A DNA stretch of 64,000 nt. It comes from a virus. The notes beneath the pieces are model-generated. The model saw nothing but the letters and a program-made list of their open reading frames with translations, searched no databases and was not told where the DNA came from. Within the stretch, counting starts at the first letter, position 1; the number at the start of each line of letters is the position of its first letter. Made by a program: the position numbers and the translations under genes. Below, in pieces: positions 1 through 64,000 of this stretch. The stretch covers positions 1 to 64,000 of IMG/VR virus record IMGVR_UViG_3300020195_000027. One strand, given 5' to 3'.

Positions 1-280
1 TCTTTATCGCTCTCTGGGCTTTTACTTTTTCTTCAAGAAGGGTAATCTCTTTAGAGTCTTTTTTTAGTTTTTTAATTTCTCTATCTATTTCTTTAATTTC
101 TAGCTCTAGGCCTTCTTTTACGTCTTCACTCCATTTATCCAGTTTCTCAGACTCTTCCTTTAAGGCTAAAAAGCGATCCTCGAACGGTGTTTCGTCATCT
201 ATTGCAATCTCTGCACCGACATATCGTCCCGGCGTAAGTACGTACCCATACCACTTGATCTCAACCGTCTTTAAGGTTCT
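1..280 (-). pseudogene. C-terminal fragment of type I R-M HsdM
   Basis: Reading the minus strand gives an open frame containing the HsdM C-terminal signature [13 protein letters not shown] followed by DDETPFEDRF, then a Lys/Glu-rich coiled coil that continues off the left edge. The same signature occurs in the complete HsdM at 57737-59329, at clearly diverged nucleotide identity, so this is a different hsdM copy. In this frame a stop lies just upstream at 281-283, no usable start codon follows it, and the methyltransferase core ([12 protein letters not shown]) is absent. The upstream part is replaced by the ParB-like gene, whose last 20 bases overlap. I read it as a 5'-truncated remnant; a fused gene with an unusual start is less likely. 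Confidence 0.7.
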
Positions 281-818
281 TCACAAATTCACTTAAGTCA
301 GATTGACAGCTAGGACAAAAAGTTTTTTTAGGTTCAGAAAGTTTTTGTTCATATTCTTCAGGCTCCTCAAATGAAAAATATTCTTCTTTGAATTTATGGA
401 ATTTAATTTCAGGTAAACTATATGATTGAATGAGATCGTCAACATCAAATTTATTTTCAATCGTGTATTGATAAAGCCCATCAGAATTTATTTTTCCAAA
501 TTGAGATGCGTGATATAGAACATTTTTCTTAGCATCTTCAAATGTGTCAGCTTCGACTATATTGATAGGAACATTTGGTACTTTCACTCCTTGATTATGT
601 AACTCAATCAACACTCTTAATCTCTGATGACCATCAATTACAAAATGATTTTCACCATCAACCCACACGTTTATAGGCGAGGTAAAGCCCATGGTTAAAA
701 TACTTTTTCGTAACAACTCGAAATTATTTTTATCTAAATCTTTTAAGTTGCCTTGAAATGGTTTTAGTTTATGAATGGAAATTTCTTCGTGCCCTTTTGA
801 TTTAATAATTACTTCCAT
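261..818 (-). CDS. ParB/Srx-like DNA-binding/nuclease-fold protein
   Basis: The start is placed at ATG 818 because AAAGGAG lies eight bases upstream; the open frame itself reaches 878 without a ribosome site. The product is about 185 residues. The N-terminal half has the ParB-like pattern: a target segment (SIHKLKPFQGN), LRKSILTMGFTSPINVW, and the hallmark FVIDGHQRLRVL. The C-terminus ends in a CPSCQSDL zinc-knuckle half. Short ParB-domain proteins of this type are common in phage and mobile-element early regions, often beside or fused to DNA methylases; the role here is unknown. It is transcribed away from the late operon and overlaps the hsdM remnant. Confidence 0.8.
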   Translation of the reverse strand: MEVIIKSKGHEEISIHKLKPFQGNLKDLDKNNFELLRKSILTMGFTSPINVWVDGENHFVIDGHQRLRVLIELHNQGVKVPNVPINIVEADTFEDAKKNVLYHASQFGKINSDGLYQYTIENKFDVDDLIQSYSLPEIKFHKFKEEYFSFEEPEEYEQKLSEPKKTFCPSCQSDLSEFVKNLKDG

Positions 819-934
819 ATATTTCTCCTTTAAAATTTTTCTGTGATTATCTGCCACTATAATAAATTCTTGGTTCACATTGCGAATATAATACCGAACA
901 GTTCGTTACTAAAATATCTTTGGAGGAAAAATAC

Positions 935-964
935 GGGGAAATAACTTTTTTAAAAAGTCTCCCC
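935..964. repeat. Extended hairpin / inverted repeat
   Basis: GGGGA (935-939) and TCCCC (960-964) flank ACTTTTT (944-950) and AAAAAGT (952-958), giving a two-part stem with a small internal bulge. Its place in the divergent control region suggests a terminator or repressor site; the sequence alone does not decide. Confidence 0.5.
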
Positions 965-970
965 AACTAA

Positions 971-1099
971 ATCAAGCCAGAGGGAAAATATCTGGCAAAT
1001 GCCGACGTGCCAGGTTTTGCGGACAAAGAGCTGCTATCTGTCCCACAAAATAATCCAAACAATGACACGTCAACAGACCAACTAAATGTTAGTTTTTAA
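971..1099 (+). pseudogene. Possible gene remnant without start codon
   Basis: After a TAA at 968-970 the plus strand reads 42 codons of protein-like sequence (includes ADVPGFADKELLSVPQNN) to a TAA at 1097-1099. No start codon or ribosome site is present, and the segment follows a hairpin. It may be the 3' end of a lost gene upstream of terS. It could also be chance; confidence is low. Confidence 0.2.
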
Positions 1100-1142
1100 A
1101 TGCCGATTACTCTTCGGGTAAACACACTGGTAATATATTACA

Positions 1143-1748
1143 ATGGAAAATGACACGACAAAACAAAACGAAATGCAACACATTGACGCACCGGAGCAAT
1201 CTATCTGGGATAAGTTCTTCGATCCTACTTTAGCAAATAAACTCGATGACATGGCTATACGTGTCTTACACATTGAGATAGAAAATCCTGCCATCAATCA
1301 AGACGAAATAGCACAGATGATCGGAGTTCACAGGTCAACAATTTGGGAGCGCAGGAAGACTTTGGTCTATAAAAAGATGCTTGCCCAGGCCAGGAGAACA
1401 GCATTTCAAAAGTTCTGTGACCTTCAGGATGAGGCGATAAAAAAAATGAAGGTCCACCTAAACGGAACCAGTAAGAGACTCTCATTTGAGGCTTCAAAGT
1501 TTATTCTTGGCCAGATGAGTACAATGGCAGTCGAAAAAGCCAAGGCCGAGACGGCACTAGAGATGCAGGACAGGGCTAGAAAAGTAGTAACCAAGCACGA
1601 GGTAAGGGTTATATTTCCCGATTCAATGCCCATTCTTGTAGACTCCGGACAGGTTTCGGACGTTTCAGAGGGGGTTATTGAGCAAAATCAGATAGAAGAG
1701 GACAAGTCTGCACCGTTCGGCGGCGGGTTCGCAGGTAATAACGAGTAA
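1143..1748 (+). CDS. Putative terminase small subunit (TerS-like HTH protein)
   Basis: This 201-residue protein has an N-terminal helix-turn-helix (INQDEIAQMIGVHRSTIWER, about residues 52-71), a helical region with KRLSFEASKFILGQ (about 118-131), and an acidic tail. That order, the length, and the position as first gene of the late operon just before the portal fit TerS, which recognises pac/cos DNA and hands it to TerL. Family assignment is by pattern only. There is no Shine-Dalgarno before ATG 1143; a TAATAT box sits immediately upstream, so a leaderless message is possible. Unusually, TerL is not next to it but about 47 kb downstream. Confidence 0.65.
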   Translation: MENDTTKQNEMQHIDAPEQSIWDKFFDPTLANKLDDMAIRVLHIEIENPAINQDEIAQMIGVHRSTIWERRKTLVYKKMLAQARRTAFQKFCDLQDEAIKKMKVHLNGTSKRLSFEASKFILGQMSTMAVEKAKAETALEMQDRARKVVTKHEVRVIFPDSMPILVDSGQVSDVSEGVIEQNQIEEDKSAPFGGGFAGNNE

Positions 1749-1781
1749 AAAAAGGTATGAGAGTAAAGCACACATTGCAGT

Positions 1782-1922
1782 ATGCCGGCGCAGTTAGCAA
1801 TTGATTGCTGGATGGCTCTTGGGCCACAGATAGACGCAGGTGCTCCAAAAGGAAGGGTTGAGCTAGGTGTGGGTTATCTATGGATCGAAAACTCTACCGA
1901 ATCAAACAAAACAATCCACTAA
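1782..1922 (+). CDS. Small ORF of unknown function
   Basis: The 46-codon frame encodes a plausible folded sequence (AIDCWMALGPQIDAG, then KGRVELGVGYLWIEN). It fills most of the gap between terS and the portal gene. No clear ribosome site precedes ATG 1782. It may be a small head gene or the remnant of a larger gene displaced from between terS and portal. Low confidence. Confidence 0.3.
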   Translation: MPAQLAIDCWMALGPQIDAGAPKGRVELGVGYLWIENSTESNKTIH

Positions 1923-1993
1923 TGGAAAACAAATGAGCAAAAACAAGTATAAAAACTTTGTGAATCCCGCCAATGCCCAAAAGGAGCTTGTTA

Positions 1994-4900
1994 GTGTCAG
2001 ATAATTTATTTCAACGGATTTTTGGCAATAGTCGTGAAATTAAAAAACTAGAGACAGAACTTAAATCTTTGCGCGGTGAGATGGAAGAAAATTCGATTGA
2101 TTCATATATTGAGCAAATTAGCGCATACGACAAAAGCACTGATGATTCTGGATTTCCTGTAAGTAATAATTACAACTACCACAGCGCAATAGAGCAGGAT
2201 ATAGCCAAAGTTACCCTACATAGACTATATGTGTCTGAGGGCTGGATGTATATAGCTGTCACGGCAATAGCAAAGACCATCGCGTCATTGCCATTCGTGT
2301 TAGAAAAACAAGTTGTCACGACTGAGTATGTTGACGCGTCAAATCCAGACGCGGGAACCATAAGAGCTGACTCATGGGTTGACGCTAATGGTGAGCCTGA
2401 GCATGAAATTTTTCAATATCCAAACTCCACAAGCACAGCAATTGAATTTTACATGATGATCATAATTGACCTGTTAAGTACGGGAGAGGCGTTCATATAT
2501 ATTGACCGCGGACCAGACGCAGCGGAAGTTAAAAACGCAAAAAAAATCCGACTAAAACAAAATCAAAACGGAGTTAAGGGACTTTACAGGATGAACTCTT
2601 CGGCAATTGAGCCGATAGTTGAGCCTGGAGAACTTCACATCCAAGGATACGCCGCCAATACTGCGGGTGGATATTTCAAGTTCGAGACTGAAAACATTAT
2701 CCACATAAGATTACCAAATCCCGTTGATCCAACGAGGGGCTTGTCTCCAATTGTGCCAGTAATGAAAAACATATTGCTTGATCGGTACACAACAGAACAC
2801 ATGATCAGGTTTTATAAGCAAGGCGCACGACTCGGCGGCGCAATTGAAACCGATAAGAAGCTTTCTAAAGACCAGATCACCAGACTGCAACGATCATTTG
2901 AGCAGGACTTCACAGGCCGCCAAAACCATCACAGGACGCTCATTCTTCCAGAGGGCATGAAGTATCGGACCATCGAACAAAACCCCGGTGAAACGTCTCT
3001 AATTGAGTTTAACAAGCAAAATAGAGAGCCAGTGTTATCAGCTTATGGACTTCCCCCGATCAAGGCCGGAATATTAGACGGGGCATCATTCGCCAATGCG
3101 CTAACTCAAGAGAAATCCTATTACCAAGATACTATTAAACCACTCTTAGAAATATTACAGCAATCCCTGAATCTATCAGAGAACCTAATCGCAGCAGACA
3201 GAAAAATCAGAATCAGATTCGACATGTCTGGGGTCGAAGCACTACAAGAAAACGAAACAGAAAAATCCTCAACAGCAGCGTCAAAACTTTCTTCTGGAAT
3301 GACAATCAATGAAGTTCGAAGAGAGGTGTGGGGCCTACCCCCGGTTGATGGTGGCGACCGACTTCATCCGTCCCTATCGGCTCCAGAACCTCCTCCCATG
3401 CTTCCAATGCCACCACCTCCTGACACGTCGGGTAAAGGGATAGGCGTAAGCAGTTCCAAAGAAATAATGGACATAGTTAAGGCATTTATCAAGGGTGACA
3501 TTACGCTAGATGCGGCGGTGATGATTCTTGGACAAGCTTGCGGCATTGACCAAGCGGCTGCATATTCTATGTTGGGCCACAAAGAAAAAATTAACATTCC
3601 ACAGAACACTACTCCATCGGACGTTGTGCCAACTACGGACACATTCGAGGCTAGGGTTGCACAGTTGATTTCAATCATGGTTCAAGATGGGGTTGAGGTT
3701 GCGGTAGCTACTAGGGCAGCAATTGAGCGCGCTATACTTGAGGGATTTGTCCCATCGGCTCCTATTGAAACCGTTGGAGACGACGGGGATAAAGACGGGG
3801 AATGGAATCCAGTTGCCGTTGGCGATAACGTGGTTAAGCCTCCAAGGCTTCCATCTTATGATGATGAGGATGATTCAGATTTAAAACAATCCGAGATCCC
3901 AGAACGATATGCGCCAATTAACTTTGAGCCAAGCGACGAAATATCCAAGGAAGCAAGCCAAGGGCTAACTTGGGCTGGTGAGTATTCATTGGGAACAGAA
4001 TCCCAAAAAGCCAGGGCCACGAAACTAAAAGATAAAGCAATGATGACTCCACAATCCATTAAGACAATGGCTTCTTTCTTTTCTCGCAATGATGAGAACA
4101 GAGGATATGAGGAGGATGACAAGCCAAAACCAGGCGAAATTTTATGGAAACTGTATGGCGGGGATTCGGGTCAAGCGTGGGCTAATGAAACCTACGAGTC
4201 CATGCTGGTAATAGATGACGAGGAAATCAAAAGTCTTAAGACCGAGATCCCGTACACAAAAGAGTTTCTTGATACATATAGAAAAGGTCTAACCGAGGAA
4301 AATATTAAGGACATACTTGAACTACGAGAGGAAGAGGTTGTTTCTTTCTTTGAGAGAGTGTCCAAGCTATTCCTAGACCAAGCAAGAAAACACTTTAGAC
4401 TTAAAGGTGGCAAATACATAATCAAAGCCGAAGAGAGTCCTTTTGATGCGGAAAAAATCAATAAGTTTATTGAAGAGGAAGCCAAGAGAAATCCAATCGC
4501 ATTAAGACGGGCGCATGATCTTGGATATGATAACACATTAGAAAAATATCCAATAGATATTGACGAAAAGAAAACAACGGCAGCTTTGAAGAATTTAGCC
4601 AGATTAAGCATCCTCTCTGTTGTGGCGACTACAGAAGACGACGTTACCCGAATGATATTTTTAGGAACATCAGAAGGCGACTCCGCAGGAAAGATGAGAG
4701 AAAGACTTACCGAATATTTTCAGGGAAGCAAAACCCTTTCAAGAATCCAAACAATAGTAAGAACAGAATCATTAATGTCGGTGTCGTTAGGGCAGGACTT
4801 AAAAACACAATCACTTAAAAAAGAATACCCAGAATTGGCGACCAAACTTAGAAAGGTTTGGATTACCGCTCAGGATGAAAGAGTCAGAGGAAATCCTGGT

Positions 4901-6946
4901 GGAATATATCCCGACTCAGAATTTAACCATTTCGTTTTAGACGGCGTTGTCATTGACGAAACAAAGAGATTCCCAAGTGGCTTAAGGTATCCAAGAGATC
5001 CTGGTGGAAAAGCTGGTAATATTATTAACTGCTTTCTTCCTGGCACTGAGGTCTCAGGAATATTTATAGCAGGGGTCAAATCTGATTACACTGGACCTGC
5101 CATCGAGATAAAGACCGAGTCTGGAAGGAAACTTAGGGTCACGACCAATCACAAAATACTTACCAAAAGAGGTTGGCTTGCCGCCAAAGATATTAATGGA
5201 TTTGATGAGGTTATTTCTTACAAAACCCCAATCGACTCCGCTCTTGTGGTAGGAGAGATCAACAAAGATAATAAACCATCCCTGGTCGAGAATGTATTTA
5301 AGTCTCTTCTTATAGATGGGGAATCTTTGCGTAGGGATTTGAGAGCCAATGATCTCAATGGCGATTCTGAGTTTATCAATGGAAGCGTCAATGTTGTAAT
5401 TTCCAATAGCCTTTTGTTCAGTGACGGTAAATCCGTTGTTCGTCAAAAAATTAATGATACTATCCTCAAACAAAAACTTATGAGTCTTTCTAATTTGTCT
5501 GGTTTTAGCTCTAGCAATTTTAGTGGAGACAAGATCGACCTGCCCGCGCCTAGCGTTCCAGGCAGAAGAGCATTGTTGAATGACTCTCTTTCTATCGTGT
5601 TTGATTCTGGACCACTTCAAGGACTCGGATTCAGAAGAACCTCGCTGTTGGAATCCAAGTTTATTGAAGTGTCGGACGATAGAAATCCTGCTGATCCCGT
5701 ATTTATTCGAGAGTTCGTTAACAGAGAATCCGATTTTATGTTCTTCGATAAGGTCATTGAAATTAATCTTTTTGACTATTGCGGCCATGTGTACGATCTC
5801 CAATCTCTAAGTGGTTGTTTAATGTCTGATGGCGTATTAACGCATAATTGTCGATGCACACATCTTGTTTTCGTATCAGAGGATGAGGATGACGTATTGG
5901 ATAGTCTAGGAAGATCACCAGCTAAAGGTGGTCCAGGAAGCGGTTGCAGGGGTCCAAGCTGCGGAAGACCTCGCGGATCGGGAAGCGGGGATAAAATAGA
6001 AGAGGTATTGGAAGCCGTTGGCGCACCAAATCCCAAGGGTGGATCATCACAAGCGGCGTGGCAGTTATGCGATCCGGCTTGTCGCTACACAGAAAAAAGA
6101 GCAGCACTACACAATCAAACTGTAGCCAGAACATTAAGAGATGGAAAAAAGGGAAATCCACCAATAGCTATATTAACGGCTGGTGGCGGTGGGGCTGGTA
6201 AATCCACAACCATGCAATTAGTTCTTACACAATTTCCTCAAAAATTTGTACATTTGGATTCAGACAAATTCAAAAAAGAATTGCCAGAATATCGTGCGTT
6301 GACAAAGGCGAAGAATCCCAAGGCTGCTTCATTTGTTCACGAAGAGTCCAGCGACCTAGTTGCTAAGGCGTTTAAAGAATCAATTACAAAAAACAAAAAC
6401 CTAATTTATGATTCTACCTTCTCTAATCCAGATAAGGCGACTAACATAATAACCAGACTAAAAAGCGAAGGATATAAAGTTCACCTTGTTTATACTGATG
6501 TGCCAGCTGCCACGGCAATTGAACGGGCGGCTGGTAGAGCAAATAGAAGCGGTCGGTCTGTTCCTTTGGACGTGCTTAAAAAAGCTCACGCTGGAGCTAT
6601 CCTCACGCTTAATAAGGTTAACTCTTTACCAGATACCGTTACGGTTTTTTCCAACATTGGAAAGACACCTAAAATTGCGTATCAAAGACTTGGTCCATCC
6701 GAGACAGTTATCAATAATCTACTTCTAAACGAAATGAAAGTTAGGGGCCACTCAATCAAAGCTCTTGGAAACAATGAGGATGTATTCGAGATCGATCCTT
6801 TATTCATGGAGTTTATGAATACTTGGTATGAAACCGAAGTCCAAGAGGATGACGACATACTTGATGTTTATGACGAGGGTGTGGACATTGACCAGTATCC
6901 AGAGGCAAAAGAAAACGCCGAATCTGGTGAAAAAGGAGAAATTTAA
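1994..6946 (+). CDS. Portal-MuF-zeta toxin fusion interrupted by an intein
   Basis: The likely start is GTG 1994, seven bases after AAGGAG; an in-frame ATG lies at 1973, and residue numbers below count from that ATG (1657 codons). Residues about 20-480 are an HK97-type portal (FYKQGARLGGAIE, then LSAYGLPPIKAGILDGASF), the dodecameric DNA-entry ring. About 480-830 is an acidic linker. About 850-1300 is a MuF/SPP1 gp7 minor head domain (IVRTESLMS, VWITAQDERVR, then IIN/CRCT). An intein occupies 1020-1292. A low-complexity GPGSGCRG hinge leads to a zeta-toxin kinase at about 1395-1590 with Walker A GGGGAGKST (near 1404), DSDKFKKELPEY, HEESS and DSTF. Zeta toxins phosphorylate UDP-N-acetylglucosamine; MuF proteins are known carriers of polymorphic toxin domains. 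No antitoxin gene was recognised nearby. Having portal, MuF and toxin in one chain is unusual; a sequencing fusion is not suggested, as the frame is intact. Confidence 0.88.
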   Translation: MSDNLFQRIFGNSREIKKLETELKSLRGEMEENSIDSYIEQISAYDKSTDDSGFPVSNNYNYHSAIEQDIAKVTLHRLYVSEGWMYIAVTAIAKTIASLPFVLEKQVVTTEYVDASNPDAGTIRADSWVDANGEPEHEIFQYPNSTSTAIEFYMMIIIDLLSTGEAFIYIDRGPDAAEVKNAKKIRLKQNQNGVKGLYRMNSSAIEPIVEPGELHIQGYAANTAGGYFKFETENIIHIRLPNPVDPTRGLSPIVPVMKNILLDRYTTEHMIRFYKQGARLGGAIETDKKLSKDQITRLQRSFEQDFTGRQNHHRTLILPEGMKYRTIEQNPGETSLIEFNKQNREPVLSAYGLPPIKAGILDGASFANALTQEKSYYQDTIKPLLEILQQSLNLSENLIAADRKIRIRFDMSGVEALQENETEKSSTAASKLSSGMTINEVRREVWGLPPVDGGDRLHPSLSAPEPPPMLPMPPPPDTSGKGIGVSSSKEIMDIVKAFIKGDITLDAAVMILGQACGIDQAAAYSMLGHKEKINIPQNTTPSDVVPTTDTFEARVAQLISIMVQDGVEVAVATRAAIERAILEGFVPSAPIETVGDDGDKDGEWNPVAVGDNVVKPPRLPSYDDEDDSDLKQSEIPERYAPINFEPSDEISKEASQGLTWAGEYSLGTESQKARATKLKDKAMMTPQSIKTMASFFSRNDENRGYEEDDKPKPGEILWKLYGGDSGQAWANETYESMLVIDDEEIKSLKTEIPYTKEFLDTYRKGLTEENIKDILELREEEVVSFFERVSKLFLDQARKHFRLKGGKYIIKAEESPFDAEKINKFIEEEAKRNPIALRRAHDLGYDNTLEKYPIDIDEKKTTAALKNLARLSILSVVATTEDDVTRMIFLGTSEGDSAGKMRERLTEYFQGSKTLSRIQTIVRTESLMSVSLGQDLKTQSLKKEYPELATKLRKVWITAQDERVRGNPGGIYPDSEFNHFVLDGVVIDETKRFPSGLRYPRDPGGKAGNIINCFLPGTEVSGIFIAGVKSDYTGPAIEIKTESGRKLRVTTNHKILTKRGWLAAKDINGFDEVISYKTPIDSALVVGEINKDNKPSLVENVFKSLLIDGESLRRDLRANDLNGDSEFINGSVNVVISNSLLFSDGKSVVRQKINDTILKQKLMSLSNLSGFSSSNFSGDKIDLPAPSVPGRRALLNDSLSIVFDSGPLQGLGFRRTSLLESKFIEVSDDRNPADPVFIREFVNRESDFMFFDKVIEINLFDYCGHVYDLQSLSGCLMSDGVLTHNCRCTHLVFVSEDEDDVLDSLGRSPAKGGPGSGCRGPSCGRPRGSGSGDKIEEVLEAVGAPNPKGGSSQAAWQLCDPACRYTEKRAALHNQTVARTLRDGKKGNPPIAILTAGGGGAGKSTTMQLVLTQFPQKFVHLDSDKFKKELPEYRALTKAKNPKAASFVHEESSDLVAKAFKESITKNKNLIYDSTFSNPDKATNIITRLKSEGYKVHLVYTDVPAATAIERAAGRANRSGRSVPLDVLKKAHAGAILTLNKVNSLPDTVTVFSNIGKTPKIAYQRLGPSETVINNLLLNEMKVRGHSIKALGNNEDVFEIDPLFMEFMNTWYETEVQEDDDILDVYDEGVDIDQYPEAKENAESGEKGEI
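5030..5848 (+). mobile_element. Hint-domain intein inserted in the MuF NCRC motif
   Basis: Splicing blocks are visible in frame with the host gene: N-terminal Cys1020 in CFLPGTEV (block A), RVTTNHKILTKRGW (block B, TxxH), FDKVIEINLFDYCGHVYDLQ (block F) and GVLTHN before Cys1293 (block G with terminal His-Asn). Excision rejoins IIN to CRCT, restoring the conserved NCRC motif of MuF proteins. Length is 273 residues. The sense-strand middle (about 1085-1245) has no LAGLIDADG or HNH motif and is Ser/Leu/Asn-rich. This is what one expects if the other strand is the one under selection. Confidence 0.93.
5054..5788 (-). CDS. Antisense homing endonuclease-like gene nested in the intein
   Basis: ATG 5788 is preceded by GGAG with nine bases between; the frame could also be entered at TTG 5803. 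The 244-residue product begins with a HTH/NUMOD-like DNA-binding module (GFSVNELSNKYGISRISIVR, residues 20-39, then KKLG-like spacing and an ARRG motif near 79-82). A Vsr-like or PD-(D/E)XK nuclease core follows: E108 in FEDSII, D134 in GNYNID, E145 in RIAIEIIG, and LKYILDQGWFIIFVDL. This resembles the Vsr-related homing nucleases known from phage introns and split inteins. The gene lies entirely within the intein on the opposite strand; its start sits in the block F codons and its stop within block A. It would make intein-less NCRC alleles targets for homing (inference). Expression against the late operon would need its own minus-strand promoter, which I could not define. Confidence 0.85.
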   Translation of the reverse strand: MAAIVKKINFNDLIEEHKIGFSVNELSNKYGISRISIVRHFNKLGFQQRGSSESESLKWSRIKHDRKRVIQQCSSAWNARRGQVDLVSTKIARAKTRQIRKTHKFLFEDSIINFLTNNGFTVTEQKAIGNYNIDASIDKLRIAIEIIGSQIPTQRFPIYKKRLKYILDQGWFIIFVDLSYHKSGVDWGFVRNNLIKSINIFGGKPTSFGKYFVIGRDPKFPSRLGLYLDGRSSVIRFDPCYKYS

Positions 6947-6947
6947 C

Positions 6948-7001
6948 ATGGATCACAAAATTAAAGATGCAAGTAAAACCGTACAAAGGGGAGCGACATG
7001 A
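6948..7001 (+). CDS. 17-codon leader peptide coupled to protease start
   Basis: AAGGAG lies nine bases before ATG 6948. The frame ends in TGA overlapping the ATG of the next gene (ATGA at 6998-7001). This arrangement suggests translational coupling from the portal fusion into the protease gene rather than a functional peptide. Confidence 0.4.
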   Translation: MDHKIKDASKTVQRGAT

Positions 7002-7975
7002 AAGATAAATCCGTAGACGTAAGCAAAATGAAGACATTGGATTTCGATGCTACGTGGAAAATTTCAGATACTAAAGCCGCCGATGGATCTTGTATCATAG
7101 AGGGCTACGCCAACACTGTTGATAAAGACAGGGTTGGAGATGTGGTTTTACCTGAAGCGTTTAAGAATACTCTCGAAACATATAATAAGAATCCCGTACT
7201 ACTATTTCAGCACAATTGGGAGAAGGTAATCGGGCGAGTAAGTGAATGTGTAATAGATGAAAAAGGATTAAAAATTAAAGGAATTATTTCCAAGGCAAAA
7301 GATGTCGAGGACGTAAGAACAAAGATCAACGAGGGAATCCTAAAGACTCTCTCTATTGGTTACAACGAAGTAGTAAGTGAGTACGACGAAGCGAAGTGCG
7401 CCAAGGTAATCAAGCAATTGGAACTTCTTGAAATCAGCGTTGTCACGATCCCTGCGAATGTTGAAGCATCTTTCACCGTAGTTGGTGGAGGTCAACAGGA
7501 ACCAGACGAATCAGGTGACAAAAGTCTATCTCTTGAAGGGAAGTTTGAGGAATTGGCAAATGAGTTTAGAGGTATGTCAGACTGCGTAAAACAAATTATG
7601 AAGGAGTCAAAAATGTCATTGAAAGATAAAAGCGAAACTCCTCCTGTATTAAACGAAGAACATCCGAAGCCAGAGGGCGACGTTCCTGCGGTTGATAAAC
7701 CAGCAATGGACGACGAGATGAAAGGCCACATGAAAATTATGGCTGAGAAAACAGGGGAAATGCTTGAAGTTATGAAGGAAATGCTTGAGGTTCAGAAATC
7801 TGCTAAAAAAGCGGACGAAAAGCCTAAAGAAGAGGAAGAATTGGAAAAACCTGAAGAGGAAAAACCTGAAGAGGAAAAACCTGAAGAGGAAAAATCCATT
7901 GAAGCCTTAACTGATGAGCAAGCAGAAATTGAACTAGAAAAAACAATAAACGAATTAGAAAATTTAGAAAATTAA
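6998..7975 (+). CDS. HK97-type prohead protease with fused scaffold-like tail
   Basis: Residues 1-165 match the S78/U35 prohead protease fold: IIEGYANT, the catalytic His72 in LFQHNW, Ser119 in LKTLSIGY, and LELLEISVVTIPAN. The enzyme matures the capsid by cutting scaffold and capsid N-termini inside the prohead. Residues about 170-325 are acidic and Met/Lys/Glu-rich with a predicted coiled coil and three PEEEK repeats, and are scaffold-like. AAGGAG precedes an in-frame ATG at 7613, so the tail may also be made alone. The gene lies between portal and capsid, as in HK97-like phages. Confidence 0.9.
   Translation: MKDKSVDVSKMKTLDFDATWKISDTKAADGSCIIEGYANTVDKDRVGDVVLPEAFKNTLETYNKNPVLLFQHNWEKVIGRVSECVIDEKGLKIKGIISKAKDVEDVRTKINEGILKTLSIGYNEVVSEYDEAKCAKVIKQLELLEISVVTIPANVEASFTVVGGGQQEPDESGDKSLSLEGKFEELANEFRGMSDCVKQIMKESKMSLKDKSETPPVLNEEHPKPEGDVPAVDKPAMDDEMKGHMKIMAEKTGEMLEVMKEMLEVQKSAKKADEKPKEEEELEKPEEEKPEEEKPEEEKSIEALTDEQAEIELEKTINELENLEN
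7613..7975 (+). CDS. Nested in-frame scaffold protein start within protease gene
   Basis: AAGGAG at 7601-7606 lies six bases before ATG 7613, which is codon 206 of the protease frame. Starting here gives an acidic, helical protein of about 120 residues without the protease domain. Lambda C/Nu3 is the established precedent for a scaffold made from an internal start of the protease gene. Function is inferred from the position and composition. Confidence 0.6.
   Translation: MSLKDKSETPPVLNEEHPKPEGDVPAVDKPAMDDEMKGHMKIMAEKTGEMLEVMKEMLEVQKSAKKADEKPKEEEELEKPEEEKPEEEKPEEEKSIEALTDEQAEIELEKTINELENLEN
7845..7893 (+). repeat. 15-bp tandem repeat encoding PEEEK
   Basis: The unit AAAACCTGAAGAGGA occurs three times head to tail and encodes repeated Pro-Glu-Glu-Glu-Lys in the scaffold-like tail. 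Copy number probably varies by slippage (inference). Confidence 0.85.
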
Positions 7976-7986
7976 TTGGAGGAAAA

Positions 7987-9354
7987 ATGTCATTAATTAA
8001 GAACAAATTATTAGAAGCAAAAGCATTATTAAAACAAGAAAAAGAAAAGCGTTTAGCGGCTGGTGTTAATGGAAAGCCCATCACAGTTGATAAGGGTGCT
8101 TATGCTCCTGAAGCTAAAAAACATTTGGCTCGATGGGGTGTTAAATCTTTTGATGAATTAGCAGTAGTAAATACCGCTGATTCTAAATATTCTTACATGT
8201 CCAAAGAAGATAAAGAGAAAGTAAAATCTTTCAAAGAACATATCGACGTCGCGGTTATGTGTTCCAAGATCTTCAAAGTGCCAGTAAAAGAAACCAAAGC
8301 ATATCAAGACCTCCTGTCTTTTGACATGAAGGCTTTCGGTATCGCCGGCGGAGATGACGGCTTTGAGTGGATTCCTACAATGGTAGCTGAGTCATATATT
8401 GATGAGTTCAATCTTGATAGAAAAGTATCTGGAATGTTCGCAGAAATCAAGATGCCTTCTAACCCGTATAAATTTCCAGTGTTGTCAAATGGATCAATCG
8501 CTCGACGAGTTGGTGCAATTACGGCATTGTCCCCCGCTCAAGCATTCAAAACAGATAAAACTATCTTGTTTGATGCTGTGAAGTTAACAAATCAATACGA
8601 GTTACCCGAAGAACTAAACGAAGATAGCGCAGTTGATATGATCAAAGCTATCCGACAAGAGTTAATCGAAGGTCAAGAAAAAGCATTAGAGATCGCTATT
8701 CTTGAAGGTGATGCAGATGGTACTCATCAACATCATTTCTCTCAGTTACCAGACGTTGTTGCTGGAACAACCATTGCATCAATTCTGGCCGAAACTCCTG
8801 AAGCGGTGTTTGATGGTTTGAGAAAAAGAGCGTTGGGTGCTGGTGCTGCGGGAACTGTTGATGCTGGTGGAAACTCAATTACTGAAGCAGAACTTTCTCA
8901 AGCGCGTGGCAAATTAGGAAAATTCGGAGTTGATCCAAAAGGATTAGCCTGGATTCCTTCTCCAAAAACTTACAACCAAATGTTACAATTAGATGACGTT
9001 CGTACTCTTGAGCAATACGGCCAACAGGCTACAGTGTTGTCAGGTGAGTTAGCAAAATACGAAGGCGCACCAGTCGTTCCTTCTGAGTGGTTACGTGAAG
9101 ATTGCGCTGCCACAGGTGTAAATACTGTTGGTGGACCAAACGACACTGGATCAATCATCCTAGTAAACAGAAAACGATTCTTCGTTGGAATGAGACGCGG
9201 AATCCAAGTGCTAGTTGAGAAAAATCGTACTCAGTATGATGTACTAGACATGGTGTCCTTCTGTAGAAAGGCTTTCCAAGGCGTATTGAAGCCAGATGCT
9301 TCAAACTATGCTTCTGAAAGTTCAGTTGCTCTAGTTTTTAACATCGGGCTATAG
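7987..9354 (+). CDS. Major capsid protein (HK97 fold)
   Basis: The protein has 455 residues, follows the prohead protease, and has GGAGG seven bases before its ATG. The N-terminus (to about 110) is Lys/Glu-rich and helical, as in the scaffold-like delta segment of HK97 capsid proteins. The body has typical features: WIPTMVAESYIDEF, FPVLSNGSIARR, ELNEDSAVDMIKAIRQEL, WIPSPKTYNQM, and a C-terminal VLVEKNRTQYDVLDM. A hairpin follows the stop, consistent with a highly expressed gene. Confidence 0.92.
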   Translation: MSLIKNKLLEAKALLKQEKEKRLAAGVNGKPITVDKGAYAPEAKKHLARWGVKSFDELAVVNTADSKYSYMSKEDKEKVKSFKEHIDVAVMCSKIFKVPVKETKAYQDLLSFDMKAFGIAGGDDGFEWIPTMVAESYIDEFNLDRKVSGMFAEIKMPSNPYKFPVLSNGSIARRVGAITALSPAQAFKTDKTILFDAVKLTNQYELPEELNEDSAVDMIKAIRQELIEGQEKALEIAILEGDADGTHQHHFSQLPDVVAGTTIASILAETPEAVFDGLRKRALGAGAAGTVDAGGNSITEAELSQARGKLGKFGVDPKGLAWIPSPKTYNQMLQLDDVRTLEQYGQQATVLSGELAKYEGAPVVPSEWLREDCAATGVNTVGGPNDTGSIILVNRKRFFVGMRRGIQVLVEKNRTQYDVLDMVSFCRKAFQGVLKPDASNYASESSVALVFNIGL

Positions 9355-9371
9355 AGTTCGGTTAATATTTT

Positions 9372-9397
9372 AGGGGTGGGCCTTTGGGCCTACCCCT
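9372..9397 (+). terminator. Hairpin after major capsid gene
   Basis: AGGGGTGGGCC and GGGCCTACCCCT form a GC-rich stem with a short loop just after the capsid stop. The following bases contain only a weak T stretch, so it may be a partial terminator or an mRNA-stabilising 3' hairpin. Confidence 0.6.
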
Positions 9398-9416
9398 CGT
9401 TATGTTAGGAGGATAA

Positions 9417-9644
9417 ATGAAGTTTAAAATTAAATCGGAACCAGAAAAAGTTATGGAGTTCTTAAAAACAAACAGGCCACTAAAGGTCGGTGATGTACTA
9501 ACAAGCCCAGACGATTTCTCAGTAAAGAAGTTTTCTCAGGCACATCCTGACTTGGTAGAGTTAATCGAGGATGACAATAGTGTTATTCCAAAGCATAACA
9601 AAATGTTTCAGAAGTCCGATGTTAATAAATACGGCAGTAAATGA
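9417..9644 (+). CDS. Small head-region protein
   Basis: The 75-residue product follows AGGAGG and lies directly after the capsid gene. It is basic-acidic mixed, with RPLKVGDVLTSPDDFSVK, and no recognisable domain. Position suggests a decoration or head-completion role. I do not recognise a family. Confidence 0.7.
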   Translation: MKFKIKSEPEKVMEFLKTNRPLKVGDVLTSPDDFSVKKFSQAHPDLVELIEDDNSVIPKHNKMFQKSDVNKYGSK

Positions 9645-9650
9645 TAAACC

Positions 9651-10505
9651 GTGGCAGAAATTGATAAATATTTAAACTTATGGGAGACTCATACCCTCAT
9701 CCAAGGCAAGGCTTTCGCGGGAAGTTCCACGAAACTTTACAATGTGGTGACGGGGTCAAGGATAGTCTTTACCCTTTACGTTTTTAGCATATCTCTTGGC
9801 GCAAGCATTGAGATAAAGGTAAAGAATCAATTTGCCAAGGACATTCCAACAGACGAATTATTATCAATCGTAGCCAATGCTCCAGGATCTACAAAAAGAG
9901 TCCTGGCAGACTTTCATAACTACTTTGAAATAGAGGCCACCGTTACCGGAGGAACGGCCACGTTTGCATTTGGCGGAAGAATCATAGACAATGCCCTGGC
10001 AACTAAAATAGAAAACGCAGTAATAGAAGTTGATTTATCTCACACTCCAGGAATAGACGGGCGTTATGATTCGGTTAGGATAGGCGACGGGATTGATTTA
10101 TTGGGGGTTAACCCCGATGGTTCACTCAATGTAAACATAGTTAGCTCAACATCTACACCATCAGAGGTTATCAGGTCAGAATTTGACACAGCCGTTGGGG
10201 TTATTGCAAATACTGAAACAGAGATTGTTTCATACACAGTACCTGTCGGTAAGTCCGCGCTACTACAAAGAATTACCTACGGCGGCGAGAATGTTGCTGA
10301 ATACGACATTTACATTAATAATATTATTAGGGAGCGTCGAAGAACCTATCATGGAGAAAATCTTTGTGGTGTTGCAGACTTCATTGGCGGTTCAGAGGAG
10401 GGCCTTCCACTTGATGATGGTGACATCGTTTCGTTGAAATTAACCCACATCAGAACATACGCCTCGGATCACGAAGGAAGAATACAGGTTTTAGAAATTG
10501 GATAA
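9651..10505 (+). CDS. Putative virion structural protein
   Basis: This 284-residue protein starts at GTG 9651, seven bases after the preceding stop. It is beta-rich with a mid-protein SVRIGDGIDLLGVNPDGSL segment and a C-terminal half (EIVSYTVPVGKSALLQRITYG) resembling small beta-sandwich decoration domains of phages. It belongs to a run of four similar-length beta-rich proteins after the capsid gene. Exact role is unknown. Confidence 0.7.
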   Translation: MAEIDKYLNLWETHTLIQGKAFAGSSTKLYNVVTGSRIVFTLYVFSISLGASIEIKVKNQFAKDIPTDELLSIVANAPGSTKRVLADFHNYFEIEATVTGGTATFAFGGRIIDNALATKIENAVIEVDLSHTPGIDGRYDSVRIGDGIDLLGVNPDGSLNVNIVSSTSTPSEVIRSEFDTAVGVIANTETEIVSYTVPVGKSALLQRITYGGENVAEYDIYINNIIRERRRTYHGENLCGVADFIGGSEEGLPLDDGDIVSLKLTHIRTYASDHEGRIQVLEIG

Positions 10506-10517
10506 CACGGGGGAAAC

Positions 10518-10700
10518 ATGAGCTTAGAAATAAAGAAACTAGAATACCAACTTGCACAAGTAGCAGCGGCAAGAATGGGAATGGAAATTAAAATTGAAGA
10601 GCTGCTTCAACACATAGAAAAAATTAAGGGCGACATAAATAAGCAACTTGAGCGCGAAGATGAATTAAAAAAAGAACTAATAGAAACGAAGGGAGTTTAA
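10518..10700 (+). CDS. Small coiled-coil protein
   Basis: The 60-residue product follows GGGGG and is almost entirely a heptad coiled coil rich in Glu, Lys and Leu. It lies tightly between two structural genes. No family is recognised; an oligomerising linker or chaperone is possible. Confidence 0.6.
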   Translation: MSLEIKKLEYQLAQVAAARMGMEIKIEELLQHIEKIKGDINKQLEREDELKKELIETKGV

Positions 10701-10701
10701 G

Positions 10702-11508
10702 ATGGCTGGTACAGATTATGAAAGTGGTTTACCGATCAGATCGGAAGCAGACGGGCTTGACGAACGAGTCCAAACGAAAATAGTCGGAACTACAACGGGC
10801 GGGTTGGGAGATACTGCCAGCAATCAGATGATTGTTGACAACGACAAAAACGCACATGTAGAGGTTCACGGAAACGATCCAGCGGGATTAGATGTTCCTG
10901 AAGCTCTTACCGAAGAGGGTAGAAGTACCGCTCGCGGAGATTACGATGCCGTTACAAATACAAAACCAAGCTCAAACGGACTGGTCATTCATGAACGAGT
11001 TGTAAGTCCAGATGAAACCAATCAGGTTTTTAGACCAACAGGGGTTAACTCTTCTGTCAACAGTGACGTATGGGTGCAAGACGTTGGTATTCGAGACGAG
11101 CAAGGAAATCCTTTTACAGACGAGAATCCTCTTGCTGTGACTTTTGTTGATTCAGAAGGAACGGAAATAAATGATCCAGATTTAGTGGTAACAACCGTGG
11201 CTGCCGGTGGGTCTCAAGCCCACATTTACACTGTGACCGCATTAATGAAATTTGTTTTCACAGCAATTAGAGCGTCGGCTTCAGGTAAAATGAAAGTAGA
11301 AGTAGAAATTGAAACAGGGGTGCTGACTGGGGTTTACACAAGAAAGTTTACTTTCTTTAACTCAACAGCGTTTACAAGTGTTTCAGATGATCTTCGTGAG
11401 CCAATTAAAGTAGCGGCTGGTGTTCGGGTGAGATTGACTAAATACAATTTAGATAATCAACCTCAAACTCTTTACTCTACAATTTCTGGACATGAGATAT
11501 TAGCGTAA
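10702..11508 (+). CDS. Putative virion structural protein
   Basis: The 268-residue product begins MAGTDYESGLPIRSEADG, similar to the start of the next gene (MAGTDLSDINSAES), which suggests a shared N-terminal docking segment. The C-terminal half is beta-rich (GKMKVEVEIETG, then KVAAGVRVRLTKYN). It probably decorates the head or neck; no family name is supported. Confidence 0.65.
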   Translation: MAGTDYESGLPIRSEADGLDERVQTKIVGTTTGGLGDTASNQMIVDNDKNAHVEVHGNDPAGLDVPEALTEEGRSTARGDYDAVTNTKPSSNGLVIHERVVSPDETNQVFRPTGVNSSVNSDVWVQDVGIRDEQGNPFTDENPLAVTFVDSEGTEINDPDLVVTTVAAGGSQAHIYTVTALMKFVFTAIRASASGKMKVEVEIETGVLTGVYTRKFTFFNSTAFTSVSDDLREPIKVAAGVRVRLTKYNLDNQPQTLYSTISGHEILA

Positions 11509-11517
11509 GGATAAAAA

Positions 11518-12408
11518 ATGGCGGGTACAGATTTAAGTGACATAAATTCAGCGGAGTCGGTTAAAGTAATCGGCTCCGACTTAACTGGTGTAGAAACTTT
11601 TCCAATAAATTCTACTCCAGAGGGAGATCAGCACAATTCCCCCGTGAACAGAAGGTTAAATGCATCTGCGTCTATTTCTGCATTGAATGGAGATCTGTAC
11701 TCGTCTACCGATGTTTCACAATATAAATCAGCTTGTATCCAACTAACAGGAACTTGGAGCGCGACGGTTACTTTCCAAGCATCTAACAACAATGTAGCAT
11801 TTGTAAGCGTTGGGGCTTTGAATCTAAATGATCCAGCAAGCTCCGCTGGTAATACAGCAACGGCGAACGGGATGTATCACATTCCAGTCTTCTTTAAATT
11901 CCTAAGAATAAGAGTTACCGCTTACACTTCAGGAACGGTGGTTGGGACCACTTTAATAAGCTCCATGCAACCGTTTGATTTGAGCGCAAGATTTGTAGAC
12001 ATCAAATCCGGTCAATTAGTACCAACGATCACGAATAAATTTAGAATAAGATCAAATGTTGGTGACATAAACATAAATCCTACCTATACGACAATGTTTA
12101 CTCGGCTTGGAGTTGGATTGTTTTTTGGTTTTCAGGCATCATTTAATCACGCGGAAATAATAATGAAGCTGACATTAGATGGCGGTGTTGTTTTTGAATT
12201 AAACCTTAATGACATAAGACAATTCAAATTCAACGACACAACAACCACCAGAACTCAAATGGGCGGTTTCCTTACTACCATAGGAAATGTTTTAGATTTT
12301 AGCTCTAAATTTGCAATCCCTTATTCAACCGATCTAACAATTGAAATGAAGTCGGTAACGGGAACAAGAAAAAATACTAACTGGATTGTGTTTTTAACAG
12401 AGGATTAA
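11518..12408 (+). CDS. Putative virion structural protein (Ig-like)
   Basis: This 296-residue protein shares its MAGTD start with the preceding gene. Residues about 40-165 form a beta-rich unit (ACIQLTGTWSATVTFQASNN, then FLRIRVTAYTSGTVVG) that recurs in the next gene as IIISGTWVGTISFEGS and AIRAKLTAYTSGTAD. The two genes therefore carry a duplicated Ig- or carbohydrate-binding-like domain. Confidence 0.7.
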   Translation: MAGTDLSDINSAESVKVIGSDLTGVETFPINSTPEGDQHNSPVNRRLNASASISALNGDLYSSTDVSQYKSACIQLTGTWSATVTFQASNNNVAFVSVGALNLNDPASSAGNTATANGMYHIPVFFKFLRIRVTAYTSGTVVGTTLISSMQPFDLSARFVDIKSGQLVPTITNKFRIRSNVGDININPTYTTMFTRLGVGLFFGFQASFNHAEIIMKLTLDGGVVFELNLNDIRQFKFNDTTTTRTQMGGFLTTIGNVLDFSSKFAIPYSTDLTIEMKSVTGTRKNTNWIVFLTED

Positions 12409-12410
12409 TA

Positions 12411-13913
12411 ATGGCATCTTTAAACACGGAAAGCATTAGTGCGTTAAACGCATCGGTAGCCGCAAGACCTCTGGATAATTTCGGAACAGCGGGAATTATC
12501 ATATCTGGAACATGGGTGGGGACAATTTCGTTTGAAGGTTCCTTGGACGGGATTAATTTTGTTTCTATATTTGCGATGAGGCTTTCTGATAGTTTTTTTC
12601 TAATAAGCGCAGCCAGCAACGGACAGTTTCTAATAAATGTATCTGGGATGGTTGCTATAAGAGCGAAGCTGACCGCTTACACTTCGGGAACGGCAGATAT
12701 TGTTATTCAAGGTAATGCGGCAGTTTCAATAAATAGAGCTCTCTCCACAATAGTTGGAGCGACAGATGGAACCCAGATCGGAAATGATTCAAACGCCCTT
12801 AAAGGGTTTATTTCAGGAAGAGATTCTTTATCTGTTTTAAGAAGCGTACAAACAAAAGTCAGGGGGGATGGGCTTACGGCTTTAGTCACGGACGCCAGTG
12901 GAGTTGTCGAGTCTACGCTTGGATTTGATCAACAGCCAGATTCGTTTTTTCAAATTATTAATACAGGTGCCGCAGGAAATACGTGGACAATATTTATTGC
13001 AGGTACAAGCGCCGATCCTACAGGCCCAGATAGAGATTTACCAGACTACACAAAAGTTTTCACGGTTTTAGCTGGTGAGGTTGGCGACGAATTAAAACTA
13101 AGAGACAGAATAGTTCAAGAGTTAAATTCCGATCCTGTTTTTAAGAGTACAGTATTTTTGAAGGCTGCTAAGGCTACCGACAGGGCGATAGTTCACATTC
13201 AAAGCCAGAAGTTTTCAGTTAGTGGTGACTTTTATGAAAGACCTTTTTCTGGAAACTTTAATGTAACAGTGACAGGAACAGCGGTAAGGATTGTAGGATT
13301 CGATAATTTAATTTCAAGATCAAAACCGGTTACTATTTCGAGAGATAGAGATAGTCCACACAGATTAGGACTTTTCGGGGTTACTGGATCGGTTTCAGTA
13401 ACAGCCAAAGAATTGTCAGGTTTATTTGTAGCAGAGGCTACGAACGCAGGATCAAGTGACATGAGGGTGAACGGATCACTCGCTAGTCCGATTGACTTTC
13501 TTGTTCCCGCCAGCACAACGACAGATATTTTTATACAAGATTTAATATTTGATGCTGGTGGAAACGGTATGAAATTTGGAAAATTTTTATCAAAAAGCTC
13601 AGCAATTGTAAACGGAGTAGAGGTTCAGATAAAATCAGACGATATTATTACAACATTTCAGCCAATATTTACAAACGAAGAATTTAAGAACAAATGGGCA
13701 GCACTTTCTGGAAGTGGTGCGGCTTTTAGAATTGATGTCCAGGATGGTGAAGACGAGCTGCTTGCAATTTTACACCTTGATAATCCATTTATACTGAGGG
13801 TAGCCGGATCGTTTACAACAGATGACTTTATAAGAGTAAGAATAAGAGACAATCTTTCAAGTCAAATTGCACGTTTTAATTTCAGAGCTAAAGGATTCGA
13901 GAAGGAGCCATAA
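12411..13913 (+). CDS. Large putative virion structural protein
   Basis: The 500-residue product starts three bases after the previous stop. Residues about 15-105 repeat the TGTW...LTAYTSGT domain of the upstream gene. The middle contains GAAGNTWTIFIAG and LPDYTKVFTVLAGE, and the C-terminus is beta-rich. No enzymatic motif is visible. It is probably a head-neck decoration or tail-accessory protein. Confidence 0.65.
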   Translation: MASLNTESISALNASVAARPLDNFGTAGIIISGTWVGTISFEGSLDGINFVSIFAMRLSDSFFLISAASNGQFLINVSGMVAIRAKLTAYTSGTADIVIQGNAAVSINRALSTIVGATDGTQIGNDSNALKGFISGRDSLSVLRSVQTKVRGDGLTALVTDASGVVESTLGFDQQPDSFFQIINTGAAGNTWTIFIAGTSADPTGPDRDLPDYTKVFTVLAGEVGDELKLRDRIVQELNSDPVFKSTVFLKAAKATDRAIVHIQSQKFSVSGDFYERPFSGNFNVTVTGTAVRIVGFDNLISRSKPVTISRDRDSPHRLGLFGVTGSVSVTAKELSGLFVAEATNAGSSDMRVNGSLASPIDFLVPASTTTDIFIQDLIFDAGGNGMKFGKFLSKSSAIVNGVEVQIKSDDIITTFQPIFTNEEFKNKWAALSGSGAAFRIDVQDGEDELLAILHLDNPFILRVAGSFTTDDFIRVRIRDNLSSQIARFNFRAKGFEKEP

Positions 13914-13914
13914 A

Positions 13915-14523
13915 ATGACATTTGATCTATCTAGGTGGGAAGAATTTAAAGCATTCGCTGCCACCAGAAGTTTATCAATTCAGTTCAGAGAAGACGCAGA
14001 ATTTTATTATATGAAATGCGCTGACTCTTGGTTTTCACTGAGTTGCAACTTACTAAAGGCTGCGGACACCTCTGAAGTTGCGGACTTTGAGGCAAATTTT
14101 AAAGCTTCAGGAAACAAACCTATTTATTCCTTGGCCTCCCCGTTTGCATCTAAATCGTATGGGTCTAAAAAACTCTATAAAAGAGTTCACGGGGTTAAGT
14201 TGGTTTGTATCGCAGGGTCAAATGAATCAATTTACGAAATAACCTATCCTTGGGTCAAGATCACGGGGATTGAGTTAACGTGGGGAGAAGCCGGAGATAC
14301 GGTTTCGTTTTATGTTTTGGACTCTACTACGGGACTTTTAACTACCGTTCCAAATTTAGTTTTAAATCAATTTGGTTTTAATGTAAATGTTGCAAAAGAC
14401 TACTATCATCATAAATCAGAGTTCGATGCAGACATTTATCAAACACTTCAATTAAAAACAATTTACAATTCTGTGTCCGCAAAAACCGTTGGAATAAACT
14501 TCATACTGAATGAGCTAAAATGA
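13915..14523 (+). CDS. Structural-module protein of unknown function
   Basis: ATG 13915 is chosen because GGAG lies 11 bases upstream; an open frame extends further upstream inside the previous gene without a ribosome site. The 202-residue product is beta-rich (SLSCNLLKAADTSEVADFEA, then VSFYVLDSTTGLLTTVPN). The stop overlaps the next ATG (ATGA). No family is recognised. Confidence 0.65.
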   Translation: MTFDLSRWEEFKAFAATRSLSIQFREDAEFYYMKCADSWFSLSCNLLKAADTSEVADFEANFKASGNKPIYSLASPFASKSYGSKKLYKRVHGVKLVCIAGSNESIYEITYPWVKITGIELTWGEAGDTVSFYVLDSTTGLLTTVPNLVLNQFGFNVNVAKDYYHHKSEFDADIYQTLQLKTIYNSVSAKTVGINFILNELK

Positions 14524-15047
14524 AAATACTTATAGCCTACACCGTCCCGATTAATAGGTTTCCTGTGATTGGGTATTTGTTCAGTTGGGCCATTAGGAAA
14601 TTTGACAAGTCACAAGCCTCTCATACTTGTGTGATTTGGTACTCAAACACGGCCGAAGAATATATTGTTTATCAAGCCGCCGAGTTTAGTCTTCATTTTG
14701 TAGGGTATGAGTTGTTCAGACAAAAAAATAAAATGGTCAGGTTGTTTGAAACAGAAGTAACCGATAACGCATACAGGGCCGTGATGAAATACTGCCTGAG
14801 AAAAGCAGGAACACGATACGGGTTAAAGTCGGTGATTGGCGTTGGCCTAAAAAAGATATTCAAATTAAAAAACAATCCATTTGCCGACGGTGAGAAAACT
14901 CAATTCTGTAGTGAGACAGTGGGATATATCATCAAGGATGTAATTGGTTTTAGGATAGATCAGGACTTCGAGGCTATTGGCGTAAGGCAGACCTTGGACA
15001 TCATGATCGAGTACAAAGAATTTAGAGAGGTTCAACCGTGGCTTTAA
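14520..15047 (+). CDS. Permuted NlpC/P60-like (YiiX-type) cysteine hydrolase
   Basis: The 175-residue protein has the permuted papain-like order: His35 in QASHTCVIWY first, then YGLKSVIGVG, then the nucleophile Cys130 in TQFCSETVG. Such enzymes cut peptidoglycan peptides or lipid amides. Its position among head-tail connector genes suggests a virion-associated enzyme used at entry, or a repurposed fold. It overlaps both neighbours by a few bases. Confidence 0.7.
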   Translation: MKILIAYTVPINRFPVIGYLFSWAIRKFDKSQASHTCVIWYSNTAEEYIVYQAAEFSLHFVGYELFRQKNKMVRLFETEVTDNAYRAVMKYCLRKAGTRYGLKSVIGVGLKKIFKLKNNPFADGEKTQFCSETVGYIIKDVIGFRIDQDFEAIGVRQTLDIMIEYKEFREVQPWL

Positions 15048-16063
15048 AAGAATACACTTTCATAACGCTTGGCGAGATGTCAGATTACCTCAAAATAGAT
15101 CATCGAGTTGTGGGTCTTGACGGTCTTGTGAAGGCTACAAAAACAATACAAAATTTGATTTACACAGCAGTTGCCGGCGGACCTGATGGAAACAACATCC
15201 AGATAGAATATACCTCTGGGGGAACCGCAGGGTCAGAAGTCGTTACCGTGACCAACGAATTAATCTCAGTTCAGATTGATGACTCTGTTTCTACTGCTAC
15301 CCAAATAAAAGATGCAATAGATTTAGTTGCTACCGCTTTGGTTTCAGTTGCGACTACCGGATTGGCATCGACCGCTCAAAATATAGTTCCTCCCACAAAT
15401 TTGGCTGGTGGAGCATATAGTCAACTCCATGACGCAAGACTGGTAAGAGTTCTCAGTGAGATAATAAACTCAGCGTGTCAGAAGATTGAAAAAATGATTG
15501 ATGGTCCAGTTTTAATCAGAGAGTTCACAGAAGAACAGGATGGATCTAATTCAAATTCCCTCAAGCCACATCATCATCCAGTGGTTTCGATCACTGAAAT
15601 AAAAATAGATTATAATAGGAATTTCGTAGCAGGAACAGAGATCAATCCAGCGCAATATTTTGTTCGAGGTGGATCTGATATTCGTCAAACTGGCACAGAT
15701 CCAGAGATCAGAATTGTTGGAAATGACGTTGTGTTACGAGACGACAATGAACAGTTTATCCTGGGTCGAATTTTTGCGGGTTCGGTGCTTGGATCTATCA
15801 GAATAAAATACAAAGCGGGTTGGGGTAAGGACTTAGACGACATTCCATCGGATCTTAAACTAGCTTGCTATATGCTTGCGAAATACTTTTGGTTTCAGCG
15901 AGAAAACAATGACGTGGGAGTAACATCAAAATCAGTTAAGGGTGAATCCTATACTAGAATGAAAGACGGTGTTCCAGAAGCGGTGTGGGAAATGACTAGT
16001 CCGTACCAAGACTTGAGCTTGGGAACAAGGCCAGTTCCCCAAAGGAACTATTTTAGTATATGA
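15038..16063 (+). CDS. Head-tail connector (gp6-like) with inserted QDLTY-type domain
   Basis: The start is GTG 15038, overlapping the upstream gene by ten bases. Residues 1-31 and about 127-341 resemble head-tail adaptors: LVRVLSEIINSACQKIEKMI, then IPSDLKLACYMLAKYFWF. Residues about 33-127 are an insertion (TKTIQNLIYTAVAGGPDGNN ... LAGGAY) that also appears in three other genes here. Removing the insertion would leave a protein of about 245 residues. Confidence 0.72.
   Translation: MALKEYTFITLGEMSDYLKIDHRVVGLDGLVKATKTIQNLIYTAVAGGPDGNNIQIEYTSGGTAGSEVVTVTNELISVQIDDSVSTATQIKDAIDLVATALVSVATTGLASTAQNIVPPTNLAGGAYSQLHDARLVRVLSEIINSACQKIEKMIDGPVLIREFTEEQDGSNSNSLKPHHHPVVSITEIKIDYNRNFVAGTEINPAQYFVRGGSDIRQTGTDPEIRIVGNDVVLRDDNEQFILGRIFAGSVLGSIRIKYKAGWGKDLDDIPSDLKLACYMLAKYFWFQRENNDVGVTSKSVKGESYTRMKDGVPEAVWEMTSPYQDLSLGTRPVPQRNYFSI
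15137..15419 (+). repeat. QDLTY-type domain copy 1 (in connector)
   Basis: Coding segment for the shared domain with pattern (V/T)(V/I)Q(D/N)L(T/I)Y, GN-I-IEYT-GG-AG-EVV, QI--A(I/V), LAGG. It sits between two parts of the connector gene. Confidence 0.75.
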
Positions 16064-16626
16064 TTATAAAAATCACCGGTCAGGGGACTATAAGTGAAAC
16101 TGAAAAGAGACTAACCGTTGGTGTTGCTAGATATAAAAAAGCCCTTTCCTTAGAAATGTGGAGGTCCCTTACTTTAATTGAGGCCGCAATTATTCAAGAG
16201 ATAAGAAAGAACTTCAACACAAGGACTGGAGGCCTGTTAAATGCAGTAGAATCCACCGTGGTTGAAACAAAAAACGAAGTCATAGGTTTGATCAATGTTA
16301 ACAAGGTGTACGCAGCAATACACGAATTTGGAGGGATTATAACCCCCAAGAGAGCGCAGTATTTAAGATTTCCAGTAGCATCAAATATGAAACCCGACGG
16401 CTCCCCAATTGTGACAGATAGCGGCATATCTCAAAAGGTTATGCTTCCTTTGAGAAAAGGCGACGGCTGGTTGATACTGGACGGGGCAAGAAATGCCCCA
16501 ATGTTTTTGTTAAAAAAATCTGTGACCATACCAAAAAGACCATACGTTGCACCAGCTTTTGAAAAAACTAGAGATCGAGTCTTTGAAAAGTTCGGATTCA
16601 TCATACAATCGGAGTTCTTAAAATGA
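16060..16626 (+). CDS. HK97 gp10-like head-tail joining protein
   Basis: The 188-residue product starts at ATG overlapping the previous stop. It shows the gp10-like pattern: an N-terminal helix, RTGGLLNAV, YAAIHEFGGIITPK (the conserved HEfG motif), and PYVAPAFEKTRDRV near the end. These proteins sit in the neck between connector and tail. Confidence 0.85.
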   Translation: MIIKITGQGTISETEKRLTVGVARYKKALSLEMWRSLTLIEAAIIQEIRKNFNTRTGGLLNAVESTVVETKNEVIGLINVNKVYAAIHEFGGIITPKRAQYLRFPVASNMKPDGSPIVTDSGISQKVMLPLRKGDGWLILDGARNAPMFLLKKSVTIPKRPYVAPAFEKTRDRVFEKFGFIIQSEFLK

Positions 16627-17120
16627 TAATCCCACCACCAAAAGTAGCAGAATTTCAAGCATATATAGAAACAATTGATTCAAAAAGGATGAGGATTCTT
16701 GAGGCAATGAGGCTTTTACTTCGAGAGGTAAAAGTAGAGAACGGATACAAAACTGAGATTATGGAAGTTTCCTATGACGTTAAAATGTGGCGCGACAAGT
16801 CAATCGGTCAAACTCCTGTAGTTTACATTATAGATGACACGTCAAATTTGGTAACTCATGCTGGACATATTAGAGAATATGTCTGGAATATAAGGCTTTT
16901 TGGCGTTATCAGAGAAAAGACGATTGTTGAATTTGAGGAATTTATCTCAGATATGGAAACGGCAATTTACGATAACAACACTCTATTTGGCCAATGTAAC
17001 CTTGTGAGAGTTCGAGAAATATCAACAGATAATCAGTTGTTTTCAGAATTGGATGGAACGCATCTATTTGAAATGAACGCCGAAGTTCTATACACAAGAA
17101 AATTTGATAGACCAAAGTGA
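16623..17120 (+). CDS. Putative tail terminator / tail completion protein
   Basis: The 165-residue protein starts at an ATGA overlap with the gp10-like gene and precedes the tail tube genes, the usual place of the tail terminator. It has mixed alpha/beta character (GYKTEIMEVSYDVKMW, LFEMNAEVLYTRKFD). The assignment rests on position and size rather than motif. Confidence 0.6.
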   Translation: MIIPPPKVAEFQAYIETIDSKRMRILEAMRLLLREVKVENGYKTEIMEVSYDVKMWRDKSIGQTPVVYIIDDTSNLVTHAGHIREYVWNIRLFGVIREKTIVEFEEFISDMETAIYDNNTLFGQCNLVRVREISTDNQLFSELDGTHLFEMNAEVLYTRKFDRPK

Positions 17121-17141
17121 GTATAGATACTGTGTAGACCT

Positions 17142-17176
17142 TAATCGGGAAGCCGCATGGTGCGGTTGAAAGATTA
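17142..17176 (+). other. Two-part hairpin in leader before 17190 gene
   Basis: TAATC (17142-17146) pairs with GATTA (17172-17176), enclosing AGCCGCA (17151-17157) and TGCGGTT (17161-17167). The next gene's ribosome site AGGAAGG follows directly. It could be an RNA-processing or stability element. Confidence 0.5.
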
Positions 17177-17189
17177 GGAAGGAACAAAT

Positions 17190-17819
17190 ATGTCTTTATC
17201 AAAATCCCTTTACCGTACTTCTTTAACCCCTGCAAAAAAGACTGCTCTTTTAAAAAAGATCAGAATTTATGCGGCGGCAAAAAATTCGAGATTCAGTGTC
17301 CGAAAAGGACGGTCAGTTTTCAAAGGAAACGAGCTTGCAGACTTCACAATAGATGAGAACGCGACTTTGAACACTCTGATGATTGACACAGGAGATGTCG
17401 CAAAAGGCGTAATCCCAGCAAGTGCCATTGTTCAAGACCTAACCTATACAGCAAAACAGGTTGGTCAATTTTATGCCAACGACGCAACAATAGAATACAT
17501 CGATCCAGGAACAGACGGGGTCATTTCTGTTGGTGTGATTGGAAGGAAAATTTCTGTTACCTTGGCCTATTCCGTTGGTGCCGTAACATCAGATGCCGAC
17601 CAAGTAAAAGCGGCCATAGAAGGATACGCACCAGCGAACGCTTTGGTTTCAATGGTTGTTAGTGGAGTTGGAGTAACCGTACAGTCAGCCCAAATAGAAA
17701 CTGGTTTAGCTGGAGGGAGTTCCTCTCAGAATTTTGACAAGGCTGATATATTAAAGATTCGCAGATTGCGGTCTAAAAAGTATCAAATAGTAATCGCTGA
17801 AGGCGCGGATATTGCATAA
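17190..17819 (+). CDS. Tail-region protein carrying a QDLTY-type domain
   Basis: The 209-residue product consists of a basic N-terminal segment (about 1-65), one shared domain (about 75-178: IVQDLTYTAKQVG ... GLAGG), and a short basic C-terminus. It lies between the tail terminator and tail tube genes. Function is unknown; it may be an accessory tail protein or a tail-tube partner. Confidence 0.65.
   Translation: MSLSKSLYRTSLTPAKKTALLKKIRIYAAAKNSRFSVRKGRSVFKGNELADFTIDENATLNTLMIDTGDVAKGVIPASAIVQDLTYTAKQVGQFYANDATIEYIDPGTDGVISVGVIGRKISVTLAYSVGAVTSDADQVKAAIEGYAPANALVSMVVSGVGVTVQSAQIETGLAGGSSSQNFDKADILKIRRLRSKKYQIVIAEGADIA
17400..17730 (+). repeat. QDLTY-type domain copy 2
   Basis: Coding segment for IVQDLTYT through GLAGG, the most diverged of the single copies (an IEYIDPGTDG loop replaces IEYTSGG). 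Confidence 0.7.
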
Positions 17820-17831
17820 AAGGAGAAAAAA

Positions 17832-19397
17832 ATGGCACGTAATTTATTAAATAGATCATTTGAAGTAATAGGACTAGACCAAAGAATCTGGCTATCTCAA
17901 GAAGTTGGGGGATACGGTGAAGACGCTACTGCTGGACTCGTGCCAGTGGCGGCGGGTGCTGCTGAACATATCAGTGGTAACGTAACTTTCGACATTCCAA
18001 GAGATGATTCTGCCGCAAGGTCAGGACGATCACTTGTAACTAGATTGTCTGGAAAGAAAACGGTTGAAGTAGCTTGGGAGTCTTACATTATCCCAGGAAC
18101 ACCAGATGGGTTAGGAAATCCTACCCTTCCACCACTTCATCCTATTCTCTTATCAGCTTTCGGCGATACTGATTTGTCCGATCCTACAAAAATCATTTAC
18201 AAACTTTCAAGATTGAATGACAAAACATTCAGAATGTTGGAAGAGGCTTCACACTATAGCCGACTGGCTACGGGTTGCGTTGGCGAATCTGTCACATTTA
18301 ATCTTGCTGGAGACGATAAAGCACAGTTTACAATGGAAGGTTTTGGACAGGACGTTTTAGTTGCTGGATCTTCTTTCTTAGATCAAGCACTAACTGGATC
18401 GCCCGTTGCGGCCACGCTAGTAGTTCAGGACTTAACCTACACTTCTGTGTCGCTAGACTCTTCAGGAAACCTAGTAACCATCCAATATACCGCTGGTGGT
18501 GTTGCTGGATCAGAGGCTGTTAACGTAATTGGATCAGCTATATCGGTTCAAATTGAAACAGGAGTATCAACTGCCACTCAAGTAAAAACAGCAGTAGATG
18601 GATTCCCCGCAGCGGCGGCACTGGTAACAGTAGCTGTAAGCGGAGTTGGTGCAAATGCTCAGGGTGCATACGTTCCAAACAATTTGTCAGGTGGATTAGG
18701 TGCAAACGAGTTAAAAGTTTCACTAGATAACGGGCAAAAATTTGAAGTCGGTGCATACATTGACACAATTGATGTTGCAGATGGAAATACTTACACCAAC
18801 ACAGCGAAACTAATCGTTGCGGTTGGCGCAGGTGTGAACAAAGACATTATTCAGGTAGGTTCAGCGCTAGCGGCTGCTCTTTTTGGGGATTTTGTAGTTG
18901 GTCACGCGCCATCGGTGTACGAGCCAATAACTTCAGAGAACGCTTTATTGGGCTTAAAAGGATCAATAATCTTTGCCGGTGTGTCAGGTACTCCATGTGA
19001 GATCATTAGTGCAGAAATTACACTTACAAACAACTTCACTAAAAAAGACTTCCTTTTTGGAACATCCAAGAGTTGCGGATATATTCCCGATAAGAGACGA
19101 AGCGTAGAACTAAAAGTATCCATGTTGTTAAATAAGGATAACTTCTCTTTCTTCATGAGAAATAAAAGATTTGTTCATGAGAATGTGACAATTACCCTTG
19201 AGCCGCAAGATATTCCTGCTCCAAGTTTTACAACTTCTACTGGTAGAACATTTAAGTTCGAGTTTCCAAAGGTTGAATTTAACATTCCACCGATTGAACA
19301 GCCGGCGGACAGTTATGTGACATTGGAACTAGAGGGAGTGGCTCTTGCTGATGACATTAATAACACAGATAATGAGATGGTTTTAACGATAGAATAA
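17832..19397 (+). CDS. Major tail tube protein with inserted QDLTY-type domain
   Basis: The 521-residue protein follows AGGAG. Its first 190 residues (SGNVTFDIPRDDSA, VEVAWESYIIPG, GCVGESVTFNL, AQFTMEGFGQ) and last 150 residues (EIISAEITLTNNFTKKDFLFG, SVELKVSMLLN) fit a siphovirus tail tube. Residues about 195-290 are a shared domain (VVQDLTYTSV ... NLSGG). A factor-independent terminator follows, as expected for an abundant protein. Confidence 0.75.
   Translation: MARNLLNRSFEVIGLDQRIWLSQEVGGYGEDATAGLVPVAAGAAEHISGNVTFDIPRDDSAARSGRSLVTRLSGKKTVEVAWESYIIPGTPDGLGNPTLPPLHPILLSAFGDTDLSDPTKIIYKLSRLNDKTFRMLEEASHYSRLATGCVGESVTFNLAGDDKAQFTMEGFGQDVLVAGSSFLDQALTGSPVAATLVVQDLTYTSVSLDSSGNLVTIQYTAGGVAGSEAVNVIGSAISVQIETGVSTATQVKTAVDGFPAAAALVTVAVSGVGANAQGAYVPNNLSGGLGANELKVSLDNGQKFEVGAYIDTIDVADGNTYTNTAKLIVAVGAGVNKDIIQVGSALAAALFGDFVVGHAPSVYEPITSENALLGLKGSIIFAGVSGTPCEIISAEITLTNNFTKKDFLFGTSKSCGYIPDKRRSVELKVSMLLNKDNFSFFMRNKRFVHENVTITLEPQDIPAPSFTTSTGRTFKFEFPKVEFNIPPIEQPADSYVTLELEGVALADDINNTDNEMVLTIE
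18415..18699 (+). repeat. QDLTY-type domain copy 3 (in tail tube)
   Basis: Coding segment for VVQDLTYTSV through NNLSGG, close to copies in the connector and the 24885 gene. Confidence 0.75.
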
Positions 19398-19417
19398 ACT
19401 CGTCGGTAATATAAATG

Positions 19418-19452
19418 TGGACTCATATTAAAGTGGGTCCATAAGTTTTTTT
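19418..19452 (+). terminator. Rho-independent terminator after tail tube gene
   Basis: TGGACTC (19418-19424) pairs with GGGTCCA (19435-19441) with one U-G pair, followed by AAG and seven T residues. It lies between tail tube and chaperone genes and would lower expression of downstream tail genes relative to the tube protein. Confidence 0.75.
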
Positions 19453-19463
19453 ATGGGGGTTTC

Positions 19464-19913
19464 ATGGCAATTGTTAGAATTAATCCAAACGCTAGGTTCA
19501 AACTAGTTTCATCTACAGATAGTGCGATAGATCGGGACAAGTGTCCAAAGATCAAGAGCGAGGCTTCCGGAGAGCAATTGAAGTATTCCGAATCTTTGAG
19601 CCTAGAAGACCTTGTATTTTTTGAAGATAAAAAGCCAACTTACTTTGTTTGCAGGAACTTAACTGCGACCGAACAGGTTGCGCTTTACAAAAACCATCAG
19701 CAGTTTGACGTAGAAAAAAGGAAGGTCGTTCATAATGATATGCAAACTCTTCTACTTAAGATCTTTGAAGCTTGCTGCAAAGAGGTAGAGGACGATGGTG
19801 TTAAATCAGCAATAGGGGTGGACGAAGTTCCATACGAAGTTGTCCAGGAATTAGGCTCATCTATATTGGTGAGAATGTCTCTTGGGGATACAGAAAAAAA
19901 AAGTTCCAAGTGA
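19464..19913 (+). CDS. Tail assembly chaperone (G-like)
   Basis: The 149-residue product lies between the tail tube and tape measure genes, the invariant place of tail chaperones. It is helical (EQVALYKNHQQFDVEKRK, LLKIFEACCKEVED). Near its 3' end a run of nine A residues (19894-19902) contains A AAA AAA in the correct phase for -1 slippage, which joins it to the next frame. Confidence 0.75.
   Translation: MAIVRINPNARFKLVSSTDSAIDRDKCPKIKSEASGEQLKYSESLSLEDLVFFEDKKPTYFVCRNLTATEQVALYKNHQQFDVEKRKVVHNDMQTLLLKIFEACCKEVEDDGVKSAIGVDEVPYEVVQELGSSILVRMSLGDTEKKSSK
19894..19903 (+). promoter_or_regulatory. Probable -1 programmed frameshift site
   Basis: The zero-frame codons are GAA AAA AAA AGT; the heptamer A AAA AAA at 19895-19901 allows both lysine tRNAs to slip back one base. 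The new frame reads AAG TTC CAA GTG and enters the 19910 frame without a stop. Lambda gpG/gpGT is the known precedent. Confidence 0.75.
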
Positions 19914-20302
19914 TTATGGACCTACAGTTAGATCCAATTAAAGGAAATGCTTTTAATTGCGCGAGCTGTAGTCCTGGTTTACAAAAATTAAGAAATTGCA
20001 CTGGTGATGGTCCTGCGGGAAAAAATCTTATCAATGGCAACCACTACCCGCGATGCCCGAGAGCAATGGCAATCGATAGCCCAGAATTTGAGCATATCGT
20101 TTGGCTATACGGGGAATCAAGGGACCATCACACCTTACCCTTCGGAGAAAGCCCAGGTAATCAAACGGTATTTTCCCAACATTCGTTTGCTTATCTGGAC
20201 TATTTAGTTGGTAAGCACAGAAAGAAACAAGAGGAAGAACACGGTAAAAAAATGGATAAGTTGACGAAACAATCCAAGAATAAGTCTAAGGGGAAAACGT
20301 AA
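19910..20302 (+). CDS. T-like extension of tail chaperone (frameshift product)
   Basis: The frame is open from the slippery site to 20302. Its own GTG at 19910 has no ribosome site, so it is probably translated only as a G-T fusion. The segment has a Cys cluster (NCASCSPGLQKLRNC, then YPRCPRAM) that may bind zinc, and a highly basic tail. It abuts the tape measure start, as in lambda. Confidence 0.7.
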   Translation: MIMDLQLDPIKGNAFNCASCSPGLQKLRNCTGDGPAGKNLINGNHYPRCPRAMAIDSPEFEHIVWLYGESRDHHTLPFGESPGNQTVFSQHSFAYLDYLVGKHRKKQEEEHGKKMDKLTKQSKNKSKGKT

Positions 20303-23300
20303 GTGGGAGACGTTCGAGTCAAGATTGAAGCCGAAGACGATTTAAGCCCAGCGGTTTTGAAAGCCATTGAGTCGCTTAAAAGATTTGAGGCATCCACTAA
20401 AAGCGCATTTGGCAATGTCACAAAAGCGACCGAAAGTGCTGCAAAATCTACACAACAATTAAACGAAAAAATCGAAACCACCCAAGGGTTGTCCGTGGGA
20501 TTAAAAAAACTAGGAAACGAAGCCAAGTCTGTAGAGACCGATTTCGCTTTTTTTGGTGGTGCATCCGTTGGTCTATTCGCTCTGGAAAAGACATTTGGAA
20601 TTTTAACTATAGCGGTACAAAAAACCTCAGCGGCGGCTGCTGCATTTTCAAACAGAGCGGCTGCGATTTCTCCAGATATTGGTAAAGTTGGCGCAGCGTT
20701 AAGGGGCACATCCTTAGATACTGCGAGCATGATGCGGTTCATGGATGTGGCAAAACAAAGCCTAAATGGATTTGCCGCCTCTGCTTCCCAAGCTATAGCT
20801 CAAGGACTTACGCCTCTTAAAAACGCATTGGGATCAACCGCGGGCGCATTAAAAGCGATAAACACAGTTACCTTACAGGCTACCGCAATGGCAGTGTCTT
20901 TAGGCAAGGTCGCGGTTCAATCTGTTACGTCTTTTGCTAAATACGAAACCGGACTGGCTGGATTAGTATCAAAATTAGGACTAGCATCTGCGGCGACTGG
21001 AATTTTGGCAATCCATATGCTGAAATCAGATTCTATTATCGGAAAACTTGCAGGGGTGGGATTGCTTGCCCTAACCGCAGCTTTGGGTGGAGCTATATTT
21101 CTAATCCAACATGCTTTGGTTGCTGTCGGGGGGCTGATAGTTGCTTTGGGTACTGGCCTTGTAAACGCAGCAACAGCCCAAATACAATCATTTGAAAAAG
21201 CAGAGATTAAAACTTTAGCGTTTACTCAGACAATCGTAGCGATGGCGGCGAGCGCGGAAGAGGGGTCCAACAGTTTACAAAAATGGAACACATTCCTTGG
21301 TGAAATGTCGTCAAAGACCGGAGAAACCCAAGCAAATCTTCAGGTAATCACAGCGGAATTTATAGGAGCCACAAAAGCTCTTGGGTTTACCGATGATGTT
21401 CAAAAAAGATTAATCAGTTCGACTGTTGACGTTGCTTCAAAATTCAAATTGAATCTTGTGGACGCTGCTCAACAGGTTTTAGGGGTTATCAATGGGAACT
21501 CACAGAGTTTTCTAGCCCTAAACCTTCACATGAAGGATTCTGAAGTCGGCGCAAGCAAAGCTGGCGGTGCATTTAAGGACACTTTTTCAAAAATGGAGGA
21601 TGGTAATAAAACTGCCGTTCGTACCAATGTACTCTTCGAGAAATTAGGCAAGACAGGAACCACAGGATTTGCCATAGCTGCGGCTGATACCTATTCCAGA
21701 TCACTAGAAATTCAAAAAAATGCTCAAGACCAACTTAACTCAGAGTTGGGTAGAGGGGCCAGGTTAATCGAAGGGCAAGTAATCTTTGGATTAGCGGAGG
21801 CGACTAGGTGGTTTACGGAAATGACCAAGCCTTTGTTGCCACTTGTGGGGTTCTTAGAGGCATTATTTGGTAGATTATTACAGGGTGTTGGAACAATCGC
21901 TCAACACGCAGTTCAGATTTCGTTATTGATAGCCGTATATAAAACACTTCAAACAGTTTTGGGGGGAAAGTTCTTTCAAGAATTAATCACAAAACAAATA
22001 CCGGTGATGAACAAAAGTTTCGTTCAGCTTGCGTCTCAATTGGGGGCGACTAATGTCAGCTTTAAATCATTAGGAGACGTTGGAAAATCATCACTTCAAA
22101 TAGTCAAAGCTCAAGCCGTGGGAGCAATAGGTGGTTTAACGGGAGTCAAGGTTGCTGGTCAGTCTGCAATGAGGGCAATGATGGCGATAACCTCGGCTGC
22201 GGCTCCTTGGCTTGCAATAGCGGCAGCGGTGTTTATTTTGGTTAAAGCCGTTCAGTTTATTGAAGAGGAAACAGGAATATTCTCAGAAATTTGGGGTCAA
22301 CTTGTTGGTGTCTTCAATGAAACGTCGGCGGCACTGTCTTTTTTAGGCCCGATCTTTCAAAGAATAGCAAATTTATTTCAAGGAGCATTGTCTGGATCTA
22401 TAAGAATTGTTGCCGGTTTATTAACCTCCCTAGCTTCTGGCTTTATTGTTTTTGCACTAACCGCCGCCAAAGCTACAAACGCATTAGCTGGACTCGCAGG
22501 CAAAACATTAATTGCAAAGGAAACCATTCAGTCATTAGAGCAAGCGTATTTAAAAACAAACGAAGCCGCTGGAAAATTTGCGGCACAGGGTATAGCAAAT
22601 GTTGGGAGTGGTATTGCAGGAACATTCAAAACTGCCGATAGGGCATTGGCTTCAAACCAAGATGCTTGGAAAAACTCCACCGCTGCCGTAACCAAAGCAG
22701 TAGAAGAGCAAAAGAAAAAAGTAGATGAGCTTAAAAAGGTTTTGGGAGCCTTCGGAGGAGTTGGGGGACAAGCAGAATTAACAGCACAACTTCAAATGGT
22801 TCAAATAACCGAAGACGAGAAAAGAAAAATCATTGTTGATGGTCAAAAATCTGGAACTATTGATGCAAAATTAGCTCAAGACGGTTTACTCGCAATAAGA
22901 AGAGAATCAATCACAAAACAATTAGAACTAGAGGCTGCGTTTGCACAGCAAAAAGCTGATATATTAGCAAAGGATGTTCAATCTGGGGGCGATTCTCCCG
23001 AAACAGCACTACAATCTAAGTTTGCTGCTCAAGCTGCGGCTGAAAGCGCAAATCAAGCAAGGGCAGCGCAATTCAGAGGCCAAGAAATAACCGCACAGCA
23101 AGCTCATGACCAAGCATTAACAGCACTGGCTGCTCAGGGAATAACTCAGAGGACAGTGATTGAGCAATCATTAATGCAGCAAAGAGCCGACCTATTGGGA
23201 ATATCAGATGCCGGACTCCAGGAAAAATTAGCTCAAGAGGAAGAGAGATTTCAGTTAGAGCTTGAGCAAACAAAGATGCGATCAGAGCAGATTTTACTGA

Positions 23301-24058
23301 CAGATGCCGAAAAGAAAACGGCTATAGAAGAGGCTGAGTTAAATCATCAGGCCAACATGGAAACTATTAAGCAGGAAAATCTTGAAAAGGACATACAAAG
23401 AAACGAGACGTTAGGAAATAATAACGCCGCTTTTATGAAAAGATTAGAATTGTCTCAACGTAAACACGGTGCGGTAATGGGAACTTTAAAAGCAGCTCAG
23501 GCTTCCGCAGAATTTGGAGCATTACAACAAGGGTTAGGCGCAGCATCAGAATTGATGGCATCAGAAAATAAGACGCAGTTCAAAATTGGGAAGGCTGCCG
23601 CGACTAGCCAAGCCCTAATAAATACCTTTTTAGCTGCAACAGGAGCTTTTGCGTCATTATCTAGTATACCAATTGTTGGCCCATTTTTGGCAATTGCCGC
23701 CGCTGCGGCGATAACTGCAGCCGGTATGCTTCGAGTCAAACAAATTAAAAATACGCCACTTCCTGGCGGTCAGGCCGATGATGGTATGACTGAGATTCCA
23801 AAAAGTCTCACCGGAAGATCGTTTATTATGGATGGTGGAGAACGCGTTATCAAATCCAGACAAAATAAAGACTTAACAGAAGCATTGTCAAAAATTAATT
23901 CTGGGGATTCTAATAAAACAAATAACATAAGCATTAATGTTCAGGGTAATGCTACCCAAGACACGGTGCGAGACATAAGAGAAACTATTATTGACGTGAT
24001 ACGTCAAGAGTCTGAGAGAGGAAAGCCGGTAATTTCTTCTCGTGGGGTGACTGGATGA
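20303..24058 (+). CDS. Tape measure protein
   Basis: At 1251 residues this is the second-longest gene. It starts at GTG one base after the chaperone extension's stop. The N-terminus is helical, about residues 200-330 and 625-650 are hydrophobic (GVGLLALTAALGGAIFLIQH, then AAPWLAIAAAVFILVKAV), 800-1100 are Gln/Ala/Glu-rich helices, and a further hydrophobic stretch lies near 1110-1145. This is the typical tape measure pattern, setting tail length and helping DNA entry. No lytic transglycosylase motif was seen. Confidence 0.9.
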   Translation: MGDVRVKIEAEDDLSPAVLKAIESLKRFEASTKSAFGNVTKATESAAKSTQQLNEKIETTQGLSVGLKKLGNEAKSVETDFAFFGGASVGLFALEKTFGILTIAVQKTSAAAAAFSNRAAAISPDIGKVGAALRGTSLDTASMMRFMDVAKQSLNGFAASASQAIAQGLTPLKNALGSTAGALKAINTVTLQATAMAVSLGKVAVQSVTSFAKYETGLAGLVSKLGLASAATGILAIHMLKSDSIIGKLAGVGLLALTAALGGAIFLIQHALVAVGGLIVALGTGLVNAATAQIQSFEKAEIKTLAFTQTIVAMAASAEEGSNSLQKWNTFLGEMSSKTGETQANLQVITAEFIGATKALGFTDDVQKRLISSTVDVASKFKLNLVDAAQQVLGVINGNSQSFLALNLHMKDSEVGASKAGGAFKDTFSKMEDGNKTAVRTNVLFEKLGKTGTTGFAIAAADTYSRSLEIQKNAQDQLNSELGRGARLIEGQVIFGLAEATRWFTEMTKPLLPLVGFLEALFGRLLQGVGTIAQHAVQISLLIAVYKTLQTVLGGKFFQELITKQIPVMNKSFVQLASQLGATNVSFKSLGDVGKSSLQIVKAQAVGAIGGLTGVKVAGQSAMRAMMAITSAAAPWLAIAAAVFILVKAVQFIEEETGIFSEIWGQLVGVFNETSAALSFLGPIFQRIANLFQGALSGSIRIVAGLLTSLASGFIVFALTAAKATNALAGLAGKTLIAKETIQSLEQAYLKTNEAAGKFAAQGIANVGSGIAGTFKTADRALASNQDAWKNSTAAVTKAVEEQKKKVDELKKVLGAFGGVGGQAELTAQLQMVQITEDEKRKIIVDGQKSGTIDAKLAQDGLLAIRRESITKQLELEAAFAQQKADILAKDVQSGGDSPETALQSKFAAQAAAESANQARAAQFRGQEITAQQAHDQALTALAAQGITQRTVIEQSLMQQRADLLGISDAGLQEKLAQEEERFQLELEQTKMRSEQILLTDAEKKTAIEEAELNHQANMETIKQENLEKDIQRNETLGNNNAAFMKRLELSQRKHGAVMGTLKAAQASAEFGALQQGLGAASELMASENKTQFKIGKAAATSQALINTFLAATGAFASLSSIPIVGPFLAIAAAAAITAAGMLRVKQIKNTPLPGGQADDGMTEIPKSLTGRSFIMDGGERVIKSRQNKDLTEALSKINSGDSNKTNNISINVQGNATQDTVRDIRETIIDVIRQESERGKPVISSRGVTG

Positions 24059-24867
24059 GCGCGAACACTCAGGGAATAAGTTTTCTTCACAGATTTGACC
24101 TTGGAAACAGGGACTTAGTAGATCCGGGGTCCAATATACTCTACGTTAGCTCAACCGCTGTCGGTGATTTTGACAAGGCTAATCTAACCACAGAATCCGT
24201 TAGAAATGTTTGGAGATCCGCGGATATTTTAACAGAACAAGAAATAATAATAAGGGCAGAATTGCCTTCAATAATAGACACCTTTTCCATAATAGGACAC
24301 AATCTAACGCCAATAGCCGTAGTTAGGCTAGAGGCTAACACGTCGAACAATTTCGTAGCTCCTCCGGTTCAGGTTGTTATTCCGTGGGCAAAACACACGA
24401 TGGTAATGACGCAGAATCTTGGTCAAACATACGAGTATTATAGGCTAAGAATTTTAGATCCTGCAAATCCGTGTGGATATATTGAGGTAGGCAGAACTAT
24501 CGGGGGGCGAGCTTTTACATTCACTAATAACGAGGACATGGAAGATGATTTCGATATTGCAAAAGACGATAATTCAGAAAGAATGAAGTCCGAGGGATTC
24601 TTTAGGGTGTCGGCTGAAAGAGTTAAAGCCAAATCTTTGAGATTTAGGTTCTCTAAAATAAGAACAGATGCTCCCAATGACGACAATTACAACGGTCTTG
24701 AGGATTTATTCGACCACGTAGGAATAACAAAACCATTTTTGACAATAATAGATAGGAACGATCCTACTTTTAACCCCATTTGGGGCCAAATGGACAGAAT
24801 ACCAGGATTCGCATACACGGTGAATAGGTTTGCTTCGACAAGCATGACTGTCCAAGAGGTATTTTAG
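24055..24867 (+). CDS. Tail tip protein (post-tape-measure)
   Basis: The 270-residue product starts at ATGA overlapping the tape measure stop. It is beta-rich, with a jellyroll-like region (TFSIIGHNLTPIAVVRLEA, YEYYRLRILDPANPCGYIEV). Position matches the distal tail protein of siphophages. Sequence alone does not name a family. Confidence 0.6.
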   Translation: MSANTQGISFLHRFDLGNRDLVDPGSNILYVSSTAVGDFDKANLTTESVRNVWRSADILTEQEIIIRAELPSIIDTFSIIGHNLTPIAVVRLEANTSNNFVAPPVQVVIPWAKHTMVMTQNLGQTYEYYRLRILDPANPCGYIEVGRTIGGRAFTFTNNEDMEDDFDIAKDDNSERMKSEGFFRVSAERVKAKSLRFRFSKIRTDAPNDDNYNGLEDLFDHVGITKPFLTIIDRNDPTFNPIWGQMDRIPGFAYTVNRFASTSMTVQEVF

Positions 24868-24884
24868 AGTAAATAAAGGATAGG

Positions 24885-27428
24885 ATGAGCCAGGCCATAT
24901 TTTTTAACCCATTCGTTTCGTCTGCACCAATCCTAGTAGGGGCTGGTAACGGCACACTTACGGTTAATAGGTTAACACACTTCACCGTAACCCAGACATA
25001 TACCGCGGTGTGTACCGCCATTGCGCCATTCGTCGTGTTTCAGGTTATCGGATCTCTTGACGGTCCCGTAGGTGTTGCTCAAGTAGGGCAGGAATTTTCA
25101 GACGAAGACTTAAAAATATTCTTTACGATTAATCAGGGGCCAACGCTTTTCGATATTGGGGACACGTTCACACTATCTGTTACGCAAGGCACCGATGTAG
25201 AGCAGTTAAACATAGATTTATACGATGAGTTACCACAAAAGAATTTCGGTGACGGTGTAATTGGGGATTTCAAGGGCGATCACAACGTGAGATTTGAGAA
25301 TCTCAACAACGAAGCCGAAAGAACCATACAAGATTTGACGTTTACCTCTCTATTAGACAATGAAGAGGGTAACGGAATCCTTATCAGGTACGCAAATGCT
25401 CCTGGAAACGTCAACGCTACGTTAATTTTGCAAGACCTAACCTACGAGGCGGTCGCAACAGGGACTCCTGGAAACGCCATTACGGTTGAATACGAGGATT
25501 ATGATCCAGCGGTCAACGCGACGGTAACAATTCAAGACTTGTTGTATGCTGCTAGCAACGCGGGAGCAGATGGAAACAATATTTCTATCGAATACACTAC
25601 GGGAGCAACGGCTGGACTTGAAGTTGTAGTCGTAACGGTTGACGCTATATCGATTCAAATTGAAGCAGGAGTATCAACTGCCGATCAAATAAAAACAGCA
25701 ATTCAAACAACTCCCGCAGCCATCGCTTTAGTAACGCCATTCACAGCGGGAACAGGATTAGAAACTCAAACGGCTCCAGAGGGTCCTACATTTTTGTCAG
25801 GTGGCCTTGATGCGGTAGGCGATGCTGGGAATGAAGTCGTAACGGTAGTTTTAGATGCGATAAAAGTAAAACTTCAAACAGGAGTATCAGCAGCAACACA
25901 AGTAAAGGCTGCGCTTGACGCAAGTGTTCCTGCTTCGGCCATAGTTACTGCCACAATAAGCGGAGTTGGGCCTAATGCTCAAACCGCTCCAGTAGTTCCA
26001 ACTAATTTAGCCGGCGGTGTAACGGGCAGCGGCGGTCCGGGGTTTGAAATAGTCACTGTTAATGGGACTTACATATTGGTTGAGTTCCAATCATTAGCAT
26101 CTAACGCAACACAAATAAAAACAGCAATTGCCGCTAACGTAGATGCTGCGGCAATTGTAGCTATAGACATTAGTGGGACGGCTTCAGATCCACAGTCCGC
26201 TCCAGCGATTAGATTCCTTAGAAGTGGATCACCAGTAGATTATTTTTCGTTTAACAAACGAGAGTTAAGCGTTCCTCTAGAGTTTTACGAAGGTAACGCC
26301 AATTTATTAGGCAACAAAGGGATATTTCAAAGCGATATTTGGGGATTTGGAAACACTACTCTTCGGGGAATTGTTAAACTCGACGACATTAGGTCGGTAG
26401 ATAACATTTCGGGCGATCCGATATATAATCTTCAAAAAGAAACAAACATATTAATACAGTTCAAATCACAGCTTCAGATCACTTTAGACGAAATAAACCC
26501 CAAGAGGGTTAAACTATCGGGTGCTGACATCGAGTTACTTGATGGCAGGATCCTGAGACAAGAGATTTCAAAAAAGATCATGAAGTTCGAGGGTGCCGTC
26601 ATTGATTTGGAGACAGGTGATGTTTTCGAGTCGGACGGCATAACTCCATACCCCGATAGCTTCTTGCCATCTGCAATTCCAATTGCAAATTATGGCTGGT
26701 ATTCAATTGGTCTAATTCCAGACATTGCTGATTCCGAAAACAGAATGACCGTAAAGGTCAGGGTTGAGCCGGCAATCGGATTTAACGTAACAAGTGAGTC
26801 GGCTCCAAGAGCTAACTTTGTTGGATCCAAACCAATCGGTGAGGTTTTCGTACAGTCTGATGGTGTAACAATCGAAAACTTACTAGAAGAGAACATTTCT
26901 CAAATGGGATTTGGTGCTGGTGGTGGCGGTGGGGTAGGTTATCAAGAAATCCCGACGGGTTTGGTAAACGGACTCAATGATACTTTCGCATTAACAAAAG
27001 TTCCAAGCGATAATAATTCGGTTCTATTGTTTATAGACTTTGTAGCAGTAGACAGGGCTGCTTATAATCTTTTAAATCAAGTAATAACAATCACTGATCC
27101 AACTTGGGTTCCCCAAATTGGGCAGCAAATGTATGCCTTCTATCTTATTGATGGATCTGGTGGCGGTGGCGGGCCAGCTCCTACGGGAACAGAGTATGTA
27201 GAATATAGAACATTAACGGCTCCAGAGGCGACGGCAAAACAATTAGTATTAGCTGCCACTCCCGCGTCTATTTTAAAGGTCAAGGTCGATATAATCGGCG
27301 GGACTTCTCAGGAGTTTGGAATTGATTTTACGGTAATTGGTAATGTTTTAGGTTGGAATGGGTTGGGAATGGATTTACAAGGAATTGCATTAACAGGTGA
27401 TAAACTAAGAGTAACGTACTTTAACTAA
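24885..27428 (+). CDS. Tail tip protein with array of QDLTY-type domains
   Basis: The 847-residue protein contains an N-terminal segment with LTHFTVTQTYTAVCTA, then about three to four tandem or partial copies of the shared domain at about residues 145-445. A middle region (SFNKRELSVPLEFYEG, SDIWGFGNTTLRGIV) follows, then glycine-rich linkers around a QEIPTGLVNGLND module of the family repeated in the next genes. It is likely a tail-tip or fibre-attachment protein. Confidence 0.65.
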   Translation: MSQAIFFNPFVSSAPILVGAGNGTLTVNRLTHFTVTQTYTAVCTAIAPFVVFQVIGSLDGPVGVAQVGQEFSDEDLKIFFTINQGPTLFDIGDTFTLSVTQGTDVEQLNIDLYDELPQKNFGDGVIGDFKGDHNVRFENLNNEAERTIQDLTFTSLLDNEEGNGILIRYANAPGNVNATLILQDLTYEAVATGTPGNAITVEYEDYDPAVNATVTIQDLLYAASNAGADGNNISIEYTTGATAGLEVVVVTVDAISIQIEAGVSTADQIKTAIQTTPAAIALVTPFTAGTGLETQTAPEGPTFLSGGLDAVGDAGNEVVTVVLDAIKVKLQTGVSAATQVKAALDASVPASAIVTATISGVGPNAQTAPVVPTNLAGGVTGSGGPGFEIVTVNGTYILVEFQSLASNATQIKTAIAANVDAAAIVAIDISGTASDPQSAPAIRFLRSGSPVDYFSFNKRELSVPLEFYEGNANLLGNKGIFQSDIWGFGNTTLRGIVKLDDIRSVDNISGDPIYNLQKETNILIQFKSQLQITLDEINPKRVKLSGADIELLDGRILRQEISKKIMKFEGAVIDLETGDVFESDGITPYPDSFLPSAIPIANYGWYSIGLIPDIADSENRMTVKVRVEPAIGFNVTSESAPRANFVGSKPIGEVFVQSDGVTIENLLEENISQMGFGAGGGGGVGYQEIPTGLVNGLNDTFALTKVPSDNNSVLLFIDFVAVDRAAYNLLNQVITITDPTWVPQIGQQMYAFYLIDGSGGGGGPAPTGTEYVEYRTLTAPEATAKQLVLAATPASILKVKVDIIGGTSQEFGIDFTVIGNVLGWNGLGMDLQGIALTGDKLRVTYFN
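25321..26222 (+). repeat. QDLTY-type domain array
   Basis: Successive starts RTIQDLTFTS, LILQDLTYEA and VTIQDLLYAA, then repeated VSTADQIKTAI/VSAATQVKAAL and LSGG/LAGG ends, show stacked and partly nested copies. Some copies are truncated, as expected for unequal recombination. Confidence 0.75.
26938..27180 (+). repeat. QEVPSG-type domain copy 1
   Basis: Encodes QEIPTGLVNGLNDTFALTKV and a conserved AAYNLLNQVITITD strand, between Gly-rich linkers. The same module recurs at 28385-28591 and three times at 28770-29427. Confidence 0.7.
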
Positions 27429-27440
27429 CAGGGAGAACAA

Positions 27441-28337
27441 ATGGCACAGATTAATAAACGTAACATACTAGACAACGCGGTCGGGGCTGCAAAAATAAGA
27501 ATAGAAAACAATGCCTTTCTAAGAGCTAGAAATTTCGCTGATTCGGCTGATGTAAACATCGCAAAAGTCAATGCGTCTAACGTAATTGAATTTGCAAGTT
27601 TACCTCAAGCTGCGGGAACTCCAGCGGCAAACAGCGACTTAGTAAACTACAGCTTTTTACAATCCTTCGTAGCTGGAATGAGAGATCCAAAAGATGCGGT
27701 TCAGTTAGCAACTGCGGCTGCACTACCAGCTTTTACTGCCGCAGGATCGGGCGTAGGAAAGACATTAACTGGAAACGTGAACGGCGCTCTAACGGTGGAT
27801 GGAGTTTTAACAATAGCTGGATACAGAGTACTTAATAGAAGTTCTGGAGCCACTCACATTGATAATGGTATTTATGTTGTTACACAAGTTGGGTCTGGTG
27901 CTTTACCATTTATATTAACAAGAACAACAGACGCAGATGAAAACGCCGAAGTCACAAATGGTCTTTGGACTTGGTCTGTATTTGGAACTGCCAATGCAAG
28001 AAAAGGATGGTTGTTAAATACTGCCGATCCTATCACTGTTGACACAACTGCTTTAGGATTCGTAGAAATTCCAATCCCAACAGATCAACTTTTTAACAAA
28101 GAATCAATCACTCTTGTTGCTGGTGACATTACAAACCAATATGTAGATTTAGCTCAAGAAACTGTAGCTAATTCTTTAATTCTACAATTCGGTGGAGTGG
28201 TACAAATTGAAGGTGTTGATTACACTTTATCTGTAGTGAGTTCAGTAACAAGAATAACCTTCGCTGGTGACTTGGCAACTGCTGGAGCGTCTGAGCTTAT
28301 AGCTACTGATATTTTACGAGCACAATACGCATATTAA
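27441..28337 (+). CDS. Tail fibre-like protein
   Basis: The 298-residue product follows GGGAG. It begins with QINKRNILDNAVGAAKIRI, a tail-fibre N-terminal style, and has a middle domain (GVLTIAGYRVLNRSSGATHI DNG-type, IYVVTQVGSG) seen in phage fibre or receptor-binding proteins, ending in a QEVPSG-like beta unit (VQIEGVDYTLSVVSSVTRIT). Role as a fibre is inferred from pattern and location. Confidence 0.65.
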   Translation: MAQINKRNILDNAVGAAKIRIENNAFLRARNFADSADVNIAKVNASNVIEFASLPQAAGTPAANSDLVNYSFLQSFVAGMRDPKDAVQLATAAALPAFTAAGSGVGKTLTGNVNGALTVDGVLTIAGYRVLNRSSGATHIDNGIYVVTQVGSGALPFILTRTTDADENAEVTNGLWTWSVFGTANARKGWLLNTADPITVDTTALGFVEIPIPTDQLFNKESITLVAGDITNQYVDLAQETVANSLILQFGGVVQIEGVDYTLSVVSSVTRITFAGDLATAGASELIATDILRAQYAY

Positions 28338-28345
28338 GGAATTAA

Positions 28346-28594
28346 ATGAGAGCAATTAGTAGAAACCTAGATTTGATATTCGTTCAGGAAGTTCCTACTG
28401 GAACAATCAATGGGTCGAATGTGACGTTTAGTCTAGGTTTCGCTCCTGCTTTTCCTCTGGGAGTAATGGGTTACTGCGATAGGCTACCCCTTATAAACGG
28501 AGTGGACTACACGATAAGCGGAGTCACTATAACGATGGGTGCGGCTCCAGCTTTGGGACAAGACTTGTTTTTTTCATACATGAGGAGGAACTAA
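28346..28594 (+). CDS. Single-module tail fibre protein
   Basis: The 82-residue protein is essentially one QEVPSG-type module (QEVPTGTINGSNVTFSLG ... INGVDYTISGVTITMG). Its stop overlaps the next ATG by one base. Such a free-standing module may be a trimerisation or attachment piece of the fibre. Confidence 0.65.
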   Translation: MRAISRNLDLIFVQEVPTGTINGSNVTFSLGFAPAFPLGVMGYCDRLPLINGVDYTISGVTITMGAAPALGQDLFFSYMRRN

Positions 28595-29427
28595 TGGGCT
28601 TAGGTAGAATACAAAACGAGGACTTAAAAACAGTCGCCCAACTGATAGCCTCTGGTGCGAGCGCAGCCAGTCTTCCGAATGATGATAAGATTTGGGTTAC
28701 TGCCAATGGGATTTTAAAAACTCTAAAGCAAGCAATTGAAGATGGTGATTTAAGCGGTGGCGGTTTAGAAACTTATACCCAAGAAATGCCATCCGGTACC
28801 GTTAACGGTGCAAACGTAACTTTTACTGTTGCAGGAACTCCGTCAGCCGTTAGAAGATATTTTAAAGAAGTTCCTTCAGGCACAGTCAATAGTTCTAATA
28901 CGGTTTTTACCTTAGCAAACATTCCAGTATCTAGTTCTTTAAAGTTAACTGTGAATGGTTTGCTAAAAAGATTGACCACTGATTACACTTTGGCAGGTTC
29001 TACAGTTACATTTGTTGTTGCGCCGACTACTGGTTCTAATTTATATGCCGATTATGGAAACGATGATTTAAAAACATTCTATTTATACAGAAACGGTATT
29101 TTAGTTCAACAAGGCTCCGGTTTAACGAAATATACAATTTCAGGATCAACAATTACATTTGGAACCGCGCCTCTTACTGGAACAGATCTTTACTGTGAAT
29201 ATAACACGAACTTCAGAGAGATACAGGAAGTGCCGAGCGGTACTGTAAATGGAAGTAATGCTGTGTTTATCACAAGCCTATCTCCGGTTGGATCCTCTAT
29301 AATGAGAGTTTGGTTGGATGGGTTAGAACAACGATTAACAACCGATTATACATTCTCAGGAAACACAATCACTTATATGCCTGCACCAAGTATCGGACAA
29401 TTGCCTTACTGTGGATATGAATTTTAA
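28594..29427 (+). CDS. Tail fibre protein with three QEVPSG-type modules
   Basis: Residues about 1-55 form an N-terminal domain (RIQNEDLKTVAQLI ... ANGILKTLKQAIEDGDL) shared with the three Kelch genes that follow. Then come one partial and two fuller modules (MPSGTVNGANVTFTV; VPSGTVNSSNTVFTL; VPSGTVNGSNAVFIT), each with LTTDYTL/FSG-T-T strands. The shared N-terminus suggests all four bind the same site on the tail. Confidence 0.7.
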   Translation: MGLGRIQNEDLKTVAQLIASGASAASLPNDDKIWVTANGILKTLKQAIEDGDLSGGGLETYTQEMPSGTVNGANVTFTVAGTPSAVRRYFKEVPSGTVNSSNTVFTLANIPVSSSLKLTVNGLLKRLTTDYTLAGSTVTFVVAPTTGSNLYADYGNDDLKTFYLYRNGILVQQGSGLTKYTISGSTITFGTAPLTGTDLYCEYNTNFREIQEVPSGTVNGSNAVFITSLSPVGSSIMRVWLDGLEQRLTTDYTFSGNTITYMPAPSIGQLPYCGYEF

Positions 29428-29439
29428 TAGGAGTATAAG

Positions 29440-30792
29440 ATGAGTTCAAGAATATTACAGGGTAGTGATTTAAAAACGAGCGCGGAAAGCGGCGGCGATG
29501 CAAATCTAAATCCAGATACTCAAATTTATGTCACCGGAAACAGTTTGAATAAATTATTTAGTGCCGCCGTTATAGCTCAAGATTTTTCCGCATCAATACC
29601 GCAAGTCATCACAAATGCCGCCACTCCGTACAGCATGACTTCCACAGTCAATAGAGCAGTTTTAAAAAATACAGGAACGGGTATTATCATATATCAGCTT
29701 CCCACAGCCGTTGCTGGAAAAAATTTTACGTTTATACAAGGTGCCGGACAACGAACAGATGAGATCCAAATACTTCCCGAAAGTGGTGCTTCGATCTCTT
29801 TAGGTAATAACGTAACGGTTAACCCCGGTCACGTGAAAATAATAAGACGTGGAGTTCAGGTCACGTTGGTTGCGCTTAATTCTACAACGTGGATTGTGCA
29901 AAAAGTAACATCCGTACAGCATCAAAAAAATACTTCAATCGGAGTTTCGGATAAAGAACTCTCATTAGTTGGCAGGAATACTTGGGTGGCCAGAGCTACC
30001 GGAGGAACCGCCAGGGAAGAGTTGGCGGGATTTTCACTAAACGGCTACGGATACATTTGTAGCGGGACTACTGGAGCGAATACAAGCGAAGCCAATCAAT
30101 TTAACGACTCAACCAATGCATGGATAGGTAGGGCGGGAGCAGGCACAGCTAGAACAGGACCGGCCGGATTTGCACTAAATGGGTTTGGTTACAATTGCGG
30201 CGGTTTCGTTGGAGCGCAGGTAAGCACAGCAGATCAATTTAACGACTCAACCAATGCTTGGGTTGGCAGAACGGGCATAGGTACAGCTAGATATCTCCTG
30301 GCCGGCTTTTCACTAAATGGGTACGGTTATGTTTGCAACGGAAATGCTAATACCAATGAAGTTAACCAGCATAATGATTCTGCAAACACGTGGACAATCA
30401 GGGCTACTGGAGGAACTTCCAGACATGGAATCCCGGGGTTCCAACTCAATGGATACGGCTACATTTACGGAGGGTTTGCGGGAGCGAATACAAGCGAAGC
30501 CAATCAATACAATGATTCATCGAACACATGGGTGCTTAGGGCGGGTGCGGGTACAGCCAGAAGCAGATCAGCCGGATTTTCTGTAAACGGATATGGTTAT
30601 CATTGCAATGGACAGAACCCAACAATCACAAACGAAGTTAACCAGTATGATGATTCTACAAACACGTGGATAATCAGGGCTACTGGAGGAACCGCAAGGA
30701 CTAATCCCGCTGGATTTTCTGTAAACGGATATGGTTATCTTTGCAACGGGAATACCGGAGCGGTTACAAATGAAGTTAACCAATATAATTAA
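29440..30792 (+). CDS. Kelch-type six-bladed propeller tail protein 1
   Basis: The N-terminal domain (about 1-50: QGSDLKTSAESGG ... NSLNKLF) is shared with neighbours. Residues about 55-165 form a beta-rich collar. From about 180 to the end there are six repeats of about 45 residues with the pattern NTW--RA--GTAR---AGFSLNGYGY--GG------NQYND. The protein ends exactly at NQYN, so the first NTW strand probably closes the ring. Likely a receptor- or glycan-binding fibre tip (inference). Confidence 0.78.
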   Translation: MSSRILQGSDLKTSAESGGDANLNPDTQIYVTGNSLNKLFSAAVIAQDFSASIPQVITNAATPYSMTSTVNRAVLKNTGTGIIIYQLPTAVAGKNFTFIQGAGQRTDEIQILPESGASISLGNNVTVNPGHVKIIRRGVQVTLVALNSTTWIVQKVTSVQHQKNTSIGVSDKELSLVGRNTWVARATGGTAREELAGFSLNGYGYICSGTTGANTSEANQFNDSTNAWIGRAGAGTARTGPAGFALNGFGYNCGGFVGAQVSTADQFNDSTNAWVGRTGIGTARYLLAGFSLNGYGYVCNGNANTNEVNQHNDSANTWTIRATGGTSRHGIPGFQLNGYGYIYGGFAGANTSEANQYNDSSNTWVLRAGAGTARSRSAGFSVNGYGYHCNGQNPTITNEVNQYDDSTNTWIIRATGGTARTNPAGFSVNGYGYLCNGNTGAVTNEVNQYN

Positions 30793-30803
30793 AAGGGGAA
30801 TAA

Positions 30804-32168
30804 ATGCCTAATCGTATTCAGGGGAGTGATTTTAAAACACTAGCAGAGCTGGGCGGCAGTGGAAATGAATCTAAATTTATTGGCGATGACCAAATTTTTA
30901 TGACCGCCAACTCTTTAAATAAAACTTTAAAACAGGCTATTATAGATGGAGATATGGGCGTTATCGCAAACTTAGCTGTAATCAATAATTCTACTCCAGG
31001 AAATTACAGCATGGCCGCTACCGCGAGTGAAACGCAAATATATCATACGGCCAATATCAGCGTAATATACCAATTGCCGTCAGCTCCAGGGGACACTAGA
31101 ACATTTTCCTTTTATAATGGCGGTATAAATTCAACCAATTTACTGAATGAAGTGAGGATTCAACCAGCCTCAGGAGCAATAATTAGATTTAGAAATCAGG
31201 TGGTAGGATTTCCGGGATTCGTAGCTGTTGCAAAAAGGGGTGGCTCGGTCACTATAATTAATATTAGCCCGACCGTATGGGTAGTTACAGACGCTTCATA
31301 TCAGGATCATCAAAAAAACACTTCAATCGGAACAGTGCGGGACATATCGTTAGTCGGTAGAGACACATGGATAAGTAGAGCGGCAATGCCCGTGGCGCAA
31401 TTTGCGCTTTCATCGTGGATTCAAAACGATTTTGCTTATCAGTCCAACAACGCTGTTTACCAGTACAATGGTTCCGCAAACACCTGGGCGACAAAAACTA
31501 CGCAACCAAATAACCCAATATCTAATACGATGGCTTATTTTCTAAATGGTTTCGGGTATTCTGTCGGGGGATTTTTTGCCGGAGCAAGAAGGTCGTACAA
31601 CGATCAATACAATGACGCTACCAATGCTTGGACTTCAAGAACCGGAACAATTACTGCACGAAATTCCGGAGGGGGAATTTCACTGAATGGATATGGATAC
31701 GTATTCAATGGTTTCGACCCAGGTGGGCCTATTAGTCTCGCAGAACGATATAACGATTCCGCCAATAGTTGGTCGGCTATGGCTGTTACCGGGACCGCAA
31801 AATACAGCCTCGTGGGATTTTTACTAAATGGATACGGCTATGGTGCGGTAGGTGCAGGACCCGTTAGTGATCATAATCAGTACAATGATTCATCTAACAC
31901 TTGGATCGGTAGAAAAGCTTATCCCCTCTCGTTAGAGGCCGCAGGCGTGTTTGCTAACAATAATTATGGATACGTCCTTGCCGGCACAACGGGAACAGAG
32001 GTGAGCTCAGTGTACGAGTACAATGATTCATCTAACACTTGGTCTTTAAAATCGCCCGTAGATGCCGCGTATGACGGGCAGGGAATGGGTTTTGCTGTTG
32101 GTGGTTTTGGATACAGATCTGGGGGGCGTGATGGAGTGGCACGCAGTTCAGTTCAACAATATAACTAA
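30804..32168 (+). CDS. Kelch-type six-bladed propeller tail protein 2
   Basis: Paralogue of the preceding gene, 454 residues. It has the same N-terminal QGSDFKTLAELGG, the same transition (HQKNTSIGTVRDISLVGRDT) and six Kelch blades ending at QQYN. Blades are strongly diverged in the loops while the NTW, NGYGY and YNDSS positions are kept. This is what one expects of diversified binding surfaces. Confidence 0.78.
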   Translation: MPNRIQGSDFKTLAELGGSGNESKFIGDDQIFMTANSLNKTLKQAIIDGDMGVIANLAVINNSTPGNYSMAATASETQIYHTANISVIYQLPSAPGDTRTFSFYNGGINSTNLLNEVRIQPASGAIIRFRNQVVGFPGFVAVAKRGGSVTIINISPTVWVVTDASYQDHQKNTSIGTVRDISLVGRDTWISRAAMPVAQFALSSWIQNDFAYQSNNAVYQYNGSANTWATKTTQPNNPISNTMAYFLNGFGYSVGGFFAGARRSYNDQYNDATNAWTSRTGTITARNSGGGISLNGYGYVFNGFDPGGPISLAERYNDSANSWSAMAVTGTAKYSLVGFLLNGYGYGAVGAGPVSDHNQYNDSSNTWIGRKAYPLSLEAAGVFANNNYGYVLAGTTGTEVSSVYEYNDSSNTWSLKSPVDAAYDGQGMGFAVGGFGYRSGGRDGVARSSVQQYN

Positions 32169-32181
32169 TAAAGGATAATTT

Positions 32182-33552
32182 ATGAGTAAAGTGAGTGGTG
32201 GCGATTTTAAGAACTCAACGGATCTCGCTGGCAATTTAAGTCAATTACCAAACGATACGAAGTTCTATGCAACGGGACAGGTGAAGACAATATTTCAAGC
32301 GATCACAGATGGAAATATTGGTGGATCGCCCGTTCTTCCTAGTATCGTTACAAATTCCGTTGGAGGAAATTACAGCATGTCCGCTACGCCGGATAATACG
32401 TTAATTAGACATACAGCTACCACTTTTTCGACTTATCAGCTCCCTACTCCGGGTTCGGCAGCTAAAAAGTTTTATTTCATGAACGATGCGTCCACTATTC
32501 TTCCGAGATCTAGTGTTAGGATTCAGCCAGCATCTGGACATGGAATCCGTATGGGCAATGAAGTAGTGCAATTTCCAGGATATATTTCGTTGGATAGTAA
32601 TGGGCCCATAGTATCTATTCAATCCCTGGATTCAACAAATTGGTTTGTAGTAAACAACACTAGTCAAATGCACACCAAAAACACAACAATAGGATATCCA
32701 AAAGAGGTCGCGCTAGTTGGCAGAAATACTTGGGTTCAAAAAGGTAACGATATAGCAAGAACAAGTCAGGGCGCGTTTGCACTAAACGGCTACGCGTACG
32801 TTGCGGCGGGAGGAGCTTTCCTCTCTACCGTAAATAGATACAATGATTTGGCCGACACGTGGCTAGGCAGAACTGCTATTCCGGTTGCAATCTCCCAGAC
32901 TAGCGGAATGGCTTTTAATGGATTTGGTTATATCGTCGGCGGAACTACAGGAACTGCAGTCTCAACTAACTATCAATACAATGATTCAGCTGATACTTGG
33001 GCCACTAAACTGGCAACATTATCAGCACTAGATTTTCTGGTTGGTGTTGGTTTTAACGGCTACGGTTATGCTCTAGGCGGGCGTAATGCAGCCGGCACAC
33101 AACAATCCGCTGTGTACAGATACAACGATTCCGCGGACACACAATTGGCGATGGCGGCTCTAAGTCTTACGCGACAAGCGGCTGGGGTTGGGGTATTAAA
33201 CGGTTACATTTATCACGGGACCGGCGCTTCTTCACTGAGCGTTATAGAACAATACAATGATTCATCTAACACTTGGATAACACGAGCAAACTATCCAATA
33301 AGCGTGAGCGATACTTTTGGCGGTTTTGTCAATGGCGGTTACTTTTTACTAGTAGGAGGCACCACAACTTCTTCTAGTAATTCCTACAATGACGCTACTA
33401 ATGCCTGGACCGCAAATCTTAGTTTTTCAGGGAGTCCCACTCCAACAAATACTGGATCAACGTGCGGTAGTTTTGTATTAAATGGTCAGGGGTATGTGTC
33501 GGGCGGGCAGTATGCGGGCGTTTCAGTAAGCTCAACGTATGAATATAATTAA
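32182..33552 (+). CDS. Kelch-type six-bladed propeller tail protein 3
   Basis: Third paralogue, 456 residues, starting MSKVSGGDFKNSTDLAG. It has the HTKNTTIGYPKEVALVGRNT transition and six blades ending at YEYN. One blade has DTQL in place of NTW. Near-identical stretches such as TACAATGATTCATCTAACAC shared with gene 2 point to recent recombination between the paralogues. Confidence 0.78.
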   Translation: MSKVSGGDFKNSTDLAGNLSQLPNDTKFYATGQVKTIFQAITDGNIGGSPVLPSIVTNSVGGNYSMSATPDNTLIRHTATTFSTYQLPTPGSAAKKFYFMNDASTILPRSSVRIQPASGHGIRMGNEVVQFPGYISLDSNGPIVSIQSLDSTNWFVVNNTSQMHTKNTTIGYPKEVALVGRNTWVQKGNDIARTSQGAFALNGYAYVAAGGAFLSTVNRYNDLADTWLGRTAIPVAISQTSGMAFNGFGYIVGGTTGTAVSTNYQYNDSADTWATKLATLSALDFLVGVGFNGYGYALGGRNAAGTQQSAVYRYNDSADTQLAMAALSLTRQAAGVGVLNGYIYHGTGASSLSVIEQYNDSSNTWITRANYPISVSDTFGGFVNGGYFLLVGGTTTSSSNSYNDATNAWTANLSFSGSPTPTNTGSTCGSFVLNGQGYVSGGQYAGVSVSSTYEYN

Positions 33553-33564
33553 AGGAGATTTTTT

Positions 33565-33876
33565 ATGACAATTCTAGAATTTAAATATGATGCAAACGGC
33601 GAAGGAAATTCAGTAATTCCCAATTGGGCTAATCATTCAATTGCTCCTATGTTTTACAAAGCGGCGAATCACACACATGTCGGCATTAGGCTTTCTGATG
33701 CTATTAAAGTTCCAGATGCGGTTTTGAGAATTGCAGACAGGGCGGCGCTCAAAACTAGAAATCGAGGTGCTGGTTTGCAAAAACTAGATGTAGATGGAGT
33801 TACTTTAATCGCAATGACAAATGCTGAGTGTGATGCTGCTACTGATGTTTGGTGTAACTTGGTGGGAATTGCTTAA
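33565..33876 (+). CDS. Small protein after Kelch genes
   Basis: The 103-residue product follows AAGGAG. It contains TILEFKYDANGEGNSVIPNW and VPDAVLRIADRAALKTRN. Its stop overlaps the glycosyltransferase start by one base. No family is recognised; a fibre chaperone or cap is possible. Confidence 0.65.
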   Translation: MTILEFKYDANGEGNSVIPNWANHSIAPMFYKAANHTHVGIRLSDAIKVPDAVLRIADRAALKTRNRGAGLQKLDVDGVTLIAMTNAECDAATDVWCNLVGIA

Positions 33877-34943
33877 TGAAAATTGGATTCTTTTCTGGGA
33901 GAGCATGGGAAAGTTGGGACGCTACTTCTCCACTTAAAACAGGGATCGGCGGATCTGAAACGTGCTTAGTATATTTATCTAAAGAGCTTGCTAGGTTCGG
34001 TCATGATGTATCTCTATTTATAGATACTGATAAATCTAGCGTGGTGGATAATGTAAAATACTATCCTTTCCCAGATATTAAAGAATCCAAAGAAGAGTTT
34101 GATTTCTTTATTCATTTTAGAACTATTCAAGCATTAGAATTTGCTAAGTCGAATGTTCATATAGGATTTGCTCAAGATACTACTCTGCCAACTCCCGACG
34201 ATAAAAAGGATCTAAGTAACGGTAAATTAAATTATTTATTTAGTCTCTCGAAAGCTCATACTGATTACTTATCAGAACAACACAATTTCCCAATAGAAAA
34301 AATTAGAATGACGGCTAATGGGGTTGATCCAAAACGATATGATAAAAAAGTTGATAAGATTAGAAACACAATTTTTTATTCGTCTTGTCCTTCCAGAGAT
34401 TTAGATAGACTGCTTTGGTTGTCTCAAGACATAGCTAAATATGTTCCTAATTTTAAACTTATTGTAGCTTATGGGATGCAGACTTGGGAGGGCTTACTAA
34501 GGCAGGGCCGTGGGGATTATAAAAAACATTTCGGCACTACGGACATGATGAAGAATTTTCCATGGGTTAAATACATTGGTCGGCAAAATCAAAACGATTT
34601 AGCGGATTTACAAATGGCTTCGAGGGGTTGGTTTTATCCAACATCATTCCCCGAAACATTTTGTATCACGGCTGTCGAAGCGGGATTTGCAAGATGTCCA
34701 ATTCTAACCTCAAATTGTTTTGGCTTGGAAACTACTGTAGGTAGCTCTGGTATCATTATTAAAGAAGAGCCGGAATTTGGGGAGAAGTTTATAGCGCACG
34801 CAATTAGACTATTGACCGATGAGCCATACTGGAGAGAATGGTCTGAAAAAGCCCATAGTGGAATGAAAAAATATACATGGGAAAATGTGGCACTTCAGTG
34901 GGATGAGTTTTTCAAAACTAACAACTGGGAGGATATACAGTGA
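33876..34943 (+). CDS. Glycosyltransferase, GT-B fold (family 4-like)
   Basis: The 355-residue protein has an N-terminal Rossmann-type start (KIGFFSGRAWESW), a GIGGSETCLVYLSKELARFG loop, and a C-terminal donor domain with SLSKAHTDYLSE, RMTANGVDPKRYD, YPTSFPETFCITAVEAGFA (the E-x7-E-like motif) and CPILTSNCFGLETTVG. It would transfer a nucleotide-activated sugar; a phage-encoded target such as the neighbouring tail proteins is plausible. Overlaps its downstream neighbour by four bases. Confidence 0.82.
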   Translation: MKIGFFSGRAWESWDATSPLKTGIGGSETCLVYLSKELARFGHDVSLFIDTDKSSVVDNVKYYPFPDIKESKEEFDFFIHFRTIQALEFAKSNVHIGFAQDTTLPTPDDKKDLSNGKLNYLFSLSKAHTDYLSEQHNFPIEKIRMTANGVDPKRYDKKVDKIRNTIFYSSCPSRDLDRLLWLSQDIAKYVPNFKLIVAYGMQTWEGLLRQGRGDYKKHFGTTDMMKNFPWVKYIGRQNQNDLADLQMASRGWFYPTSFPETFCITAVEAGFARCPILTSNCFGLETTVGSSGIIIKEEPEFGEKFIAHAIRLLTDEPYWREWSEKAHSGMKKYTWENVALQWDEFFKTNNWEDIQ

Positions 34944-35776
34944 GCGACATTAAGTCAGAATCAACGGAATTGGTTAGGGATGAATTAAATAATAACCTTA
35001 TGGCTTTATTGCCCGAAGAACAGATCAAATTTGTTCAAAATGTGGCAGCTAAATTTATGCCTATAAATATTGATGGTAATGGAAAGCAATTCTGGAAAGA
35101 TGTAATCCTTTCCTCAACAAAAGATTATCCGACGGACTCCACGGCGTACTATCAAGTTATTCGAGAGGGCAAAGGCAGAGTATCAAGATTGCTAGATGAG
35201 GCGATTGCCCATCAGGAGCTGCTTTTAGATGTAGAAGAATTGGAAGTTCAAATTAATTGTCTAAACGAATCACTGCTAGAAATGGTGGTTGGTAGTTCCC
35301 AAGAAAAACTAAAGACTATTGAAATAAGACGAGCAGAATTAAAACTAAAACAAAAGAAAATACGGATAGAATTTTCTAAAAATTCAGTGGCTTCTACGCT
35401 CGACGAAATTAAAGATTTTGATGCTCTTGCTGAAGATTACAAGAAATCTGATATTAAAGAATTCAAAGAAGCTAGAGTGGAAGAGATGCAAAAGAAAAAG
35501 GTAGATAGATACTTACACTTTATTTTAACGGGAACTGCGCTATCAAATCCAGAATGGGCATATTATTATAAAGATGGATTTGTTGTTCCACCAGTTGAAG
35601 TTATTCAGCGATTAAAAGATATTGGACATTTTGAATTAGCTAACCAAGAACAGAATAAATTAACGACCTATCAAAATTGGAAATCTGGAATTAAAGTACA
35701 ACCAATTAAACAATTACCCTTGAATGATGATCTGGGCATTAAGATTGTTAGTAAAGAAGAGGCTATGAAGCAATGA
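34940..35776 (+). CDS. Coiled-coil protein between glycosyltransferases
   Basis: The 278-residue product starts at GTG overlapping the previous stop. Residues about 95-190 form a strong coiled coil (LDVEELEVQINCLNESLLEM, KLKTIEIRRAELKLKQKKI). The C-terminal part contains NPEWAYYYKDGFVVPPVEVI. No catalytic motif is seen. Tight coupling on both sides suggests a function linked to the glycosyltransferases. Confidence 0.65.
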   Translation: MSDIKSESTELVRDELNNNLMALLPEEQIKFVQNVAAKFMPINIDGNGKQFWKDVILSSTKDYPTDSTAYYQVIREGKGRVSRLLDEAIAHQELLLDVEELEVQINCLNESLLEMVVGSSQEKLKTIEIRRAELKLKQKKIRIEFSKNSVASTLDEIKDFDALAEDYKKSDIKEFKEARVEEMQKKKVDRYLHFILTGTALSNPEWAYYYKDGFVVPPVEVIQRLKDIGHFELANQEQNKLTTYQNWKSGIKVQPIKQLPLNDDLGIKIVSKEEAMKQ

Positions 35777-36453
35777 GCAACATATTCATGAGCCAGCCTG
35801 GATTTTTGGGATGGACACATCAAAAAAATGTAAACTCCATGCTATCAATGTCGAAGGAACACCACATAAGATTTAGATTTATCGAGAACTGTTCTTTAAT
35901 TACTCTCGGAAGATCAGATCATATAAGTCTTTTTTTAAAAGAAAAAGAGTACGACTATTTCCTTTCTGTTGACAACGATATGTTAATTCATCCTCCTGGG
36001 TGTTTAGATTTAATGATTAGAAAATTAAAAACATTAGGTGGATTAAGTATCATAGGAGCAGTGTATGCAAAAAAAGCTCACGATGTTAATGGTCACTGTC
36101 CCGTAAATGGGACTAGATTAGATGAATCTGAACCGTGGGTCATGGACGGTCGTTTAGTTGAGATGGAAAATTTACCAACTGGATTTATGCTTGTACCTCG
36201 TGATGTTGTTTGCGCAATGGTTGAGTCATATCCTATGCTAGAATACAAAGCTAATGACGGAAATCAATCGTGGGCTTTGTATATACGAATTGTTGAAAAT
36301 AAAATGTTTTATTCAGAGGACTTTAGTTTTTGCAAACGAGCTAGAGATATTGGAGTTAAAATTTGGGCTGATACAGGTATATCAATAGGACACGTCGGTA
36401 ATTTCCTCTATACGTTACAACATTTAATACCAAACGAAAACGAGAAGAGTTAA
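35773..36453 (+). CDS. Glycosyltransferase, GT-A fold (family 2-like)
   Basis: The 226-residue protein has the GT-A pattern: YFLSVDNDMLIHP with a DND metal-binding motif (about residues 56-61), GAVYAKKA, MENLPTGFMLVPRDV (acceptor loop), YSEDFSFCKRARDIGVKIW and a C-terminal GHVGNF. It is short for a family 2 enzyme, as common in phages. Together with the 33876 enzyme it forms a two-step glycosylation cassette inside the tail region. Confidence 0.78.
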   Translation: MSNIFMSQPGFLGWTHQKNVNSMLSMSKEHHIRFRFIENCSLITLGRSDHISLFLKEKEYDYFLSVDNDMLIHPPGCLDLMIRKLKTLGGLSIIGAVYAKKAHDVNGHCPVNGTRLDESEPWVMDGRLVEMENLPTGFMLVPRDVVCAMVESYPMLEYKANDGNQSWALYIRIVENKMFYSEDFSFCKRARDIGVKIWADTGISIGHVGNFLYTLQHLIPNENEKS

Positions 36454-36782
36454 TGAACGACCTACTAAGCCAGGCCTTAATGAGCCTCTTTAGTGGAAGT
36501 GTAGTTGCTGGAGTGATGACGTTTTTTATGAAGCGAATGATTTCAGAATATGACTCTAAACACAAAAAGACCGAGGACAGTCTTGGTTTAACCACAGCCC
36601 AATATCATGAATTGGATAAAAAACTAATATCAATTCAATCTGACATCAGAGATGTGGCAAAAACAAAAGACCAAATTGCAATTCAGGAAAAGTCTATTTG
36701 GGCTTTGGATTCTCAAATGAAAGCAGCGTGGAGGTATATAGATTCCGCTGATAAAAAAAGAGCGTCTGACCGTGACGAATAG
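36453..36782 (+). CDS. Small membrane-anchored coiled-coil protein
   Basis: The 109-residue product has one N-terminal hydrophobic segment (ALMSLFSGSVVAGVMTFFM, about 8-26), then a coiled coil through residue 85. This topology fits an inner-membrane spanin or a holin-like protein, but no lysis motif is definitive. Confidence 0.55.
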   Translation: MNDLLSQALMSLFSGSVVAGVMTFFMKRMISEYDSKHKKTEDSLGLTTAQYHELDKKLISIQSDIRDVAKTKDQIAIQEKSIWALDSQMKAAWRYIDSADKKRASDRDE

Positions 36783-36790
36783 GGGGGCTG

Positions 36791-37708
36791 GTGGAAAACA
36801 TATTCTTCTTTTTTTGGAACCTGAAAGCAATAGTAGTTGGATATTTTAGATATAAAGAAATAATGAAGGGTCCTCAAATCATGAAAACAACCGTAGGGGC
36901 CTGTATGCCTAACGGTGATGGTGATTTTGAAAAAGCAAACAAAATGGGTGCTGCGTTTTATCGTTTTGGAATAAACGAAGCTAAAAAAGTTAAGAACATT
37001 AGCTCCATGAGTGGTCCATACGCTCTTTTGATGGATGGAGTGAGCGATAAAGAATACTTGGCGTTAGCTGAAAGAATCAGGGACGCTTGGAATACCCTAA
37101 AGATCAAACCTGAGATAATACTTTGCTCAAACGAAAACAACCATATTTCATACACAACACCCAAAAACGTACGGGCTATATTAAACAATACAATTCACGT
37201 TCCAATCGTAAAGGGTCCATTTAGATGCGCGGTTGAGAGTGATGCAAGAAAGAAATACTATAGGCTTTTAAAAAACAAAAGTGAGCTTGATAGTCCTAGG
37301 CTCCCAGAGGTTTTCAATTATTATGAGAAGCCGCATTGGGAGGGAAACAAACGCGAAAACCTTCGCAGAAGATGTGTTTTCACATATATAGTCACCGAGC
37401 TCAGGAAATATGGAATTACAACATTCTACGTTACCGAGTTCCACGACGGCACAAAAGAAAAAGTAATAGTAATTCCAAAAAAAGAATTAAGACCTTTCAC
37501 CATAAATACAGAGGGGTCAAAAGACGGTGACGAAATAGTACAGGATTATGGGGTTGTTTACGCGGTGAAAAGACATGAGGGTGATTTTGTTTTTGCATCT
37601 AAAGACGGAATTGAATCGATTTTGAATTTTTTCGGTCGCCTTGAGATCAGGGCTGCCATGTATTATTGCGCTCCGTTTATCGGTAGAAATGGAAATACGG
37701 TAGCATGA
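36791..37708 (+). CDS. Unknown protein, possible TIM-barrel glycosidase-like
   Basis: The GTG start at 36791 follows a G-rich ribosome site; an in-frame ATG at about 36863 is an alternative. The 305-residue product has an aromatic N-terminal segment (FFFFWNLKAIVVGYF) and a body with FYRFGIN, PEIILCSNENNHISY and ITTFYVTEFHDG, a pattern reminiscent of glycoside hydrolase barrels with an NEN acid motif. This is a weak resemblance only. Confidence 0.5.
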   Translation: MENIFFFFWNLKAIVVGYFRYKEIMKGPQIMKTTVGACMPNGDGDFEKANKMGAAFYRFGINEAKKVKNISSMSGPYALLMDGVSDKEYLALAERIRDAWNTLKIKPEIILCSNENNHISYTTPKNVRAILNNTIHVPIVKGPFRCAVESDARKKYYRLLKNKSELDSPRLPEVFNYYEKPHWEGNKRENLRRRCVFTYIVTELRKYGITTFYVTEFHDGTKEKVIVIPKKELRPFTINTEGSKDGDEIVQDYGVVYAVKRHEGDFVFASKDGIESILNFFGRLEIRAAMYYCAPFIGRNGNTVA

Positions 37709-37863
37709 TAGAAAAGTTTGAAGAATTTATCTTTGATTTAACTTGGGATCTTAAGTTTAAGATAAGGTTTTCTCATTGCGAGCAAGAAAAAGAATATTCC
37801 ATGAAAATGTTAGGGTTTATAGAACAATTATTACAAAAGCATGGTCTTGAGGAGTTGCTGTGA
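37705..37863 (+). CDS. 52-codon small gene
   Basis: ATG 37705 overlaps the upstream stop (ATGA) and the TGA overlaps the next start (GTGA at 37860). It encodes an acidic helical peptide (EKFEEFIFDLTWDLKFK, then GFIEQLLQKHGLEELL). Start-stop overlaps on both sides make translation likely. Function is unknown. Confidence 0.6.
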   Translation: MIEKFEEFIFDLTWDLKFKIRFSHCEQEKEYSMKMLGFIEQLLQKHGLEELL

Positions 37864-40800
37864 GTTGTGGGAATGGCGGCAGGACGCACTGGATTTATTC
37901 TGGAAATCAAGTTGGATACTTAAACTTTGTTGGACTAATGAATTTCGTGGCTGGTGGTCCAGATGGTTCTGGAATATCGGCGGGAAAATTAGTTTCACAA
38001 TTTATTAGACCTCCGATTTCACGGGAACCGTGGAACGATTCAGACGCTCAACTTAATCAGCAATTATTAGACGCTTCTTTTCCTTTTATTCAATTAAATT
38101 GGATTGCAAATATTGACATTGGAAATGGTGTCCTCTTTAGGGTTTCAGATAAAAATGTTTACGTTGAAGATTCCGATGGAACTCCTAGATTTTATGAGGC
38201 TAGGGCTGACAGTGGTCCAACATTATTGCTAACCAATGGCGAATGGCTTGCGCCTAGTTTTGAAATAGGTGATTTGAGTCTTAAATTAAATAATCGAGAT
38301 GGCTTCTTTAATAAATATCTTGCCCAGGGTGATGAATACAATCAGTGGATGGGCGGGAGAATTGATGTCTTAGTGGGCTTTGGTGAAAAAATATCAAACT
38401 ACTTCAATGTTTTCACCGGCTTCATAGCTTCCAAAAAAGGAATCACAGTAACAGATAAGGACATTAGCATAAGGGCTTATGACCTATTTGAAAATGATGA
38501 GGTGCCAATACCTGCAACAGTTTTCGATAATATAAGCTATCCAGATATTCAGGAAGGGGCTTCAGGAAAGTCAGTTCCTCTTGTTTATGGGGACTGGAGC
38601 GAAGAGGTTGGGGACTTTGGAGAAATTCCAGGATTTTGCACTAACGCTTTTGCGGACATTCCCGCAAACTTCATATTTCAAATATCCCAAAATCAATTAT
38701 TTGAGATCGGGGATGTTTATTTGCACCGAGGGGACAGAGTTGCTGGGTCTATTGAGGGTCCAATTCTTTTAGACGACACTCAGTTTACAAAGAGTCCTGA
38801 ATTTGGGCAAATAGTAATCCCTGCAAACGCTCCAGCACTTACAGATTTCGCTGTGGTAATAGATAACTCACAAGCGGGGTCTGGATCTGGATTAAATGAA
38901 ATAACTTCAAACACAGCGGAATTAAACTTTATCATTAAGGGTGTTAAGGCTAACGATAAAGTTTTCAAAACAAAAACATCAGAGGTTGCTGTTGTATTTT
39001 CAGTGGCATCAAACCAATTAATTTTAACTGGTGGAATAACTTTTGATGAAAATGACGAGTATTCCATAAGAACAAAAAACTATTCTTACTTTAAGGGCGA
39101 CAAGCTAAGCGTGTTTTGCAAAGGAAAGAATGTAAGGAACATTTCACTTAATCGCTTGTCAGATGCGGGTCTTGGAGCTTCTGTTCCAAGGGGTCTAACG
39201 GTTGGTCTTGATGGAACATATTGGTTCTGTGATAATGACTCCCAAAAAATATACCAAGTTACGTTTAAAAACGAATTAGTTAAACAAATCAACTACTTAG
39301 ACATATCTCCTGAGATAACTTCTATCTCAGGATTCAGTATTCAAACAGACAATACCCTTTGGATATTCGACGATCTGCAAAGCAAAATATATCGATGGTT
39401 AATTGATGATCAGGCTCTGGGCCTTTCTTTTTCTACGGTTGATATTTTTGGCTTGGGAACCGCTCTAACAAGTGGCTCTGGTCTTACGGTTGATACTGGA
39501 AATTTAATTTATATCGTTGATAATTTCAGCGGTGAGTTTTACGTAATAAATCCCTTTGCCAATCCTGCTCCCACGCTTGTTTATCAGTGGAACAGAAGCG
39601 CATTTGAGGCTTCGGCAGTAGACATTTATGACCTTTCGGTTGATGTGAATCTTCAGGAGGTATTGGTAGCGGACAGGAATAATCAAAAGTATTATAGAAT
39701 AGACGCTACTAATGGCTCATTTATAACAGAATATGCGTTTTCATTAATAGCAGATAACGCCACTTTCATAGTTGGAATAAGTGCCGCGCAGGACGGGACA
39801 GTGTTTCTGCTAAACAGAGAAAACAATACGCTTTATAATTTCAACGAAGAGCCGGATGCTTCAAACAATGCTGGATTCATTTGCAGAGATTTGGTTCAGG
39901 CATATACTGGCAAGGTTTCGAGCGACTTTGACCTTAACTTCAATCAAACCAGTAGAGAAGATTTATCTAAATACAAATGCAGAGTCTACATAGACAGTAA
40001 AACAAATGTAATAACTGCGGTAAATAAAATCCTACAGCAATATAATACTGTTCTTTACATCAAGTTCACAAGATATGCCCTTTTTCACATTACGTTTGAT
40101 AACTTCAGAGAAGACGGGGGGTTAATAAACGAGGGTGACATACAAGAAAACTCATTCAAAGCCAATAAAGAGTACGGTCAATATTTCAATTCTGCGTTTG
40201 GAGATTATGCCGATCTTCCTTTTAGTCAAGGAAAAACAAGATCAGACACATACGTTTCACCAAAGGGCATAGAGTTCGCAGGAAAAGAAATATCTAAGCG
40301 AATAGATATGCCCAACGTGTATTTGAGAAACGATGTTGATAAGCTAATGCCTTTATTTGTAAGATTAGCCGCTCCAGAGCCGGAATTTTTGACATTTACC
40401 ACTTCGTGGAGATTCATATTTACCCAACTAACTCAATTTTTCAGAATGAACTTCTACGAAATGCCAGATTGTGAGACTGGATTAAAAAAGGGTGGTAGAA
40501 GGTTTGAAAAAATACCCTGCTTCATAAGAGAATTAAGTTTTGATTTAACTTCATTCACAATTCAAGTAAAGGCATGGTCTTTGGGCACTACACAGTTTGG
40601 AACATTCATTCCTAATGGTCCTTTTGCTGGGGGCGAAAGTGATAAAATAGTTTTAACCAATCTTGGAACCGTAGGATATATTGCGCCTGTCGGATATATT
40701 ACTGCCGCTACTGTCAATTCAATAACAATCGCAGATGTTGGTGGAGATAACGCAGAAAACAGAACCGCTCCCGTTGTGGGTAAGGCCTGGCTTCCTGGAT

Positions 40801-41144
40801 ACAGGGTTGCCATAATAGATGCCATCACTCAGGCGGCTGTTGAACACCCAACAATTAGCTCGGTGGTTGGTCAGGTAATAACTTTTACCGAAAACTTAGC
40901 GGCTCCTGTTGTGCCAAGCGTTTTAAACTCGGCGGGATTCGTCGTTGGCGGGTACTATGTTAAGTATGCAAATTACGAGTTTACTTCAGCAGATCAAAAA
41001 GATGATTACGCTTATTTTGGCCGTCCCGAAGTCGGTTACCCAACGTCGGGTTCTCAAGAGGTGGAGGAGCAACGTGCTGGACTTCACTCGTTTGAAGATG
41101 ATCGGCAACCGTACGTCCTCTTCCCCGCAGGATTTGTCCCGTGA
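37860..41144 (+). CDS. Tail tip hub protein with inserted beta-propeller
   Basis: The 1094-residue protein starts at GTG 37860. Residues 1-430 resemble siphovirus tail hubs (EIGDLSLKLNNRDGFF, FTGFIASKKGI, VPLVYGDW). About 443-665 hold five NHL-like blades (GLTVGLDGTYWFCDN, FSIQTDNTLWIFDD, GLTVDTGNLIYIVDN, SVDVNLQEVLVADRN, ISAAQDGTVFLLNRE). About 670-920 resume the hub (KYKCRVYIDSKTNVI, ELSFDLTSFTIQVKAWSLG), and a Gly/Ala-rich beta C-terminus follows. It likely closes the tail tube and anchors fibres. Confidence 0.68.
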   Translation: MSCGNGGRTHWIYSGNQVGYLNFVGLMNFVAGGPDGSGISAGKLVSQFIRPPISREPWNDSDAQLNQQLLDASFPFIQLNWIANIDIGNGVLFRVSDKNVYVEDSDGTPRFYEARADSGPTLLLTNGEWLAPSFEIGDLSLKLNNRDGFFNKYLAQGDEYNQWMGGRIDVLVGFGEKISNYFNVFTGFIASKKGITVTDKDISIRAYDLFENDEVPIPATVFDNISYPDIQEGASGKSVPLVYGDWSEEVGDFGEIPGFCTNAFADIPANFIFQISQNQLFEIGDVYLHRGDRVAGSIEGPILLDDTQFTKSPEFGQIVIPANAPALTDFAVVIDNSQAGSGSGLNEITSNTAELNFIIKGVKANDKVFKTKTSEVAVVFSVASNQLILTGGITFDENDEYSIRTKNYSYFKGDKLSVFCKGKNVRNISLNRLSDAGLGASVPRGLTVGLDGTYWFCDNDSQKIYQVTFKNELVKQINYLDISPEITSISGFSIQTDNTLWIFDDLQSKIYRWLIDDQALGLSFSTVDIFGLGTALTSGSGLTVDTGNLIYIVDNFSGEFYVINPFANPAPTLVYQWNRSAFEASAVDIYDLSVDVNLQEVLVADRNNQKYYRIDATNGSFITEYAFSLIADNATFIVGISAAQDGTVFLLNRENNTLYNFNEEPDASNNAGFICRDLVQAYTGKVSSDFDLNFNQTSREDLSKYKCRVYIDSKTNVITAVNKILQQYNTVLYIKFTRYALFHITFDNFREDGGLINEGDIQENSFKANKEYGQYFNSAFGDYADLPFSQGKTRSDTYVSPKGIEFAGKEISKRIDMPNVYLRNDVDKLMPLFVRLAAPEPEFLTFTTSWRFIFTQLTQFFRMNFYEMPDCETGLKKGGRRFEKIPCFIRELSFDLTSFTIQVKAWSLGTTQFGTFIPNGPFAGGESDKIVLTNLGTVGYIAPVGYITAATVNSITIADVGGDNAENRTAPVVGKAWLPGYRVAIIDAITQAAVEHPTISSVVGQVITFTENLAAPVVPSVLNSAGFVVGGYYVKYANYEFTSADQKDDYAYFGRPEVGYPTSGSQEVEEQRAGLHSFEDDRQPYVLFPAGFVP

Positions 41145-41204
41145 AAAAGTGTTTGGCTTACGGACTGGTGAGCCTGTTAAGAAAAGAAAAAAGGAGTTGA
41201 TTCC

Positions 41205-41729
41205 ATGATAACAATTCCAGAAAAAAAACCAGAGCTACTAAAAAACCTTGAGGTGGATTTTGGAACAACTATTGCTCAGTCAATTTGGCAGCGGGTAGCT
41301 TGGCAGTTAAATTTCATGAGCGCGTCCGTTCCAATTGGTCTGATAATGTATTTTTATCAATCTCAAACTCTGGCTGGTGGGGGCTCGATTCCCGCACCAG
41401 TAGGTACTTGGCAGTTTTGTGATGGGGTTTCTATTACAGATGCAGACTCTCCTTTATTTGGACAAAACACCCCGGATTTTAGATTGCTTATTAAGAAGCA
41501 GGATACTCCTATTTTAACTACTGGTGGGGTTGCCACTCATGACTTGGCTCATGATCACGAGGGGTTCACTGGATTTACAACAGATCTTGAGGCTGGAAAT
41601 TTTCGAACGGATTTTGGATTCGATAAGGCTCAGGGGAATAGCCATCGACACGCAATTTTAAGTGCGCTTGGAGACATCAGCACACTTCCGCCTTATGTTG
41701 AGCTTCAACCGTACATGAGGATAAAATAA
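41205..41729 (+). CDS. Tail collar-like protein 1
   Basis: The 174-residue protein has the phage tail-collar pattern: PIGLIMYFYQSQT, GTWQFCDGVSITDADSPLFG, TPDFRLL, and a His-rich DLAHDHEGF near the C-terminal third. ELQPYMRIK closes it. It starts a tandem of three paralogues. Such proteins form short fibre tips, usually binding metal through histidines. Confidence 0.72.
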   Translation: MITIPEKKPELLKNLEVDFGTTIAQSIWQRVAWQLNFMSASVPIGLIMYFYQSQTLAGGGSIPAPVGTWQFCDGVSITDADSPLFGQNTPDFRLLIKKQDTPILTTGGVATHDLAHDHEGFTGFTTDLEAGNFRTDFGFDKAQGNSHRHAILSALGDISTLPPYVELQPYMRIK

Positions 41730-42241
41730 TGCCCGTAGAAATAATAAACGATGACCTTGGAAACTTTGGGGACATATCTTCTCAGGAGTTGGCGTTAAAA
41801 TTAAAAAATTCTTTGGACCTAATTGACAAAATGCTTCCCGTTGGGTGGATTGCTCCCATCATGGTGAACATGGCAGGGGTGTTACCAGATCCTAATATTT
41901 GGCAATTATGCGACGGGTCCGAAATAACAAATCCCAACAGTCCTCTCAGGAGCATTCCTGGCACGCCCAGGTTCTCTCCCAATCTATCGGACAGGTTTTT
42001 ACGGATGACTACTACCCTTGGTCTGGTTGGCGATTCTGGGGGCGTTAAGGCGCATAGTTTTCAACATGATCATGGCGGTCGAACAACAGAGCATGAATCA
42101 CAAGAGGGCGCGGACTCTTCCAAGAGTGGTTTGGAAAATACTGCGTTTACCCATAAGCACACTGTTGTAAGCTCTCTCCCTGGAGACAAACAAATGGAGC
42201 CGCCGTTTATACAAGTTCAATTTTATATAAAGATACAGTGA
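41729..42241 (+). CDS. Tail collar-like protein 2
   Basis: Paralogue of the preceding gene (170 residues), overlapping it by one base. Shared features: LPVGWIAPIMVNMAG, WQLCDGSEITNPNSPL, FSPNLSDRFLRM, SFQHDHGG and the final VQFYIKIQ. Confidence 0.72.
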   Translation: MPVEIINDDLGNFGDISSQELALKLKNSLDLIDKMLPVGWIAPIMVNMAGVLPDPNIWQLCDGSEITNPNSPLRSIPGTPRFSPNLSDRFLRMTTTLGLVGDSGGVKAHSFQHDHGGRTTEHESQEGADSSKSGLENTAFTHKHTVVSSLPGDKQMEPPFIQVQFYIKIQ

Positions 42242-42247
42242 GGAAAA

Positions 42248-42790
42248 ATGGCACAAATAACACCACCAATTTTTACATATATTCATGACGAAGAAACCAA
42301 CTATAAAATAAGCAAATCCGAGGAATTGGCCAGAAAAATTATTCACGATACTAACTACATGAGCGGGGTACTTCCGCTTGGTCAAATAATGACCGCGAAT
42401 ATAAATCAAGTTGGTGCTATACCAATAAATCTAAATGTTTGGCAGCTATGCGATGGCTCCGAAATAGTAAACCCCGCCTCCCCATTGAGAAGTATAGGGG
42501 TAAATATAAGGTTTACGCCAAATATGCCCGATACTTTCATGCGAGGAGCAAACACAGTTACGGGAAATCCTACGGGAGGTTCTCAGAACTTTAATTTAGC
42601 CCATGATCACTCTGGGGGAACTCAGGGAGACGATCCAAGCGGATTAACAGCGTATCAGGATGACGGAGATCCTGGTGCGAGAAGGTACAGGGAGAGTCAC
42701 GGGCATGGGCTTGGTCCTCCAGCAATAGGAAATATCGTAATTGATTTTCCAAAGTGGTTTAAGGTTGCTCCATACATGAAAATACAGTGA
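42248..42790 (+). CDS. Tail collar-like protein 3
   Basis: Third paralogue (180 residues). Shared features: LPLGQIMTANINQVG, WQLCDGSEIVNPASPLRSI, FTPNMPDTFMRGAN, NLAHDHSGG and the final VAPYMKIQ. AGGA precedes the ATG. The triplication mirrors that of the Kelch genes. Confidence 0.72.
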   Translation: MAQITPPIFTYIHDEETNYKISKSEELARKIIHDTNYMSGVLPLGQIMTANINQVGAIPINLNVWQLCDGSEIVNPASPLRSIGVNIRFTPNMPDTFMRGANTVTGNPTGGSQNFNLAHDHSGGTQGDDPSGLTAYQDDGDPGARRYRESHGHGLGPPAIGNIVIDFPKWFKVAPYMKIQ

Positions 42791-42797
42791 GGGAGTT

Positions 42798-43385
42798 ATG
42801 ACAGGAACATATAATTTAAAAGCTCAAATATTTGTAGAAGCTGCTTTAAAGTTTGTTGGAGTAACCGAGAATGGCGGCGACAACAGGGGTCCAGAGGTTG
42901 AAATGTTTCAAAAGGCTGTTGATGGAAAGGCGGCTCAAGAGGCTTGGTGTCTTGGGTTTTCTCAATATTGTGTAAGGGAAGCAGATAAAAAATACTCAGA
43001 ACTTTTTGAGGGGACTACTCCAAAAAACATATTGTTTCAAACCGAACACGTTCTTACGCTGTGGAATAAAACTCCAAAAGAAAACAGAATAGAAAAGCCG
43101 CACGTTGGTTGTTTGATTTTGTGGAACTATTACAAGGATGGAAAACAAACGACGCTCGGACACGTTGGAATAGTATCAAAAATAATTGATGATACGTTTT
43201 GCCAATCAGTAGAGGGTAACACGTCGCCATCAAACTCAGTGCAAAGAAATGGTGACGGGGTGTACCTAAAAACCAGAGCATACAGTAGCACAGCGTCAAA
43301 CATGCGCATACTTGGATTTATTAGCTGTTGGGATGTAAATTTTGACCACGACAGAAGATTAAGACAAATTATTCCGCTGGTGTAA
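42798..43385 (+). CDS. CHAP-domain endolysin
   Basis: The 195-residue protein has the CHAP cysteine peptidase/amidase triad: Cys51 in EAWCLGFSQYC, His122 in TLGHVGIV, and a Glu-Gly-Asn (139-141) in SVEGNTSPSN. It lacks a signal peptide and a separate wall-binding domain, which fits a holin-dependent lysin of a Gram-negative-type phage. GGGAG precedes the ATG. Confidence 0.85.
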   Translation: MTGTYNLKAQIFVEAALKFVGVTENGGDNRGPEVEMFQKAVDGKAAQEAWCLGFSQYCVREADKKYSELFEGTTPKNILFQTEHVLTLWNKTPKENRIEKPHVGCLILWNYYKDGKQTTLGHVGIVSKIIDDTFCQSVEGNTSPSNSVQRNGDGVYLKTRAYSSTASNMRILGFISCWDVNFDHDRRLRQIIPLV

Positions 43386-43406
43386 TAAAAAAGGTTTGTA
43401 ATATCT

Positions 43407-43417
43407 TTGATTATCAA
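43407..43417. repeat. TTGATTATCAA palindrome before sigma-like gene
   Basis: A perfect 11-bp palindrome lies in the 49-base gap before the 43435 gene. It may be an operator or promoter element for the last part of the late operon. Confidence 0.35.
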
Positions 43418-43434
43418 ACAGAATTTATTACATA

Positions 43435-44175
43435 GTGCAATTACAACTAATCCAAACCGAATCGCGCAAGTCTGTTGCTAAAAAAAAACCAAGCCGGGTT
43501 GGGTCTTTTAAACGAGTTTGTGTGCAATCTACTCTGTGGAACTACCTTGACATAAAATCCAAGAAAAAAAAGTTAGCGCAATCACGGCGGGTAAAAGAAT
43601 ATGAAAAAATGGTGCTCTCATTTGTCAACGACATGATGGCAAAAAAAAGAATACATGACATTTCAATAGATCGAGAAGACTTAATCCAGGTTGGCATGAT
43701 GTACGTGTGGGAAGCTATCAATCAATACGATCCTAGTCGTGGGGCCAAGGAAAGCACGTTCGTATATCTAAAGCTACTAACCAAGTTCATTAACCTAACA
43801 AAAAAATCTTCAAACAAAAACAGGATTACAAAAAACTTCTCTGAGTTTTCAAACATGGGAAGCATTTGCGACTCTTCAGAATACGAAGGGGATCTTTTTT
43901 CGGGACGTATTTCAAAAGACTTTATCCAATCTTTGGAGGTGGATATGTTTGAACACATAGATTTGAGCTTATTTATGGAAAAAATGGGAGGTCCAGAGCG
44001 GTATGTCCTTCAAAAGCGTCTTGAGGGATGTAATTTATTTAAAGAAATCAAAAACGATGACATTAGTTCGGTAAAATCCCTAAGTGTTTCAATGAAAAAG
44101 ATAAGGGAAGGTTATGGAAGATTTACAGAAGGACATAGAGAACGACCTGAAAGGTGTCGGAATAAGGGTCATTGA
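43435..44175 (+). CDS. Sigma-70-like region 2 protein A
   Basis: Start is GTG 43435. The 246-residue product has a basic N-terminus (KKKPSRVGSFKRV) and a sigma region 2-like segment (REDLIQVGMMYVWEAINQYD and STFVYLKLLTKFINL, about residues 80-125). A C-terminal basic helix may replace region 4. Phages use such factors to drive late genes. A ribosomal-protein-like or structural role cannot be excluded. The last 62 bases overlap the next gene. Confidence 0.6.
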   Translation: MQLQLIQTESRKSVAKKKPSRVGSFKRVCVQSTLWNYLDIKSKKKKLAQSRRVKEYEKMVLSFVNDMMAKKRIHDISIDREDLIQVGMMYVWEAINQYDPSRGAKESTFVYLKLLTKFINLTKKSSNKNRITKNFSEFSNMGSICDSSEYEGDLFSGRISKDFIQSLEVDMFEHIDLSLFMEKMGGPERYVLQKRLEGCNLFKEIKNDDISSVKSLSVSMKKIREGYGRFTEGHRERPERCRNKGH

Positions 44176-44650
44176 AAAAGAAGAGTTCGACTTGCCAAAA
44201 GATACCAGCATGAAAGTAAACTGCTTTGTTGATATAGAAAATAACCCCGGTCTTGAGGGGTTGATATTTGAAAAAACCACCAAGAGAGGTAGTAAGGTTT
44301 TTGTTTATAGTTTTTCTCATGCTGATGGGTGCCTTAAATTCAGCGTAGGAACAAAGCCACACAAATCATTCCTTGAAACCTACGAGTTTAAAAATAATTC
44401 AATTTGCATGGCTTTTATGGACTTTTGTTGGGTCTTGTCTGATGGAACAACCAACGAAAGTGCGCAAGAAAACAAAACCAGGGTAGATCCATCGTTAAAG
44501 TTGGGTGACTTAACTTGGTGCTTACCCTCTAAATTTGCAGACGACGTTATAGATGTAATCGGTCTTTTAAACGTATCTGTTTTATCAGGAATAATGGAGA
44601 ACTCATTTTTATATGGACCAATTTTTGAAAAAAATATTGCTGTTGTTTAA
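44114..44650 (+). CDS. Hypothetical late protein
   Basis: GGGAAGG precedes ATG 44114 inside the end of the sigma-like gene. The 178-residue product has mixed alpha/beta composition (KVNCFVDIENNPGLEGLIF, GDLTWCLPSKFADDVIDV). No family is recognised. Overlap with both neighbours suggests compact translation coupling. Confidence 0.6.
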   Translation: MEDLQKDIENDLKGVGIRVIEKEEFDLPKDTSMKVNCFVDIENNPGLEGLIFEKTTKRGSKVFVYSFSHADGCLKFSVGTKPHKSFLETYEFKNNSICMAFMDFCWVLSDGTTNESAQENKTRVDPSLKLGDLTWCLPSKFADDVIDVIGLLNVSVLSGIMENSFLYGPIFEKNIAVV

Positions 44651-44825
44651 AAAAAATGACGAAACTAAAATTTTAGACGCTGTTATATCCACCCTTATCA
44701 TACAAAAGTGGGAAAGGTCCGGATATATGCACGGATTTTGTGATGGAATTATCCATGCAAGATCATTAATGAAAAAAGATGAACCAAAATATCTTGAGGA
44801 TATTGGAAAAACAAAGGAGACATAA
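44613..44825 (+). CDS. Small hypothetical protein
   Basis: The 70-residue product overlaps the preceding gene by 38 bases and abuts the next start. It has a basic N-terminus (FLKKILLLFKKND) and GYMHGFCDGIIHARSLMKK. No strong ribosome site precedes it. Function is unknown. Confidence 0.5.
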   Translation: MDQFLKKILLLFKKNDETKILDAVISTLIIQKWERSGYMHGFCDGIIHARSLMKKDEPKYLEDIGKTKET

Positions 44826-45259
44826 TGTTAAATGGAATCAAAGGAGCCTTAATTGGCTTGATAGGATCAAAGAAAATACAATCTGCGGCAATAGGAGCTT
44901 TAACCGTATTGGTTCTAAAAGTTATCCCAATGGATCAAGCACTAGCGGCTGAACTAGCTAACGGTGTGTTCATTGTATTCTTAACGCTCATTGGAGCTCA
45001 GGGGTTAACGGATCTCGGAAAGGGTGACTCTGATAAGCCTAGCGGTCTTGTGGACGCATTAAAGAAATCTTTCGGTGGGTTGATGCAATCAAAGAAGTTT
45101 TACACAGCCATAGCTGCTGTTTTGGCTTATGGGGTTGTTAAAATTCTTAAATTAGATTCTGAATCTGCTCAGAAAACATCTGAGGGGATCTTGGCTGTTG
45201 CTGTTGTTCTTTTGGGATCTCAGGGCCTAACTGATTTAGGTAAAGCTAAGGCTGAGTGA
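44825..45259 (+). CDS. Holin-like membrane protein with internal duplication
   Basis: The 144-residue protein consists of two tandem copies of a unit of about 60 residues: KKIQSAAIGALTVLVLKVI ... TLIGAQGLTDLGKG and KKFYTAIAAVLAYGVVKIL ... VLLGSQGLTDLGKA. Each has two hydrophobic segments, giving four in total. Location soon after the endolysin and the size fit a holin. The role is inferred. Confidence 0.68.
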   Translation: MLNGIKGALIGLIGSKKIQSAAIGALTVLVLKVIPMDQALAAELANGVFIVFLTLIGAQGLTDLGKGDSDKPSGLVDALKKSFGGLMQSKKFYTAIAAVLAYGVVKILKLDSESAQKTSEGILAVAVVLLGSQGLTDLGKAKAE

Positions 45260-45261
45260 AA

Positions 45262-46101
45262 ATGTTAACAGCATTGTTATTATTTGGGTGCATGACTTCA
45301 AATCATAACAAAGACCATACTCTTCCCACGTTTGGGCTAAACTATCCTTCCGTGGAGTTTTTGGCTTGTGGGGAGCGTTTTGTCGGCGTTGGAATCTGCG
45401 CGTTGAAAAACATTAGTGATCTAAAATTAAAAATATTGGGTCTTCACAAAGGATCTATTATTGTTACGTCAACGTGCGGATACAACTTTTCAGTAATGTA
45501 TTCAAAGACAGAAGAAATAAACATTCCAATAGAAAAACTTAAGACGTGTTGGTATTCGTTCATGGTTCAGGTGTTGGTTGATGGCGTTCTTGTTCATCCT
45601 ATTGACGGTCATTTGTGGGTCACAACAGAGGATGATGGTAGGACGTTTGTAAGCAAATACCAAAGAGAGTACGACCAAGTCATCCAGTTTGTTGCTGATC
45701 GCCCAACGATAGTCACTTTCATTGGTTGCGGAATAAAATACCATAAACTTAGAATACCCGAAGATGGTAACATTTCAGTTTCTACTTACGAAGTTAACGT
45801 CAAAGAAAAAAAATGTATCCTATTTGGGCAGTTTGATTCTGAGATGGTTTACTGGCTATTGTGGAGACACGAAAAAGGGACATCTACGCTCCCAGAGCCA
45901 ACGGTAAAAAGAAATATGTTTTCAACAAGTGTTTATGCAGACGGCTCGGTTTTGATGATCGCGGTAGATAATGAAGTAAAATTTGGAAACAGTGTAACAT
46001 TTTGGTTTAAATCAAAGTGGGAATACATAAGACTTTTCACTACAAGCGGAAGGGTTCTTGTGGGTAAAAAAACAGGAGATGATATAATATGGATGAATTA
46101 A
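45262..46101 (+). CDS. Putative phage lipoprotein
   Basis: ATG 45262 (or GTG 45256) opens a very short signal sequence, MLTALLLFGC, with a lipobox-like LFGC. The mature part of about 270 residues is beta-rich (FVGVGICALKNISDL, TLPEPTVKRNMFSTSVYADG) with several cysteines. It may be an outer spanin-like, superinfection exclusion or virion lipoprotein. The signal is shorter than usual, so lipidation is uncertain. Confidence 0.5.
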   Translation: MLTALLLFGCMTSNHNKDHTLPTFGLNYPSVEFLACGERFVGVGICALKNISDLKLKILGLHKGSIIVTSTCGYNFSVMYSKTEEINIPIEKLKTCWYSFMVQVLVDGVLVHPIDGHLWVTTEDDGRTFVSKYQREYDQVIQFVADRPTIVTFIGCGIKYHKLRIPEDGNISVSTYEVNVKEKKCILFGQFDSEMVYWLLWRHEKGTSTLPEPTVKRNMFSTSVYADGSVLMIAVDNEVKFGNSVTFWFKSKWEYIRLFTTSGRVLVGKKTGDDIIWMN

Positions 46102-46367
46102 AAATTATAGACACATTCCTATCAATAGTAAATTCACAAGACGGGGCAATTGGAAGCATATCAAAGGCAGCTCTTCTAATGATCGGTGCCGTAGCCGTGT
46201 GGTTCATAACAAACAAACGAAAACAAATTGAAATAGAAAAGGTAAAAGAAAACACAGCGTTAGGATTAAACTCCGCAACAGAGGAGTTAAGGGAATCTAA
46301 CAGGATATTAACCAGTGGGACCAAAGCAGATCTTGAGGAATTTAAAAGATTTAAGAGAAAAAGATGA
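46089..46367 (+). CDS. Membrane-anchored coiled-coil (spanin- or holin-like) protein
   Basis: The 92-residue product has one transmembrane segment (ISKAALLMIGAVAVWFIT, about 23-41), then a basic stretch and a coiled coil. This is the topology of an inner-membrane spanin, and it follows a putative lipoprotein gene by overlap, as in Rz/Rz1 pairs. Assignment is tentative. Confidence 0.55.
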   Translation: MDELKIIDTFLSIVNSQDGAIGSISKAALLMIGAVAVWFITNKRKQIEIEKVKENTALGLNSATEELRESNRILTSGTKADLEEFKRFKRKR

Positions 46368-47104
46368 CTGTGCTTAGTCTGGACCTTGCCACTAAGACGG
46401 GTTGGGCCTTATTAGAAAAGGCAGAAGAAAAAATAAAACTTCGACAATATGGTCTAATAGAAACACCATTGGAAAAGTTTGCATATCCATATCCCAAAAA
46501 CCTTGTATTGTGTGCCAATGAAATGTCAGAACAGCTGATAGGAATTTACAACTTATTCAAACCGGACATGGTTGTAATTGAGGAAACAAACATCCCAAGG
46601 GGGGGATATGGGTCAAGATACAGTCACAAAATATTAGAGTTTATTCACTTTGCTTTCAACGATTTATTAATTTCTAAAAACAAAATCGCTCACTATATCA
46701 GTACAAGTGAGTGGAGGATGATTTCTGGGGTATCTCTAGGAAAAGAGCAGCGGGATCTCAATAAGGAGATTGCAAAAGATCGGGAGAAAAGAAAAGACAT
46801 AATATCAGAAGAATTGATGGGTCAAATAAAAGAGCGGTATGGCTTGGGTATTATTGACAATAAGGAGGAACAAAAAAGAGTTAACAAGCTAATTAAAGAA
46901 GAGTTTAAAAAAAGAATTAAAAAAAGGGTTTCAAAAATGTCTAAAACTAGAGTTGGCGGGGTCGTTACTCCAAAGGTAACCATTAAAGACGCTTCTGTTA
47001 TTAGGGTTAATGAGATGTTTGGAACTTCGTTTGGTAAAAAAAATCACGATACAGCCGAAGCCATTTTGCTTGGGGTTGCATTTATAAAGAAGGGGAAGCT
47101 ATGA
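46364..47104 (+). CDS. RuvC-like Holliday junction resolvase / RNase H fold nuclease
   Basis: The 246-residue protein has VLSLDLATKTGWA (Asp7), VVIEETNIPRGG (Glu73/74) and KKNHDTAEAILLG (Asp229), the acidic triad positions of RuvC-type nucleases. A Lys/Arg/Glu-rich insertion lies at about 125-195. In a late operon close to TerL it could clear branched DNA before packaging. Confidence 0.8.
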   Translation: MTVLSLDLATKTGWALLEKAEEKIKLRQYGLIETPLEKFAYPYPKNLVLCANEMSEQLIGIYNLFKPDMVVIEETNIPRGGYGSRYSHKILEFIHFAFNDLLISKNKIAHYISTSEWRMISGVSLGKEQRDLNKEIAKDREKRKDIISEELMGQIKERYGLGIIDNKEEQKRVNKLIKEEFKKRIKKRVSKMSKTRVGGVVTPKVTIKDASVIRVNEMFGTSFGKKNHDTAEAILLGVAFIKKGKL

Positions 47105-47658
47105 ACCAAGAAACAATACAAAAACTTAGCGAATATAATATTCCAGAGCTTGAGCATCTAAAAACAGAGTTCGCTTTAACGATGGAGGAACACAACGACC
47201 TTAAACAACTTCATCCTGCGGTTAGCGGTTTGGTCAAGACCTACATGAATAAGTTCGTAGACGAGCAGAATAAAATATTTACAGCATATACCCTTCAAAT
47301 TGCCACTACGCTAAACGGCGTGATGGGGAGGGAGTTTTCTTCATTAACCCAAAAGGTTAACGATTTGTTCGCTATTAGAAACGCCATAAAATACTTGCTG
47401 AGCGGGGTTAATTCTCGGCTTGAAAACATGGAGTGTTTATTAAGGTCCCACATGGAAGAAATGTGCAGAGAATTTGGGGTTGGTAAAACAGACGAGGAGT
47501 CTCTTGAGTTCTTTAAAAAGATGGATGAGAGAATTTCTGTCAGAACACAGGAAATAAAAGCGGATCTTATACGGATAGCCAAAGAAGAACTATTGACGGC
47601 TAAACAGGAGGGTCCGGGTGTTCAAGAAAAAGAAAACACTGAAGACAGCAACGGATGA
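47101..47658 (+). CDS. Hypothetical late protein
   Basis: The 185-residue, mostly helical product starts at an ATGA overlap. It contains ALTMEEHNDLKQLHPAVSG and LENMECLLRSHMEEM. No domain is recognised. Its end overlaps the next small gene by 41 bases. Confidence 0.6.
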   Translation: MNQETIQKLSEYNIPELEHLKTEFALTMEEHNDLKQLHPAVSGLVKTYMNKFVDEQNKIFTAYTLQIATTLNGVMGREFSSLTQKVNDLFAIRNAIKYLLSGVNSRLENMECLLRSHMEEMCREFGVGKTDEESLEFFKKMDERISVRTQEIKADLIRIAKEELLTAKQEGPGVQEKENTEDSNG

Positions 47659-47812
47659 CGATATTGCCTACGCAAAAAAGGTCGTAGACAGTGTCTTTTA
47701 TCCAGTTATTAAGAAGCAAATTGATTTGATAAACAAAACTCTTGAGAAGAGAAACATTAGAGCAGGAATAGAAATTAAATGGTTTTTTGACAGGTTCGAG
47801 GGGGAACAATGA
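47618..47812 (+). CDS. Small basic protein
   Basis: GTG 47618 is preceded by AGGAGG at a good distance, inside the 3' end of the previous gene. The 64-residue product is Lys-rich at the N-terminus and helical (VVDSVFYPVIKKQIDLINK). Function is unknown. Confidence 0.6.
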   Translation: MFKKKKTLKTATDDDIAYAKKVVDSVFYPVIKKQIDLINKTLEKRNIRAGIEIKWFFDRFEGEQ

Positions 47813-48162
47813 AGTCAGAAGTTTTTGAATTTACACGGTCTATGAAGACTCCAAACAATATTGAAAGCACAATGAACGAATTTTTGAAAAAGGTGTCTTT
47901 AAAAAAGGTCATTCAGGAAGAAAACGCATCCTCTGGGAAAATTTATTACACTTTATTTTACACAGATAGCTCCGAGGGTGATTGCGAGGTGAGGGTTGTA
48001 AGGGCTATTGGTGCCAAGGCAATAGCTAAGTCTATAAACGAAAGTATTAAGAACGCCGATCTTTTTGAAGTGACTCAGACTTCACAGAATAGCGGTCACA
48101 CGGTTCTAACGGCTCTCTTCATTAAAAAGAAGAGAAGTAAAAAAGATGAATTGGAAAATTGA
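47809..48162 (+). CDS. Hypothetical late protein
   Basis: The 117-residue product begins at an ATGA overlap. It has an alpha/beta composition (KIYYTLFYTDSSEGDCEVRV, SGHTVLTALFIKKKR). No family is recognised. Confidence 0.55.
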   Translation: MKSEVFEFTRSMKTPNNIESTMNEFLKKVSLKKVIQEENASSGKIYYTLFYTDSSEGDCEVRVVRAIGAKAIAKSINESIKNADLFEVTQTSQNSGHTVLTALFIKKKRSKKDELEN

Positions 48163-48748
48163 CAATAAGCTGTTGAGTCTTAGTGAAAAAGAAAAGCACA
48201 GAATCGGATTAGAAGTAGAGCATTTCTTAAAAAACGATCTGGGATATTTGGTGAACAAAAACATAATGTACTGTGAGAAGCTGGTGGGTGATGTTTTTGG
48301 TTGGGATAGAGATGATCTATTACAGCAGGTTCGTATTCAACTATGGAGGGCTTTAGCTGTGTTTGACGAAAAAGCCACCGCTTCAAAGAGGACGTTTCTT
48401 AGCGTTGCGGTATCAAACTACTTTATGACTCTTGTCACCAAATCAAAAAGAAAAAAGAACATCAATAATAGTTTGGTTTTGTGTGGTGAAGACGACCTCT
48501 CAAGGGTTATCGACGACCAAATAATTTGCCCTATAGATTTATATGCTGGTGAAAAAATGATAGATGATTTAATTGAAAAAATGAACGGGCATCATCTTGA
48601 GGTATATTACCACATGATGATTATGAAAAAGGGAAGGTGTTGGGTGACCAAGCGCCTTAACTTAACGAGAAAAAAAATGACCGCGGTTATTCGGGAAACA
48701 AGTCAAATAGTAGATGATCATTTAAAACAAGTGTCGAGGGGGTCTTAG
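48146..48748 (+). CDS. Sigma-70-like region 2 protein B
   Basis: The 200-residue protein has a sigma region 2-like segment, WDRDDLLQQVRIQLWRALAV and KRTFLSVAVSNYFMTLVTKS (about residues 53-100), and a C-terminal possible HTH (GRCWVTKRLNLTRKKMTAVI). It is the second such factor in the operon and lies just before the terL pair. Its start overlaps the preceding gene by 17 bases. Confidence 0.6.
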   Translation: MNWKIDNKLLSLSEKEKHRIGLEVEHFLKNDLGYLVNKNIMYCEKLVGDVFGWDRDDLLQQVRIQLWRALAVFDEKATASKRTFLSVAVSNYFMTLVTKSKRKKNINNSLVLCGEDDLSRVIDDQIICPIDLYAGEKMIDDLIEKMNGHHLEVYYHMMIMKKGRCWVTKRLNLTRKKMTAVIRETSQIVDDHLKQVSRGS

Positions 48749-49107
48749 TGTTTCAAGAGCAAATGTATTATAAGAAGAACGATAAATATGCCATACATAT
48801 TTCAAACGATAATGACAACAATGCGGTATTTCAGGTTGTTAGATTTTGTGAGCAAAGGCTTTTGAAAGATAGTGAAAAATACCACACAAAGATTGTTCTG
48901 GTGTCGGTGTGGGAAAAAAAAGTGCCAACAGAAATGCAAAATAAAAATCCAAAGAATCCCGCTGACTTCAAAAGGGAGTTTCAATCAACTTTAAAAGAAG
49001 CCAATATTGAATTTGAAAAACACAACATTAAACGCACGATCATGGTTGGTGCTTTAACTGACTCTTGGTCACAGTGCAAGGGTTTAAATGAGTCAAAGTG
49101 TATTTGA
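48748..49107 (+). CDS. Hypothetical protein upstream of terL
   Basis: GTG 48748 overlaps the previous TAG. The 119-residue product is alpha/beta (DKYAIHISNDNDNNAVFQVV, KIVLVSVWEKKVP). It overlaps terL by 20 bases. The place is where TerS often lies, but no HTH is seen. Confidence 0.55.
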   Translation: MFQEQMYYKKNDKYAIHISNDNDNNAVFQVVRFCEQRLLKDSEKYHTKIVLVSVWEKKVPTEMQNKNPKNPADFKREFQSTLKEANIEFEKHNIKRTIMVGALTDSWSQCKGLNESKCI

Positions 49108-50479
49108 AATAAACTATCAGAGGCACACTGGTCAACAAGAGGTTATTAGCGAGCTTGTAAGAAGAAAAAAAGAGTGGGACATTGCCACTATTGTTTGTTC
49201 TCGCGGCTGGGGTAAAACTCTTTTTGGAACGTGTGATATCCTGGTTCCCACCATGCTCAGTTTAAAAAACTCGCAGTCTATGTGGGTTGCTCCAACATAT
49301 AAACATTGCGGAGCTATGTTCGACGACGTGTGGAAAGGCATAGACGAGAATACAGGGAAAAGGTTTATTCCTGATACTTGTGAAAATACGGGAATAAAAT
49401 TCTTTGAACATAAAAAGGGTGTTTATGAGCTTCACTTATTTAACGGCTCAAAAGTTTTTGCGAGATCCACACAAAATCCAGACAACATTGTCGCCAAGGG
49501 ATTCAATCTAATTATAATAGATGAGGCTTCCCTCATTAATAAAGATATATTTTATCACCAGATTCTAGGAACCGCTCGACGAAAAGGAATCAAGATCATC
49601 ATAATCACTACTCCAAGGGGTAAGAATTGGGTTTATGAGCTTTACCTAGCGGGACAAGAAAAAGGCAACGGGACCTATATTTCGTTCAGGCAGCCGTGGT
49701 GGAAGAGGCCAGATTATCCAGAGTTCCTAAAAAAGATAATGCTGGATATTCCAGAGCATATTAGAAAACAAGAATTTGAGGCTGAGTTCATTGATGACGG
49801 GTCGGGGGCATTTACCAATTTTTCTAATATCTTTAAGGGAGATTCAATTGATTTTCCAGGACAAAATCAACACTGGGAGCGTCCTTTAAGCCAAAAGGAA
49901 TTGGACGAGGAAACATTTGTCCTGTCGGTGGACTTTGCAAAATCTGTGGATTATACGGTAATAGTCGGGATGACGCAAAACACAAGAAGAATGTTTTATT
50001 ATAAGAGGTTCAATAAAATGGACTACAAGCTGGTGTTGGAAGATTTGAGAAGAATAGCCAAAAAATACGAAGCCGATATAATATTCGATGCAACGGGAGT
50101 GGGCGCAGGATTGCAGGATTTCCTGAGTGGCGACTTCAATGTCCATCCATTTAAATTCACCAACGAATCAAAAAATGAGATAATAAATAAAATGATATTA
50201 GCGTTTCAATATGTAGAAATAGAGCTTCCAAACATCACCACGATGCGGAATGAGTTTGAACTATTCACCTACACTATGAGCAAAACAGGAAAAATACTAT
50301 ATTCTGCTCCAGACGGAAAGCACGACGACACTGTGATAGCTGTGGCTATGGCGAACTGGTATTGTTTAGAAAACGCTGGTGCTGGTCAGGTTAGGGCTGT
50401 TGAGGATTATTTTAGCGTAATTAATGATATATATTCACCAAGATCTAAACTTCAGCAGTTAATGGATGAGGATGACTAG
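49088..50479 (+). CDS. terL: Terminase large subunit
   Basis: The 463-residue protein has Walker A CSRGWGKT (37-44), Walker B LIIIDE (141-146), a coupling motif ITTPRG, and the RNase H-fold nuclease acids Asp282 (SVDFAKSVDYT), Asp334 (FDATGVGAG) and Asp413/414 (KHDDTVIAVA). It pumps and cuts DNA at the portal. It closes the late operon, far from the TerS-like gene at 1143. Confidence 0.93.
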   Translation: MSQSVFEINYQRHTGQQEVISELVRRKKEWDIATIVCSRGWGKTLFGTCDILVPTMLSLKNSQSMWVAPTYKHCGAMFDDVWKGIDENTGKRFIPDTCENTGIKFFEHKKGVYELHLFNGSKVFARSTQNPDNIVAKGFNLIIIDEASLINKDIFYHQILGTARRKGIKIIIITTPRGKNWVYELYLAGQEKGNGTYISFRQPWWKRPDYPEFLKKIMLDIPEHIRKQEFEAEFIDDGSGAFTNFSNIFKGDSIDFPGQNQHWERPLSQKELDEETFVLSVDFAKSVDYTVIVGMTQNTRRMFYYKRFNKMDYKLVLEDLRRIAKKYEADIIFDATGVGAGLQDFLSGDFNVHPFKFTNESKNEIINKMILAFQYVEIELPNITTMRNEFELFTYTMSKTGKILYSAPDGKHDDTVIAVAMANWYCLENAGAGQVRAVEDYFSVINDIYSPRSKLQQLMDEDD

Positions 50480-50480
50480 G

Positions 50481-50489
50481 GTATAATAA
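50481..50489 (+). promoter_or_regulatory. Possible -10 box before 50503 gene
   Basis: GGTATAAT lies just after terL and about 16 bases upstream of the ATG, overlapping the gap that holds AGGAGG. No convincing -35 was found, so it is a weak call. Confidence 0.3.
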
Positions 50490-50502
50490 ACCAGGAGGAT
50501 TT

Positions 50503-50745
50503 ATGGCAAATAGCATAGAATCAATAGAAAAAGAAATGTCTGGAGTTCTGAAAAAAATATCGGACTCTAAGGCAGAGCTTGATCTAGCAAAGAGAGATTT
50601 TCTATCAGCAAAAAGCACTGGCGACGTTGAGGCTTTAGCGGTTTCAAAGGTAAATCTTGCCAGGATACAAGAGCATAGAGACAGATTAAAACAAGACTTC
50701 TACGCTTGTAACGCGGAAATTATGGAAATCGGGAAACGAGTATAA
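50503..50745 (+). CDS. Small coiled-coil protein
   Basis: The 80-residue product follows AGGAGG and is almost all coiled coil (EKEMSGVLKKISDSKAELDL, LARIQEHRDRLKQDF). Similar in style to the 10518 protein. Function is unknown. Confidence 0.6.
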   Translation: MANSIESIEKEMSGVLKKISDSKAELDLAKRDFLSAKSTGDVEALAVSKVNLARIQEHRDRLKQDFYACNAEIMEIGKRV

Positions 50746-50752
50746 AAAGGGT

Positions 50753-50992
50753 ATGAGCTTGTTTAATCAATGGCTAAAAGAAACTAGGGTTCGCCTGGGG
50801 ATGACTCAAAAAGAACTTGCCGTAGCGGTCGGCCTTAATTCATCACAGTCAATTGCAAACATTGAACGCGGAGCATCTAGGTTTCCTATGAAAAGGATTG
50901 CCCACTTGTGTGCATTGGCAAAAGTAAAAAAGGGAACCGTTATTTCAATTCTTGTTAAAGATTACAAAACTCACCTTGAGTCCAGGGTTTAA
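50753..50992 (+). CDS. XRE-family HTH regulator
   Basis: The 79-residue protein is a single HTH domain: WLKETRVRLGMTQKELAVAV, SQSIANIERGASRFP and a closing helix. It may control the late or the following genes. AAGGG precedes the ATG. Confidence 0.8.
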   Translation: MSLFNQWLKETRVRLGMTQKELAVAVGLNSSQSIANIERGASRFPMKRIAHLCALAKVKKGTVISILVKDYKTHLESRV

Positions 50993-50993
50993 C

Positions 50994-51209
50994 GTGGATG
51001 TTTCAAACAAAATAACTTGGTGGAAAACTGGTAATGCTACGTGGGAAACAAAACAAAATCAGCGTGGATATACTGGCGAAATAACCATAGGGGCCAAGCC
51101 GTCTCCTTATCAATTACAAATAAATCCTGGTGCGCTAGTTAGCCAACACGAAACCCTCGGAATAGCAAAAAGTCACTTCAGGAAGTTTCTCTTCGATAAG
51201 CCCGTATAG
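50994..51209 (+). CDS. Small hypothetical protein ending in inverted repeat
   Basis: GTG 50994 follows AGGG; an upstream extension to 50952 overlaps the XRE gene. The 71-residue product contains VSNKITWWKTGNATWETKQN. Its C-terminal codons (SHFRKFLF) lie in the 28-bp inverted repeat, so the 3' end may have been altered by insertion. Confidence 0.45.
   Translation: MDVSNKITWWKTGNATWETKQNQRGYTGEITIGAKPSPYQLQINPGALVSQHETLGIAKSHFRKFLFDKPV
51167..51194. repeat. 28-bp inverted repeat, left arm
   Basis: The arm AAAAAGTCACTTCAGGAAGT plus TTCTCTTC is perfectly repeated in inverted orientation at 51897-51924. Confidence 0.9.
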
Positions 51210-51453
51210 ATTCCTTAAGTGTTTCAAAAGTTTTTTTCTTGCAAAACCCTACTGTGCTTTGAACGTCTTCAGATTTACTAGCTGCAACAATACCAACCTT
51301 GGTGTAGAGATCCTGAAAAGAAATCATTATTCCCGAAAGGGCCTCTTCTGCTCCCCTTTTGATTTCCCAAGAAATCATTTTGTCTAATTCTTCGAGAGTT
51401 GCTCTTATTCCCATGTCTTCTAAATCATTCAGCCATCCCAACACTCTATTCAC
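51178..51453 (-). CDS. Small hypothetical protein
   Basis: GTG 51453 is preceded by GGGAGG on the minus strand. The 91-residue product is helical (GWLNDLEDMGIRATLEELDK, GAEEALSGIMISFQDLYTKV). It converges on the 50994 gene and its last codons lie in the left inverted-repeat arm. No family is recognised. Confidence 0.5.
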   Translation of the reverse strand: MNRVLGWLNDLEDMGIRATLEELDKMISWEIKRGAEEALSGIMISFQDLYTKVGIVAASKSEDVQSTVGFCKKKTFETLKESIRAYRRETS

Positions 51454-51575
51454 TCATCCTCCCTATTACCCAAAGCAAAATCATTGAGTTAAAAAGTAAG
51501 TTTGTCATCAACAAAAACAACCTCTTCTTGATAATCTTTCCGCTGTTTTTTCCATTTCTGCCTCATCCATAAAAC

Positions 51576-51621
51576 TATAACTTTAATATTATACTTTTAA
51601 AGTTATAAGTTTAAGGTTATA
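51576..51621. promoter_or_regulatory. Operator-like repeats upstream of HTH-methyltransferase genes
   Basis: TATAACTTTAA (51576-51586) and TTAAAGTTATA (51597-51607) form a perfect 11-bp dyad. A third half-site, TTAAGGTTATA (51611-51621), follows with one mismatch. The spacing resembles controller-protein boxes of restriction-modification loci, and the likely ligand is the HTH protein encoded just downstream. Confidence 0.6.
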
Positions 51622-51648
51622 CTAAGGCAGCAAGAAGGCAAGGGCAAT

Positions 51649-51918
51649 ATGGCTGAAAAGAGCAAGAAGAACGCTCCAAAAACAAAACTTAGATTTTCGG
51701 AGCTGCTGGGCGATCTTTCGATTGGACGGTTGGCCAAGGAGATAGGCGTTACCTATACCCAGCTCTACCCTTACAAAAAAGACGGAGCCAATCCGACGCT
51801 TTTTGTTCTGGAGCAGCTTGCCGAAGGACTCTCAAAACTTAAAAATCAGGATGTCTCGGTTATTGATTTGATCGAATCACCGAAGCAGAAAGGGAAGAAG
51901 AGAAACTTCCTGAAGTGA
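51649..51918 (+). CDS. HTH regulator (controller-like) upstream of methyltransferase
   Basis: The 89-residue protein has a basic N-terminus and an XRE-like HTH (LSIGRLAKEIGVTYTQLYPY, then GANPTLFVLEQLAEGL). It is followed 39 bases later by a DNA methyltransferase and preceded by dyad repeats, the layout of a C-protein. Its C-terminus (KKRNFLK) is encoded by the right inverted-repeat arm. Confidence 0.7.
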   Translation: MAEKSKKNAPKTKLRFSELLGDLSIGRLAKEIGVTYTQLYPYKKDGANPTLFVLEQLAEGLSKLKNQDVSVIDLIESPKQKGKKRNFLK

Positions 51919-51924
51919 CTTTTT
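51897..51924. repeat. 28-bp inverted repeat, right arm
   Basis: Exact reverse complement of 51167-51194; the arms bracket a 702-bp segment with two small genes. Confidence 0.9.
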
Positions 51925-51957
51925 ACTGTCCGCTGGACGGTTGCGTAGGGAGACAAA

Positions 51958-53274
51958 ATGCAGAAGCAAAGACTTGAACTAGACTGGATCGGCAAAGACG
52001 AAGAACCAAGACTTGAGCCACGTATTTTAATCCAAGATGGTGAACTCTCCTTCGGGGACGCCGACGGAAATAAGATTATCAACGGCGATAACCTGCTCGC
52101 TCTAAAGGCACTAGAGCAGGAGTATTCTGGCAAAATAAAGTTTGTCTATATTGACCCTCCCTACAACACGGGAAACACCTTCGAGCACTACGACGACAAT
52201 CTTGAGCACTCAACTTGGCTCAATTTGATGAAACCTCGGTTACAGCTTTTGCGAAAACTTCTACGAAACGATGGCTTCATCTGTGTTCACATTGATGACG
52301 CGGAAGGAGCATACCTAAAAGTTCTACTCGACGAAGTTTTCGGCAGACCCAATTATCTAGCCACTTTCTATATCCAAGTCCGTTACCCTGAAAAGACACT
52401 CAAAGAGAACATGGCATTTCACAAGGGAATCGAACAGGTTCATATCTACCGAAAGACGCCAGAGGCCCAGCCTATACGGAAGGCAATCACGAAGACCCTT
52501 GATAAGTTCTGTTGGTATGTGGAGGAACTTGGCAAGGGCAAGGAACTCAATCTGGGCGGGAAGTCAGTAAAGGTTTTCAAGCCAGGAGAGTTTCGACTCA
52601 CTGAGGGCGATGCCAATGTCGACGGCCTAAAGGAAATATGGGCCGCAGGAACAATCCTTGATGGCAATTCTAGCGGTCGTTTCTTTCGGGATTTCCTGAC
52701 AAACCGGAAGGAAAAAGACGGATTAGGAGTCCTCTATAAGGTTGAAGGAATTGGCGATGACGGACTTGGGCACCGTTACTTTACTGGACCAGCGAGAGCA
52801 TCAGCAACAAGGGGAAAATACTTTCAAGGTGTGCCGGTAGACCAGAGGGAAACTGGACCCAAGACTAGCTTTGTCCCTATTGAGAACTATTATAATTTGG
52901 CAGCTGACTTCGGCAATTGCCGACATGAGGGTGGAGTCGAGTTTCGTAGCGGAAAGAAGCCTGAAAAACTCTTGGCAATGCTCTTGGAACACTTCTCTGA
53001 AAAAGGTGATTGGGTGCTCGACTCATTTAGTGGATCGGGGACAACCGCCGCCGTCGGTCACAAAATGGGGCGAAAATGGATTGCGATAGAACTGAAAGAC
53101 CATTGCATCACGCACACCCAGAAACGCCTTCTAAATGTATGCACTGGACAGGATAAAACTGGTGTTTCAGAACAGTTCCAATGGACGGGCGGAGGTGGAT
53201 TCACGTTCTATCGCCTAGCACCTTCGTTGTTGATGAAGGATTCCAAAGGAAATTGGATCTTCCCGCCGGCATAG
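51958..53274 (+). CDS. Type III/beta-class adenine DNA methyltransferase
   Basis: The 438-residue protein has DPPYNTG (66-72; motif IV) before FSGSGTTAA (near 355; motif I), the beta-class order, and VHIDDAEGAYLK. The central target-recognition region differs from common type III Mod proteins. No Res subunit follows, so it acts alone here, probably to protect phage DNA or regulate. Confidence 0.85.
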   Translation: MQKQRLELDWIGKDEEPRLEPRILIQDGELSFGDADGNKIINGDNLLALKALEQEYSGKIKFVYIDPPYNTGNTFEHYDDNLEHSTWLNLMKPRLQLLRKLLRNDGFICVHIDDAEGAYLKVLLDEVFGRPNYLATFYIQVRYPEKTLKENMAFHKGIEQVHIYRKTPEAQPIRKAITKTLDKFCWYVEELGKGKELNLGGKSVKVFKPGEFRLTEGDANVDGLKEIWAAGTILDGNSSGRFFRDFLTNRKEKDGLGVLYKVEGIGDDGLGHRYFTGPARASATRGKYFQGVPVDQRETGPKTSFVPIENYYNLAADFGNCRHEGGVEFRSGKKPEKLLAMLLEHFSEKGDWVLDSFSGSGTTAAVGHKMGRKWIAIELKDHCITHTQKRLLNVCTGQDKTGVSEQFQWTGGGGFTFYRLAPSLLMKDSKGNWIFPPA

Positions 53275-53338
53275 TGCGGTGGATGATTTACAGGATCTTT
53301 TTCCATTAGAAAATTATTATAGATGAGCTTTAATTTGG

Positions 53339-53351
53339 CAAGGGGACTGCC
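53339..53351 (+). repeat. CAAGGGGACTGCC repeat, copy 1
   Basis: A 13-base sequence repeated exactly at 53868-53880, both in non-coding DNA around the two small genes. Copy 1 is followed by AACGCA ... TGCGTT, a small stem. Confidence 0.6.
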
Positions 53352-53414
53352 ATTGAACGCACTATATAGTCCATTCTGCGTTAAAAGCCCCGCAATTCAA
53401 GGATAAGATAAAGA

Positions 53415-53456
53415 TATACTTCACTATATATCATACAGTATATGTAGTGAAGTATA
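53415..53456. repeat. 12-bp perfect dyad upstream of small ORF
   Basis: TATACTTCACTA (53415-53426) and TAGTGAAGTATA (53445-53456) are exact inverted copies separated by an AT-rich centre that is itself nearly symmetric. It ends 12 bases before ATG 53469 and is a likely operator or recombination site. Confidence 0.7.
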
Positions 53457-53468
53457 GGGGGGATTTAG

Positions 53469-53645
53469 ATGACCAGCAGAGAATGCCTAAACGAACAAAA
53501 GTTCGGAACAAGGATTGAGTACTGTCTTGAAAATTACCACGTTCCAGCATGGCGATATGAGAAGGATACTGACCACCCAGGATCAAATCGTCTCAAGCAT
53601 CCAGGTAACTGCGGATGCGGAAAGTGCGTTAATGGACAAAAGTGA
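53469..53645 (+). CDS. 58-codon Cys-rich small protein
   Basis: ATG 53469 follows GGGGGG after the 12-bp dyad. The product has two Cys early (TSRECLNEQ, EYCLENYHVPAWRYEK) and ends in NCGCGKCVNGQK, a possible zinc site. Its TGA overlaps the next gene. The composition is convincing for a real small protein. Confidence 0.55.
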   Translation: MTSRECLNEQKFGTRIEYCLENYHVPAWRYEKDTDHPGSNRLKHPGNCGCGKCVNGQK

Positions 53646-53805
53646 CAAAGACATTCTCCGTGATGTCAGGCTTATCCAAACAGCTCTTGATAGGCTGTAT
53701 GATAAAGTTCCCAAGATTGCGTACATGAATTGTTATTGTCTAAGGCAAGCTTCTAAAGATTTGCAGCATTACATTGATGAGCTGGAAGGGAAGATTAAAA
53801 AATGA
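53632..53805 (+). CDS. 57-codon helical small protein
   Basis: ATG 53632 lies within the last codons of the preceding small gene, implying coupled translation; the frame is open further upstream but overlaps that gene. The product is helical (DVRLIQTALDRLYDKVPKIA, LRQASKDLQHYIDELEGK). No family is recognised. Confidence 0.5.
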   Translation: MDKSDKDILRDVRLIQTALDRLYDKVPKIAYMNCYCLRQASKDLQHYIDELEGKIKK

Positions 53806-53867
53806 ACATAGAAAAAGAAATCAACCATATAACGCACTAAGATTTCTTTGGCACATCGCTTGGCTTA

Positions 53868-53943
53868 CAAGGGGACTGCCTGCTTGCCCTTTAATCTGTT
53901 CTAGACTCTAGAAGGGAGGGCAAGTATGGGCTGTGGCAGTCCC
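53868..53943 (+). other. Nested-stem structured element with masked start
   Basis: GGGACTGCC (53872-53880) pairs with GGCAGTCCC (53935-53943), and inside it CTTGCCCT (53883-53890) pairs with AGGGCAAG (53917-53924). The right inner arm is the ribosome site of the 53926 ORF. The element also contains a CTAGACTCTAG palindrome. It may be a regulated leader or a terminator between convergent genes. Confidence 0.55.
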
Positions 53944-54033
53944 AATACGATTATCGGCGATCCTACGTCTGAGAAGAATGGGAAAAATAGCCCTACTTCC
54001 TATTTATTTTTCTGGAAATCTTTTGAGTTTTAA
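53926..54033 (+). CDS. 35-codon ORF with strong ribosome site
   Basis: AGGGAGG sits six bases before ATG 53926. The product (MGCGSPNTIIGDPTSEKNG ...) matches no family I know. Its start codon lies inside the nested-stem element, which would control it. Low to moderate confidence. Confidence 0.35.
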   Translation: MGCGSPNTIIGDPTSEKNGKNSPTSYLFFWKSFEF

Positions 54034-54093
54034 TCAATTTACGCCTCTTAGCTTTCTTCTTATTCGCTTGGAGCCACCTGTTCTTGGTTTTGT

Positions 54094-55434
54094 TTACTTT
54101 AGAAATGATGCTACCTCGACTTCGTAAGTAGAGAAGTCCTTCGTCCCATCGACAAATTCAATCCTTGGAACCATTACTGTGTGATAAGTTGATCCCATTT
54201 CTTCAATTAGGATCCATGAACGATTTCCGCCGTCTTCTTTATTTAAATCAATTACTGCGGCCGCAGTTGTCCCCGATCCGCCGAAATAGTCCATCACACG
54301 CGCGTCCTTTTTCGGAAACGCTTTGATCAGTTCTTTGATGAATGCGACAGGCTTGGGAGTAGAGAATTCGACTCCGGGCGGAAGATCCTTTTGCCCACCG
54401 TAACCGGTTTTAATCACCGACGGCAAGCTCTGTTCCATTTTCTCGTCTAGATATTGCAACTTGCGAGGTACGGTTGTTTCGTTGGAACCATATACGATTT
54501 GTCCAGCAATGACGAACCCATCACCAACTACAATTTCTTTTTCTTTGTAGTCGGCCATCCTAAGAAGTGTTTCTTCTGACCACTTCCAGCCCTTTGCAGG
54601 AACCTCACAAGATTTCTTGGTAACCGGATGTTTTAGCTTGTAGTGCGATCTGCTTTTCGGCTTATCGTGTGCGCAGCTCGGCGTAGATTGAAAAGGTCGA
54701 AAGGTCTTAGGGTGCAACATCTTGTATGGAGATTCACCCGAGCTGATCAACCCGGCTTTCTCGGATTCTGAAATCCATTTTTTGAAGACTTTTTGCGCTT
54801 CACTATATGATAGGCCGAACTTTTTAAGTTCCAGCGCTTTTTCGATCATCATTTTTGCTGCTGGTTTTTCTTTCACCAACGAATGTGCTTCGCGCGCATT
54901 TTTTCCGTAGACTAGAACGTATTCATGCACGGCGGTGAGGTGTCGGCCCGCGGAACCTTGGCTTTTATCCCAAATAACTGTGCCTAAGCAGTTATCTTCA
55001 CCAAAAATTTGGTCCATTAAAATTTTGAGACGGCAGAATTCGCCATCGCAAATATTAATCATCATTACGCCATTATCGGTGAGAAGCTGACGTCCTATTT
55101 TCAAGCGAGGCTCCATAAAGTCGAGAAAAGCACCATGATCACCAGCCCAGTCACGCTCTTTTTCAGACTGACCTTTCCACACATTTCGATACCCCTGATC
55201 ACCACCTACGTTGTAGGGAGGGTCGATCACGATGAGGTCAACTTTTAAACTATCTTGAGCAGTTCCGAAGCCTGCTTTAAGCGCAGCGAGAGCCGTGAGA
55301 TTTTCGCCGAAGATCGCCATATTTTCGCTGCTCTTACGTCCACCTGTTCGTCTAATTAAGCTCATTTTTGCTTTCCCCTTCACAAATTCCGTTAAACTTT
55401 CGCGTGGCTTAAATTGAAGTACAGCATCACCCAT
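54094..55434 (-). CDS. Second beta-class DNA methyltransferase
   Basis: The 446-residue protein starts at ATG 55434 after AAGGAGG. DPPYNVGG (71-78) precedes MDYFGGSGTTAAA (near 380), again the beta order, with GVMMINICDGEFCRLKILMD between. It differs in sequence from the 51958 enzyme and points the opposite way. No nuclease partner adjoins it. It overlaps the upstream gene by eight bases. Confidence 0.85.
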   Translation of the reverse strand: MGDAVLQFKPRESLTEFVKGKAKMSLIRRTGGRKSSENMAIFGENLTALAALKAGFGTAQDSLKVDLIVIDPPYNVGGDQGYRNVWKGQSEKERDWAGDHGAFLDFMEPRLKIGRQLLTDNGVMMINICDGEFCRLKILMDQIFGEDNCLGTVIWDKSQGSAGRHLTAVHEYVLVYGKNAREAHSLVKEKPAAKMMIEKALELKKFGLSYSEAQKVFKKWISESEKAGLISSGESPYKMLHPKTFRPFQSTPSCAHDKPKSRSHYKLKHPVTKKSCEVPAKGWKWSEETLLRMADYKEKEIVVGDGFVIAGQIVYGSNETTVPRKLQYLDEKMEQSLPSVIKTGYGGQKDLPPGVEFSTPKPVAFIKELIKAFPKKDARVMDYFGGSGTTAAAVIDLNKEDGGNRSWILIEEMGSTYHTVMVPRIEFVDGTKDFSTYEVEVASFLK

Positions 55435-55897
55435 TTGCGACCTCCTTGGTTTCGTTGACTGAAATCAGTATACCCTTTCTTATTAACTCCAAAGCATCTG
55501 AAACCATGAAAGACTTAGTGCAGAATATGTTTCCTCTAACCGAACACGCCGCCACCATTTTACACGCAAAATGATCCTCAAACGATTGTCCGTAGGTTCT
55601 TTTAAGTAACTTTGCAATATCACCTCTGGGAGATCCTGCAATTATGCTGTCTAAATGCCTCTGTAGTGCGCCTTTAATGTCCTCCCCTGCGTGTCTGTTG
55701 ATTGCAATTTGAGCAAGCTCTAGGGCTATTTTAGAGCATATTTCGGGTGGCATAACTGATCTGGCTACCCAAAATCTATCAATCTCAGGTATTGACGCGT
55801 CGTTTATTATGTCAACCAGGTCTGAGACTTCGCCGTATTTGTCCCATTTGCTGGTGTCATAGCAAGAATTTTTTAGTTGCTCTCTGGTAACCTTCAT
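55427..55897 (-). CDS. Hypothetical early protein
   Basis: The 156-residue product contains PEIDRFWVARSVMPPEICSK and HFACKMVAACSVRGN. It is helical, with several Cys. It lies upstream of and overlapping the methyltransferase. No family is recognised. Confidence 0.6.
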   Translation of the reverse strand: MKVTREQLKNSCYDTSKWDKYGEVSDLVDIINDASIPEIDRFWVARSVMPPEICSKIALELAQIAINRHAGEDIKGALQRHLDSIIAGSPRGDIAKLLKRTYGQSFEDHFACKMVAACSVRGNIFCTKSFMVSDALELIRKGILISVNETKEVANG

Positions 55898-56133
55898 TGT
55901 GTTTCCTTCATATTTCTAAAAACTGGATACTCTCCATCCTCCCTTGGATAAAGATGGACTAGCTCTCCCTGATGAAATTTGAATACAGGATTTCTCAAAT
56001 CATAAACAAAACATTCAGACATGTAAACACAATGTAGCCCTGCAAGGGTTATCGCATCAATAAAGTGTAAACCACCGTCTATTTTACTACAAACCATCCC
56101 GGGGTGCAAAACGTATCTTTTCAATAGCCTCAT
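55894..56133 (-). CDS. Small hypothetical early protein
   Basis: The 79-residue product (FIDAITLAGLHCVYMSECFV, VHLYPREDGEYPVF) looks like a compact beta domain. Start and stop overlap neighbours by four bases (ATGA), so it is co-translated. Confidence 0.55.
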   Translation of the reverse strand: MRLLKRYVLHPGMVCSKIDGGLHFIDAITLAGLHCVYMSECFVYDLRNPVFKFHQGELVHLYPREDGEYPVFRNMKETQ

Positions 56134-56351
56134 TTGTTTTTATAACCAAAAGCCCCACCTACTGCTGAATATCTCGCTGAGTGGGCGTGAAGAAGGTAGG
56201 TCCACGCAATGTTCATTGTGATAATGAAGAGTTCGGCTTTGAACTGGATCGTCGGATTATTATAAATCTGCACGGCTGCAAGGGCGGCCTCGCGGGATTT
56301 CTGGAGCAGCTCATCGGCGATAGATTTTACCCTGCGCTTGCGTGCCGTCAT
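56130..56351 (-). pseudogene. Truncated DUF3644-like protein
   Basis: The first 57 residues match the start of DUF3644 (SREAALAAVQIYNNP, then AELFIITMNIAWTYLLHA). Full-length proteins are several times longer and often sit beside restriction-modification genes. Here the match ends abruptly and SARYSAVGGAFGYKNK follows, which looks like the tail of another gene. It marks a junction at the left end of the hsd cassette. Confidence 0.65.
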
Positions 56352-56426
56352 TACGATATCCCCGCAATGGAAAGTTCACCGGATAGGAGACGAGGCAGCA
56401 GAAGGTCTCTTGTATTGGATAGAGTC

Positions 56427-57740
56427 TTACTCTCCTCTAGGTTTTGGTGAAGCAATCGGACATTCTGCTCCCTCCGATGAAGAGGCAGCAAGCCGAAACA
56501 GAAGGCGAGGGAGAAGTAGGTCACGCGCTTGCGCTAGAGTGGTAGATTCGATTGAGTTAGCGCGCATCATTTGAAACATCGGCTTTACCAAAGTACCGAA
56601 GGCCGTCGCGACAGCTTGAGTTGGCTTTGCAAATGAAAAGCGGCTTAGGCAACTCTCTGGCACTCTCTGCCTGCCAGAGGAACCGGACATGTTGGTCATT
56701 AAGTGGGTACGGAAACTTTCTTCCCTGGCTAGTAGATACGATGCCTCAAGTGGGAGTGGATCTCTTGATCTGAGGACGATGAACTCAGTAGAGCCCCAGC
56801 CGACCTGGCTATCATCCAAGTAATCGACGAAAGCTGTTTTGCCGTTTTCGAGGCATGGAGTGATGCGCGCTATCAACGTATCACCATTTGAGAAGCGGGA
56901 ACCAGACGTAAACTCTCTGAGTCTGCCTCCAGAGACGCTCATCGAACCCATAGGCAGATCGGCCATCTCGGTATATGGAAATTCTGCGCCTTTGGTCAAA
57001 CTATACCTCGGGTTTACCTCGAATAGTTCGCTGACGACTCCAGCACTCCACCCTTTCGGAATCTCGCCCATCTCCGACTTCTCGAAACTGTCGGGGAAGA
57101 GCGCGGTGGCGTCATCCATGCCGAAGGGTTTCTTGACTTGTCGCTTGGCGTGGACCGGGTCGAAGTCGATGAACCAGGACTTGAAGATCGCGCGGGCCAT
57201 CTGCTCCAGCGTCTCGTTCATCTTGCGGTTGAGTTCGATCTTGTCGTCGAGCAGCTTCAGTGCGCGAGCTACTCTCTCTTGGTCTTTCAATGTTGGAAGT
57301 ACGAGAGGCATTTTCTTAGCAGACTCAACATTAAAGTGTTGCTGTACGGCGCCCACTAGGTGACTGGCCACATGATGTGCCCCAGTGCAGTTAATAAAAT
57401 AGGCTAACCAATAGGGGTTTACTTTTTTCCCAGGCCTTATAACCACCAAATCAGAACAGTTTGCATCGTTGAGCCATTCCGGGATTACAACTGCAGCACC
57501 TGGCTTTCCAGTTCTTACAACAACTACATCACCAGGCTTAAGCTGCGATTTTTTGAGTTTTTGATGGAACTCTTGGCTAATGTACTTGAGGCCATTCTTC
57601 TTTATGTTTAGCGGTTCAATATTTAGAGAGCGAAGGAACGGAACCCCAGTGTCGACATATTCACTTGCCATTGAACCAACGAAACCAACTGTGATCTCAT
57701 CGACAACTTCGCCAAGAGTGGTGCTTTTTTCACTGGTCAC
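56427..57740 (-). CDS. hsdS: Type I R-M specificity subunit HsdS
   Basis: The 437-residue protein has two target-recognition domains separated by the conserved helix ([20 protein letters not shown], near residue 170) and followed by the second ([14 protein letters not shown], near 405). It starts at GTG overlapping the hsdM stop. After LLPRLL the usual SGEL ending is replaced by an atypical Ala/Ser tail, suggesting a 3' change at the cassette end. Confidence 0.88.
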
Positions 57741-59329
57741 TTAATCAGCTCCAGAGTTTTAGTGATTTGATTGCCAAGCGTTTGGCCATCTTTTATTAGA
57801 GAAATTAGTGAGCCTTTTAGGGCCAAAAATCGCTCTTCAAATGGGCCCCCGTCATCAATGATGTCCTCTGCTCCTACAAAGCGCCCCGGAGTAAGTACAT
57901 ATCCATGGCCCTTGATCTCCTCTAGCGTGGCACTCTTGCAGTAACCCTTAACATCTTCATATTTGCCAGCACCCTTGTCGCCACGCCAAGCATGATAGGT
58001 AGCGCCGATTTTCTCGATCTCTTCCGTTGTGATCTCTGCATGTGAGCGTTCAACCATCTTCCCCATCTTGCGGGCATCGATGAACAGCGTCGTGCCTCGT
58101 CGATCACGGAACTTGTGGTTCTTGCGGTCACGAGCCAAAAACCAAAGACACACGGGGATCTGGGTCGAGTAAAAAAGCTGGCCTGGTAGGGCTACCATGC
58201 AATCGACCATATCGTTCTCGATCAACGATTTTCTGATTTCGCCTTGACCTGACTGGTTGGACGACATCGAACCGTTCGCCAGAACGAAACCTGCCGCGCC
58301 TGTCGGCGATAGGTGATGAATGAAGTGTTGGACCCAGGCAAAGTTGGCGTTTCCAGACGGAGGCGTTCCGTACTTCCAACGGATGTCTCCCTTCAGTCTG
58401 TCGCCGCCCCAGTCGCTGTCATTAAACGGAGGGTTTGCGATCACGTAGTCGGCTTTCAGATCAGGATGTAGGTCACGATGGAAAGTGTCGGCATTCTCAC
58501 TCCCCAGATTGGCTTCGATGCCACGAATTGCGAGGTTCATCTTCGCGAGCTTCCAAGTTGTTGGGTTCGACTCTTGACCGAAGACGCTGATGTCGCCGAG
58601 CTTACCGCGGTGAGCCTCGACGAACCTCTCTGACGACACAAACATCCCGCCTGAACCGCAAGCGGGGTCATAAACACGACCCTTGTACGGAGCCAACATT
58701 TCGACGAGTAGCTTGACGATGCAACCAGGGGTATAGAACTGGCCGCCGCGTTTACCTTCGGCGCTCGCAAACATCGAGAGAAAGTATTCGTACACGCGGC
58801 CCAAGAGATCCTTCGACCTTGACTGCTTGTCACCCAAGCCGATGGAGCCGATGAGGTCCATGAGTTCTCCGAGCCTTGTCTTATCGAGACCTGGCCGTGC
58901 GTAGTCCTTCGGGAGAACTCCCTTCAGCGTCGGGTTCTCCTTCTCGACCGCGATCATGCCATCGTCGATGAGTTTTCCGATGTTAGGTTGCTTGGCTTTG
59001 GCTTGCAGATCCGTCCAACGGGCGCTTTTGGGGACCCAGAAGATGTTCTTGGGCTTGTACTCGTCACGGTCTTCTGGATCAGCGCCCGACTTTGCGTTGG
59101 CCTTAAGCTCGGTGTGAAGCTCCTCGAATGCGTCCGAAATGTACTTGAGGAAGATAAGTCCCAAGACGACGTGCGTGTATCCCGCCGCGTCCATATTAGC
59201 GCGGAGCTTAGCGGCGGCAGCCCAGAGCGTTGCCTCAAACCCGAGCTGTGCGTTTCCGTTTGCTGCTCTGCCGTTCTTCTTCGGTTTTGTCTCAGTCTTG
59301 CTTTTTTCTGTTTTTTTGGTCTTCGCCAT
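57737..59329 (-). CDS. hsdM: Type I R-M adenine methyltransferase HsdM
   Basis: The 530-residue protein has the HsdM N-terminal helical domain ([17 protein letters not shown]), SAM motif [10 protein letters not shown] (near 220), catalytic NPPF (near 298), and C-terminal [18 protein letters not shown] precedes ATG 59329. No hsdR gene occurs in the window, so restriction cannot be assumed. Confidence 0.93.
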
Positions 59330-59332
59330 TAT

Positions 59333-59545
59333 TCACTTCTCCGTTGCAAATTCACGTTGTCCGTCAGGGGAGGCACTGCCACGCAGGACCCACGCATCGA
59401 TCTCCGACGCCCGGAACTTCCAGAGCTTCCCGACCCGATGGGCTGGGATCTTTTTCTTTTCCAGCCATCGGTACACGGTTTCTTTAGAGACCCTCAGATA
59501 GACGGCAATTTCCTCAACCGAGAGCCAAGATTCTAGTTCCGTCAT
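59333..59545 (-). CDS. Excisionase-type HTH protein
   Basis: ATG 59545 is chosen for GGAGG seven bases upstream. The 70-residue product has the MerR/excisionase-like HTH: SVEEIAVYLRVSKETVYRWL, IPAHRVGKLWKFRASEID. Such a gene commonly heads hsdMS operons. It lies three bases before hsdM. Confidence 0.82.
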   Translation of the reverse strand: MTELESWLSVEEIAVYLRVSKETVYRWLEKKKIPAHRVGKLWKFRASEIDAWVLRGSASPDGQREFATEK

Positions 59546-59608
59546 TAGTTCCTCCGAAATGGATAATATTGCATCAATCGCGTGTGCCGATTCGTACACA
59601 AAGTCCTC

Positions 59609-59830
59609 CTAGTTTGGTTTTCGTTTCTTATTTTTTAAAAACTCTGTGTTCCTTGCAAATGAAATCGGTTCATTCGCCTTTGCAAAATCAATGGGCTTCG
59701 CTCTTTCGGCTAGAGTCTGCCGCACGTTCGATTCTCTATACGTTTGATATATGTGTGCTGAACAAACAAGGACGGCGGCTGCCGTAATAGCTGCCAATCC
59801 GTGCTTATTAATCTCAAGTTCTATTTTCAT
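59609..59830 (-). CDS. Small membrane-anchored protein
   Basis: The 73-residue product has one hydrophobic segment (GLAAITAAAVLVCSAHIY, about 11-28) and a basic C-terminus (KNKKRKPN). AGAAAG precedes the ATG. It is the first phage-like gene right of the hsd cassette. Function is unknown. Confidence 0.55.
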   Translation of the reverse strand: MKIELEINKHGLAAITAAAVLVCSAHIYQTYRESNVRQTLAERAKPIDFAKANEPISFARNTEFLKNKKRKPN

Positions 59831-59880
59831 ATTATCTTTCTATATTAGAGCAGTTTTAAAACGCACTCAGGTTATTTGTT

Positions 59881-60408
59881 TTATTCCAAACCCAATTGAT
59901 CTGCTGCGGTTTCGTTTTTTATGTTTTTTATTTCTTTTAATAGATCCAGCCTTCTTGTTTTTCTGTGTAGCTCATGGTGATGATCTTTGCAAAGCCACAT
60001 TACGTTCAGGTGATTAATATAATCTTCGTGGTGCGCCTGAACCTTAACTTCCCCACAAACCTCACATGGTTTTTTTATTATATCCCCTGCGCCTACCGCC
60101 ATCTTTGTTTTCTGTCTTGTTAAATATTTTGATCTGTGTTTAACCCTGTTGTTTACGCTTCTTTTATTGAGGGCGGCCCTTCCCTTGTCTGTATTCTGGT
60201 TTTTTTTTGTTCTTTTCAAAACATTATCTTTGTTAGCCAAATATCTATCCCTAGAGTGAAGCCTTCTTTCTAATCTGTTTTTTTTGCTGTATTTGTTCCA
60301 GCTAATTCTTTCACTAGCATTTACGCAATAAGGAGAACAATATTTAGTTCTGCTGTGATAAGAAACGAATCTGACTGCACAAATATGACAACTAATTTTT
60401 TTTATCAC
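59881..60408 (-). CDS. HNH endonuclease-like zinc protein
   Basis: Start is GTG 60408 after GGAG. The 175-residue protein has an N-terminal zinc ribbon-like C-x2-C ... C-x3-C (CHIC, CSPYC), a very basic middle, and a C-terminal HNH module (CEVCGEVKVQAHHEDY, NVMWLCKDHHHELH). Phage HNH proteins act in packaging or as free-standing homing nucleases; the place beside recombination genes fits either. Confidence 0.8.
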   Translation of the reverse strand: MIKKISCHICAVRFVSYHSRTKYCSPYCVNASERISWNKYSKKNRLERRLHSRDRYLANKDNVLKRTKKNQNTDKGRAALNKRSVNNRVKHRSKYLTRQKTKMAVGAGDIIKKPCEVCGEVKVQAHHEDYINHLNVMWLCKDHHHELHRKTRRLDLLKEIKNIKNETAADQLGLE

Positions 60409-61663
60409 TCTTTATCTCTCCGTTTTCTATGTAAATGGAATTAGCATCAGGGCCGTTCCCAACAATCTCTATCCAAACTTGAAAATCATTAGTCTCTGAT
60501 ATTTTCTCTATCTCTTTCATTGCATCATCATCTAATAGAGATCCGTTTTTAATCATAGCAACTCTGAGCCTTGGGTTCATTGCAATCGCTATAGAGAACG
60601 AAACCCTAATTTGCTCCGATGTGGATAACTGCGAAAATGGAATCCCATTAAAAGTAATCTCAGCGTCTCCGAATCCCAATCCTTCTATGGGCATCGTTGC
60701 GTTAGACAGCATTTCCCTTTTGCTTTCGTTTATTTCCTTGAGTGATTCATCCAATGAACTCCACTTGCTTCTAAGTTCGGTCACTTTAGATTCTGCGGCC
60801 CGCTTGTCTTGAAATCTTTTATAGTCGGCCTTTATTTTCTGATATTTTTCTACTTCAGAATCAAATCCACTAACGTCAATCTTTTCTTTTTGAGCCGTTT
60901 GTAAAAAATCTGCCTTAACGACCCCTTGATTAGCTACTTCTTTTTGGATTGATTCCTTTTGGCTTTGGAGCTTGGCTATCTCATTGTTTATGTTAGAAAT
61001 GTTCTTATTAAAGAAATCTATTTTGGCTGTCACGGCACCGGCATCGGCCAATGCCTTGTCAATGTTTCTATTAATTTCCTGGGCGGCTTTTCTTTCTTCC
61101 CTGACCTTTCCTATGGCTTCGTCGGACGGGTGATCTACGGCCTCTATATCAGCGTATTGCGATAACATGGCCTTTGCTTGCTCTCCGTCCCTTCCGGTGT
61201 CCCTTCTTTGTTCGTAAAGCACCTTATGCTTTTCGTCAAGATCGGTGAAGTCTACTTTTGTAATCGCCCGAAGAGTTTTCAAACGCTTCCCAGGCTCCAT
61301 AGTAGCAAACTCAAGGGGGTCAAAAGTAAGATCTCCTATGAGCTTGTCTAAGATGGTTTGAGCGTTAGTAACCTTTGCGCCGTCTTTGGTTTCCAACTTA
61401 AGATAGGACGCTAACGGGCTAGTCCACCATCTAGTTACTAAGTAATCGCCTAGATCGACGGTTATCCTAGCCTCCTCTTGACCTTCTCTGACTGGCTTTT
61501 CTGGAATTAGTTTAGCTCCGCCAAGGGCCATAGCTATAGCATCCATTGTTGAAGTCTTACCGTTTGCATTTTTGCCAGAAATAATCACTGAATTTCCGCT
61601 TGGTGTAATGTCCACCACTTTTATTTTTTTAATATTTTCAACGTGTAGATTTAATATTTTCAT
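60392..61663 (-). CDS. SMC/RecN-like ATPase
   Basis: The 423-residue protein has Walker A SGKNANGKTSTMD (29-41), a long coiled coil (about 185-320), a signature motif QLSTSEQIRVS (near 350), and a Walker B-type LLDDDAM (near 380). It resembles the phage SMC-like ATPases that sit with exonuclease and annealing proteins. AAGGAG precedes ATG 61663. Its last bases overlap the HNH gene. Confidence 0.8.
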   Translation of the reverse strand: MKILNLHVENIKKIKVVDITPSGNSVIISGKNANGKTSTMDAIAMALGGAKLIPEKPVREGQEEARITVDLGDYLVTRWWTSPLASYLKLETKDGAKVTNAQTILDKLIGDLTFDPLEFATMEPGKRLKTLRAITKVDFTDLDEKHKVLYEQRRDTGRDGEQAKAMLSQYADIEAVDHPSDEAIGKVREERKAAQEINRNIDKALADAGAVTAKIDFFNKNISNINNEIAKLQSQKESIQKEVANQGVVKADFLQTAQKEKIDVSGFDSEVEKYQKIKADYKRFQDKRAAESKVTELRSKWSSLDESLKEINESKREMLSNATMPIEGLGFGDAEITFNGIPFSQLSTSEQIRVSFSIAIAMNPRLRVAMIKNGSLLDDDAMKEIEKISETNDFQVWIEIVGNGPDANSIYIENGEIKSDKKN

Positions 61664-61923
61664 TTCTTTTCTCCTTGTAGCCTAATCCATGTGTTTTTAT
61701 AAATATCTGCGTATTCTGCAGAAAGTCTTCTCTCTGTGGCTTTCCACGTCGCTGTTGTAGAAAAATATTTCCAATCATAGGAACCCCCTTTAAGTTTTAG
61801 GGGCAACCATTTGTGTTGATATAACCATTTCAAGTCTTTTTTGATCTTCTGCGACTTTATGTAAACAGTTTCCTTGCATTTTGTCCTCGCTTTTTTGCTG
61901 TTCCTAGCTCTTTTAAAATACAT
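61660..61923 (-). CDS. Small basic protein
   Basis: The 87-residue product is basic and aromatic (KDLKWLYQHKWLPLKLKGG, WKATERRLSAEYADIYK). It starts within the end of the upstream small gene and has no clear ribosome site; an internal start is possible. It may bind DNA. Confidence 0.5.
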   Translation of the reverse strand: MYFKRARNSKKARTKCKETVYIKSQKIKKDLKWLYQHKWLPLKLKGGSYDWKYFSTTATWKATERRLSAEYADIYKNTWIRLQGEKK

Positions 61924-62066
61924 TCATCCATTTTTTTATCAATAATACGCTCCCAAGCCTTGATGGTTAAAGGCTTGGGAGATGTAAAAAACTTTTTAAT
62001 TTGCTTTCCGGTTTCGGGAATACTAAACTTAACAAATATCACCGAGGACTTAACTTGTCTTGCCAC
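61857..62066 (-). CDS. Small basic protein
   Basis: GTG 62066 follows AGGAGGG. The 69-residue product (VIFVKFSIPETGKQIKKFF, IKAWERIIDKKMDECIL) has no recognised family. It overlaps the next gene by 67 bases in another frame. Confidence 0.55.
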   Translation of the reverse strand: MARQVKSSVIFVKFSIPETGKQIKKFFTSPKPLTIKAWERIIDKKMDECILKELGTAKKRGQNARKLFT

Positions 62067-62107
62067 TTACCCTCCTAATAACCGTAAAAGAAATGTCAAA
62101 GCTATCC

Positions 62108-62308
62108 CTAAAAATTATGAATACCAAGCAGCTCAACGGTTTCATCATGCGCACACACAGCCTCTTTTACCATCTTGTGAATTTTTTCAACTTCTGCTTG
62201 CTCTAGTATGCTCATGAGACAATCTAAATAAACCTGTCTTTCGGCACTACACCTTTCAATCATTCGTCTAAGCTCTGGGTTTTCATCATCTGTAAATGAC
62301 TTATCCAT
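62108..62308 (-). CDS. Small helical protein with borrowed C-terminus
   Basis: ATG 62308 is preceded by AAGGAG. The 66-residue product contains NPELRRMIERCSAERQVYLD. Its last codons (ETVELLGIHNF) are almost identical to an internal segment of the 62301 gene (EIVELLGIHNS), through a 35-base repeat. Confidence 0.6.
   Translation of the reverse strand: MDKSFTDDENPELRRMIERCSAERQVYLDCLMSILEQAEVEKIHKMVKEAVCAHDETVELLGIHNF
62113..62147 (+). repeat. 35-bp direct repeat, copy 1
   Basis: AATTATGAATACCAAGCAGC and the following 15 bases recur at 62408-62442 with one mismatch. Copy 1 covers the end of the 62108 gene. Confidence 0.85.
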
Positions 62309-63119
62309 TGTTCGCTCCTTTTAACTTTGCTAAAATTGCGCTCTTATCGTGATCCTCATCTGGAAAATTAAAAAAATCACCCCGCTTGGATTGCTTGTCT
62401 TTTATAGAATTATGAATACCAAGCAGCTCAACGATTTCATCAACCGTTGTAAGATCCATTTTGTGACCAAGCTTCTCTTCCATCATTTCTTGTGAAACTC
62501 CTAAGTCCTTAAAAGCCAATACCATTCTTTTAATTCTGTCTGAAATCGGCTCTCCCGTTCCCTTTGCAATTGTTAGCTTGCATTGGTTTACTGCGGCCTC
62601 CACAATATCGCCTGGGATGACTCCTAGTATGCACGCTCTCATCCTGCGCGCTCCGTTGTTAGCAACTATTTCATACAAATCTCTGGGGTCGGTTAACCGT
62701 TTTTTTTGACCACCCTTTAACTGTATTTCGTGCGGAACTTCAAAAATCTTTACTTGTCTCACGTTTGTTTCGAGATCCAGACAATACGCTTCCGCAACAC
62801 TCACTCCATTCCGCCGCTCAATTTCTTTAATTCCAAAATCTAGGTTCCCGTAGTTTTGAGCCAAGACTTCGGCCAATCTAATCGATGGACCGACGACCGT
62901 CGCACCACCCCTTGGGTATCTATACATCGCCTGGCTTGCTAATGAAGACCGTTTACACGCCTCCATAATCCTTGTGTAAGCCTGATTAACGTCCCGCGGG
63001 AACTTCTTTGCTATCACATAGCCAGCCTGAACTTCCTGAATGGCTCTGATTTGTTCAACCGCAGCCATCACGGTTGTTTTTTGTTCAACCACTTCTAAAT
63101 TTGTAAATTCTTCGCTCAT
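62301..63119 (-). CDS. Putative single-strand annealing/recombination protein
   Basis: The 272-residue protein shows conserved blocks seen in a phage family of unassigned biochemistry: AKKFPRDVNQAYTRIMEACK, YPRGGATVVGPSIRLAE, YGNLDFGIKEIER, and NNGARRMRACILGVIPGDIV. It is translated immediately after the RecE-like exonuclease (four-base overlap) and before the SMC-like ATPase, the usual site of a RecT/Erf/Sak-type partner. The annealing role is inferred from context. Confidence 0.65.
   Translation of the reverse strand: MSEEFTNLEVVEQKTTVMAAVEQIRAIQEVQAGYVIAKKFPRDVNQAYTRIMEACKRSSLASQAMYRYPRGGATVVGPSIRLAEVLAQNYGNLDFGIKEIERRNGVSVAEAYCLDLETNVRQVKIFEVPHEIQLKGGQKKRLTDPRDLYEIVANNGARRMRACILGVIPGDIVEAAVNQCKLTIAKGTGEPISDRIKRMVLAFKDLGVSQEMMEEKLGHKMDLTTVDEIVELLGIHNSIKDKQSKRGDFFNFPDEDHDKSAILAKLKGANNG
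62408..62442 (+). repeat. 35-bp direct repeat, copy 2
   Basis: Second copy of the repeat, inside the 62301 gene. Confidence 0.85.
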
Positions 63120-63991
63120 AATCCCCCCGCGCTATTTGAGACAAACCACTGCGGAACAAAAATTCTCTCAGCCTCAACCTGTCTTTGTTGCCATTTATTT
63201 TGATCTATACACATTTTTAATTTGTCTAAACTCATTCTATAATCTGAGTGAGCTTGTCCTAAGTCCTCATCGAGAAAATAATACACCCCACACTCGTATG
63301 GTGGGTTTTTTTCAACAACTACATGAACGTGGATGTCTGGTTTCTTTCCCGTTATGTATTTAATACCCTCAGAGTACATATACATTTGGAAGTCATATCT
63401 ATAATCATAAGCCGAGCTTCCGTATTTTCTATTATCTGCCGACCTTGTAGATTTAAAATCTATCAACTTAGTTCCATCGAACGAAAGAAAGTCGGGCCGT
63501 ATCTTTAATTTTATATTGGTTTCAGGATCAACAAAGAATCCCGATATTTCTGGCTTGCCGTCTCTTAAAAGAGAAGACGCATATTCGTGTTCCATTACGG
63601 ACTCAACCACTCCCCTAATCGTTTCTTTTTCTTTTTCTGTAACAACAATAGTTCCTGCTGGAAGGTCGTTTTTCCACTCGTCTCTTTTGTCTCTATTTTT
63701 AGAAGATCTAAAATCGCCGAAGTCAGGCATTTGGACATACTTGGATAAAAACTTCGATCCCTCTAGTACGGCAGAATGTAACATCGTTCCAATCTTCATG
63801 TCGTCCGTTGGCTCCTGATATTCCCCAATGAAAAAATCGTGATAAAAAGCCTTTGGAGACGAGAGCATTTTCCTCAGACTGCTTGAGCCAACAAACCCTT
63901 TATTGACGTGATAGTCCGCATCGCTTAATCCCTCCACCCAATTTGGCTGGTAGTGCCCTTCTGATAATATTGATCTTGTGTTTGCGTCCAC
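63116..63991 (-). CDS. RecE-like PD-(D/E)XK exonuclease
   Basis: The 291-residue protein has GTMLHSAVLEG (His72), KIRPDFL (Asp167), LIDFKSTRSA (Asp178, Lys180), and YDFQMYMYSEG (Gln202), the full motif set of RecE/lambda-exo-type phage exonucleases. Start is GTG 63991 after GAGGAAACA, nine bases from the window edge. It would resect DNA ends for recombination with its annealing partner. Confidence 0.85.
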   Translation of the reverse strand: MDANTRSILSEGHYQPNWVEGLSDADYHVNKGFVGSSSLRKMLSSPKAFYHDFFIGEYQEPTDDMKIGTMLHSAVLEGSKFLSKYVQMPDFGDFRSSKNRDKRDEWKNDLPAGTIVVTEKEKETIRGVVESVMEHEYASSLLRDGKPEISGFFVDPETNIKLKIRPDFLSFDGTKLIDFKSTRSADNRKYGSSAYDYRYDFQMYMYSEGIKYITGKKPDIHVHVVVEKNPPYECGVYYFLDEDLGQAHSDYRMSLDKLKMCIDQNKWQQRQVEAERIFVPQWFVSNSAGGL

Positions 63992-64000
63992 TGTTTCCTC

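What the first reader, a model, noticed from the sequence alone, without database searches (positions are those of the whole stretch)
1994..6946. Single polypeptide joins portal, MuF and zeta toxin
Portal and MuF are normally separate genes, and toxin domains are known at the end of MuF proteins. Here all three sit in one frame. A toxin attached to the portal could be loaded in the head and delivered with DNA, or matured by cleavage. The GPGSGCRG-type hinge before the kinase domain is a likely processing site. The antitoxin is not visible.
Basis: partly seen in the sequence, partly recalled or inferred. Interest (0 to 1): 0.75.

Follow-up and report, generated by a model that had tools for sequence, protein, structure and literature searches.

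The report
Phage intein with antisense homing endonuclease
The giant phage head protein is interrupted by a self-splicing intein, and the opposite DNA strand of that same stretch encodes a second protein, the predicted DNA-cutting enzyme that spreads the intein; this two-strands-one-sequence design recurs in well over a hundred different phage inteins.

Summary
Residues 1020-1292 (nt 5030-5848) are an intein splitting the MuF NIIN|CRC motif, so the mature protein is predicted to form by protein splicing. Nested wholly inside the intein, on the opposite strand, is a 244-aa gene (5788-5054): own Shine-Dalgarno and ATG, helix-turn-helix, and a nuclease domain whose closest solved relatives are the homing endonuclease I-Bth0305I and Vsr. 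This is not a chance ORF. 127 non-redundant phage inteins share the layout: 0 antisense stop codons against 945 expected; substitutions in the intein core fall mainly on the antisense wobble position in 19 of 19 informative pairs (extein: the reverse in 19 of 19); start codon and Shine-Dalgarno are kept by synonymous codon choice; a free-standing homologue sits beside an intein-less MuF gene. Seven relatives carry the same portal-MuF fusion with an empty intein site and no kinase. Portal/MuF/zeta fusions are already described; the antisense-nested endonuclease appears new, although one unread 2025 preprint on actinobacteriophage inteins could overlap. Splicing, cleavage and homing are inferred, not shown.

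The parts
1973..6946 (+). ORF: portal - MuF(N) - intein - MuF(C) - zeta-like kinase, 1657 aa
2249..3322 (+). portal domain, residues 93-450
   Evidence: Pfam PF04860 E 2.3e-55
4391..5029 (+). MuF / head morphogenesis domain up to the splice site NIIN
   Evidence: PHROG 2468 residues 807-1020; relatives L266 and L267 hit Pfam Phage_Mu_F over cut-off, ending at NCRC
5030..5848 (+). intein, 273 aa, Cys1 ... His-Asn, +1 Cys
   Evidence: Pfam PF14890 above cut-off; boundaries; empty-site relatives; AF2 Hint halves pLDDT >90
5141..5164 (+). intein block B, TTNHKILT
   Evidence: sequence; alignments
5786..5848 (+). intein blocks F/G, HVYDLQSLSGCLMSDGVLTHN; its reverse complement carries the antisense SD and ATG
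5054..5788 (-). antisense gene, 244 aa: HTH + Vsr/I-Bth0305I-like homing endonuclease, wholly inside the intein
5798..5803 (-). Shine-Dalgarno TTGGAG for the antisense gene
   Evidence: family codon test
5660..5761 (-). helix-turn-helix, antisense residues 10-43
   Evidence: AF2 helices; HTH Pfam families across members
5258..5476 (-). nuclease domain, antisense residues 105-177
   Evidence: 3r3p Z 10.7, Vsr Z 10.6; 3r3p E 1.4e-6 by profile
5354..5398 (-). catalytic-type motif YNID...IAIE; its sense mirror is DLNGD..VNVV (family DFHGDG..VEIV)
   Evidence: invariant Y131 D134 E145 in A1
5849..5866 (+). C-extein CRCTHL completing the MuF motif
5930..5956 (+). GPGSGCRGP linker between MuF and kinase
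6149..6664 (+). zeta-toxin-like kinase domain, residues 1393-1564
   Evidence: Pfam PF06414 E 1.8e-36; PezT 2p5t E 1e-9

Best explanation
The head gene of this phage carries a mobile intein whose two functions are written on opposite strands of the same DNA. Read with the head gene, the DNA gives a splicing (Hint) domain whose long middle has no predicted fold; it should cut itself out and join MuF at NIIN|CRC. Read in reverse, from its own Shine-Dalgarno and ATG, it gives a separate HTH + Vsr-type nuclease. By the logic of homing, that nuclease cuts intein-less MuF genes near the CRC codons of a co-infecting or resident phage, and repair copies the intein in. Shown here by computation: both reading frames, their conservation, antisense selection, nuclease fold, empty sites. 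Inferred: antisense transcription, splicing, site-specific cleavage, homing. The zeta-like kinase is a separate C-terminal effector acquired by this phage on an ancestral portal-MuF fusion.
For: Antisense products align in Vibrio, Pseudomonas, Cronobacter, Gordonia, Salmonella, Mycobacterium, Haemophilus and Helicobacter phages, opposite a MuF intein. Of 185 loci analysed, 180 have intein N and C blocks on the strand opposite the endonuclease ORF, 127 non-redundant; in a set chosen by the sense splicing block alone, 80/80 have it. 0 of 5560 Leu/Ser codons are antisense stops vs 945 expected; this window alone 0 vs 19, p about 1e-10. Substitutions: core pos1 > pos3 in 19/19 informative pairs, extein the reverse 19/19; antisense identity .82 vs sense .71 in the core, sense higher in the splice blocks. 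Start: CAT/CAC (ATG/GTG) 90/7 vs 794/953 elsewhere; SD: Leu codon CTC 74/85 vs 24% elsewhere, spacing mostly 8-9. Antisense stop lies inside the intein in 118/125. Free-standing homologue L018 beside intein-less MuF, 161.7 bits vs 93-98 for synonymous shuffles. Nuclease fold: 3r3p, Vsr. Empty-site relatives.
Against: No transcript, protein or cleavage data. No convincing antisense promoter (sigma-70 consensus only). Most loci were gathered by antisense similarity, so the stop count is partly ascertained; the sense-selected set and the substitution phase are not. The window copy lacks the GGxWH His found in about half of the family, so this copy may be impaired. The window has no close relative, so its own substitution phase could not be measured.
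Confidence: 0.9

Rival explanations
1. The antisense ORF is a shadow: the intein core is conserved as protein and the antisense frame is open by codon bias.
For: The frames share phase pos2:pos2, so sense conservation leaks into antisense; shuffled inteins still give 93-98 bits against L018.
Against: Core substitutions are low at sense position 3 and high at position 1 (19/19 pairs), the reverse of the extein; stop, start and SD codon choice are synonymous for the sense protein; a free-standing gene of the family exists; the real profile scores 64 or more bits above shuffles; most of the sense core has no predicted fold.
Confidence: 0.02
2. The antisense protein is real but not a homing endonuclease, for example a phage regulator or a nuclease acting elsewhere.
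For: No cleavage data; HTH is common in regulators; the window copy lacks the consensus WH.
Against: Nuclease fold closest to a homing endonuclease; gene confined to an intein, nearly always at one motif in MuF, with empty sites in relatives; the free-standing copy lies next to the same site.
Confidence: 0.07
3. One reading: the main feature is a portal-MuF-toxin fusion matured by cleavage at the GPGSG hinge.
For: All three domains present with intact kinase motifs.
Against: Such fusions are described (PMC5512222) and the portal-MuF fusion is ancestral here; an intein lies in between.
Confidence: 0.1

Closest known systems
Inteins with an in-frame homing endonuclease (LAGLIDADG or HNH), e.g. 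TliVMA, PI-MtuI
   Same: Hint splicing blocks A, B, F, G; insertion at a conserved motif; endonuclease in the same DNA element
   Different: Here the endonuclease is a separate protein from the opposite strand, overlapping the splicing ORF almost end to end
Split inteins with Vsr/EDxHD endonucleases ('fractured genes', Dassa et al. 2009; paper not readable here, from memory and its citation in PMC12350094)
   Same: Same endonuclease superfamily associated with inteins in phage-like genomes
   Different: There the endonuclease gene lies between the two halves of a split gene; here the intein is unsplit and the genes share the same bases
ShiLan element, hidden HNH in a phage methylase (PMC11855218)
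   Same: Endonuclease in an alternative frame of an insertion that stays open in the host frame
   Different: ShiLan is described as out of frame ('third frame'), HNH, with no detectable splicing domain; here antisense, Vsr-type, in a recognisable intein
I-Bth0305I (3r3p) and Vsr (1cw0)
   Same: Fold and acidic positions of the nuclease domain
   Different: Resolvase-type HTH in front; gene location
MuF polymorphic toxins and polyvalent proteins (PMC5576092, PMC5512222)
   Same: MuF with a C-terminal zeta-like kinase
   Different: Portal fused as well; interrupted by an intein

Membership tests
Intein | N-terminal Cys1/Ser1/Ala1 and block B TxxH | tested here: met
   Cys1, TTNH; Cys1 and His41 invariant in A8
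Intein | C-terminal Asn followed by +1 Cys/Ser/Thr | tested here: met
   THN|C
Intein | Intein-free alleles with an intact motif | tested here: met
   seven relatives with uninterrupted (I/V)NCRC
Intein | Hint fold | tested here: met
Intein | Protein splicing in cells | not testable with these tools
   needs expression
EDxHD/Vsr-type homing endonuclease | Vsr-like nuclease fold | tested here: met
   3r3p Z 10.7 (94 aligned, 2.4 A), 1cw0 Z 10.6 (114 aligned, 2.9 A); profile E 1.4e-6 to 3r3p
EDxHD/Vsr-type homing endonuclease | Conserved acidic catalytic residues | tested here: met
   Y131, D134, E145 invariant and E108 nearly so in A1; motif recognised by pattern in 115 of 127
EDxHD/Vsr-type homing endonuclease | His and Asp of the EDxHD motif | tested here: inconclusive
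   WH in 67 of 127, absent in the window copy; Asp not assigned
EDxHD/Vsr-type homing endonuclease | Site-specific cleavage and homing | not testable with these tools
   needs assay
Overlapping antisense gene | Selection on the antisense frame | tested here: met
MuF polymorphic toxin | MuF domain plus C-terminal toxin domain | tested here: met
MuF polymorphic toxin | Immunity/antitoxin gene | tested here: inconclusive
   epsilon antitoxin search without hit and without a positive control

The most novel reading that the evidence does not exclude
A widespread, previously unrecognised class of mobile element in which one stretch of DNA encodes a protein-splicing element on one strand and its homing endonuclease on the other; the conserved sense 'DFHGDG...VEIV' signature of these inteins is largely the mirror image of the nuclease active site. 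Antisense expression would free the endonuclease from the late timing of the head gene it invades.
Probability: 0.6. Interest if true: 0.92.

Novelty: new variant of a known kind. Interest (0 to 1): 0.85.

Why it matters
Near-complete antisense overlap of two conserved, foldable proteins is very rare and often doubted; here the evidence is internal to each gene (stops, wobble position, start and Shine-Dalgarno codons) and repeats in 127 non-redundant inteins. It suggests that inteins now annotated as simple head-protein insertions, including those of common Salmonella Jerseyvirus phages, hide their endonuclease on the other strand, gives a natural model for two-strand coding, and makes testable how an element inside a late structural gene gets its nuclease expressed in time to home.

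Tried and rejected
Direct relatives of the window: P0002 and the MuF half each found nothing in viral contigs by single-sequence patterns; relatives came by tblastn and subfamily alignments. Alignments A1 and A5 were too diverse to scan with. Antisense promoter scan: one weak match inside the gene, fewer than in shuffles. Chance ORF / shadow rejected; note that shuffled inteins still score against L018, so raw antisense similarity alone would not have been proof. The sense 'DFHGDG' motif was considered as an intein function of its own (AF2 gives residues about 80-125 good confidence), but antisense identity exceeds sense there (.88 vs .80); a joint role is not excluded. A second intein in the genome: none found. 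Epsilon antitoxin: no hit, but no power. Fold matches to mitoribosome and vWF A1 chains were set aside as not functionally informative.

Full report
Observation. The ORF 1973-6946 is continuous (1657 aa) and carries portal, MuF and zeta-kinase domains. The kinase keeps its Walker A and putative catalytic Asp and resembles PezT.

The intein. Residues 1020-1292 match Pfam Intein_splicing above its cut-off and have Cys1, TTNH, HN and +1 Cys. They split the MuF motif NIIN|CRC. Seven IMG/VR relatives found with the portal sequence all have portal and MuF in one ORF of about 880-1010 aa, an uninterrupted (I/V)NCRC, and neither intein nor kinase; two checked hit both Pfam portal and Phage_Mu_F. The portal-MuF fusion is thus ancestral in this lineage, and intein and kinase are additions.

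The antisense gene. On the minus strand, 5788-5054, lies a 244-codon ORF wholly inside the intein. tblastn of its product hit 58 phage records at E up to 1, nearly all lying antisense in MuF genes, while the sense intein matched in the same genes. In the intein-bearing phage loci fetched with annotation (L002-L017, L019-L023), from proteobacterial, actinobacterial and Chloroflexota hosts, both strands are open in the same pos2:pos2 phase. Further scans brought the set to 185 loci: 180 have both intein blocks opposite the endonuclease ORF, four are partial (contig ends), one is free-standing. They reduce to 127 at 80% intein identity, mostly at the MuF CRC site. When loci were picked by the sense splicing block alone, 80 of 80 had the antisense gene.

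Is it coding? (a) Stops: the antisense stop codons correspond to sense TTA, CTA and TCA. In the endonuclease stretch 0 of 5560 Leu+Ser codons are of this kind; local codon usage predicts 945; extein rate 16%. For the window alone 0 against 19 expected. (b) Wobble: in 20 independent pairs, core substitutions per site are .265/.078/.151 at sense positions 1/2/3 against .197/.132/.440 in the extein; every informative pair agrees (19/19 and 19/19). Antisense identity exceeds sense identity in the core (.82 vs .71), and the reverse holds in the splice blocks. (c) Start: the block-F His codon is CAT (ATG) or CAC (GTG) 90:7, against 794:953 elsewhere. (d) Shine-Dalgarno: the reverse complement of VYDLQ reads TTGGAG; the Leu codon is CTC in 74 of 85 against 24% elsewhere, giving GGAGG/GGAG/GAGG mostly 8-9 nt before the start. 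(e) The antisense stop falls within the intein in 118 of 125. (f) A free-standing homologue, L018 in Acinetobacter phage IME285, is convergent with an intein-less MuF gene ending in CKC; the family profile gives it 161.7 bits, synonymous shuffles 93-98; single-sequence hits 126 of 127 vs about 22. The residual score of the shuffles shows how far the sense core is itself dictated by the antisense gene.

What it encodes. The family profile finds I-Bth0305I (3r3p, E 1.4e-6) and an endonuclease-like protein 3hrl (E 4.9e-6), with resolvase-type HTHs; 11 of 20 members hit Pfam MTES_1575 and one Vsr. AlphaFold2: pLDDT 85, pTM .70; best structural matches I-Bth0305I (Z 10.7, 94 residues, 2.4 A) and Vsr (Z 10.6, 114 residues, 2.9 A). 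The sense intein model has confident Hint halves and a middle (136-221) without predicted fold; its matches are inteins. The conserved sense motif DFHGDG..VEIV is the mirror of the antisense YN.D...AVEV; identity is higher on the antisense side.

Mechanism (inferred). Splicing restores MuF; the antisense protein cuts empty MuF alleles; repair copies the intein. Antisense expression would let the nuclease be made independently of, and perhaps before, the late head gene. The window copy lacks the WH of about half of the family, so its activity is uncertain.

Novelty. No paper in the searched library describes it. The closest readable is ShiLan (PMC11855218), which cites Gosselin et al. 2025 (bioRxiv 10.1101/2025.01.02.630785, 'non-canonical architecture') in a sentence on overlapping reading frames in actinobacteriophages; that preprint could not be read and may cover part of this. 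One record, Salmonella phage PK1, lists an antisense hypothetical protein at this place (XRA40086.1). Zeta-MuF fusions are known.

Noticed in passing
56427-59329 (-): HsdM-type N6 DNA methylase of a type I restriction-modification system (57737-59329), with a possible HsdS next to it; unusual cargo for a phage record.
   Followed up: partly
51958-53274 (+) and 54094-55434 (-): Two N6_N4 DNA methylase genes on opposite strands.
   Followed up: partly
49088-50479 (+): Large terminase lies far from the portal at 1973, so the record is probably circularly permuted.
   Followed up: no
20303-24058, 24885-27428, 37860-41144 (+): Large proteins (1251, 847, 1094 aa) without any Pfam match at E 0.001.
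   Followed up: no
L018:455-1345: Free-standing homologue of the antisense endonuclease, convergent with an intein-less MuF gene in Acinetobacter phages (3 records), a possible ancestral or derived state.
   Followed up: yes
L019 (Rhodococcus phage REQ3): MuF intein appears to begin with Ala instead of Cys1, with a shorter antisense gene; possible different splicing class.
   Followed up: no
L008 (Sejanus), L017 (fEg-Eco06): Inteins of the same antisense type at two other sites within MuF genes, so the family seems to have changed target.
   Followed up: partly

Follow-up and report, generated by a model that had tools for sequence, protein, structure and literature searches.

Mobile inteins are usually described as a splicing protein and a nuclease fused in one reading frame. 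The intein analysed here lies in a head gene of a viral DNA stretch of 64,000 nucleotides (the window; positions 1 to 64,000 of IMG/VR record IMGVR_UViG_3300020195_000027), and it has no nuclease in its own frame, while the opposite strand of the same DNA holds a long open frame. This raises the question of whether that frame is a gene, what it encodes and how it relates to the intein. Our answer, which we hold with high confidence, is that the intein is a mobile one and that the gene for its homing endonuclease lies entirely within it on the other strand, in codon-for-codon register; cleavage, splicing and transcription are inferred. The features of the locus are collected in Table 1.

Table 1. 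Features of the intein locus and of the gene on its opposite strand (window positions).
Feature	Position	Strand	Basis
Host gene encoding 1657 aa, with portal domain, MuF-like region, intein and zeta-toxin/kinase-like C-terminus	1973..6946	+	Phage_portal 2e-55, head morphogenesis PHROG 1e-16, Zeta_toxin 2e-36, Intein_splicing 2e-9
Class 1 intein, 273 aa, between IIN and CRCTHL	5030..5848	+	PF14890 match, AF2 Hint fold, PDB inteins as top hits
Block B of the intein (T38-T-N-H41), conservation driven by the sense strand	5141..5152	+	
Motif D-[FL]-H-G-D, here DLNGD, opposite nuclease V-A-V-E-V strand; conserved on both strands	5351..5365	+	
Predicted disordered stretch of the intein (residues 129-222), facing the HTH, linker and first catalytic helix of the nuclease	5414..5695	+	AF2 pLDDT <50
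Putative antisense homing-endonuclease gene, ATG to TGA, 244 aa, HTH + Vsr-like PD-(D/E)XK	5054..5788	-	
Predicted catalytic core, aa 108-177	5258..5467	-	E108 5465-5467, Y131 5396-5398, N132 5393-5395, D134 5387-5389, E145 5354-5356
Predicted helix-turn-helix region, aa 10-43	5660..5761	-	AF2 helices 10-19, 23-30, 34-43; HTH Pfam matches in relatives
Codon used by both genes: CAT (block F His253) on +, ATG (antisense start) on -	5786..5788	-	
Shine-Dalgarno GGAG, 9 nt upstream of antisense ATG, over block F codons	5798..5801	-	

The intein sits within a single 1657-aa open reading frame (1973-6946, plus strand), a fusion of a portal, a MuF-like region and a zeta-toxin/kinase-like domain around it. 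Once joined, the window exteins align with MuF proteins from other phages that have no intein, and the alignment spans the junction. Elsewhere in the window, a 205-aa ORF adjoining the packaging genes (261-878, minus strand) reads like a ParB-type domain protein.

Searched alone against Pfam, the 273-aa intein matched Intein_splicing (PF14890, E 1.1e-10) and nothing else, and no endonuclease domain was found by Pfam in its own frame. It carries the residue set of a class 1 intein, namely C1, the block B T38-x-x-H41, the block F H253 and a C-terminal His-Asn with N273, followed by C+1; C1, T38, H41, H253 and N273 were invariant across 49 intein sequences. The AF2 model of the intein placed residues 1-60 and 241-273 in a Hint fold at pLDDT >90, and its best PDB matches were inteins. 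From the intact residues and the Hint fold we infer that the intein splices; there are no protein data. In the same model, the disordered stretch 129-222 looks as expected if it were filler held open for the other strand. The D-[FL]-H-G-D motif of the intein (alignments A6 and A7) shows more sense-strand conservation than the opposing VAVEV requires. The notion that the sense motif DFHGD is a pure mirror of the nuclease AVEV strand was rejected, as sense conservation exceeds the antisense need.

The opposite-strand gene is contained entirely in the intein, starting at 5788 and ending with a TGA at 5054, and each intein codon is the exact reverse complement of an antisense codon, one for one. 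The first-pass annotation had claimed an intein at 5030-5848 with intact splicing blocks and no endonuclease of its own, lying over a 244-codon frame (5788-5054) with a ribosome site, an HTH and a Vsr-like core, and with its start in the codons of block F and its stop in those of block A. All of this was borne out: the splicing residues are present and Pfam gives Intein_splicing only, a GGAG precedes the start, the AF2 model and profile matches support the two domains, the ATG lies opposite the CAT of His253, and the stop is complementary to the Ser9 codon, eight codons past Cys1. In this register the sense wobble position is antisense position 1, the antisense wobble position is sense position 1 and second positions are common to both; selection on the two frames is separable because the wobble of each is position 1 of the other.

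The same placement recurs in relatives. The start region lies over block F HVYNL in most of 100 unique cases, and in most cases the block F sense codons give GGAG or GAGG, then about 8-9 nt, then ATG on the opposite strand. The block F His was encoded by CAT, which yields the ATG, in 77/89, compared with 40.7 expected from extein usage (P 1e-15), and in the cases inspected the antisense frame stopped within or soon after block A. In a promoter scan, no sigma-70-like promoter stood out near the antisense start; the single minus-strand match lay downstream of that start and was below shuffle expectation.

The predicted antisense protein is supported, by sequence profile and by modelled fold, as a Vsr-like nuclease of the I-Bth0305I type, and its DNA cleavage is inferred. 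AF2 modelled it with a mean pLDDT of 87 as three N-terminal helices (the HTH), a helical linker and a helix-beta-beta-beta-helix-beta core. Foldseek ranked the catalytic domain of I-Bth0305I (3r3p) first, with a probability of 1.00 and a modest E of 7e-3, and the next nucleases were Vsr entries (1vsr, 1cw0); a profile search with alignment A6 matched 3r3p_A at E 3.4e-6. The window protein alone gave only weak Pfam matches, MTES_1575 scoring 23.2 of 38.2 bits and so falling below the curated cutoff, and this family was matched by 58/77 members of the protein family. The conserved acidic residues of a PD-(D/E)XK/Vsr-like core are in place: E108, D134 and E145, picked out by eye in the first-pass annotation, are three of only six antisense positions that are invariant in 77 relatives.

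We then considered chance and selection. The codons TTA, CTA and TCA, which read as antisense stops, make up 5.9% of codons in the other window genes, so that an open run of 249 codons has P ~3e-7. As a null, the intein protein was held fixed and its synonymous codons were redrawn from the flanking genes in 300 trials: reshuffles of the window intein had a mean of 20.3 antisense stops and 0/300 were open. The real antisense product scored 104 against a free-standing relative (described below), compared with 32 +/- 4 and a maximum of 46 for the null. Among relatives, 16/16 exceeded the null maximum against the window protein and 15/16 did so against the free-standing one, L022 being the sole exception. 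Openness of the frame by itself was rejected as evidence for GC-rich phages, in which up to 56/300 shuffles remain open.

Substitution patterns separate the two frames. In 16 disjoint pairs, intein differences fell at sense positions 1/2/3 in proportions of 50/17/33%, whereas in the exteins of the same genes these were 28/21/51%, and position 1 exceeded position 3 in 16/16 inteins and 0/16 exteins. E108, Y131, N132, D134 and E145 were unchanged in the 77 diverse relatives, but the intein residues facing them vary; for example, F and L alternate opposite E145, and V and I opposite D134. Antisense conservation dominated over aa 1-200, and sense conservation dominated opposite blocks A and B. Computation thus establishes that the antisense frame is under purifying selection, and that selection is strongest on this frame rather than confined to the sense strand.

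The free-standing relative is a 297-aa protein found in three Acinetobacter phages (IME285, BUCT629 and P1068). Its gene has 12 stops in the opposing phase-0 frame and is convergent with an intact, intein-free MuF gene, whose end it overlaps by 7 nt. Used as a query, it retrieved nested antisense ORFs in MuF inteins, with E 9e-34 in Vibrio phage PvVp04 and 1e-27 in Aaphi23, and it also matched nested antisense ORFs in Klebsiella phages, Edwardsiella MSW-3 and ~60 Salmonella records. The protein exists without an intein and therefore is not a shadow of one.

A search with the window protein returned 51 phage records at E <0.01, and one plasmid matched as well; in the records that were opened, the match lay on the antisense strand within a gene for MuF, minor head or head morphogenesis, or within one equivalently placed. 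Scanning viral contigs with the single sequence of the window protein yielded no relative. As a 22-member alignment was too divergent for pattern scans, closer subsets were used, and scans of viral and genome contigs added ~160 loci, some of them redundant. The opposing frame in register was uninterrupted in 187/188 loci with a profile match, and the other two opposing frames at these 188 loci usually had several to dozens of stops. Phage groups with the arrangement include Salmonella, Gordonia, Vibrio, Pseudomonas and Mycobacterium phages. When the search was reversed and sense-side patterns were used, 80 loci were found and the antisense match was kept in 80/80; of the two sense-side patterns, one overlaps the nuclease core, so this search is not fully independent. 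A homing cycle would be expected to leave some degenerate antisense copies, but the relatives examined showed none, and Salmonella phage GE_vB_HIL, with a partial intein match in an UNVERIFIED record, was excluded as a case of decay.

The first-pass annotation had named three outcomes that would refute it: no nuclease homologue of the antisense product, frequent stops in the antisense frame of close relatives, and selection confined to the sense strand. None was realized, as I-Bth0305I, Vsr and MTES_1575 were matched by profile and fold, close and distant relatives keep the frame open, and selection on the antisense frame is the strongest. We consider it very probable that these loci belong to a class of two-strand mobile inteins, widespread and ancient, in the head genes of tailed phages, in which the same base pairs encode both proteins in codon register and block F doubles as ribosome-binding site and start of the nuclease gene.

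Several loci met in these searches have features of their own. Three antisense-nuclease inteins (L143 3830-4708, L178 4001-4750 and L018 3001-3729) lie in host genes without a Pfam MuF match, the L143 context resembling a prohead protease by eye; judging from these three, the class may not be limited to MuF. At L126 (2822-7066, minus strand) a MuF-intein protein is fused to an ADP-ribosyltransferase-like domain (Pfam 2e-14), and L014 (NZ_LN890657.1) is a Promineifilum 'plasmid' that carries phage head genes and the intein and resembles a phage-plasmid. Near MuF, additional ORFs on the opposite strand, possibly other homing genes, occur in Salmonella phage UPWr_S5 (L010, 4627-5277 and 5659-6312, plus strand) and in Salmonella phage PK1 (L025, 1573-2112, plus strand), the latter being annotated as an endonuclease.

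With regard to mobility, the joined flanks of the LSPA1 intein matched contiguously in Salmonella and E. coli phages (Guernseyvirinae) in 289 records at a coverage of at least 80%, the match being confirmed as a single piece for those listed, and the LSPA1 intein itself was matched by 63 Salmonella records. Intein-free alleles are common, because the joined flanks occur contiguously in hundreds of phages, and the insertion site is polymorphic for presence and absence, empty in Guernseyvirinae and filled in the intein-bearing Salmonella records. The fEg-Eco06 intein occupies another MuF site (STT^CRARDG) and is missing from the LSPA1 site (PAHPN^CRSTT), and the reverse holds for LSPA1. The Guernseyvirinae MuF has, in L022 and L009, two intein sites, each with an antisense nuclease of the family and each empty in the other phage.

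Identities of intein and exteins were discordant in several pairs: 87% for the intein versus 66% and 60% for the N- and C-exteins in L003/L026, 87% versus 62% and 52% in L003/L036, and 69% versus 45% and 42% in L058/L092. Other pairs show the reverse, such as L013/L016 with 86% for the intein versus 93% and 96%. This discordance is the pattern of a unit moving between lineages.

We propose that the plus strand would yield the precursor of a MuF-type head protein, from which the Hint domain, judging by its intact residues and fold, would splice the intein out, and that the minus strand would yield the 244-aa protein from the start site embedded in block F. The helix-turn-helix module of this protein would bind DNA and its Vsr-like PD-(D/E)XK core (E108, D134, E145) would cut the intein-less MuF allele of a co-infecting phage, whereupon repair from the intein-bearing copy would spread intein and nuclease gene together. 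Computation establishes the two coding frames and the purifying selection on the antisense one, the folds of both proteins, the arrangement across the family, the existence of intein-free alleles and the pattern of transfer; DNA cleavage, its target site, splicing and minus-strand transcription are inferred. That antisense coding uncouples early nuclease expression from late splicing is attractive but without support here.

Other readings of these data were weighed. If the antisense frame were a shadow ORF, open and conserved merely because the codon-aligned plus-strand intein is conserved, one could point to the second positions that both frames have in common and to GC-rich phages, where the frame is often open by chance: L002 is open far past the intein, and 45-56/300 shuffles stay open in such phages. 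Against this stand the shuffle null, the invariant catalytic residues opposite variable sense residues and the confident nuclease model, and the reading is already refuted by the intein-less free-standing homologue together with the reversed substitution position bias; we give it practically no credence. Nor do we find it credible, save as a very slight chance, that the intein is no longer spliced and that its frame persists only so that the head protein can be read through as the nuclease gene spreads. The five residues invariant in 49 sequences, the Hint fold with inteins as top matches and the sense-side conservation of blocks A-B contradict such a loss, even though disorder is predicted for residues 129-222 and, along most of the length, selection is dominated by the antisense frame.

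The remaining alternatives accept both proteins and dispute how they are connected. The antisense protein might be real but not the homing enzyme of the intein, acting for example as a nuclease against competing phages or as a regulator, a view left room by the lack of biochemical data on cleavage of the MuF site and by the free-standing relative that occurs outside any intein. We regard it as improbable, since the gene is nearly always wholly inside an intein, moves with it and is found at several different insertion sites, and since the solved structure closest to it by fold belongs to a homing endonuclease. We think it likewise unlikely that the nuclease gene is a parasite in its own right, which invaded mini-inteins and moves independently of them. 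The free-standing copy in Obolenskviruses, convergent with an intein-free MuF gene, would make a plausible ancestral state for this scenario; yet the antisense gene was kept in 80/80 inteins found by sense-strand patterns, its start codon and stop codon are tied to blocks F and A of the intein, and the unit transfers whole.

Mobile inteins and Vsr-like homing nucleases are both known; what appears new for inteins is the antisense architecture, for which we found no description in the literature searched. A survey of mycobacteriophage inteins does not contain the word antisense (PMC5050341). A preprint cited in PMC11855218 deals with actinophage inteins of 'non-canonical architecture' (10.1101/2025.01.02.630785). 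Our literature search found no antisense homing gene inside an intein, and this preprint may cover part of the ground; leaving its content aside, the earlier suggestion that the system is undescribed holds for what was searched.

As the two functions are divided between genes on the two strands of one 0.8-kb stretch, the nuclease need not fold inside the intein, and nuclease and intein could be expressed independently. The locus is a rare natural case of a long stretch in which both strands encode folded, selected proteins in register, and the relatives from many phage groups allow the evolution of overlapping genes to be tested. Many phage head-protein inteins that have been treated as nuclease-free are probably mobile.

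Mobile inteins with an in-frame LAGLIDADG or HNH nuclease likewise combine intein and homing enzyme in one DNA unit, with Hint blocks and intein-free alleles, but the nuclease described here is a separate gene on the other strand instead of a domain of the intein protein. The catalytic domain is homologous, by profile and fold, to I-Bth0305I and other Vsr-like homing endonucleases, 3r3p being the closest solved structure by fold; in contrast to I-Bth0305I, which belongs to an intron or fractured-gene setting, the present gene lies antisense inside an intein and has an N-terminal HTH. Fractured genes with split inteins, said to have been described by Dassa in 2009 with a Vsr-like nuclease standing free between the intein halves, likewise link such a nuclease to an intein, whereas here the intein is continuous and nested over the nuclease gene. 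Nuclear group I introns are known to carry homing genes that likewise run antisense to their host element, and for one of these, I-DsqI, cleavage has been demonstrated (PMC9548176). That host is a self-splicing RNA intron, in which the second strand need not encode a splicing protein, and the nuclease is of the His-Cys type; the present host is no group I ribozyme but an in-frame intein, recognized by its ORF and Hint fold. Finally, the ShiLan domain (PMC11855218), where an HNH gene occupies an alternative frame of a non-splicing insertion in a phage methylase, is likewise an overlapping-frame homing nuclease within an insertion in a phage gene. The ShiLan nuclease, however, uses another frame of the same transcript, is of the HNH type and has no detected splicing domain, whereas the nuclease described here is encoded on the opposite strand, is Vsr-like and accompanies a splicing domain.
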